Source: a virus. From it: a stretch of 25,455 nucleotides of DNA. How positions within the stretch are numbered: position 1 is the first letter of the stretch; every line of letters starts with the position of its first letter. The notes under the pieces are model-generated. The model did no database searches and had not been told where the DNA came from. It saw nothing but the letters and a program-made list of their open reading frames with translations. The stretch lies in IMG/VR virus record IMGVR_UViG_3300043331_000745, positions 1 to 25,455 of that record; one strand, 5' to 3'. Positions 1 to 25,455 of this stretch are shown piece after piece. Both the position numbers and the translations under genes were made by a program.

Positions 1-752
1 TGAAGGTTGACCCGATGGTGCCGTTCGACCGGTTCAAAGAGTTCAAGGAATTGTTCGAGGATGAGCACCGCGGCGTAGCGAACGCGTATAAGACGCTGTT
101 TTTGGGTGGTGGGGCGGACGCGACGGTTGTGGGGTCTGACCTGCGGCAACTCGACTTCAAGATGACGCAGGGTGCGGGGGAGACGCGTATCGCGGCGGCC
201 GCTGGGGTTCCACCGGTAATTGTCGGGTTAAGCGAAGGTTTGCAGTCCGCGACCTACAGTAATTACGCTCAGGCCCGTCGGCGTATGGCCGATGGGACCA
301 TTCGGCCGTTGTGGCGGTCAGCCGCCGGTGCGCTCGGGAACATCATTAAACCGCCGCGCGGAACCGCGCATTTGTGGTACGACGACCGCGACATTCCGTT
401 CCTCCGCGAAGACCGCAAAGACGCCGCCGAAATCCAGCAAGTCATGGCGGCCACCATCAACTCCTATGTGACGGCCGGGTACACCCCCGAATCGGCCGTC
501 GACGCCGCCGTCGCCGAGGACCCCACCCTCCTCGTCCACACCGGCCTGTACAGCGTGCAGCTGCGCCCGCCGGCGCTCGAGCTCGCCACCTCAACCCTCC
601 CGGACGTGCCCATCACCCAGGAGAACGTCCCCGAGCCTGGCCCGATCGACACCGTCCCGCACGTCAAACCGAACAACGATCCCGGCAACGTCCCCACCAA
701 GCCCAACTCCAACCCTGGGCATGTGGACACCACAACGTCTGGAGACAAGTAA
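1..752 (+). CDS. Phage portal protein, HK97 family, C-terminal part (5' partial)
   Basis: The reading frame is open to the left edge (first full codon at base 3), so the ATG at 15 is internal and about half of the protein lies outside the window. The visible 250 residues hold the HK97-family portal signature: an A-A-G-V-P-P-V-I-V-G-L segment followed by the T-Y-S-N-Y-A-Q-A-R-R helix and a T-I-R-P-L-W segment. The portal is a dodecameric ring at one capsid vertex through which terminase pumps DNA and to which the neck attaches. The last 60 residues are low complexity, rich in Pro, Asn, Thr and Gly, and probably disordered. The stop TAA abuts the ATG of the protease gene, as expected for the portal-protease-capsid order. 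The family call is from motif and context; the missing N-terminus cannot be assessed. Confidence 0.88.
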   Translation, partial: KVDPMVPFDRFKEFKELFEDEHRGVANAYKTLFLGGGADATVVGSDLRQLDFKMTQGAGETRIAAAAGVPPVIVGLSEGLQSATYSNYAQARRRMADGTIRPLWRSAAGALGNIIKPPRGTAHLWYDDRDIPFLREDRKDAAEIQQVMAATINSYVTAGYTPESAVDAAVAEDPTLLVHTGLYSVQLRPPALELATSTLPDVPITQENVPEPGPIDTVPHVKPNNDPGNVPTKPNSNPGHVDTTTSGDK

Positions 753-1565
753 ATGGAAACCCTCCGCGACCTGGTGGTCGTCCGTTCCGCCGCCCTGCCC
801 ACCCTGTTCCGCGACCTCGAGGACATGAACGAGGCCGCGCAGAACAGCAGCCTCATGGTCGTCCGGTTCTCACCGTTCGACACCTGGTACGAAATCGACT
901 CCATGTTCGAGGGCCGGTTCTGCGAACGCACCGTCCGCGGCGCGTTCGCGAAAACGATGCGCGAGTCCGGCCGCAACGCGAAGGTGTTCTTCAACCACGG
1001 CCACGACATGTCCATCGACGAGAAACCGCTGGGGAAAATCGTCGACCTGCGCGAGGACACCGACTCCGCCGTCGGCGAGGTGCGGCTGTTCACCGAAGCC
1101 TCCTACGTGCGGGACCTGATGCCCGCCATCCGCGAAGGCGTCCTCGGCTCCAGCTTCATGTTCCGCGTGGAGAAGGACGACTGGGACGACAACCCCGAGC
1201 GTTCCGCGCACAACCCTGACGGACTCCCCGAGCGAACCATCAAAGAGGTTCGCTTGCTGGAGTTTGGGCCGGTCACCTGGCCGGCTAACCCGGCCGCAAC
1301 CGTAGGGATGCGGTCGGTGACAGATGAGTACTACGAGCACATTCGTTCGCGGGACCCGGAACGTTACAACGACCTCCGGGCCCGCGCGGTTGCTCTCCGC
1401 ACTCCCAAGCCGCAGGAAGCCGACCTCAGGGCCACTTCCGACGCCAACGGAGCCGCACCCGAAAGTGACGACGAGCCGGCCCCCCAGCCACTCGGACTGT
1501 CCCCCTCCCAGCGAGCCGCGCGTCTGCGCGAGCTCCGCTTCCCCTTCCTAAAGGAGACAGCCTGA
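753..1565 (+). CDS. HK97-type prohead protease
   Basis: This 270-residue protein is the serine protease that cleaves the scaffolding part from the major capsid protein during head maturation and then itself. The core spans about residues 25-190. It contains the early S-S-L-M-V-V-R-F-S-P-F-D strand, the F-N-H-G-H-D motif with the probable catalytic histidine (His82 or His84), G-V-L-G-S-S-F-M-F with the probable catalytic serine (Ser133 or Ser134), and the E-F-G-P-V-T-W-P-A-N-P-A segment typical of the family. The roughly 70-residue tail is charged and proline rich, probably a removable scaffold-binding extension. The ATG directly follows the portal stop, and its stop TGA overlaps the capsid ATG by one base (TGATG), implying translational coupling. 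Position between portal and capsid fits the standard order. Confidence 0.93.
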   Translation: METLRDLVVVRSAALPTLFRDLEDMNEAAQNSSLMVVRFSPFDTWYEIDSMFEGRFCERTVRGAFAKTMRESGRNAKVFFNHGHDMSIDEKPLGKIVDLREDTDSAVGEVRLFTEASYVRDLMPAIREGVLGSSFMFRVEKDDWDDNPERSAHNPDGLPERTIKEVRLLEFGPVTWPANPAATVGMRSVTDEYYEHIRSRDPERYNDLRARAVALRTPKPQEADLRATSDANGAAPESDDEPAPQPLGLSPSQRAARLRELRFPFLKETA

Positions 1566-3022
1566 TGAACCCCAAGGTTCAGGAGCTGCGGGCCCGTATC
1601 GCAGAGATCGAGGCCGAGCTTCGCACCATCCACGAAACCGCTGGCGACGAACCCCTCGACGAGGAGCGCACCGCCAAGTGGGACGAACTCGACGGCGAGC
1701 GTGAAGCCGCCATCGCCGAACTCGAAACCCTCGAGGCCAGGCTGGCGAAGCTCGAACAGTTCGCCAAGCACGACGAGAACACCGAACGCGGCGACGCCAA
1801 CCAGCCCGTCCGCGGCGCCCCCGAGGTCATGAAGCGGGTCGACCCGTTCGACGACATCGACGTCCGGTCGATGAAGCCACACGAGGCCCGCGACCGCGCC
1901 CTCAAGGCTCTGGACACCCCGGAGCTGACCGAGCACCTGACCGACGCCAAGCGGGAGCAGCTGAACGGCTACCTCCGCAAGCACACCCAGAACCTGCGCG
2001 GTTCGGACATTGCGCGGCGGCTGCTGGTCACCGAGCACCCCGACTACCACTCGGCGTTCGTCAAGGGCGTGTCCCGCACCAACCCGGCGTTCACCACCGA
2101 CGAGGTGGCGGCGCTGGAGCGGTACGAGGAAGTCCGCGCCATGTCCATCGGCACGGACGCGGCCGGCGGTTTCGGAGTTCCTGTACTCATCGACCCAACG
2201 ATCCTGCTCACGGCGCAGGAGTCCCCTAACGACATCATTCGTCTCGCGCGTGTGGAGACCATCACGAATGATGAGTGGAAGGGTGTCTCCAGCCCGGGTG
2301 TGACCTGGTCGTTCGACGCTGAGGCGGCCGAGGTAAGCGACGATTCGCCGACCCTCGCCCAGCCGAACGTTGTCGCGCACAAGGCGCAGGGATTCATCCC
2401 GTACAGCATCGAGGTCGGGATGGACTACCCGAACTTCGCCGCGGAAATGTCCACGCTGCTCAACGAGGGATACCTCGAGCTGCTGGCCAGCGCCCTCACC
2501 ACCGGTTCTGGCACTAACCAGCCGTTCGGTATTGTCACCGCCCTGGACGCGAACACAAACGTGGAGCTCACCCCGACCACGGATGGCGCGTTCGGCGCGG
2601 TTGACCTGTACCGCACGTGGGACGCGCTGCCGATTAAGTACCGCAACCGCGGTGACCGGGTGGCGTGGATGTCGTCCACGGACGTGATGAATGAGGTGCG
2701 CCAGTTCGGTGCCACGCTCGGTTCGAGTTTCACGGTTGACCTGACCGAGGAAGCCGTTCCGCGTTTGTTCGGGCGCCGCTATTTCGTCAACGACTACATG
2801 GCCGACTTCACCGGCACCACTGGTGCGTCGAACCTTCTGGTCCTTGGCGACTGGCAGAACTATTTGGTGGCGCAGCGCGCGGGCATGAGCGTTGAGCTGG
2901 TGCCGCATTTGCTGCACACGTCGAACAACCGCCCGATGGGTACCCGCGGCTGGTACGCGTGGGCCCGTATCGGCGCGGACAGCATAAACGATCTTGGGTT
3001 CATCCTACTCCAAAACGCGTAG
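1565..3022 (+). CDS. Major capsid protein, HK97 fold
   Basis: This 485-residue protein forms the icosahedral shell. Residues 1-75 are a charged heptad-rich coiled coil, the expected delta (scaffolding) domain removed by the upstream protease. A variable linker follows, and the mature part probably starts somewhere before the M-S-I-G-T-D-A-A-G-G-F-G-V-P segment near residue 195, which is characteristic of the family and leads into the E-loop, the spine helix (A-E-M-S-T-L-L-N-E-G-Y-L-E-L-L) and the G-S-G-T-N-Q-P-F-G-I P-domain motif. The C-terminus has the H-L-L-H-T-S-N-N-R-P-M-G-T-R-G-W-Y-A-W-A-R-I-G-A-D strand set common in actinophage capsids. No protease cleavage site can be assigned by reading alone. 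The gene is followed by two tandem hairpins, which may end or attenuate this highly expressed transcript. Confidence 0.95.
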   Translation: MNPKVQELRARIAEIEAELRTIHETAGDEPLDEERTAKWDELDGEREAAIAELETLEARLAKLEQFAKHDENTERGDANQPVRGAPEVMKRVDPFDDIDVRSMKPHEARDRALKALDTPELTEHLTDAKREQLNGYLRKHTQNLRGSDIARRLLVTEHPDYHSAFVKGVSRTNPAFTTDEVAALERYEEVRAMSIGTDAAGGFGVPVLIDPTILLTAQESPNDIIRLARVETITNDEWKGVSSPGVTWSFDAEAAEVSDDSPTLAQPNVVAHKAQGFIPYSIEVGMDYPNFAAEMSTLLNEGYLELLASALTTGSGTNQPFGIVTALDANTNVELTPTTDGAFGAVDLYRTWDALPIKYRNRGDRVAWMSSTDVMNEVRQFGATLGSSFTVDLTEEAVPRLFGRRYFVNDYMADFTGTTGASNLLVLGDWQNYLVAQRAGMSVELVPHLLHTSNNRPMGTRGWYAWARIGADSINDLGFILLQNA

Positions 3023-3060
3023 CCAGTTAGGCCGCGTGGAGTAACTCAGGTTCATCAACG

Positions 3061-3081
3061 CCCGCAGCTAGCTACTGCGGG
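3061..3081 (+). other. Small hairpin downstream of capsid gene
   Basis: CCCGCAG at 3061-3067 pairs perfectly with CTGCGGG at 3075-3081 over a 7-base loop. It lies immediately upstream of a second, stronger hairpin (3084-3117). Together they fill most of the space between the capsid stop and the endonuclease start. The role is inferred: attenuation, mRNA 3'-end protection, or a recombination boundary of the inserted endonuclease gene. Confidence 0.55.
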
Positions 3082-3083
3082 AA

Positions 3084-3117
3084 GGAAGCCCCCGGCCCCC
3101 GGATGCCGGGGGCTTCC
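3084..3117 (+). terminator. Strong hairpin, probable transcription terminator or attenuator after the capsid gene
   Basis: A perfect 13-bp stem pairs GGAAGCCCCCGGC (3084-3096) with its complement (3105-3117) across an 8-base loop. There is no downstream T run, so it may be a factor-dependent or partial terminator rather than a classical intrinsic one. The ATG at 3103 that opens the longest form of the next reading frame lies inside the loop and is therefore an unlikely start. Confidence 0.65.
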
Positions 3118-3135
3118 GCATATCCGGGAGACCAA

Positions 3136-3816
3136 TTGAAGACGTGCACACAGTGCGGGCTGTCCAAGTCGCTCGACGAGTTCCACCGGTTCGACCGTGG
3201 ACGTGACGGACGACGGTCCGAATGTAAGGCGTGTGCCTGCGCTAGGGCTCGTGCCGCTAGCCCGGCGAGAGGTCCGGTGCCAGTCGCCTTTATCTGCGCC
3301 TACGTCCCGTGCGGTAAGCAGGCGACCTACATGCGGACGACAGGGTCGCTGCGAAAGTATTGCGACGATATGTGCAAATATCTCGCACTTGAGGCGGCGA
3401 AGAAGGCTCGAGCTTCTGCGTCAGACCGACGCTGCGCCTGCGGCTCGCCCGACGTGCAACGCGTCGGGAAACCTGTGTGTCCCGGCTGCCGAAAGGACAA
3501 GCGGGACCCTGGTGCGGCATACGAGCGGGAGCGGCGCCGCATTCTGCGGCGGTACGGACTCACCCAGAACGCTTGGGATGCGATGGTCGCTGCGCAGGGC
3601 AACCGATGTGCGGTGTGCCGCACCGACAAGCCGGGCGGCAGAGGCGAAACATGGCACATCGACCACTGTCACGAGACCAACGTTGTACGGGGTTTGCTGT
3701 GTCACCACTGCAACCTCGGCATCGGCTACCTGCGTGACAGCCCGCAGATCATGCGGGCTGCTATCAAGTACGTGGAACAGGCGCAGCCGGAGCAGCCGCA
3801 CCTGTTCGCTATTTAG
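3136..3816 (+). CDS. HNH endonuclease, recombination endonuclease VII-like
   Basis: This 226-residue zinc-binding nuclease is related by motif to phage T4 endonuclease VII and free-standing HNH endonucleases. The N-terminus begins M-K-T-C-T-Q-C-G, a zinc knuckle with the L-D-E-F motif frequent at the start of this family. Further Cys pairs occur in the middle (C-A-Y-V-P-C, Y-C-D-D-M-C, C-A-C-G, C-P-G-C). The C-terminal nuclease domain has R-C-A-V-C, then W-H-I-D-H-C-H (His174, Asp176, His177, His179), R-G-L-L-C-H-H-C-N and I-G-Y-L-R-D. The TTG start at 3136 is preferred over the ATG at 3103, because 3103 lies in a hairpin loop, GGGAG precedes 3136 at suitable spacing, and the protein then starts at the conserved motif. 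The gene is flanked on both sides by hairpins, suggesting a mobile, independently acquired unit. Junction resolution, nicking or homing are all possible; which applies is not decidable here. Confidence 0.88.
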   Translation: MKTCTQCGLSKSLDEFHRFDRGRDGRRSECKACACARARAASPARGPVPVAFICAYVPCGKQATYMRTTGSLRKYCDDMCKYLALEAAKKARASASDRRCACGSPDVQRVGKPVCPGCRKDKRDPGAAYERERRRILRRYGLTQNAWDAMVAAQGNRCAVCRTDKPGGRGETWHIDHCHETNVVRGLLCHHCNLGIGYLRDSPQIMRAAIKYVEQAQPEQPHLFAI

Positions 3817-3818
3817 AC

Positions 3819-3854
3819 GCGGGGCCCTAACGATCCCAGGCGTTGGGGCCCCGC
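3819..3854 (+). terminator. Hairpin after the HNH gene
   Basis: GCGGGGCCCTAACG (3819-3832) pairs with CGTTGGGGCCCCGC (3841-3854), 14 pairs with one G-U wobble and an 8-base loop. It starts two bases after the HNH stop codon. No T run follows, so termination is plausible but unproven. It forms the right-hand bracket of the endonuclease cassette. Confidence 0.6.
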
Positions 3855-3887
3855 ACCTGGGAAACTACCTGGGGGATTAAGGAGCCG

Positions 3888-4118
3888 ATGATGGCTGGTT
3901 ATGTGTATCCGACGTCTGTGTGTGTGGTGGGGTGGCAGGGCGGGAAGTTGCGGTTGAACCCGAACGACCCGTGGCACGACGACCACCCGTTTGTGAAGGC
4001 CAACCCGGATTTTTTCCAGGCTGATCCTGGGCGGGCTGTGACTAGCCCGGAGCCGCCGGTTGAGCGGGCGACTCGGGCGCCTGGTGAGCGTCGCACCACC
4101 CGGAGGCCCGAGAAGTGA
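3888..4118 (+). CDS. Conserved small phage protein downstream of capsid
   Basis: This is a 76-residue protein of unknown function. It begins M-M-A-G-Y-V-Y-P and has a W-H-D-D-H-P-F-V-K-A-N-P-D-F-F segment and the tail V-E-R-A-T-R-A-P-G-E-R-R. From general knowledge, small proteins with this pattern (VKA-P-xF then ERATRAPGE) often follow the capsid gene in actinophages, which suggests a structural or assembly accessory role; this is inference. TAAGGAG (3878-3884) serves as ribosome binding site; spacing favours the second ATG at 3891 over 3888, a one-residue difference. An upstream in-frame ATG at 3843 lies inside the preceding hairpin and is rejected. The stop overlaps the GTG of the next gene (GTGA). 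Confidence 0.78.
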   Translation: MMAGYVYPTSVCVVGWQGGKLRLNPNDPWHDDHPFVKANPDFFQADPGRAVTSPEPPVERATRAPGERRTTRRPEK

Positions 4119-4288
4119 ACGAGGCGTGGGCGTGGACGGATTGGTTCGACGACGAGGGCCCGGTTGTGTTGCCGACGCGTGAGGACCTGTCGTTGCGGTA
4201 TTCGCGGTTGGATAACAAGCTGACCGCGGCTGGGCGCCCACGGGTGACTGACCCGGCCGAGCTCGTTTGGTCAGGTCGGTTGGCATGA
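4115..4288 (+). CDS. Small hypothetical protein (57 residues)
   Basis: This short gene starts with GTG at 4115 in a GTGA overlap with the preceding stop and ends in an ATGA overlap with the next gene, so it fills the gap exactly. The product is acidic at its start and rich in tryptophan (A-W-A-W-T-D-W-F-D-D-E), followed by L-P-T-R-E-D-L-S-L-R-Y-S-R-L-D and L-V-W-S-G-R-L-A. No domain is recognised. The case for coding rests on the perfect operon tiling, the absence of another frame explaining the stretch, and codon use matching the neighbours. Its place between capsid and connector suggests a minor head or assembly role, which is inference only. Confidence 0.72.
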   Translation: MNEAWAWTDWFDDEGPVVLPTREDLSLRYSRLDNKLTAAGRPRVTDPAELVWSGRLA

Positions 4289-4590
4289 GCGCACCCAAAG
4301 ATGTCGCCGTGCGGGCGACTCACGTGATCTCGATGGACGACGCCAGGGTGTGGCTCAAGGAACACGGCCTGGACATATCCGAGGTCGTGGAGGCGACCAT
4401 CCACCTCGACAACCGAGGCAGTGTCGCCAACGACATCTGCGCCTGGGTCGACGTCGTCTTCTACAAGACCAACGAGCGCGGCGACCGCTACCTCGTGACC
4501 AACTACGAGTCCGGGAAGGACCCGGCTACCGGCCGGGCGTCGATTCCGTTGCACCGGTTCCCGGACCTGCGGGAGGCCGAACGGGCATGA
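4285..4590 (+). CDS. Hypothetical protein (101 residues)
   Basis: No family is recognised. The ATG at 4285 is chosen because it forms an ATGA overlap with the previous stop; an in-frame ATG at 4267 would overlap that gene further and lacks support. The protein has an amphipathic N-terminal half (S-M-D-D-A-R-V-W-L-K-E-H-G-L-D) and a beta-rich middle (C-A-W-V-D-V-V-F-Y-K-T-N-E-R-G-D-R-Y-L-V), with no signal peptide or membrane segment. It overlaps the glycosyltransferase start by four bases (ATGA) and so is very likely co-translated with it. An accessory role to that enzyme or a small head-associated protein are both possible. Confidence 0.75.
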   Translation: MSAPKDVAVRATHVISMDDARVWLKEHGLDISEVVEATIHLDNRGSVANDICAWVDVVFYKTNERGDRYLVTNYESGKDPATGRASIPLHRFPDLREAERA

Positions 4591-6038
4591 GCGTGGATCC
4601 TGGGAGCGTTCTGCTGGCCTACCTGCACCCCAACACGGTCAGCCACAGCTTTTCGCAGTCAATCTCGATGGTGTTTTCGTTCGACCTTGCCCATGAGGCC
4701 CGTTTGGCGCGTGGCGGCGGCCCAGCGATGTTCCGCTGCGGTGTCGGCTCTCTGGTTGAGGCCCGTAACGACTGCATCCGCCACTTCCTCGACGACACCC
4801 AGGCGGAGTGGCTGTGGGTGGTGGACACCGATATGGGTTTCCCCGCTGACACGTTGGAGCGGCTTGTCGCGGCGGCTGACCCGGTGGAGCGGCCGGTTGT
4901 CGGCGCGTTGTGTTTTTCGATGCGGGAGAACAAGTCCGACGGTTCGTGTGGTTGGGACACCAGCCCGGCGCCGACGTTGTTTGGGTGGGCGAAGCGCGCG
5001 GACGACGACGAGTTCGGGTTTGTGGTCCGTTGGGACTACTCGGTGGGTGCCCTGACGAAGGTTGCCGGCACCGGTTCGGCGTGCATTCTGATTCACCGGT
5101 CTGCGGTGGAGAAGGTGCGCCTGGCGCATGGTGACACCTGGTATGACCGGGTGGTGTATGCGCAGGGTAAGAAGAAGGTGTCCGAGGACCTGTCGTTCTG
5201 CTACCGGTTGGGGACGGTGGGTGTGCCGGTGTATGTGGACTGTTCGGTCCGCGCCACGCACCACAAGGAAGTGTGGCTGGGTGAGTGGGATTACTGGTCG
5301 GGCCGGACGATTCCGTATGCGGTTGACGAGGTTGCTGTCATCGTCCCGGTGATGCGGCGGCCGCAGAACGCGGAGCCGTTCATGCGCAGCCTCCGCGCGA
5401 GCACGGGGCTGGCGCAGGTGTACGCCGTCGCCGACGAGGACGACAAGGAAACCATCGACGCGTGGCGCGCGGCCGGCGCCGACGACGTCATCGTCGTGGA
5501 GAACGACCCGCCGCGGCCGGGGACGTTCGCCGAGAAACTGAACCGGGCGTACAGCCTGCTATATCCCGGCGGCACCGACCCTGACGCCGAGGACGAAAAC
5601 CTTGACCACTCGGTGTGGGTGTTCATCGTCGGTGACGACGTCCGGTTCCACCCCGGCTGGTTGGACCACGCCCAATACGTCGCTAGGACGATGGGCGCCA
5701 GCGTGGTCGGCACCAACGATTTAGGCACCCAGCAGGTGCAGGCCGGGGAACACGCCACCCACCTTCTCATCTCGAGGGACTACATCGAGCAGCACGGCGC
5801 CAGCTGGGACGGCCCCGGCGTGATCGCCCACGAGGGCTACCACCACTGGTTCGTCGACAACGAGATCGTCACCGCCGCGAAGGCCCGCCAAACGTGGGCG
5901 ATGGCGCTCGGTTCGGTGGTTGAGCACATGCACCCACTGTTTGGGCGCGGCGAGGACGACGAGGTGTACGCCCTCGGCGTGGAGAACGCCGAGAAGGACC
6001 GGGAGAGGTTCGTGCGGCGATGCCAAGAACACCTGTGA
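4587..6038 (+). CDS. Tandem-domain glycosyltransferase (two GT-A-like domains)
   Basis: This 483-residue cytoplasmic protein appears to join two GT-A-type nucleotide-sugar transferase domains. The first (about residues 5-240) has an S-L-V-E-A-R-N-D-C helix and W-L-W-V-V-D-T-D-M-G-F with a DxD metal site at Asp80 and Asp82, then G-A-L-C-F and G-T-G-S-A-C-I-L-I-H. The second (about 247-470) opens with V-A-V-I-V-P-V-M-R-R-P-Q-N-A-E, the classical family-2-like entry strand, and has F-I-V-G-D-D-V (Asp350, Asp351) in place of DxD, then H-P-G-W-L. Sugar, acceptor and linkage cannot be read from sequence. The ATG overlaps the previous stop (ATGA); a methyltransferase follows 18 bases after the stop. 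Location inside the head operon suggests glycosylation of capsid or tail proteins in the infected cell. DNA or host-envelope modification is the main alternative. Confidence 0.85.
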   Translation: MSVDPGSVLLAYLHPNTVSHSFSQSISMVFSFDLAHEARLARGGGPAMFRCGVGSLVEARNDCIRHFLDDTQAEWLWVVDTDMGFPADTLERLVAAADPVERPVVGALCFSMRENKSDGSCGWDTSPAPTLFGWAKRADDDEFGFVVRWDYSVGALTKVAGTGSACILIHRSAVEKVRLAHGDTWYDRVVYAQGKKKVSEDLSFCYRLGTVGVPVYVDCSVRATHHKEVWLGEWDYWSGRTIPYAVDEVAVIVPVMRRPQNAEPFMRSLRASTGLAQVYAVADEDDKETIDAWRAAGADDVIVVENDPPRPGTFAEKLNRAYSLLYPGGTDPDAEDENLDHSVWVFIVGDDVRFHPGWLDHAQYVARTMGASVVGTNDLGTQQVQAGEHATHLLISRDYIEQHGASWDGPGVIAHEGYHHWFVDNEIVTAAKARQTWAMALGSVVEHMHPLFGRGEDDEVYALGVENAEKDRERFVRRCQEHL

Positions 6039-6056
6039 TCCCGACGGAGGGACCCC

Positions 6057-6563
6057 GTGCATCCTGAGGTGTTGGACTGGGTGAAGACGTGCTGCGCCAC
6101 GGTCGATGACGGGGTGCGGATCCTGGACATCGGTGGCCGGGACTTGAACGGCACCCCCAAGCATCTGTTCCCCAACGCGGCCGTGTACCACGTGCTGGAC
6201 GTGCACGAGGGCCCGAACGTGGACATCGTCGCCGACGCCGCGTCGTGGCTGCCGTTCGGTAAGTGGACGGACTACGACATGGTGTTGGCGACCGAGGTGT
6301 TTGAGCACACCCCGCATTGGCGGGAGATCATCAGCACCGCGTACCGGGCGTTGCGTGATGGTGGCCGGTTTGTGGCGACGATGGCCGGGCCGGGCCGAGG
6401 CCCGCACTCGGGTATCGCTGCGGAGCCTCGGCTCCGGCCGGGGGAGTGGTACGCCAACATCGACCCGTTGGACTTGTCCGACGCCCTGTCGGCGGCGGGG
6501 TTTGAGCCGGTGTTGGTGGATCAGCACAAGTTGGATGTGCGGTGTTGGGCGGTTAAGCGCTAG
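6057..6563 (+). CDS. Class I SAM-dependent methyltransferase
   Basis: This 168-residue single-domain enzyme starts at GTG 6057 with GGAGGG six bases upstream. Motif I is I-L-D-I-G-G-R-D-L-N-G (Asp24), the SAM-ribose acidic residue is probably Asp48 (V-L-D-V-H-E-G), D-A-A-S-W-L-P-F follows, and the post-motif V-L-A-T-E-V-F-E-H-T-P is typical of methyltransferase families 11/FkbM-like. No DNA-methylase catalytic motif such as DPPY or a PC loop is seen, so a small molecule, sugar or protein substrate is more likely than DNA. Adjacent placement after the tandem glycosyltransferase makes O-methylation of a transferred sugar an attractive but unproven hypothesis. Its stop codon overlaps the stop of the convergent lsr2 gene. 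Confidence 0.85.
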   Translation: MHPEVLDWVKTCCATVDDGVRILDIGGRDLNGTPKHLFPNAAVYHVLDVHEGPNVDIVADAASWLPFGKWTDYDMVLATEVFEHTPHWREIISTAYRALRDGGRFVATMAGPGRGPHSGIAAEPRLRPGEWYANIDPLDLSDALSAAGFEPVLVDQHKLDVRCWAVKR

Positions 6564-6570
6564 TGCGCTT
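6555..6570. terminator. Short hairpin at convergent stop codons
   Basis: AAGCGC (6555-6560), loop TAGT, GCGCTT (6565-6570) forms a perfect 6-bp stem exactly over the stop codons of the methyltransferase and lsr2. By symmetry it exists in both transcripts. T runs are very short, so bidirectional termination is only a possibility. Confidence 0.4.
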
Positions 6571-6898
6571 CTAGGTAGGCGTCGAGTGCCTTGGCTGGGA
6601 TGCGGCCGCGGTCCTTCACGTCGAAGCCGTTGGCGCGTGCCCAGGTGCGGACTTCGTCCTGGTCGTAGCCCTTGTCCGCGCGGTTGGCTGTGGCGGCGGG
6701 TTTCCGCCCGCGGCGCCGCCCGCCGGTCTTCCGGGCCGTGTCGATGAACGGTGCCAGCGCGTCGTGCAGCTTTTCCCAGTTCTTCGACGACAGGTCGATT
6801 TCGTAGTGGCGGCCGTTGAACGCGAACTCGGTGGTGCGGACGTCGAGCTCGGTGCCGTCAAGGTCGTCGATGAGTCGGGTAGTGACTTGCTGAGCCAT
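6560..6898 (-). CDS. lsr2: Lsr2-like nucleoid-associated protein
   Basis: This 112-residue protein is a full-length Lsr2, the actinobacterial functional analogue of H-NS that bridges and silences AT-rich DNA. Residues 1-55 match the N-terminal dimerisation domain (T-R-L-I-D-D-L-D-G-T, then F-A-F-N-G-R-H-Y-E-I-D-L-S). A basic Arg/Gly linker lies at 58-66. The C-terminal DNA-binding domain holds V-R-T-W-A-R-A-N-G and D-R-G-R-I-P, with the minor-groove RGR hook at residues 97-99. All key elements are intact. AAAGGGG precedes the start. It is the only - strand gene in the window and lies within the late operon, converging on the methyltransferase with overlapping stops (shared CTAG). Phage-borne Lsr2 could silence phage genes during lysogeny, antagonise or supplement host Lsr2, or affect superinfecting phages; the sequence does not distinguish these. 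Confidence 0.93.
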   Translation of the reverse strand: MAQQVTTRLIDDLDGTELDVRTTEFAFNGRHYEIDLSSKNWEKLHDALAPFIDTARKTGGRRRGRKPAATANRADKGYDQDEVRTWARANGFDVKDRGRIPAKALDAYLEAH

Positions 6899-6948
6899 GT
6901 AGGCCCCTTTCCCAGGTGGACGTGAACCACCAACTATAGGAGGTTCCC
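6899..6948. promoter_or_regulatory. Divergent lsr2/connector intergenic region with inverted repeat
   Basis: These 50 bases separate the divergent starts of lsr2 and the connector gene. GGTGG (6915-6919) and CCACC (6927-6931) form an inverted repeat around a 7-base centre, a possible operator or hairpin in the lsr2 leader. On the - strand a TATAGT (from 6938 down to 6933) resembles a -10 box, but I find no convincing -35. The + strand carries a strong AGGAGG ribosome site at 6938-6943 for the GTG at 6949. An lsr2 promoter must be here or inside the connector gene. Confidence 0.35.
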
Positions 6949-7785
6949 GTGTTTGACCTTGGCGACACGGCGTTCCTCGCGTTCACGGTCACCTCCACCG
7001 CGGACCGTAAGGTCGACGCGACTGTGGTGTTGACCATCACTAAGCCGGATGGGACGACAGTCACACCGTCTGTGGACCACGACGCCGTGGGTGAGTACTC
7101 GGTGTCGTATGTGCCGACGGTTGAGGGCCGCCACGTCATCCGGTGGACGGCGACTGGTACGGCGACGAAGGCCCGCACGGACATTCTGAATGTGCGGCCA
7201 GCTGCGCCGGCGGCGATTCTGTCGTTGGCGGAGGCCCGCGAGCACATCAACTTCGCTGACGTCGACGAGGGTGTCGACGACGAGGAGCTACGCGAGTTCG
7301 TGGAGGCTGCGTCGCGGGTGGTGGAACGCCACTTGGGGCAGGTTGTGGCCCGCCGGTCGTTTACTGAGCAGCGGAAGATCCGGCCGTCGTGTTCGGCGCA
7401 GGTCATTTTGACGAACACCCCGGTGTTTGACATCACCACTGTCGCGTCGGTGGATGGGTCGCGCACGTGGGACCCGGACGATTTGGATTGGTCGCCGCGC
7501 ACCGGCACCGTCACCGTCCGCGAGGGGAACTTGTTCTCCGGCCGCATCAACATCACGTATGTGGCGGGTGAGCAGCACATCCCGGAGAACTGGGCGAAAG
7601 CTTGCGGGATTATCTGCGGGCATCTGTGGGAGACGCAGCGGCTGGTCACTCTTGGCCGTCAGCCGTCGCGGTTGTGGGGTTTGGCGCAAACGTCGGATGA
7701 GGGGATCATGACCCCGAGGGGCACCGGGTATGCGATTCCTCACCGGGCGGTTGAGCTGCTCGGGGCGCGGCGGCCGCTGGTATGA
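6949..7785 (+). CDS. Head-tail connector with N-terminal Ig-like domain
   Basis: This 278-residue protein appears to be a fusion. Residues 1-83 form a compact beta-sandwich pattern (G-D-T-A-F-L-A-F-T-V, then Y-V-P-T-V-E-G-R-H-V-I-R-W-T-A-T-G) like the Ig/big domains seen on phage structural proteins. Residues 90-210 resemble the gp6-like head-tail connector: L-A-E-A-R-E-H-I, then D-D-E-E-L-R-E-F-V-E-A-A-S-R-V-V-E-R-H-L-G, followed by a beta region and a helix near I-P-E-N-W-A-K-A-C-G-I-I. That domain docks under the portal as a 12-mer ring in known systems. The surface Ig-like part may contact capsid or cell-surface sugars. Start GTG 6949 has AGGAGG with 5-base spacing. The stop overlaps the next ATG (ATGA). 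The connector call rests on helix pattern and position. Confidence 0.72.
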   Translation: MFDLGDTAFLAFTVTSTADRKVDATVVLTITKPDGTTVTPSVDHDAVGEYSVSYVPTVEGRHVIRWTATGTATKARTDILNVRPAAPAAILSLAEAREHINFADVDEGVDDEELREFVEAASRVVERHLGQVVARRSFTEQRKIRPSCSAQVILTNTPVFDITTVASVDGSRTWDPDDLDWSPRTGTVTVREGNLFSGRINITYVAGEQHIPENWAKACGIICGHLWETQRLVTLGRQPSRLWGLAQTSDEGIMTPRGTGYAIPHRAVELLGARRPLV

Positions 7786-8243
7786 CCATTTCGACGTTGC
7801 CTGCCGCTATCGACGCGTTGGTGTATGACTTGCTGCCTGTTGTTCCTGCGTTGCGCGGGGTGACGATTTGTGATGGTGCGGCGCTTGAGGATGTCGCCGA
7901 CGATGTGGTCGCTGTCGGTTTGGCCCCCGACGATGTGGATATTGACGCCGAAACGATGACCACCACGATTGGTGATGGGCTCGGCGAGGACTACGAGATT
8001 ATGTGTGTGGTCCGGTCGTGGGTGGGTGGCGGCCAGATTCGGCCGCGTCGTCTCCGCGCGTTCGAGTTGTTGACTGCGGTGCATGACACGTTGCGGGCGA
8101 ACCGGAAACTCGCGGTGGATGGTTCCCCGACGGTGATTCACGCCCACATTTCCCGCTGGAAGTATTTGCCGATTGTGGCGCAGTCTGCGTCGGTGGTGTC
8201 GCTGGTGTTTTGGATTCACTGCTCGGCGCACCCGGATCGCTAG
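7782..8243 (+). CDS. Probable tail terminator or neck protein
   Basis: This 153-residue protein has a mixed alpha/beta pattern expected of the tail terminator family: an N-terminal helix (L-P-A-A-I-D-A-L-V-Y-D-L-L), strands V-V-A-V-G-L and Y-E-I-M-C-V-V-R-S-W-V-G, a helix R-L-R-A-F-E-L-L-T-A-V-H-D-T-L-R, and C-terminal strands ending V-S-L-V-F-W-I-H-C. Tail terminators cap the growing tube and join it to the head. It follows the connector in an ATGA overlap and precedes a strong terminator. Assignment is by pattern and gene order; a head-closure protein or a gp10-like neighbour is the alternative, and no separate head-closure gene is visible. Confidence 0.6.
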   Translation: MTISTLPAAIDALVYDLLPVVPALRGVTICDGAALEDVADDVVAVGLAPDDVDIDAETMTTTIGDGLGEDYEIMCVVRSWVGGGQIRPRRLRAFELLTAVHDTLRANRKLAVDGSPTVIHAHISRWKYLPIVAQSASVVSLVFWIHCSAHPDR

Positions 8244-8257
8244 AAAACCCACCCCCA

Positions 8258-8295
8258 AGAACCCCGCCTAACCCCGAAAACAGGCGGGGTTTTTT
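8258..8295 (+). terminator. Rho-independent terminator
   Basis: A 12-pair stem (8258-8269 with 8282-8293, one G-U pair, core AACCCCGCCT) encloses a 12-base loop and runs into six consecutive T residues (8290-8295). It lies 14 bases after the preceding stop codon. This is the clearest intrinsic terminator in the window, and it splits the neck genes from the tail tube genes. Confidence 0.88.
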
Positions 8296-8319
8296 CATGT
8301 CCAACCAGGAGGGCCCTCG

Positions 8320-8652
8320 ATGGCTACCTACAGCACGCAGTCCATTCCCCACGCCGGGCAGGTGCCCACCGTTAACGCTGCGGCGTCGGGACTGACCGAC
8401 AAGGTCGCCACTGGCGACAACGTGTTCATCACCGTCTACAACACCAGCGGCACCACGGTGACGTGCACTCTGACCACCCCGGGGACGGTTGACTCCCTGG
8501 CTATCGCGGACCGGTCGGTGGCGATTGTCACTGGCGGTGTCGGCACCCGCATTCCGATTCCGGACCTGTACCGGAACAGCTCGGACAGCAACCTGTGCAC
8601 GCTGACCTGGTCTGCGTTCACGAACGTTGGCTTCTCGGTCGAGTCGATCTGA
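8320..8652 (+). CDS. Small beta-rich structural protein, possible head decoration
   Basis: This 110-residue product has alternating hydrophobic strands (N-V-F-I-T-V-Y-N-T-S-G-T-T-V-T-C-T-L-T, R-I-P-I-P-D-L-Y, L-T-W-S-A-F-T-N-V-G) and no membrane segment. The pattern resembles small beta-sandwich virion proteins of actinophages that often decorate heads. Placement between a terminator and the major tail protein would equally fit a tail-associated protein. AGGAGGG at 8307-8313 with 6-base spacing supports the ATG at 8320. As the first gene after the terminator, it would need readthrough or a new promoter. The stop overlaps the next ATG by one base. Confidence 0.7.
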   Translation: MATYSTQSIPHAGQVPTVNAAASGLTDKVATGDNVFITVYNTSGTTVTCTLTTPGTVDSLAIADRSVAIVTGGVGTRIPIPDLYRNSSDSNLCTLTWSAFTNVGFSVESI

Positions 8653-8843
8653 TGGCCGAGATGGTTCGCGTGTTCATCGTCCTCGACGGGAACCGCGTCG
8701 AAAAGGACATCGCCGAGGTGAGTAAAAAGCTTTACATCCCTCGGGGGTGGCGGGTTGTCGGCTCGGAGGACGACCCGCAGGCAAGTAAGCCCAGCCCTAC
8801 CCCGACGCCGCGGAACAGCGGCAAGAATGCGAGTGATGACTGA
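8652..8843 (+). CDS. Small hypothetical protein (63 residues)
   Basis: The reading frame is tiled exactly between TGATG overlaps on both sides. The first 40 residues look structured (M-V-R-V-F-I-V-L-D-G-N-R-V-E-K-D and R-G-W-R-V-V-G), while the last 23 are a Ser/Pro/Thr/Lys-rich tail likely to be disordered. No domain is recognised. The start at 8652 is chosen for the overlap rather than a further upstream in-frame ATG at 8595, which would lie deep inside the previous gene. It may be a short neck or tail accessory. Confidence 0.7.
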   Translation: MAEMVRVFIVLDGNRVEKDIAEVSKKLYIPRGWRVVGSEDDPQASKPSPTPTPRNSGKNASDD

Positions 8844-9334
8844 TGGCGACTTCCGCTATCCAGGCGTCGACCAGGTATTTCGACGTCGGAACCACCAAGA
8901 TTTACTTCCTTCCGGCTGTGGCGTCGGGGTCGCTGATCCCGACCCGCGCGGAAATGAACGCCGGAACCGACCTTTCCCCCGAGGTTGCCGAGGTCGACGG
9001 CTGGTCCGTTGCTTCGGAGCAGATTGAGACCCCGGACTTCGGTACCCGGTTCGTGTCGCAGATCCCGGGTCGTATTTCTGCGGAGGACTCGTCGCTGACG
9101 ATGTACTCCGACCAGGAAGGCGACGACGTGCGTGAGCTGCTGCCTCGTGACACCACCGGCTACATCATGTGGCTGGACGGTGGCGACACTGCAGGTAACC
9201 GCGCCGACGTGTACCCGGTGAAGGTGACTTCGCTGTCGAAGATGCGGTCCGCGGAGAAGAACGCCGCCATGATTAAGGTGTCGTTCGCTATCACCGCCGA
9301 CCCAGGTGAAGACGTCACCGTCCCGGCGCCGTGA
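8843..9334 (+). CDS. Major tail (tube) protein
   Basis: This 163-residue protein would polymerise into the tail tube. It begins with S-A-I-Q-A-S-T-R-Y-F and continues T-K-I-Y-F-L-P, T-R-A-E-M-N-A-G-T-D-L, D-G-W-S-V-A-S-E and a G-Y-I-M-W-L-D-G-G-D motif, a set I recognise from actinophage major tail proteins. It precedes the frameshifted chaperone and the tape measure, the standard order. Its stop overlaps the chaperone GTG (GTGA). A diverged paralogue lies at 19631-20113 with matching motif order, sharing R-Y-F, T-R-A-E, G-W and W-L-D-G-G-D, by eye about two-fifths identical. The earlier gene is the likely main tube subunit because of its context. Confidence 0.88.
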   Translation: MATSAIQASTRYFDVGTTKIYFLPAVASGSLIPTRAEMNAGTDLSPEVAEVDGWSVASEQIETPDFGTRFVSQIPGRISAEDSSLTMYSDQEGDDVRELLPRDTTGYIMWLDGGDTAGNRADVYPVKVTSLSKMRSAEKNAAMIKVSFAITADPGEDVTVPAP

Positions 9335-9825
9335 GTTTGCGGGAGCAGCTGCTGGGACGGCAGCTCCCGTACGCAACCGTCCCTCTCCGGGTGGATTTCA
9401 GCCCGGAGGCTGATCAGGTGGAAGTCGAGTTGGGGCGGGCCCGCCGCGCACTGCAAGATGCAGGTGGGCCCGACCCCGACCTCGAGCAGCGTGTCGCCGA
9501 ACTGGTTGAGCGGTCGGCGGCTGCGTATGCGCAAATCAAGATTCGGCAGATACCGCCGGATGACATGCAAGCCATCGTGGATGCGCACCAACCCACCGAT
9601 GAGCAGGCCAAGCAGGGGGCCCGGTGGGCGCCCACGTTCGGGCCTGCGGTGTTGGCCGCCACGGTTGTTGATTCGGACATGTCCGAGTCCGACTGGGCGA
9701 TGCTGTTCAAGGGTGACCAGTTGGCGTTGGGTGAGCTGATGGTGTTGGTGAACACCGCCGTCGCTGTGAATGACCGCTCCCCGGATGTGATGTGGGGAAA
9801 AGGTTCACCACCGACGATCAGCTAG
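9331..9825 (+). CDS. Tail assembly chaperone, short form (gpG-like)
   Basis: This 164-residue chaperone helps the tape measure and tail tube assemble and is not expected in the virion. It is mainly helical (V-E-L-G-R-A-R-R-A-L-Q-D and L-E-Q-R-V-A-E-L-V-E-R-S), with W-A-P-T-F-G-P-A-V-L-A-A and the conserved ending V-N-D-R-S-P-D-V-M-W-G-K at the slippery site, a pattern I know from actinophage chaperones. The GTG start overlaps the major tail protein stop (GTGA). The zero-frame product ends eight residues past the slip. A -1 shift at 9795-9801 makes a 269-residue fusion with the following frame. Confidence 0.88.
   Translation: MSLREQLLGRQLPYATVPLRVDFSPEADQVEVELGRARRALQDAGGPDPDLEQRVAELVERSAAAYAQIKIRQIPPDDMQAIVDAHQPTDEQAKQGARWAPTFGPAVLAATVVDSDMSESDWAMLFKGDQLALGELMVLVNTAVAVNDRSPDVMWGKGSPPTIS
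9795..9801 (+). promoter_or_regulatory. Programmed -1 ribosomal frameshift slippery site
   Basis: The heptamer GGGAAAA is in the correct phase, G GGA AAA relative to the upstream frame, fitting X XXY YYZ. It lies in the overlap between the short chaperone frame (stop at 9823-9825) and the next frame, which has no stop from before 9792 to 10139. The -1 product reads on as K-R-F-T-T-D-D-Q. No clear stimulatory pseudoknot was found by eye. Confidence 0.9.
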
Positions 9826-10139
9826 CGGCGGAGATGATGGTGTGCGCCGAATACCGGCTGCCCCACTCTCAGTTCCTGACTTGGGCTCGGGACGACCGCG
9901 ACAAGGCGATCTGGTGGGAAATCCGTAAACGTCAAACCTGCCAGGGGTGCGGCACCCGCGACGAGGAGTGGGACCCCGACCTGGGTGGTCGCCGCGACGC
10001 GTACAAGGCGGAGTGGGTGCGGTGCGCGGGGTGCGCGATGACGCAGGCCCGCGAGGAGGCGGGGAACCCGATTGATTTGGGTTCGGAGCAGAAGGCCCGC
10101 GGGTTCACCGTGAAGCTACGCCCAAACAACCGGGGGTGA
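9801..10139 (+). CDS. Tail assembly chaperone frameshift extension (gpT-like)
   Basis: This frame is expected to be made only as the C-terminal part of a -1 frameshift fusion starting at 9331 and rereading base 9801. It contributes 112 residues. It includes C-A-E-Y-R-L-P-H-S-Q-F-L-T-W and two Cys pairs, C-Q-G-C-G and C-A-G-C, 40 residues apart, likely a zinc ribbon. In lambda the T part of gpGT binds the tail tube protein; the same role is inferred. An in-frame GTG at 9792 could in principle start it independently, but no good ribosome site precedes it. The stop TGA is followed immediately by the next GTG. Confidence 0.85.
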   Translation, partial: RFTTDDQLAAEMMVCAEYRLPHSQFLTWARDDRDKAIWWEIRKRQTCQGCGTRDEEWDPDLGGRRDAYKAEWVRCAGCAMTQAREEAGNPIDLGSEQKARGFTVKLRPNNRG

Positions 10140-10637
10140 GTGGTGGGACGTTTGACCGTGCACGTGTCGGGGTCCACCCACCAGTTCCGGGAGGCCGCCG
10201 CCAAGATTCGCCGCGCCAAGGCGGGGTTGGGTACGAAACTGCGCGACGAGTTCCGGAAGGTTGCCCGCCCGGTCCTGGCCGAGTTGAAGGCCGAGTTCCG
10301 TGCGTCGTCGATGGAGTCGAAGCTGATGGGTGCGGGGCAGCCGTCGTATTCGCGGGGGTTGCGGGAGCGGGTCGCGGCCGCCACGGATTTCACCGCCACC
10401 CAAGCCAACGGTGTCACGTTTGTGGTTCACGGCGACCAGGTGGACCCCGTGTATGGGTGGCAGTTGGCGCACGGGGTGAACGGCCGCCTGTGGTACCACC
10501 CGGTGTTCGCGCGGCCACCCGCAGAGTTCCAAACAGGCACCCGCGAAATCCTTGCCCCGCTGATTGAGGACAAGGGCGCGGAGTTCCGCCGGGCGTGTGA
10601 CCGCGCCGCCCAAGAAGTGTTTCGGATGATGAGCTAA
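10140..10637 (+). CDS. HK97 gp10-like neck or minor tail protein
   Basis: This 165-residue protein has the family pattern: an N-terminal strand (L-T-V-H-V-S-G), a long basic amphipathic helix (F-R-E-A-A-A-K-I-R-R-A-K), K-L-R-D-E-F-R-K-V-A-R-P-V-L-A-E-L-K, then S-R-G-L-R-E-R-V-A-A-A-T, strands and W-Y-H-P-V-F, with a C-terminal helix. These match HK97 gp10-like proteins, which act at the head-tail junction. The gene abuts the chaperone stop; GTG at 10140 or 10143 could start it. Its position after the chaperone rather than before the tail terminator is unusual. A different minor tail role is possible. Confidence 0.7.
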   Translation: MVGRLTVHVSGSTHQFREAAAKIRRAKAGLGTKLRDEFRKVARPVLAELKAEFRASSMESKLMGAGQPSYSRGLRERVAAATDFTATQANGVTFVVHGDQVDPVYGWQLAHGVNGRLWYHPVFARPPAEFQTGTREILAPLIEDKGAEFRRACDRAAQEVFRMMS

Positions 10638-10652
10638 AGGAGACCTGGGACC

Positions 10653-11051
10653 GTGATCAAGTTTTCGCATCAGGGTGTCGAGTACACCTACAACGAGATG
10701 AAGATGTCCGCCGCCGAAGCCCTGCTGGTGGACGACCACACCGGGCTGGGGATGCTCGACCTGATGCAGGGTGTCGCCGCCGGGAAGGTCAAGGCGATCG
10801 TTGCGCTGTTGATGCTGGCGAAAATCCGCAACGGCGAGTTGAAGTACGGCGACGCCGCGGGCCCGGACAAGGACAAGGTGTGGCAGCAGCTGGTGGAGTC
10901 GTTCGACGACTCCGGCCACGATTTGATGGCGTTCGTTGCGAGTTTCCAGTTCCTGACGGATGCGCAGATGGCGGAGGTGGAGAAGTTCCGTCAGCAGCTG
11001 GACGCCGACCCGGACCCGCCGGCGAAGCCTGCTAAACGCGCCACCAAGTAA
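10653..11051 (+). CDS. Probable second tail assembly chaperone-like protein
   Basis: This 132-residue, mainly helical protein has the start I-K-F-S-H-Q-G-V-E-Y-T-Y-N-E, then M-S-A-A-E-A-L-L-V-D-D-H-T-G-L-G-M-L-D-L-M-Q-G, a hydrophobic helix K-A-I-V-A-L-L-M-L-A-K-I, and F-Q-F-L-T-D-A-Q-M. The tail is Pro/Ala/Lys rich. The pattern resembles small chaperones encoded directly before tape measure genes. The GTG at 10653 is preceded by AAAGGAG (10636-10642). No slippery site or long overlapping frame was found at its 3' end. It could be an additional chaperone for the long tape measure or an unrelated tail protein. Confidence 0.6.
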   Translation: MIKFSHQGVEYTYNEMKMSAAEALLVDDHTGLGMLDLMQGVAAGKVKAIVALLMLAKIRNGELKYGDAAGPDKDKVWQQLVESFDDSGHDLMAFVASFQFLTDAQMAEVEKFRQQLDADPDPPAKPAKRATK

Positions 11052-11066
11052 CTAACTGGCCCCGTC

Positions 11067-11101
11067 TCACCCCTTTTTTCAACCGTCGACTGGAGGGGTG
11101 A
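11067..11101 (+). promoter_or_regulatory. Inverted repeat covering the tape measure ribosome site
   Basis: TCACCCC (11067-11073) can pair with GGGGTGA (11095-11101), over a 21-base gap. The right arm includes part of the GGAGGGG ribosome site and the first base of the ATG at 11101. It could lower tape measure translation until unfolded. Chance occurrence is possible for a 7-bp GC-rich repeat. Confidence 0.35.
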
Positions 11102-14100
11102 TGTCGGGCAACGAACTCCGCTACAAGGTCATCTTTGATGCGATGACCGCCGCGCTTGAGAAGGCTGTGCAGCAGTTGCAGCGGCTCGGGCGTGAAGCCG
11201 ACCAGTTGGACCGCAAGGACGTCAACATCGATGTGGATGTTGACACGGCGAAAGCCGAAGCGAAGATCGGTTACCTTGCGAAAACCATCCAGGCTCGGTT
11301 GCAGTCGGCGTTGCGGGCTATCCCCGACATCGACGTCGACGCGGACGTCACCGACGCGCAGCGGAAGCTGGCGGGGCTCGCCGCCCGGATGAAGGCCCTG
11401 TCCGACGCCAAAATCGGTGTCGACATGGACGAGGCGGAAGCCCTCCGCGACATCGAAATCATCCGCACCGAGCTGCGCCGGTTGTCGACGGAGTCCGCTG
11501 AGATTGATGTGCGGGTCGACTCCGGTAAGGCGCTGGCCGAGCTCGAGGCGATCGCCGCCGCGGTCAACAAGAACGACCAGAGGTTCGTCGAGTTTCAGAA
11601 GACTGTTGCGAACACCCAACGGGAGTTCGACGCGGCTGCCCGGGCGGCGGAGAAGACCGCCGCGGCGACGGAGAAGATCCGGCTTAAGCGGGTCGCGGAC
11701 GAGGCACGCGAGGCGTCCCGCGAAATCGTCAACATCGACCGCAACGTTCAAGCTATGCGCGGCCGCCTCACCGAGGTCCAAAAGGTGATGTTGGCGGTGG
11801 TGGGGTTGTTCCCCATCATCGCCGCCGCCATCGTCGGGCTGCCTGCGGCGTTCATGGCGTTGGCAACCCCCATCGCCGCTGTCGCGTTGGGTGTTGAGGG
11901 AATCAAGGCTGCGGTGGCGCCGCTGGCCGACGAGTTCGCCCGGATGCAGGAGTTTGTGTCGGCGGCGTTTGAGCAGGGTTTGGCGCCGGCCGTCGCGAAC
12001 ATCGCCGGGATGATGTCCGGGCTCACCGAAATCTTGGGTGAGACAGCGGAGCGGATGTCGCTGGTGGCGTTCGCCATCTCCGAGGTTGTTTCTGAGGGCT
12101 CGCAGGGTCTGGACGACCTGTTCCAGTCGATGAACAACATCAACGACGTCATCGGGATCATGGCGCCGGGGATGGCCGACCTGGTCGCGAACTTCCTGTC
12201 CCTCGCCCGCGCGGGCACCGAGGCGATGATCCCGTTCGCGGCCATGTTCAACCAGGTCGGCGAAACTTGGACTCGGGTCATCGACCAGATGAACTCCACC
12301 GGGTCGGTGGAAGCCGCGGTCCTGGGGTTGTTGCAGTTGTTCGCGGCACTGCTGGACGTCCTCGCGCCGCTGACAGCGCTGGGCGCCCAGTTCATGGCTG
12401 TGCTAGGTCCGCCGCTCGCTGCTGCGCTGTTGGCTGTTTCAGCCGTCCTGCAGCCCCTTGTGGCGGCGTTCGCGCAGCTGCCGACGGTGCTGCAAACCGC
12501 GATAGCGGCTGCGCTCATGTTCCGCGCTGTGATGGCCATCCTCGGGCGCTCCTTGGACGGCACGAAGAAGTCCGCCGCGGAGGCCGGGCAGGCGATGGCC
12601 AAGTCGGCGCAGGCAACCCAGCAGGCCGCGCAGGCAACCCAAACCGCCGCAACCCGCATGGACGGGATCCGGGCATCCCTCACCGGCGTTGCTACCGCCT
12701 ACCGGACAGGTGCGCAGGCGGGGCAGACGTTCGGTGCGCAGGTCGCCGCGTCTGCGTCACAGGCTGCGGCCGCGTTGTCGAACACCCTGGTCGGCGGGGC
12801 GGAACGCGCCGGCCGGGCCGTCATCCGCCTCGGTGAATCCTTCGTTGCCCTGGGGCAGACGTTCTCCCGTGTCGGGTCGGGGTCGCTGTTCGCCGGGTTC
12901 GAGAAGTCCCTGATCGCAGGGGAGCAGGCCGTTGCCCGTCTCGGGTCGGCCATCGCATCTGGTGTGCGCGCTGTCGACACCGGCATGGCCGCGATGGGGC
13001 GGGCGGTCGCCACCGGGGTGAACGCAGCCGGGGACGCCCTGATGCGGCTCCCCGAGCTCGGGGGCCGGGCGATGGACGCCCTGGTGAACACCACCGTCCG
13101 CGGCGCGGCCGCATTGAACTCGGGGCTGAACCGGGCGTTCGACGGGGTGGTCAACGGGGCCCGCGCAATCCACACCGGCCTGGATAGCGCGGTCGGCGCG
13201 GTGGGCCGGTTCGTCACCTCCGGTAACCAGTTGTCGACGGTGATGAACGCTGCGGGGAACGTGGCCCGCTCGTTCGGCACCACCATGAGCAACCTCGGTG
13301 TCAGCCTCGGCACCGGACTGGCCGGGGCGGTGCAGCGGATTCCGGTTGTGGTGGACGCTGCGACCGGCGCGTTCACCCGTTTCTCCGGGGTTGTCGGTGG
13401 GGTCGCCCGCGGCGCGGTGGCGGGGATGTCCTCGGCTGTGTCGGGGTTGATGGGTGCACTCGGCGGGCCCTGGGGCGCGGCGATCACCGGCGCCACCGTG
13501 CTACTGGGTATTTGGGGGCAGCAGCAGCAGGAAGCCGCGCAGAAGGCCGCGCAGCACAAGGCCGCGGTGGATGCGTTGGCGTCGGCGCTGCAGCAGTCCA
13601 ACGGGGCGATCACCGCCAACGTGGAGGCGTTGGCAGCGAAGCAGGCCGAGGAAGCCGGGCTAATCAAGTCGTCGCAGGCGCTGGGCATCTCCGCCCGCGA
13701 CCTCACCCTCGCCATCACCGGGCAGGGCAACGCCTACCAAGACGTCATGGCGCATGTGAAGGCAGCGGTCACCGCGCAGGACGGGTTCGCTGTTGGGATC
13801 AACGCCTCGACTGTGGCGCTGAACGCCGCCAACCCGGGTCTTGTGCAGTTGGCGAAGTCGCTGGGGTTGGTGACGACCGAAACCCTGCAAACCGGCGCGG
13901 GGATCAAGACCGCCGCTGACCGGTTCAAGGAAGCCCAAGAGTCCGCGAAGCGGATGGACGAGGCGATGCGCGGCGCGGCTGCGTCGTTCGGGCCGGTGGC
14001 GGCGGCGGCGGACGCCTCGCAGCGGTCCACTATGGCGTGGGCGACCGCGATGAAAACCCTCGGTGAGAGCACGTCGACGACGAAGGAAAAAATCGACGGG

Positions 14101-15534
14101 TTCGCGGCGACGTTCCAGACGGCCAGCGAGGGGGCCCGCTCGAGTCTTGAGGCGTTGAAGGAGGCCAACGAAGCTCTCGGCAAGTTCGGGGAGTCGATCG
14201 GCCGCATCACCCCCGGGCTAATCAACATGAACGGGACGATCAACACCTCATCGGTGGCTGGTCGGCAGTTGGCGACGGCGGTATTGGACACCGCGAAGTC
14301 GTTTGACCAACTGTTCGGTGCAACCGTGACCACCCTGCAGCAGCAGGGTGTGCAGATGCCGCAGGCGTTCGGTCAGGCTGCGGCGGCGACGTTGCAGTAC
14401 CGCGAGAATCTGATTCAGACGGCGGTGGCGCACGGCGCGACCCGCTCCGAAGCCGAAGCGTTGGTCAACACGTATTTCAAGTTCCCGCCGGAGATCGCAA
14501 CCACGTTCTCCCAGCCGGGGATGTTGGAGGCGATGGCCAACGCCCTCGGGTTGAAGGTCAGTGTCAACGACATCCCGGGCGACAAGGAAGTTCGGGTGTC
14601 GTCGCCGATGACCCCGGCGTTGATCGCGCAGCTCGACGCTTTGGGGTTGAAGGTCACCCAAATCCCGGGGACCAAGGACGTCGTTATCACAGCGAAGGAC
14701 GAAGTCACCCCGGCTATCGGCGCGATTGTGGGGAAGACCTACACCGCGTCGATCAACGTTGCCACCCCGAACGCGGCGGCGCAGGACGCCAACCTGACCA
14801 ATGTGGCCCGGCCGCGGGACCAGGTCGACACCGTCCAAACCCCGAACGCGGGGGCGGTCGACTCGCAACTCACGAACGTCGCCCGCCCCCGCGACCAGGT
14901 CGACAACGTGCAAGCCCCGAACGCCGGGGCGGTCGACTCGCAGTTGAACAACGTCGCCCGCGACCGCACCGTCACCATCACCGTCGGTGTCCGCATGGGC
15001 ACCGTCGCCACCGGGTCGGTCACCCTGTCCGCCGGCGGTATCGCGTTCCCCTTCACCATCCCCTACATCGGGCTCGCCAAGGGCGGCGTAATCAACCGCT
15101 ACGACCGCGGCGGCGTCGAACCCGTCAGTTCCCGCCGGAATCTGCGGCCGCTGCCAGGCGGCACACCCAGGGTGGTGCCCCCGGGTGCGTGGCGGATCAT
15201 CGGGGACAACCCTCGGGTGCCGGAGTCCTACATCCCCTGGGAACGCAACAAGCGCACCGCGAAGCTGCTCGAGACCACCGCTAACGCTCTCGGGTTCGGT
15301 GTGGTGCCCATGGCCAACGGCGGAGTGCATTCCGCTGTCCGCACTCCTCAAGGTGGCAGCCCGGCAGCCTCGACGCAGGTGGTGTCGAACGCTGAGGTGG
15401 TCGCCGAGCTCCGCGCCACCCGCGACCTGATTGAGCGCCGCGGGGTGGGCACGTCGCAGATTGTGGTGGAGGACCGCTCCGGCGACCCGATTGAGACCGC
15501 CAGGCAAACCCGCCTCGCGATGCGCCTCGCCTAA
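11101..15534 (+). CDS. Tape measure protein
   Basis: This 1477-residue protein is by far the longest here and is the tail length ruler. Using the usual relation of about 0.15 nm per residue, it predicts a tail near 220 nm. Residues 1-220 are charged helical coiled coil (A-L-E-K-A-V-Q-Q-L-Q-R-L-G-R-E-A). A hydrophobic stretch near 228-275 (V-G-L-F-P-I-I-A-A-A-I-V-G) may aid membrane passage. A long Ala/Gly-rich helical middle follows, with three 25-residue repeats at about 1222-1296 and a C-terminal K-G-G-V-I-N-R-Y-D-R-G-G-V and G-A-W-R-I-I-G-D-N-P, as is common in tape measures. No lysozyme or peptidase motif was seen. The ATG at 11101 is preferred over GTG 11098 because of spacing from GGAGG. 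It lies between the chaperones and the tail tip genes. Confidence 0.95.
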   Translation: MSGNELRYKVIFDAMTAALEKAVQQLQRLGREADQLDRKDVNIDVDVDTAKAEAKIGYLAKTIQARLQSALRAIPDIDVDADVTDAQRKLAGLAARMKALSDAKIGVDMDEAEALRDIEIIRTELRRLSTESAEIDVRVDSGKALAELEAIAAAVNKNDQRFVEFQKTVANTQREFDAAARAAEKTAAATEKIRLKRVADEAREASREIVNIDRNVQAMRGRLTEVQKVMLAVVGLFPIIAAAIVGLPAAFMALATPIAAVALGVEGIKAAVAPLADEFARMQEFVSAAFEQGLAPAVANIAGMMSGLTEILGETAERMSLVAFAISEVVSEGSQGLDDLFQSMNNINDVIGIMAPGMADLVANFLSLARAGTEAMIPFAAMFNQVGETWTRVIDQMNSTGSVEAAVLGLLQLFAALLDVLAPLTALGAQFMAVLGPPLAAALLAVSAVLQPLVAAFAQLPTVLQTAIAAALMFRAVMAILGRSLDGTKKSAAEAGQAMAKSAQATQQAAQATQTAATRMDGIRASLTGVATAYRTGAQAGQTFGAQVAASASQAAAALSNTLVGGAERAGRAVIRLGESFVALGQTFSRVGSGSLFAGFEKSLIAGEQAVARLGSAIASGVRAVDTGMAAMGRAVATGVNAAGDALMRLPELGGRAMDALVNTTVRGAAALNSGLNRAFDGVVNGARAIHTGLDSAVGAVGRFVTSGNQLSTVMNAAGNVARSFGTTMSNLGVSLGTGLAGAVQRIPVVVDAATGAFTRFSGVVGGVARGAVAGMSSAVSGLMGALGGPWGAAITGATVLLGIWGQQQQEAAQKAAQHKAAVDALASALQQSNGAITANVEALAAKQAEEAGLIKSSQALGISARDLTLAITGQGNAYQDVMAHVKAAVTAQDGFAVGINASTVALNAANPGLVQLAKSLGLVTTETLQTGAGIKTAADRFKEAQESAKRMDEAMRGAAASFGPVAAAADASQRSTMAWATAMKTLGESTSTTKEKIDGFAATFQTASEGARSSLEALKEANEALGKFGESIGRITPGLINMNGTINTSSVAGRQLATAVLDTAKSFDQLFGATVTTLQQQGVQMPQAFGQAAAATLQYRENLIQTAVAHGATRSEAEALVNTYFKFPPEIATTFSQPGMLEAMANALGLKVSVNDIPGDKEVRVSSPMTPALIAQLDALGLKVTQIPGTKDVVITAKDEVTPAIGAIVGKTYTASINVATPNAAAQDANLTNVARPRDQVDTVQTPNAGAVDSQLTNVARPRDQVDNVQAPNAGAVDSQLNNVARDRTVTITVGVRMGTVATGSVTLSAGGIAFPFTIPYIGLAKGGVINRYDRGGVEPVSSRRNLRPLPGGTPRVVPPGAWRIIGDNPRVPESYIPWERNKRTAKLLETTANALGFGVVPMANGGVHSAVRTPQGGSPAASTQVVSNAEVVAELRATRDLIERRGVGTSQIVVEDRSGDPIETARQTRLAMRLA
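14764..14988 (+). repeat. Three tandem 75-bp repeats in the tape measure gene
   Basis: Three consecutive 25-residue units share P-N-A-x-A-x-D-x-x-L-x-N-V-A-R. The first two continue P-R-D-Q-V-D-x-V-Q; the third diverges after V-A-R-D-R. The DNA is similarly repeated. Such units could change tape length by slippage. Confidence 0.85.
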
Positions 15535-15570
15535 CTAGCTCCCCTTCCCCTTGTCTACTCGGAGGTCCCT

Positions 15571-15996
15571 ATGTCGGCGACGGACGCCCGCGAAGTGCTC
15601 ATCCTCAACAGCCAATTCGGGGGCGGCGCGACAACGTGGGCGCCCGCAACCTGGTTCGTCGCGCTGTCCACCACAACCCCAAACGACGACGGATCCAACT
15701 TCACCCCACCATCCGGCGGGTCCTACGCCCGGGTATCGAAAACAAACAACACCACTAACTGGGGCGCCACCGCCACCACCGACGGCTCCGGCGTCACCTC
15801 CTGCAAGAACGCCACCGCCATCACCTTCCCCACCCCAACAGCAGACTGGGGAGTCATCACCCACGCCGGGCTATACACCGCATCCTCCGGCGGCACCCCC
15901 GAGTACGTGATCGAACTGGACACCCCAATCACGGTGCGGAACGGGAACACCCCCGTCGAGTTCGCCATCAACCAGCTGGTCATCACCTGCTCCTGA
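15571..15996 (+). CDS. Minor structural protein, phage tail beta-sandwich family
   Basis: This 141-residue protein has T-W-F-V-A-L-S-T-T-T-P, then P-S-G-G-S-Y-A-R-V-S-K-T-N-N-T-T-N-W, A-I-T-F-P-T-P-T-A-D-W-G-V-I-T-H-A-G-L-Y and a C-terminal V-E-F-A-I-N-Q-L. This order (V-A-L-S-T, Y-A-R-V, N-W, F-P, W-G) is a recurrent virion protein domain of actinophages and other siphoviruses, likely a tail-tip or fibre component. ATG 15571 follows CGGAGG. A distant relative by pattern is at 23101-23574. Coming immediately after the tape measure it may associate with the distal tail. Its exact place in the virion is unknown. Confidence 0.72.
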   Translation: MSATDAREVLILNSQFGGGATTWAPATWFVALSTTTPNDDGSNFTPPSGGSYARVSKTNNTTNWGATATTDGSGVTSCKNATAITFPTPTADWGVITHAGLYTASSGGTPEYVIELDTPITVRNGNTPVEFAINQLVITCS

Positions 15997-16009
15997 CCAG
16001 CAGGTCAGG
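15992..16009 (+). terminator. Hairpin overlapping the stop codon
   Basis: CCTGACC (15992-15998), loop AGCA, GGTCAGG (16003-16009) forms a perfect 7-bp stem that includes the stop codon TGA at 15994-15996. Only a weak T-containing sequence follows. It may be a weak terminator, a translational uncoupling element or an RNA-stability hairpin. Confidence 0.45.
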
Positions 16010-16038
16010 GCTTTACTTGCGGATAGGACGGGGAACCG

Positions 16039-17673
16039 GTGGCGATTGAGCTCCGTCAAGCCGCGCAGAACGCGAAGCACTCCGGGCAGGGCCGGACGTG
16101 CACAGTCACCTTCGATGAGCGCACCAAACAGTCCTCAACGATCATGCTGTTCATCGCGGTGTCGTCGGGGAACGTGAACATCGCCATCGACGACGTCAAC
16201 TTTGAACACACCCGCACCCGCTCCCAGGGTGATTTGACGTTGGCGCACTACCGGCGGGGCAACGCAACCCCGATGGACTCCGTCACCGTCCGGATCAACA
16301 AGTCCCGGTCGTTTGAAGTCATCGCGATGGAGTACACCGGGATCCGGCTGGACGCCGCCCTCGACAAATCCGTCTCCACGTCTCGGCGGGACAACCGGTG
16401 CGACTCCGGCACCTCCGCCACCTCCACCCAAGCCGAAAGCTTGGTCATCGCGGGGATCGCCAACTTGCGCAACTCGTGTCGCCAGTCCGGGTTCACCGGC
16501 GGACTGACCCGCCTGTTCGACCAGGTCACCCCCGACGTGGACGGCGACGTCGACCGGATCCGCATGACGGTCCACCAGTACATCGCCTCGAGCACAGGCC
16601 AGTTCCGGCTGCGGGGGAACCTGTCCTCCCACCGCGACTGGGCTGGGATTTTAGCGGTCTACAAGGGCGCCAGTACGGGCCCGGCCCGGTTCAGCGCGGT
16701 CAACACCGACGACGACCACCACACGATCCGCATGGGTGGTGTGGGGGTGTTGACGGCGTTTGGGCCGCTCCAAGCCACCGCCACCACCCCGGCCAGCATC
16801 GTCACCGGCGGCAGCGCCGACATGTGGCCGTTCGACTACCAGTACGCCCTGAACAACCGCCGCATGTTGATCGGTGTCGGCACCGACTACCGGGTGTTGG
16901 ACGCCGAAGGGTTGAACGGGTGGCAGATGCGCACCTCGGACTCCGACCAGCCGCTGGCGGACGGCGCGGTCCGCGGCGTCGACCTCATGTCGGCCCGGCA
17001 AATCCTGTTCAACATCGCCACCCTGCCCCACGGCGGCACCACCGAGGCAATCGAGGCGTCGCTTCGGACGCTGTACGACACGCTGATCCCGTCCCGCAAC
17101 CAAGACTGGGAACTGGTGTGGCGTCACCCCGGGCAGGGTGTGCGGATGCTGCGGTGCCGCCCCATCGACCTGATTAGGGGCATGGACGCCAAACGGGTGC
17201 TGCTGCAGGACCAAAAGTTCGCGCTCAGGGCGGTTGACCCGCGCCATTACAGCCCCCTCGCCTATGCGGTCCAACTGACGGTGTCCGACGAAACAGCCAC
17301 CGTCGTCAACGAGGTCACCACCGAAGGCACCGCACCCGCCTACCCCGTCATCCGTGCGGTCGCGAACGAAACCATCACCCGCCTCGAGCTCATCAACGAC
17401 TCCGCCGATGTGGCGTTCGACTTGAAAACCACCGTCGGCTCCGGGTCGGTGGTGGTCGCCGACATGGACTCGAGGGTGCGTTCCACCGGGACGTCACCGG
17501 TCACCGTCGACGGCGTCTCCAAGTACGGGGCGTGGCAGTTCCCCCGCGCCAGTTTCTACCTCGCCCCGAACCCCGAGGCGGAGGACGGCATCAACCAGCT
17601 GCGGGTGCACACCGAACCGGTAGGAGCGGACGTGGACGTCACCCTCGAGTTCCGGCACACCTACTATGGCTGA
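16039..17673 (+). CDS. Distal tail protein (Dit-like) with extra N-terminal domain
   Basis: This 544-residue protein likely forms the ring between tail tube and baseplate. The C-terminal part (about 210-544) has the Dit layout: an early tail-tube-like domain (Y-R-V-L-D-A-E-G-L-N-G-W-Q-M-R, then L-M-S-A-R-Q-I-L-F-N), W-E-L-V-W-R-H-P-G, R-P-I-D-L, and a galectin-like C-domain ending V-D-V-T-L-E-F-R-H-T-Y-Y-G. The first 208 residues are a separate beta-sandwich (C-T-V-T-F-D-E-R and V-I-A-M-E-Y-T-G-I, with A-E-S-L-V-I-A-G-I), similar in pattern to carbohydrate-binding or adhesion domains and absent from minimal Dits. GTG 16039 follows GGACGGGG. The stop lies eight bases inside the next gene. Receptor recognition by the N-domain is inference. 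Confidence 0.75.
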   Translation: MAIELRQAAQNAKHSGQGRTCTVTFDERTKQSSTIMLFIAVSSGNVNIAIDDVNFEHTRTRSQGDLTLAHYRRGNATPMDSVTVRINKSRSFEVIAMEYTGIRLDAALDKSVSTSRRDNRCDSGTSATSTQAESLVIAGIANLRNSCRQSGFTGGLTRLFDQVTPDVDGDVDRIRMTVHQYIASSTGQFRLRGNLSSHRDWAGILAVYKGASTGPARFSAVNTDDDHHTIRMGGVGVLTAFGPLQATATTPASIVTGGSADMWPFDYQYALNNRRMLIGVGTDYRVLDAEGLNGWQMRTSDSDQPLADGAVRGVDLMSARQILFNIATLPHGGTTEAIEASLRTLYDTLIPSRNQDWELVWRHPGQGVRMLRCRPIDLIRGMDAKRVLLQDQKFALRAVDPRHYSPLAYAVQLTVSDETATVVNEVTTEGTAPAYPVIRAVANETITRLELINDSADVAFDLKTTVGSGSVVVADMDSRVRSTGTSPVTVDGVSKYGAWQFPRASFYLAPNPEAEDGINQLRVHTEPVGADVDVTLEFRHTYYG

Positions 17674-18733
17674 GTACGAGCTGGTGTGCGTGGCGCGTAT
17701 CCCGCAAGCCAACACCGCGCCGTTCCTGTTCGAAATCGACCCCATCGACTTCGACTCCCTGCAATGGGTGGATGAACTCAACCAACCCCAGCAGCTCGAC
17801 GTGCAGTGCCTCGTGTCGAAAATGACGTTGCCGGTGCGGCAACGCCTACAGAACCTCGCCGAGTTGGCCACCGAACTGTGGCTGTACCGCGACGGCATCC
17901 ACGTTTTCGCTGGCCCACTGGTCGGGTGGGAAGCACAAGACAGCGACCGGCTCACCCTCCACGCCCGCGGGCTGCTGTTCTACCTGCGGTGGATGGTCGT
18001 CGACGAAGACCTCACCTTCACCGGCGACGACATGTTCACCATCGCGGCCAGCCTGATCGACCAGTGGCAGGACTTGGAGTTTGGGAACTTCGGCATCGAA
18101 ACCGGCAACGTCGGCCTGTCCGGGGCCACCGCCGACTCGGCGTATGTGAAAACCGAGTTTCCGTTTGTGTTGCCGGCTCTGGAGGAGCTGTCAAAGTCGG
18201 GTGACGGGTTCGACTTTGAGGTTGACCCGGCGTCGCGGAACCTGCGGCTGTGGTACCCAAAAGCCGGGGTTGACCGGTCCGTCGGTGACGACGCCATTGT
18301 GTTCGACGCGTCGAACATCGAATCCCGCACCGTGAAGTGCTCCGCCGGGCCCGACGACTTGGCTTCGGCCGCGCTGGTGACATCCACTGACACCGAGCAG
18401 GGAACCCTGTTCAGCGCGTACATCAGCGAGGACCTTCTGGTCACCTTCGGCCGGTCCGCGATCGCGCAGAACCTCGACAAGGTCACCGACATCACCCTGC
18501 TGGATCAGGCCGCCGAACAACTCAGCAACAGCCGCCGCGTGGCGCTGCTGGTGCCCGGCCCCACCACCCGGGTCACCGCCGACACCGACCTGTCCCGCTA
18601 CCAGGTGGGTGACACCGTGTTCTACGACCTGCACGACACCCTCGAAATCTCGGGGCCGTTCCGAGTCCGGAAACGCACCGTTGACGTCGCTGACCAAGGC
18701 GGCCGGGAACGCGCCGGCCACGAGTTCGTCTAG
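17666..18733 (+). CDS. Baseplate hub / minor tail protein, ReqiPepy6 Gp37-like
   Basis: This 355-residue protein shows the siphovirus Gp37-like layout: beta-rich N-domain (L-W-L-Y-R-D-G-I-H-V-F-A-G-P-L-V-G-W), L-T-L-H-A-R-G-L-L-F-Y-L, an aromatic and acidic middle, G-D-G-F-D-F-E-V-D-P, and a C-terminal domain with L-S-R-Y-Q-V-G-D-T-V and I-S-G-P-F-R-V-R-K-R. Such proteins form the tail hub after Dit, equivalent to the N-terminal part of Tal or gp27-type hubs. It overlaps the Dit gene by eight bases (ATGGCTGA), indicating coupled translation. No peptidase or lysozyme domain is attached. The family call is from recalled pattern and order. Confidence 0.78.
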   Translation: MAEYELVCVARIPQANTAPFLFEIDPIDFDSLQWVDELNQPQQLDVQCLVSKMTLPVRQRLQNLAELATELWLYRDGIHVFAGPLVGWEAQDSDRLTLHARGLLFYLRWMVVDEDLTFTGDDMFTIAASLIDQWQDLEFGNFGIETGNVGLSGATADSAYVKTEFPFVLPALEELSKSGDGFDFEVDPASRNLRLWYPKAGVDRSVGDDAIVFDASNIESRTVKCSAGPDDLASAALVTSTDTEQGTLFSAYISEDLLVTFGRSAIAQNLDKVTDITLLDQAAEQLSNSRRVALLVPGPTTRVTADTDLSRYQVGDTVFYDLHDTLEISGPFRVRKRTVDVADQGGRERAGHEFV

Positions 18734-18745
18734 GAGGGGTCGACG

Positions 18746-19303
18746 GTGGGCACTGAACGTCGCGACCCGCCGCTCGAGCAGATGGTCGCCGAAACCGCCC
18801 GCCGCACGGCCGACCTCCGCAACACCGCGCTGCAACGCATCGCGCAAAAAGGCGGGCAAATCATCGACCGGCAGCACGGGGTGACTTCCTCCAACGTCAC
18901 CGGCACCGGCACATCGTTCTCAACAGCCGTGGTGGTGCTCAACTCGTCGACGATGACGTTCTACGCGGGCCGCGCCTACTACGTGTACTGCCCCAACATC
19001 GGGCTGTTCCAAGACGCCCCCACGATTGGGGCGATGGCCGCGCAAATCACCTACACCGACGACGGTTCTGCCCCCACACCGGGCGACTTCCTGGCGTGCC
19101 AGTCACAATGCGTCACACCATCCTCCGACTTCGTCGCATCGGTCAGTTTGGGTAAAACGTTCTTCCCCGGCTCCACCGTCACGATGCGAACCCAACTGTC
19201 GTTTTGGCGAGTCATCACCGCAGGCTCATCCCGCGGTGGGGCCTGGCAGGCAGACGGCGCCGGCATCGAGTTGATGTGCTTCGACATGGGGACCGAGGTA
19301 TGA
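18746..19303 (+). CDS. Minor tail protein
   Basis: This 185-residue protein begins with an amphipathic helix (L-E-Q-M-V-A-E-T-A-R-R-T-A-D-L-R) likely to anchor it to the hub. A beta-sandwich follows with T-M-T-F-Y-A-G-R-A-Y-Y-V-Y and F-W-R-V-I-T-A-G-S-S-R-G-G. An N-terminal helix plus beta domain is typical of small side proteins at siphovirus tail tips. The GTG at 18746 has AGGAGG at 18732-18737. The stop overlaps the next ATG (ATGA). No enzymatic motif is seen. Confidence 0.72.
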   Translation: MGTERRDPPLEQMVAETARRTADLRNTALQRIAQKGGQIIDRQHGVTSSNVTGTGTSFSTAVVVLNSSTMTFYAGRAYYVYCPNIGLFQDAPTIGAMAAQITYTDDGSAPTPGDFLACQSQCVTPSSDFVASVSLGKTFFPGSTVTMRTQLSFWRVITAGSSRGGAWQADGAGIELMCFDMGTEV

Positions 19304-19752
19304 GCCGCATCGGCCGCGACGACATCCACTTGGACCGGCTAGCCGAGGAGATCGGCGACGCCGCTGGCGAGCCGGTCGCTTTGACCGTTGTGGACGGCGA
19401 ACTCACCGTCACTGACATCACCGGGCGGCCCGTCGACATCGACGAAGGTGTGGTCGCCGACATCGTCGCGAAGCACGACCCAACCCCGGCGCCGACCCCC
19501 ATCGAAACCCTGGCCGCCGCCCTCGAGTCCGACGCGGCGGTGGAGGACAAGCTGGCCGCGGTCGCCGTGTGGGCCCGCGCCGAAGCCGACCAGGCCGCCC
19601 GCCCCACACCGACCATTGGGAGGCGCCCCGATGCCAGTGACATCCGTCCAGGCAGTCAGCAGATACTTCGCCCCGGGCCTGTCGAAGGTGTACTGGGTGC
19701 CAACCCTGTCGACACCCCACCTACCAACCCGCGCCGAACTGGCCGCCGGTAA
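19300..19752 (+). CDS. Hypothetical tail-associated protein, 3' end overlapping the second major tail protein gene
   Basis: The 150-residue frame starts in an ATGA overlap. Residues 1-110 look like a genuine acidic helical protein (L-D-R-L-A-E-E-I-G-D-A-A, V-D-I-D-E-G-V-V-A-D-I-V, A-A-V-A-V-W-A-R-A-E). The last 40 residues are read out of frame through the start of the paralogous major tail protein gene and are Pro/Gly/Arg rich without clear structure. This suggests the original stop was lost when the paralogue was inserted or that the overlap evolved later. It may be a hub-bound accessory; no function is recognised. Confidence 0.6.
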   Translation: MSRIGRDDIHLDRLAEEIGDAAGEPVALTVVDGELTVTDITGRPVDIDEGVVADIVAKHDPTPAPTPIETLAAALESDAAVEDKLAAVAVWARAEADQAARPTPTIGRRPDASDIRPGSQQILRPGPVEGVLGANPVDTPPTNPRRTGRR

Positions 19753-20113
19753 AGACCTCACCGCCGAGCTCGCCGAAACATCCGGGTGGCAGATGACGTC
19801 AGAGGAAATCGACGTCCCACCCGACATGGGCACGTACTTCGCGCACAAAATCCCCGGGTGGCGCATGGTCGACGAATCGACGTTGACGTTCTACGCCGGC
19901 GACGACGGCTCCGACATCCGCACCCTCATCAACACCCTCGACGAGGGCTACATCTGTTGGCTCGACGGCGGCGACGTCGAGGGCTACCCGCTGCACGTGT
20001 TCCCGGTGACGGTCCGGTCGAGGGGAGTGACCCGGGGCGAGGCGGCGGGGTTGATTGTCGTGTCGTTCTCTGTGACGTCGGAGCCAATCGAAACTACAGC
20101 GCCAGCGCTCTGA
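19631..20113 (+). CDS. Second major tail protein paralogue
   Basis: This 160-residue protein is a clear diverged copy of the major tail protein at 8843-9334. Shared landmarks in the same order are Q-A-x-S/T-R-Y-F, K-x-Y-x-x-P, P-T-R-A-E, A-G-x-D-L, G-W, M/F-G-T-x-F, I-P-G, L-T-x-Y, G-Y-I-x-W-L-D-G-G-D, and a C-terminal F-x-V-T/I-T strand. The ATG has GGGAGG about eight bases upstream (19617-19622). It begins inside the preceding frame and sits beyond Dit and hub genes, away from the chaperone and tape measure. It could be an alternative tube subunit, a terminal ring or a displaced duplicate under drift; an uninterrupted frame and good ribosome site favour expression. Confidence 0.85.
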   Translation: MPVTSVQAVSRYFAPGLSKVYWVPTLSTPHLPTRAELAAGKDLTAELAETSGWQMTSEEIDVPPDMGTYFAHKIPGWRMVDESTLTFYAGDDGSDIRTLINTLDEGYICWLDGGDVEGYPLHVFPVTVRSRGVTRGEAAGLIVVSFSVTSEPIETTAPAL

Positions 20114-20143
20114 CCCAACAACTGAACATTGGGGGGGAACGTT

Positions 20144-20401
20144 GTGCATCTCGGGGAGTGGGTGTCGACCCTCGGCCCGACTGGATTAGTGGCAGTCGGG
20201 GTACTCATGGTGTTGCTGGGCTGGCTGGTGCCGGTCCGGAGCGTGAAAGCTTTAGAACGAGACCGTGACCATTGGCGCAGTGTCGCGTTGAAAGCCTTGG
20301 GACACACGGAGCAGCTGATGCCAGGCGCCGAGATCGCCATGCAAGTCACCAAAGCCCTGTCGGGTGCGGTGGGGATACCACCTGAGGAGCCGCCGGGATG
20401 A
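20144..20401 (+). CDS. Small single-pass membrane protein
   Basis: This 85-residue protein has one transmembrane helix near residues 10-29 (L-G-P-T-G-L-V-A-V-G-V-L-M-V-L-L-G-W) followed by a basic soluble helix (S-V-K-A-L-E-R-D-R-D-H-W-R). The GTG at 20144 is chosen because a G-rich ribosome site (20131-20137) precedes it; a TTG at 20129 would lie before that site. The layout resembles small lysis-module membrane proteins in actinophages, possibly a holin accessory or spanin-like protein, but no specific family is assigned. Ends in an ATGA overlap with the next gene. Confidence 0.72.
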   Translation: MHLGEWVSTLGPTGLVAVGVLMVLLGWLVPVRSVKALERDRDHWRSVALKALGHTEQLMPGAEIAMQVTKALSGAVGIPPEEPPG

Positions 20402-20586
20402 GATGGTTCTGGCACTGGTGGCTGCGGCGACCCGACACGACCGCCGAAGAACTCCTCAAGGAACTCGAGGACCGCGACGAGCACATGCAGGAGCTCGGGG
20501 CGGAACTGCGCCGCGTGCGGGCCCGGAACCACTTCTCTGACCTTGTGAACGAAGCCATCCACCACGCCGCGAGGGGGGCGCAGTGA
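20398..20586 (+). CDS. Small charged protein with aromatic N-terminus
   Basis: This 62-residue protein starts M-R-W-F-W-H-W-W-L-R-R, an aromatic-basic cap suited to the membrane interface. A long acidic and basic helix follows (A-E-E-L-L-K-E-L-E-D-R-D-E-H-M-Q-E-L) and the ending N-H-F-S-D-L-V-N-E-A. Such proteins occur beside endolysin and holin genes of actinophages with no known function. The gene is tiled by ATGA at its start and GTGA at its end. A lysis-regulation role is inference. Confidence 0.75.
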   Translation: MRWFWHWWLRRPDTTAEELLKELEDRDEHMQELGAELRRVRARNHFSDLVNEAIHHAARGAQ

Positions 20587-20978
20587 GTGTCGTTTTCTAC
20601 CTCGCTGGGTCGTTGCTGATCCTGCTGTCCGCGGCGATCGGTGTGGCGTCGGTGGTGGTGCACGCGCGGGTGCCGTGGCGCACCTCCGAGATGGGCCGCC
20701 ACCTCATGTACTACATGACCGTGGTGGCCGCCATCCTGTCGCTGTCCGCGATTTCCGTTGTCCAGAAAATCGCGGAGGCTGTCGCCGCGGGTGACCTCCT
20801 GGACGTCGCTGAAAAGGCCGCCGCCGGGCTGCCTCTGTGGTTCCTGATGTTGCGGCTCGGTCTATACCTGGCGCTGCCGCTGGTGATGGGGCAGCGGCTG
20901 AAGCTGCAGCTGCAGGCGCAACGGGAGGAACGGGTCCGTCTCGCGCAGATTCGGCGGGAACTCGAGCAGCAGCAGTGA
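20583..20978 (+). CDS. Multi-pass membrane protein, holin or lysis-accessory candidate
   Basis: This 131-residue product has three or so hydrophobic helices (about residues 5-26, 41-62 and 84-103), a conserved-looking loop V-P-W-R-T-S-E-M-G-R-H-L-M-Y-Y-M, and a charged C-terminal helix (Q-R-E-E-R-V-R-L-A-Q-I-R-R-E-L-E). Similar proteins in actinophage lysis regions are called holins or membrane proteins. The GTG start overlaps the previous stop (GTGA), and the stop overlaps the next GTG. The smaller two-helix protein at 21836 is an equally good or better holin candidate, so function stays open. Confidence 0.72.
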   Translation: MSVVFYLAGSLLILLSAAIGVASVVVHARVPWRTSEMGRHLMYYMTVVAAILSLSAISVVQKIAEAVAAGDLLDVAEKAAAGLPLWFLMLRLGLYLALPLVMGQRLKLQLQAQREERVRLAQIRRELEQQQ

Positions 20979-21124
20979 CCGTTCTGGCGGTCCTCCTTGC
21001 TCGTGGCTACCCGGAACACGTCGCGCGTCGCCACCTCCGTTACGGCCGTGTCCGCGTCAACGGGCTAACCGTGTACGCCCCGAACACCCCGGCAAGTGAC
21101 CACACAGTGGAGGTCCGCAAGTGA
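20975..21124 (+). CDS. 49-residue S4-like protein
   Basis: This very short gene starts with GTG in a GTGA overlap and ends in a GTGA overlap with the endolysin. The product has the pattern of the S4 RNA-binding motif: L-L-A-R-G-Y, A-R-R-H-L-R-Y-G-R-V-R-V-N-G, V-Y-A-P and a final V-E-V-R-K. In S4 domains the R-R...G-x-V-x-V-N-G...V-E-V order forms the helix-turn-beta RNA-binding fold. Here it stands alone with nothing attached. It might bind RNA, or simply reuse the fold for a structural or lysis role. Coding is supported by exact tiling and by the motif agreement; a longer frame upstream (from 20837) is a shadow of the preceding gene. Confidence 0.68.
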   Translation: MTVLAVLLARGYPEHVARRHLRYGRVRVNGLTVYAPNTPASDHTVEVRK

Positions 21125-21762
21125 GCTGGCGCGTAGCTAAATCCCTCGACGTCCTCCTGGGCCAACTGAACAGCACCTACCCGCAGCGGTCCAAAGCGTC
21201 AGACGGATCCATCGGCGACGCCGCCCACGCCACCCGCGACTCCGACCACAACCCGTGGTACGGGCCCGGGATTGTCACCGCCCGCGACTTCACCCACGAC
21301 CCCGCCAATGGTGTCGACATCAACCGGTTGACTGACGAGCTCGTCGCCACCCGCGACCGGCGCATCAAATACGTCATCGCGAACAAACTGATCCTCGACT
21401 CCCGCCCGGGAAACAACCCGTGGCGGTGGATGCCCTACAGCGGATCCAACCCGCACACCAAGCACTTCCACCTGTCGGTGGTCGCTAGCCCGTTGTGTGA
21501 CGACACCGCGCTTTGGCAGCTCCCCAGCCTGTTGCCGCCGCCGCCGGCGGCGACCCGGTCTGTGTTGAGTGTGGGGGACTCCGGCCCGCAAGTCGCCGAA
21601 CTGCAACGGGTGTTGGCTGCCTGGTACCCCAACCTGGGGCTGGTGGTCGATGGCCGTTACGGGCCCGCCACCGAAGCGGCAGTGAAGTATTTCCAGGCCC
21701 GCGCCGGGCTGGGTATCGACGGCATCGCTGGCCCGAAAACCCTCGCCAAGCTAGGCATGTAA
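21121..21762 (+). CDS. Endolysin: M15-like peptidase with peptidoglycan-binding domain
   Basis: This 213-residue lysin likely cleaves peptide links in host peptidoglycan. The N-terminal domain (about 1-125) has A-A-H-A-T-R-D-S-D-H-N-P (His43), T-A-R-D-F-T-H-D (Asp56, His59) and H-T-K-H-F-H-L-S (His112, His115, His117), matching a zinc D,D- or L,D-peptidase layout related to M15; His43, Asp56 and His117 are the best zinc-ligand candidates. A Pro-rich linker (P-P-P-P) follows, then a C-terminal peptidoglycan-binding type 1 domain at about 149-213 (V-G-D-S-G-P-Q-V-A-E-L-Q, D-G-R-Y-G-P-A-T-E-A-A-V, D-G-I-A-G-P-K-T-L). No signal peptide, so a holin is needed. GTG 21121 follows GGAGG at 21109-21113. 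No LysB-type esterase is visible. Confidence 0.9.
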   Translation: MSWRVAKSLDVLLGQLNSTYPQRSKASDGSIGDAAHATRDSDHNPWYGPGIVTARDFTHDPANGVDINRLTDELVATRDRRIKYVIANKLILDSRPGNNPWRWMPYSGSNPHTKHFHLSVVASPLCDDTALWQLPSLLPPPPAATRSVLSVGDSGPQVAELQRVLAAWYPNLGLVVDGRYGPATEAAVKYFQARAGLGIDGIAGPKTLAKLGM

Positions 21763-21835
21763 CACCCCCCCGCCTGTACACCCCACCCAATTCCGGGTGC
21801 GGGTGCGCTCCCCCATGCACGGAAGGAACAGTCCA

Positions 21836-22006
21836 TTGAACGTCCCCGCTTACGCCAAGACCCTCGTCGCCGTCGTCGGAGCCGTCGCGGCCGCCGCGTC
21901 CGTAGCAATCTCCGACTCAGTTATCACCCCCGCCGAATGGGTCACCATCGTCCTCGCGGCGCTCACCGCCCTCGGCGTATGGGCCATCCCCAACAAGGAC
22001 GCCTGA
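21836..22006 (+). CDS. Putative holin (two transmembrane helices)
   Basis: This 56-residue protein starts at TTG 21836 (L-N-V-P-A-Y-A-K-T), eight bases after GGAAGGA. An in-frame ATG at 21815 would place the ribosome site inside the gene. Two hydrophobic helices (about 8-25 and 34-51) are separated by a short polar turn with S-D-S-V-I-T-P-A-E-W, and the end is I-P-N-K-D-A. This is the classic layout of small class II-like actinophage holins that follow the endolysin gene and permit lysin export by forming membrane lesions. It lies 73 bases after the endolysin. Confidence 0.75.
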   Translation: MNVPAYAKTLVAVVGAVAAAASVAISDSVITPAEWVTIVLAALTALGVWAIPNKDA

Positions 22007-22158
22007 TGGCTGCCCTTGCCTGCGCCGCCGTCGCCGCCGTCTGCTTCCTACTCATCCTCCTCGGCATCGCCGCCCTCGGGCCCGTCAGCCTGTCCGCGCT
22101 CGGCTGGCTAGCGATGGCGCTATGGGCGGCGTTCCTCGTCTGGCCGGGGCGGCGATGA
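22006..22158 (+). CDS. Small hydrophobic membrane protein (50 residues)
   Basis: The product is almost entirely hydrophobic with two likely transmembrane helices (A-L-A-C-A-A-V-A-A-V-C-F-L-L-I-L-L-G-I and S-A-L-G-W-L-A-M-A-L-W-A-A-F-L-V-W-P) and a basic end (G-R-R). The ATG at 22006 overlaps the holin stop by one base, and its stop overlaps the next ATG (ATGA). An upstream in-frame ATG at 21937 lies inside the holin gene. It could be a co-holin or antiholin; similar tiny proteins follow holins in actinophages. Confidence 0.72.
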   Translation: MAALACAAVAAVCFLLILLGIAALGPVSLSALGWLAMALWAAFLVWPGRR

Positions 22159-22496
22159 CCACCAGCGCAAACCTCGCGTTCTCCGCCGGAGAAACCACCA
22201 CCTACGTGTTCCCCGTCATCGACGGAGACGGCGACCCCGTCGACGTCGACGGCTGGACCGGAATCGCGCAGGTGCGGGAGTACCCGATGGCGCCAATCGT
22301 GCGCCACGAATGGTCCGCGGACAACGACAACATCAGCGTTGCGGGCACCTCCGTCACCCTCACCACCACCGCAACCGACACAGCCGCATGGGCATGGTCC
22401 AAAGGCGTGTACCACCTCGAGGTCACCGACACCTCCGGGAACGTGCACCGCGTCGCCCAAGGCAACGTCGCGGTGTCCCGCGAGGTGACCCGATGA
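22155..22496 (+). CDS. Small beta-sandwich structural protein
   Basis: This 113-residue protein has a strand pattern typical of phage baseplate/fibre upper domains: T-T-T-Y-V-F-P-V-I-D-G-D-G-D-P-V, I-A-Q-V-R-E-Y, V-T-L-T-T-T-A-T-D, and G-V-Y-H-L-E-V-T-D-T-S-G-N-V-H-R-V-A-Q-G-N-V-A-V-S. It resembles BppU-type N-domains and immunoglobulin-like linker proteins. The ATGA overlap with the preceding membrane gene ties it to the same transcript although functionally it opens the fibre block. No enzyme motif is present. Confidence 0.7.
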   Translation: MTTSANLAFSAGETTTYVFPVIDGDGDPVDVDGWTGIAQVREYPMAPIVRHEWSADNDNISVAGTSVTLTTTATDTAAWAWSKGVYHLEVTDTSGNVHRVAQGNVAVSREVTR

Positions 22497-22828
22497 AAGG
22501 TCACCTGCTGGCGCCGCCGGAGTTCCGGCTGGAATGCCCCAACTGCGACCTGCAAATGGTTGTCAACGACCCGCGGGCGGTGCTGCACCAGTGCCGCGGG
22601 CTGCACGGGCTGACCACCCCGATGCTGCCCGCCGGCACCAAAGCGAAAGTCGAAGCGGTCGAACGCGAGGACTACATCGGCGGCGACGACGTCCAACTGG
22701 ACCCCGAACGTGGCCGCCCCGTCATGAGTGTGGTCACCACCCGCGACGACGGGCAAGACGTCACCAGCTACGCGCCGTGCGCCACCGCAACCCGAGACGA
22801 GGTTCTTGATGCCCTCACATACGGCTGA
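22493..22828 (+). CDS. Conserved zinc-ribbon-like phage protein
   Basis: This 111-residue protein contains E-C-P-N-C-D-L-Q and H-Q-C-R-G-L-H-G-L, supplying Cys and His ligands for a probable zinc site. The following P-A-G-T-K-A-K-V-E-A-V-E-R-E-D-Y-I-G-G and G-R-P-V-M-S-V-V-T-T-R-D-D-G are motifs I recognise from a small protein family common in actinophage tail-lysis regions, of unknown function. ATG 22493 overlaps the previous stop (ATGA). It might be a structural or scaffolding factor; no DNA-binding role is evident. Confidence 0.75.
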   Translation: MKGHLLAPPEFRLECPNCDLQMVVNDPRAVLHQCRGLHGLTTPMLPAGTKAKVEAVEREDYIGGDDVQLDPERGRPVMSVVTTRDDGQDVTSYAPCATATRDEVLDALTYG

Positions 22829-23090
22829 CGAACTGAACCACCTCCGCGCCACCGCGGAACATCAGCGGCAGCAGGCCGACGTGCTGGCCGACGCCGTCTC
22901 CAAAATCCAAGGCAAGGTCGACAAGGCCCGCGTCGCGTACAGCAGCGCGGTTGACCAGCTCGAGCAAGCCAAACGCGACGCAGAACAGCAGGATCTGCGC
23001 GCCCGAGACGCGGAAATCACCGCGGACGAAGCCGGAGCTCCGGCCGTCGCTATCCCATCAATGGTTATCACCGCCCGACCCACCCCGTAG
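22809..23090 (+). CDS. Coiled-coil hypothetical protein
   Basis: This 93-residue protein is mostly one long charged heptad-containing helix (A-D-E-L-N-H-L-R-A-T-A-E-H-Q-R-Q-Q-A-D, then S-K-I-Q-G-K-V-D-K-A and L-E-Q-A-K-R-D-A-E-Q-Q) ending in a non-helical P-S-M-V-I-T-A-R-P-T-P. It starts at ATG 22809, overlapping the preceding gene by 20 bases. A trimeric coiled coil linking fibre parts, or a small assembly factor, are both plausible. No family is recognised. Confidence 0.68.
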   Translation: MPSHTADELNHLRATAEHQRQQADVLADAVSKIQGKVDKARVAYSSAVDQLEQAKRDAEQQDLRARDAEITADEAGAPAVAIPSMVITARPTP

Positions 23091-23100
23091 GAGCCCCCCG

Positions 23101-23574
23101 ATGGCTTGGTCCAACTCGAAGATTTTCCGCGCCACCCTGGCCGACTGCCTGGGAAATGTTTCGGCAATTGACCACGACGCCGACACATTCAAAGCGGCCT
23201 TGTACGACAACGACATCACCCCCGACCAGAACGCGACCGCCGCAAACGTCGCCTACAACGCGGGCCAGTGGACCGCATCCGGTAACGAGGTCACCGACTC
23301 GGGGCAGTGGGACGCCGGAGGAGTCGCCCTCACCTCAATTTCGCTGGACCGGTCGGTTTCCGCGACCGTGTTTTTCGACGCCGCCGACACCGCAAGCGGT
23401 TCCAGCGCAACCCTGGCGGCAGTATTCGGGTGCCTCGTCTACGACGACACCGCGTCCACCCCCGTCGCTGACCAAGGCACCTCCTTCCACTATTTCGGAG
23501 GGTCACAAAGCGTCACCGACGGCACTTTCACAATCGTCTGGCACGCGAACGGCCTGTGGCGATACACCATCTAG
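23101..23574 (+). CDS. Structural protein, tail fibre or minor tail component
   Basis: This 157-residue protein begins M-A-W-S-N-S-K-I-F-R-A-T-L-A-D-C-L and has F-K-A-A-L-Y-D-N-D-I-T-P, N-A-G-Q-W-T-A-S-G-N-E-V, V-A-L-T-S-I-S-L, F-G-C-L-V-Y-D-D-T and a C-terminal F-T-I-V-W-H-A-N-G-L-W-R. The pattern (A-L-Y-D then E-V, then A-x-F-G) marks a common small virion domain related in layout to the gene at 15571. AGGAG lies just before the ATG at 23101; the longer upstream frame is out of context. Exact virion location is unknown. Confidence 0.72.
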   Translation: MAWSNSKIFRATLADCLGNVSAIDHDADTFKAALYDNDITPDQNATAANVAYNAGQWTASGNEVTDSGQWDAGGVALTSISLDRSVSATVFFDAADTASGSSATLAAVFGCLVYDDTASTPVADQGTSFHYFGGSQSVTDGTFTIVWHANGLWRYTI

Positions 23575-23602
23575 GCTGGCCGCAGTACACCACCGGGGCC
23601 GT

Positions 23603-23634
23603 GCCCCCTTTTTCACCCACCAGGAAAGGGGGGC
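23603..23634 (+). promoter_or_regulatory. Hairpin that can pair with the next ribosome site
   Basis: GCCCCCTTTTTC (23603-23614) can pair with GGAAAGGGGGGC (23623-23634), 12 pairs including two G-U, around an 8-base loop. The right arm contains the purine-rich ribosome site for GTG 23642. A smaller competing hairpin, GGGGC/GCCCC (23595-23599 with 23603-23607), is followed by TTTTT and looks like a weak intrinsic terminator. The two are mutually exclusive, an attenuator-like arrangement; function is inferred. Confidence 0.45.
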
Positions 23635-23641
23635 CCGCCTC

Positions 23642-24145
23642 GTGGCTACCGTCTACATCCCACTCGACCCCGCCGCGGCGATCTTCCGCACCACCGCGTT
23701 CCCCGCGCTGGTCCAAGCCAACGGCACCAACATTCCCGTCCGCGGGCTAGCGTTCGACGCATCCACCGACGAGGTGGCATGGTTCCGGTTCCGCGCGGTC
23801 CGCTACGGCTCCGGGAACCTCACCCTCGACCTGGACTGGTACGCCGACACCGCATCCACAAACAGCGTGGTGTGGGGCGCAGCCATCGCCGCAATCACCC
23901 CCGACAGCGACAGCCAAGACATCGAAACCGACAGCCTGGCAACCGCGCAAACCGTCACCGACGCCCACCTAGGCACCACCGGGCAACGACTGCACCGAGC
24001 TGTGCTCACCATCTCCAACCTCGACAGCATCGCCGCCGACGACTACGTCGTGTTGCAGGTCTACCGCGACGCCGACAACGGGTCGGACAACATGACCGGC
24101 GACGCCATCCTGGTGTGGGCCACCCTGTCCTACTCGGACACCTAA
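23642..24145 (+). CDS. Conserved phage structural protein (beta-sandwich)
   Basis: This 167-residue product starts at GTG 23642 (M-A-T-V-Y-I-P-L-D). It has A-F-D-A-S-T-D-E-V-A-W-F-R-F-R-A, then L-T-L-D-L-D-W-Y-A-D-T-A-S, V-V-W-G-A-A-I-A-A-I-T-P, A-V-L-T-I-S-N-L-D-S-I-A-A-D-D-Y-V-V-L-Q-V-Y-R and ends with L-S-Y-S-D-T. I recognise this as a widespread small virion protein family near fibre genes. It is likely a tail fibre or tip subunit. The following fibre gene starts five bases after its stop. Confidence 0.78.
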   Translation: MATVYIPLDPAAAIFRTTAFPALVQANGTNIPVRGLAFDASTDEVAWFRFRAVRYGSGNLTLDLDWYADTASTNSVVWGAAIAAITPDSDSQDIETDSLATAQTVTDAHLGTTGQRLHRAVLTISNLDSIAADDYVVLQVYRDADNGSDNMTGDAILVWATLSYSDT

Positions 24146-24149
24146 ACCG

Positions 24150-25455
24150 ATGGCCGTCCGGTTCGATGCAGATGGTGAGGAATACACCCGCGCAATAACG
24201 CTGGGTACCGTCACCGACTACACCATCTGCGCCTGGGTGATGGTGTCCACCGACCGCAACGACTACTCCACCGCCTGGTCGGTCGACAACGGCACCGGCG
24301 ACGTCGACGTCGTCCAAACCGACGCGACCGGCACCCAAATCACGATGTACTCCGACGGCAACTCGGTCAACGGGCCGAACATGACCGCCGGAACCTGGTA
24401 CTTCCTCGCAGTCGCCCGGTCCGGCACCGGCGGCACCATGTACTACCGGGCGGTCACCGCCGCCACCCTCACCACCGCCAGCCTCGCCGGGTCATCGGCG
24501 TCCACGAACATCGCGAACCTGCGGATCGGGGACTCCCCGTGGGGTGCGGAATGGCTCAACGGGCGGGTCGCCGCGTTCAAGTTCTACAACGGGGCGGCGC
24601 TCACCCAAGCCGAAATTGAGCGCGAGTCGTGGCAGTACCAGCCGTCGCGGACAGCGAACCTGACCACTTTCTACCCGTTCCTCACCGCAGGCACCGTCGA
24701 CTACTCCGGCAACGGGCACACCCTGTCCGGGGGGCCGTCGGGCACGGTCACCGAGGACGGCCCCCCGATCCCGTGGTCGCTGCTGATTGAACCTGGCGCT
24801 GTGATCCCGCCGGTGTCGACCGGGACGAACGCGTCCGCGGAAAACGCCGCCGGCACTGGCGCGGCGAACAGCCCCACCCCAAAGGTTGCGCCGAACGCCG
24901 AACACGCCGCCGGCACCGGCGCGGCGAACGACCCGGCGTTGAAGGTTGCGCCGAACGCCGAACACGCCGCCGGCACGGGCGCGGCCGAGCAACCCGCCAT
25001 CACCGCGTCGGGTAACGCATCCGCCGAGCTCGCCTCCGGGACCGGCGCGGCCAACGCCCCAACGCCCGCGGTCTCTGTCGTCTCGGAGAGTGTCGCCGCA
25101 ACCGGCGCCGCGAACACCCCCACCCCCGCGGTGGCAGCCCCCGCCGGGCACGCCACCGGCACGGGCGCAGCCGAGCAACCCGCCATCACCGCCGACGGTA
25201 ACGCCACCGCCGAACTCGCCTCCGGCACCGGAACATCGAACCAGCCCACCCCGTCGGTGTCGGTTGCAGCCGACAACGCTGCAGGAACGGGCACCTCGAA
25301 CACCCCCACCCCAGCGGTCGCACCCGCAGCGGGGAACGCCACCGGGACCGGGGCAGCGAACGACGCCACCGTCTCCACCGAAGCCGCCACCAACGCCAAC
25401 GCCGGGCACGCTGCAGGTACCGGCGCCGCTGACAACCCGGCTACGTCCATCTCAG
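24150..25455 (+). CDS. Tail fibre / LamG-like adhesin with repeats (3' partial)
   Basis: The ATG at 24150 opens a frame that runs off the right edge (435 codons visible). Residues 1-215 form a concanavalin/LamG-like jelly roll: F-D-A-D-G-E-E-Y-T-R, Y-T-I-C-A-W-V-M-V-S, T-A-G-T-W-Y-F-L-A-V-A-R, then N-L-R-I-G-D-S-P-W, W-L-N-G-R-V-A-A-F-K-F-Y-N-G-A-A-L-T and Y-P-F. These domains bind sugars or proteins and are frequent on phage fibres. From residue 226, about ten tandem repeats (20-22 residues, consensus A-x-G-T-G-A-A-N-x-P-T-P-x-V) continue to the end, possibly a flexible stalk. It likely recognises the host surface or displays an adhesion domain. The missing C-terminus may carry a further receptor-binding domain. 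Confidence 0.85.
   Translation, partial: MAVRFDADGEEYTRAITLGTVTDYTICAWVMVSTDRNDYSTAWSVDNGTGDVDVVQTDATGTQITMYSDGNSVNGPNMTAGTWYFLAVARSGTGGTMYYRAVTAATLTTASLAGSSASTNIANLRIGDSPWGAEWLNGRVAAFKFYNGAALTQAEIERESWQYQPSRTANLTTFYPFLTAGTVDYSGNGHTLSGGPSGTVTEDGPPIPWSLLIEPGAVIPPVSTGTNASAENAAGTGAANSPTPKVAPNAEHAAGTGAANDPALKVAPNAEHAAGTGAAEQPAITASGNASAELASGTGAANAPTPAVSVVSESVAATGAANTPTPAVAAPAGHATGTGAAEQPAITADGNATAELASGTGTSNQPTPSVSVAADNAAGTGTSNTPTPAVAPAAGNATGTGAANDATVSTEAATNANAGHAAGTGAADNPATSIS
24825..25455 (+). repeat. Tandem 60-66 bp coding repeats in the fibre gene
   Basis: About ten units of 20-22 codons share G-T-G-A-A-N or a close variant. The 35 bases at 24882-24916 recur identically 60 bases later (24942-24976). 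A longer segment beginning near 24981 recurs about 186 bases downstream, a higher-order period of three units (62 residues), showing expansion by duplication of unit groups. The array continues past the window. Confidence 0.88.

Follow-up and report, generated by a model that had tools for sequence, protein, structure and literature searches.

A second, diverged tail-tube protein gene between the tail tip and lysis genes of a siphophage-like virus

The usual assumption is that a single gene supplies the subunits of a phage tail tube. Extra tail-tube genes are nevertheless already known in some phages. All 56 members of the cluster DJ Gordonia phages carry two related major tail genes sharing 43% identity, an arrangement interpreted as horizontal acquisition (PMC12859696). 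Furthermore, in cluster EL Microbacterium phages the annotation as major tail protein is given to more than one gene (Damascus gp17/gp19, PMC11080557; DizzyRudy genes 17, 19 and 20). In SPP1, two forms of the tube subunit, gp17.1 and gp17.1*, are present in one tail (PMC8718954). Moreover, the distal tail ring protein gpM of lambda has a tube-like fold and is encoded after the tape measure gene; both the O-loop and the extended termini found in the tube subunit gpV are missing from it (PMC10721106).

The DNA stretch analyzed here (the window) is a whole virus record of 25,455 bases, which shows a head-tail-lysis run of genes and represents a siphophage-like genome. It encodes two tail-tube (major tail) proteins, termed TTP1 and TTP2. 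Features referred to below are the following, with supporting evidence in brackets; L012 and L025 (IMG/VR 3300018422_000004) denote related viral records.

8843-9334, plus strand: TTP1, canonical major tail protein gene, 163 aa, ahead of the chaperone-like genes and the tape measure gene (PF25595, 124 bits; phrog_2491; model pLDDT 82.5)
9331-10139 (9331-9825 and 9792-10139), plus strand: two overlapping ORFs in the tail-assembly-chaperone position (position and overlap; phrog_19248, annotated as unknown function)
11098-15534, plus strand: tape measure protein, 1478 aa (size and position; short C-terminal tblastn match to the L025 tape measure)
15571-15996, plus strand: Gp80-like small fibre protein (PF23140, 97 bits)
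16039-17673, plus strand: Dit-like/minor tail protein (phrog_5577, phrog_202, weak PF22768 match; 36% to L012)
17666-18733, plus strand: hub-like minor tail protein (phrog_1885; 43-44% to L012)
18746-19303, plus strand: 185-aa protein in tail-tip position (its place corresponds to that of a 156-aa protein in L025)
19300-19752, plus strand: 150-aa ORF, last 122 nt inside TTP2 (ORF list, GC3)
19618-19623, plus strand: GGGAGG, Shine-Dalgarno-like site 7 nt upstream of the TTP2 ATG (sequence and motif scan)
19631-20113, plus strand: TTP2, second tail-tube protein gene, 160 aa (BLASTP to TTP1, PF25595, phrog_2491, AlphaFold2, Foldseek)
20583-20978, plus strand: holin (PF23778)
21121-21762, plus strand: endolysin (PF01471, endolysin PHROGs; 64% to the L025 endolysin)

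TTP1 occupies the usual place ahead of the tape measure gene and the two overlapping ORFs, which are regarded as chaperone-like from their position. TTP2 lies outside the place before chaperone and tape measure genes that is habitual, not defining, for the family. As an earlier note on this DNA had stated, the gene order places it past the Dit-like and hub-like genes and adjoining the lysis region: it is located downstream of the tape measure, Gp80-like, Dit-like and hub-like genes and upstream of holin and endolysin, with small membrane genes between TTP2 and the holin gene, where the lysis module starts (20583). Family searches returned no match for the 185-aa protein, which also shows no sequence similarity to the co-positioned 156-aa protein of L025, nor for the 150-aa ORF.

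As in the cluster DJ phages, both major tail genes of the window are intact, and they are paralogues. However, the DJ copies lie in one region with a single gene between them and are constant in all 56 members, whereas those of the window are 10.3 kb apart, with the second past the tail tip and of sporadic occurrence. In DizzyRudy, which is likened to the window by its annotation, all major tail genes precede the tape measure gene and differ in length. The two SPP1 forms arise from one gene by a frameshift adding an FN3 domain, whereas the window possesses two genes, and no additional domain is present in TTP2. A location beyond the tail tip is unusual for such a gene; neither a TTP copy in this place nor its repeated gain there was found described in the open-licence papers searched. 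TTP2 extends the published two-gene cases and does not open a new class.

The TTP2 ORF is intact, comprising 160 codons from ATG to TGA on the plus strand, and the GGGAGG site 7 nt before its ATG is better than the ribosome site of TTP1, whose start overlaps the stop of the upstream neighbour. The intact frame and good ribosome site described in the earlier note are thus confirmed. A scan for the sigma-70 consensus showed no promoter-like site in the TTP2 5' region. The GC3 value of the gene (0.83) is coding-like, and a foreign composition was ruled out, since GC and GC3 are in line with the remaining window. The 5' 122 nt of TTP2 overlap the 3' end of the 150-aa ORF, a feature absent from the earlier note; within this overlap, third-position GC favours the TTP2 frame (0.75 vs. 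0.56 in the other frame), and the corresponding part of the upstream ORF looks non-coding. Upstream of its ATG, the TTP2 frame contains no stop as far back as 19385. A frameshift fusion of the upstream ORF with TTP2 was considered and rejected, since L025 has no such overlap and the conserved protein begins at the ATG, which has a ribosome site of its own.

TTP2 and TTP1 align over their full length (BLASTP 130 bits, E 3e-44, 44% identity, 63% positives), and their alignment score is 331, whereas 500 residue shuffles averaged 31 and reached 64 at most. Aligning both proteins had been proposed as a check on the claim of a second, diverged major tail gene, and the significant result upholds that claim, as do the shared families: both match the PF25595 (Phage_TTP_16) profile above its curated cut-off of 27 (67.3 bits for TTP2, 124.4 bits for TTP1) and the major tail protein family phrog_2491 (TTP2 E 1.1e-19). 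The TTP2 match is near full-length, covering PF25595 model positions 6-162 of 167, and beyond the two genes no further match to this family occurs anywhere in the 25,455-base record. The landmark motifs said to be common to both proteins are present as claimed. Hence, TTP2 is a genuine full-length paralogue of TTP1, belonging to the same family and predicted to have the tube fold.

AlphaFold2 models, built on 55 (TTP2) and 53 (TTP1) family sequences, reached pLDDT values of 86.9 (pTM 0.77) and 82.5, respectively, and exhibit an identical order of strands and helices. Foldseek searches with the TTP2 model returned 9mfe, 7t2e and 8k36 (TM about 0.66); the best solved matches are the tube proteins of lambda (gpV) and YDC107, and TTP1 retrieves the same set. 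The tail-tube fold, whose absence from TTP2 would have spoken against the earlier proposal, is therefore predicted as a tube beta-sandwich. A sequence search of solved structures gave weak non-phage matches only. TTP2 retains the N-loop and the beta1-beta2 segment: in TTP2 as in TTP1, 18 residues precede the first strand, and the segment from beta1 to the helix is 10 residues long. Structurally, TTP2 stands out only by one additional proline, which is located in the beta2-beta3 loop and is unique among the 55 sequences (1/55). This loop forms the ring-to-ring contact in known tubes (PMC8718954), and in the SPR tail tube protein it is the part read by DSR2 (PMC10981675); altered stacking or altered recognition are possible consequences. 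Net charges of co-resident TTP copies are similar within pairs (-11.5/-11.2, -3.5/-0.5, -8.4/-9.3), a weak hint at compatibility. The idea that second copies lost the P-D motif convergently was rejected, since the single-copy TTPs of L033 and L075 also have Q there.

Regarding selection, TTP2 retains 27 of the 33 family columns with a conservation of 80% or more among the other sequences, and outside these columns its identity to TTP1 is about 35% (Fisher p 1e-6). The dN/dS value between TTP1 and TTP2 is 0.49 at a dS of about 1.1; since no close orthologue of TTP2 was found, its own selection is judged only against TTP1. In the tandem lineage described below, the one second-copy lineage in which the proposed dN/dS check was measurable, selection is not visibly relaxed: second copies compared between phages (L087 vs. 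L130) have a dN/dS of 0.27, equal to that of the first copies. TTP2 thus shows purifying selection, and some of the conservation could predate its arrival.

In order to evaluate how common second copies are, the PF25595 profile was searched across whole records. Family members with a named host originate from Streptomyces, and 56 of the 393 Streptomyces genomes contain a match (61 rows). Among these 393 genomes, no two matches lie less than 20 kb apart, except for two pieces of one broken gene. A TTP gene of one Streptomyces genome (G512:C1:4187144-4187613) is split over two frames and resembles that of a decaying prophage. ZL12, the nearest named phage, has one match. Among related viral records, two of 82 (L025 and L087; the false lead L001 is left out of this count) possess two copies. 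In L025, the second copy is located about 9.5 kb past its first, in a slot equivalent to that of the window, while in L087 it stands in tandem with the first; the fetched loci L118 and L130 contain the same tandem pair (L087 8750-9717; L118 3644-4404; L130 158-1122). L025 is the only one of 27 viral records with at least 12 kb past their TTP to have a distal second copy; since many records are fragments, absences in short ones carry little weight. One TTP gene is the rule in the PF25595 family, in agreement with the previous statement that one tail tube subunit is normal.

As to conserved second copies in related phages, which had also been suggested for examination, independent copies exist in L025 and in L087/L118/L130, but no orthologous copy was found. 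A scan of viral contigs for TTP2 orthologues (query P0001) returned L001 only. This candidate was discarded as a chance match inside a 671-aa protein, which is not matched by PF25595 and is read as a baseplate-wedge-like ORF. The same type of scan yielded nothing with the window's Dit and two distant loci only with its hub.

Phylogenetic trees were based on 101 and 40 sequences, L005 and L006 in the first representing TTP1 and TTP2 of the window. The second copy of L025 nests within the clade formed by TTP1 of L025 and of its relatives (100/99), and the tandem second copies form a pair of their own beside their first copies. TTP2 of the window represents a long branch (1.07-1.42) of uncertain placement, indicating faster evolution than in the TTP1s. 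L025 resembles the window in that its second PF25595 gene is located past the tail-tip genes and upstream of lysis genes that include a homologous endolysin; the two second copies nevertheless do not group together, a joint clade being rejected by the AU test (p 0.0018). A clade of the L025 copy with the tandem copies was likewise rejected (p 0.016), whereas neither grouping of the window TTP2 with the tandem copies (p 0.30) nor its placement as sister of its own TTP1, i.e., duplication in situ (p 0.18), was rejected. These p-values are indicative, because groups were named after the first tree had been seen. A common origin is thus rejected for the window and L025 copies and for those of L025 and the tandem group; therefore, second copies were gained at least twice and probably three times (window, L025, tandem group). 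TTP2 shares 48% identity with the L014 TTP vs. 44% with its own TTP1, and this slightly greater closeness to TTPs of other phages leans towards acquisition from another phage of the family or an old duplication. Within L025, the first 18 residues of both TTPs (10001-10054 and 19558-19611) are identical at 16 of 18 positions, and the remainder is far less alike, reflecting either constraint or gene conversion.

The slot between tail tip and lysis genes is variable. L012, whose tail tip is the most closely related to that of the window (Gp80 53-59%, Dit 36%, hub 43-44% identity), has a single TTP and no second copy. Its equivalent slot (L156 8958-12035, minus strand) contains genes for a tail-collar protein, a PIG-L-type deacetylase-like and a GH16-like protein; these slot genes likely act on cell-surface sugars. 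L025 has an insert of about 3 kb between tail-tip and membrane genes, comprising a 120-aa ORF, its second TTP gene and an Excalibur-domain gene, and in its relatives L048 and L075 this insert is absent, the membrane genes following directly after the tail-tip gene. Since L012 lacks a second copy and the L025 relatives lack the insert, TTP2 is classified as accessory. Moreover, as L012 has homologues of the tip proteins, a tail of the window's build probably functions without TTP2.

Based on these results, it is proposed, with somewhat better than even confidence, that selection maintains TTP2 as an accessory second tail-tube gene in a variable slot, its product serving as a minor or alternative tube subunit. 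TTP2 would be translated late, together with the tail genes, and its product would fold as a tail-tube protein and enter the tail tube in mixed rings or in a few whole rings. There, it would change the surface or stability of the tube rather than form an essential tip ring. A tube subunit is preferred over a cap or tip ring because TTP2 keeps segments that are absent from lambda gpM. The long branch of TTP2 and its distance from TTP1 and the chaperone-like genes count against this assignment, and stacking on TTP1 rings might be weakened by the additional beta2-beta3 loop proline; a place for TTP2 as an alternative subunit in the virion is what we infer from the features above. A selected second tube gene away from the first, in a slot where such genes were gained at least twice, offers natural test cases for the questions raised by second tube genes, namely whether heteropolymeric tubes are possible and what advantage they bring to phages.

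Alternatively, TTP2 may not enter the virion and may act in the cell, either by poisoning the tubes of competitor phages or as a decoy for TTP-sensing defence systems such as DSR2. The accessory slot fits such a role, and the unique insertion of TTP2 sits in the beta2-beta3 loop, by which monomeric tail tube protein activates DSR2 (PMC10981675). There is also precedent for a block of tail assembly by a prophage protein, Tab, which targets the tape measure (PMC10884400). However, nothing in the window ties TTP2 to early or lysogenic expression: it has late operon orientation and overlapping neighbours, and the sigma-70 consensus scan showed no promoter-like site upstream. Furthermore, a second TTP could itself trigger a TTP sensor. 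This explanation is considered unlikely.

Formation of a distal ring linking the tube to Dit and hub, or of a cap, in the manner of lambda gpM or T4 gp48/gp54, is rather improbable. The gene does stand after the tip genes, as does the second copy of L025, tip rings of other phages have the tube fold (PMC10721106, PMC8718954), and a changed beta2-beta3 loop could suit an asymmetric neighbour. However, a Dit-like gene is already there, and a gpM-type protein would be expected to be constant with the tip genes, whereas L012, having homologous Dit and hub genes, lacks TTP2. TTP2 also keeps the tube-subunit segments corresponding to the O-loop and extended termini missing in gpM. The earlier note's suggestion of a tail-tip cap or ring is for these reasons disfavoured. 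Known tip-ring genes, moreover, directly follow the tape measure gene and are constant within their group, which counts against a tip-ring function of TTP2.

A comparably low probability is assigned to TTP2 being a recent, non-functional passenger, duplicated or acquired and now being lost. The rarity and patchiness of second copies and the long TTP2 branch would agree with this, but the intact frame, coding-like GC3, conserved positions (p 1e-6) and a dN/dS below 1 at a dS of about 1.1 argue otherwise. The passenger explanation keeps some weight because part of the conservation may predate the arrival of TTP2.

Far more speculative is the idea that the slot between tail tip and lysis genes repeatedly receives extra tube subunits directed against competitors or host sensing, in which a TTP altered in the loop read by DSR2-like sensors would shield or substitute the main tube protein, or poison the tails of co-infecting phages. 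The slot was used in the window and in L025, independently according to the AU test; the altered loop occurs in the window copy only. That, in certain conditions, TTP2 can take over from TTP1 as main tube protein, giving two alternative tails, is most doubtful, since its full set of tube features and own ribosome site are set against a single chaperone-like and tape-measure set and a sigma-70 consensus scan without a promoter-like site near the gene.

Further genes of the window were recorded within the head-tail run. Directly 3' of the capsid gene, an endonuclease VII (HNH-type) gene is located at 3103-3816 on the plus strand (PF02945). Between capsid and connector genes, a glycosyltransferase-2-like gene (4350-6038, plus strand) and a small methyltransferase gene (6057-6563, plus strand) are encoded, whose products possibly modify the virion surface or host sugars. 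Lsr2-like genes are known in actinophages; in the window, an Lsr2 gene encoding both Lsr2 domains occupies an odd place at 6560-6898, on the minus strand and thus opposite to the surrounding head-tail run.
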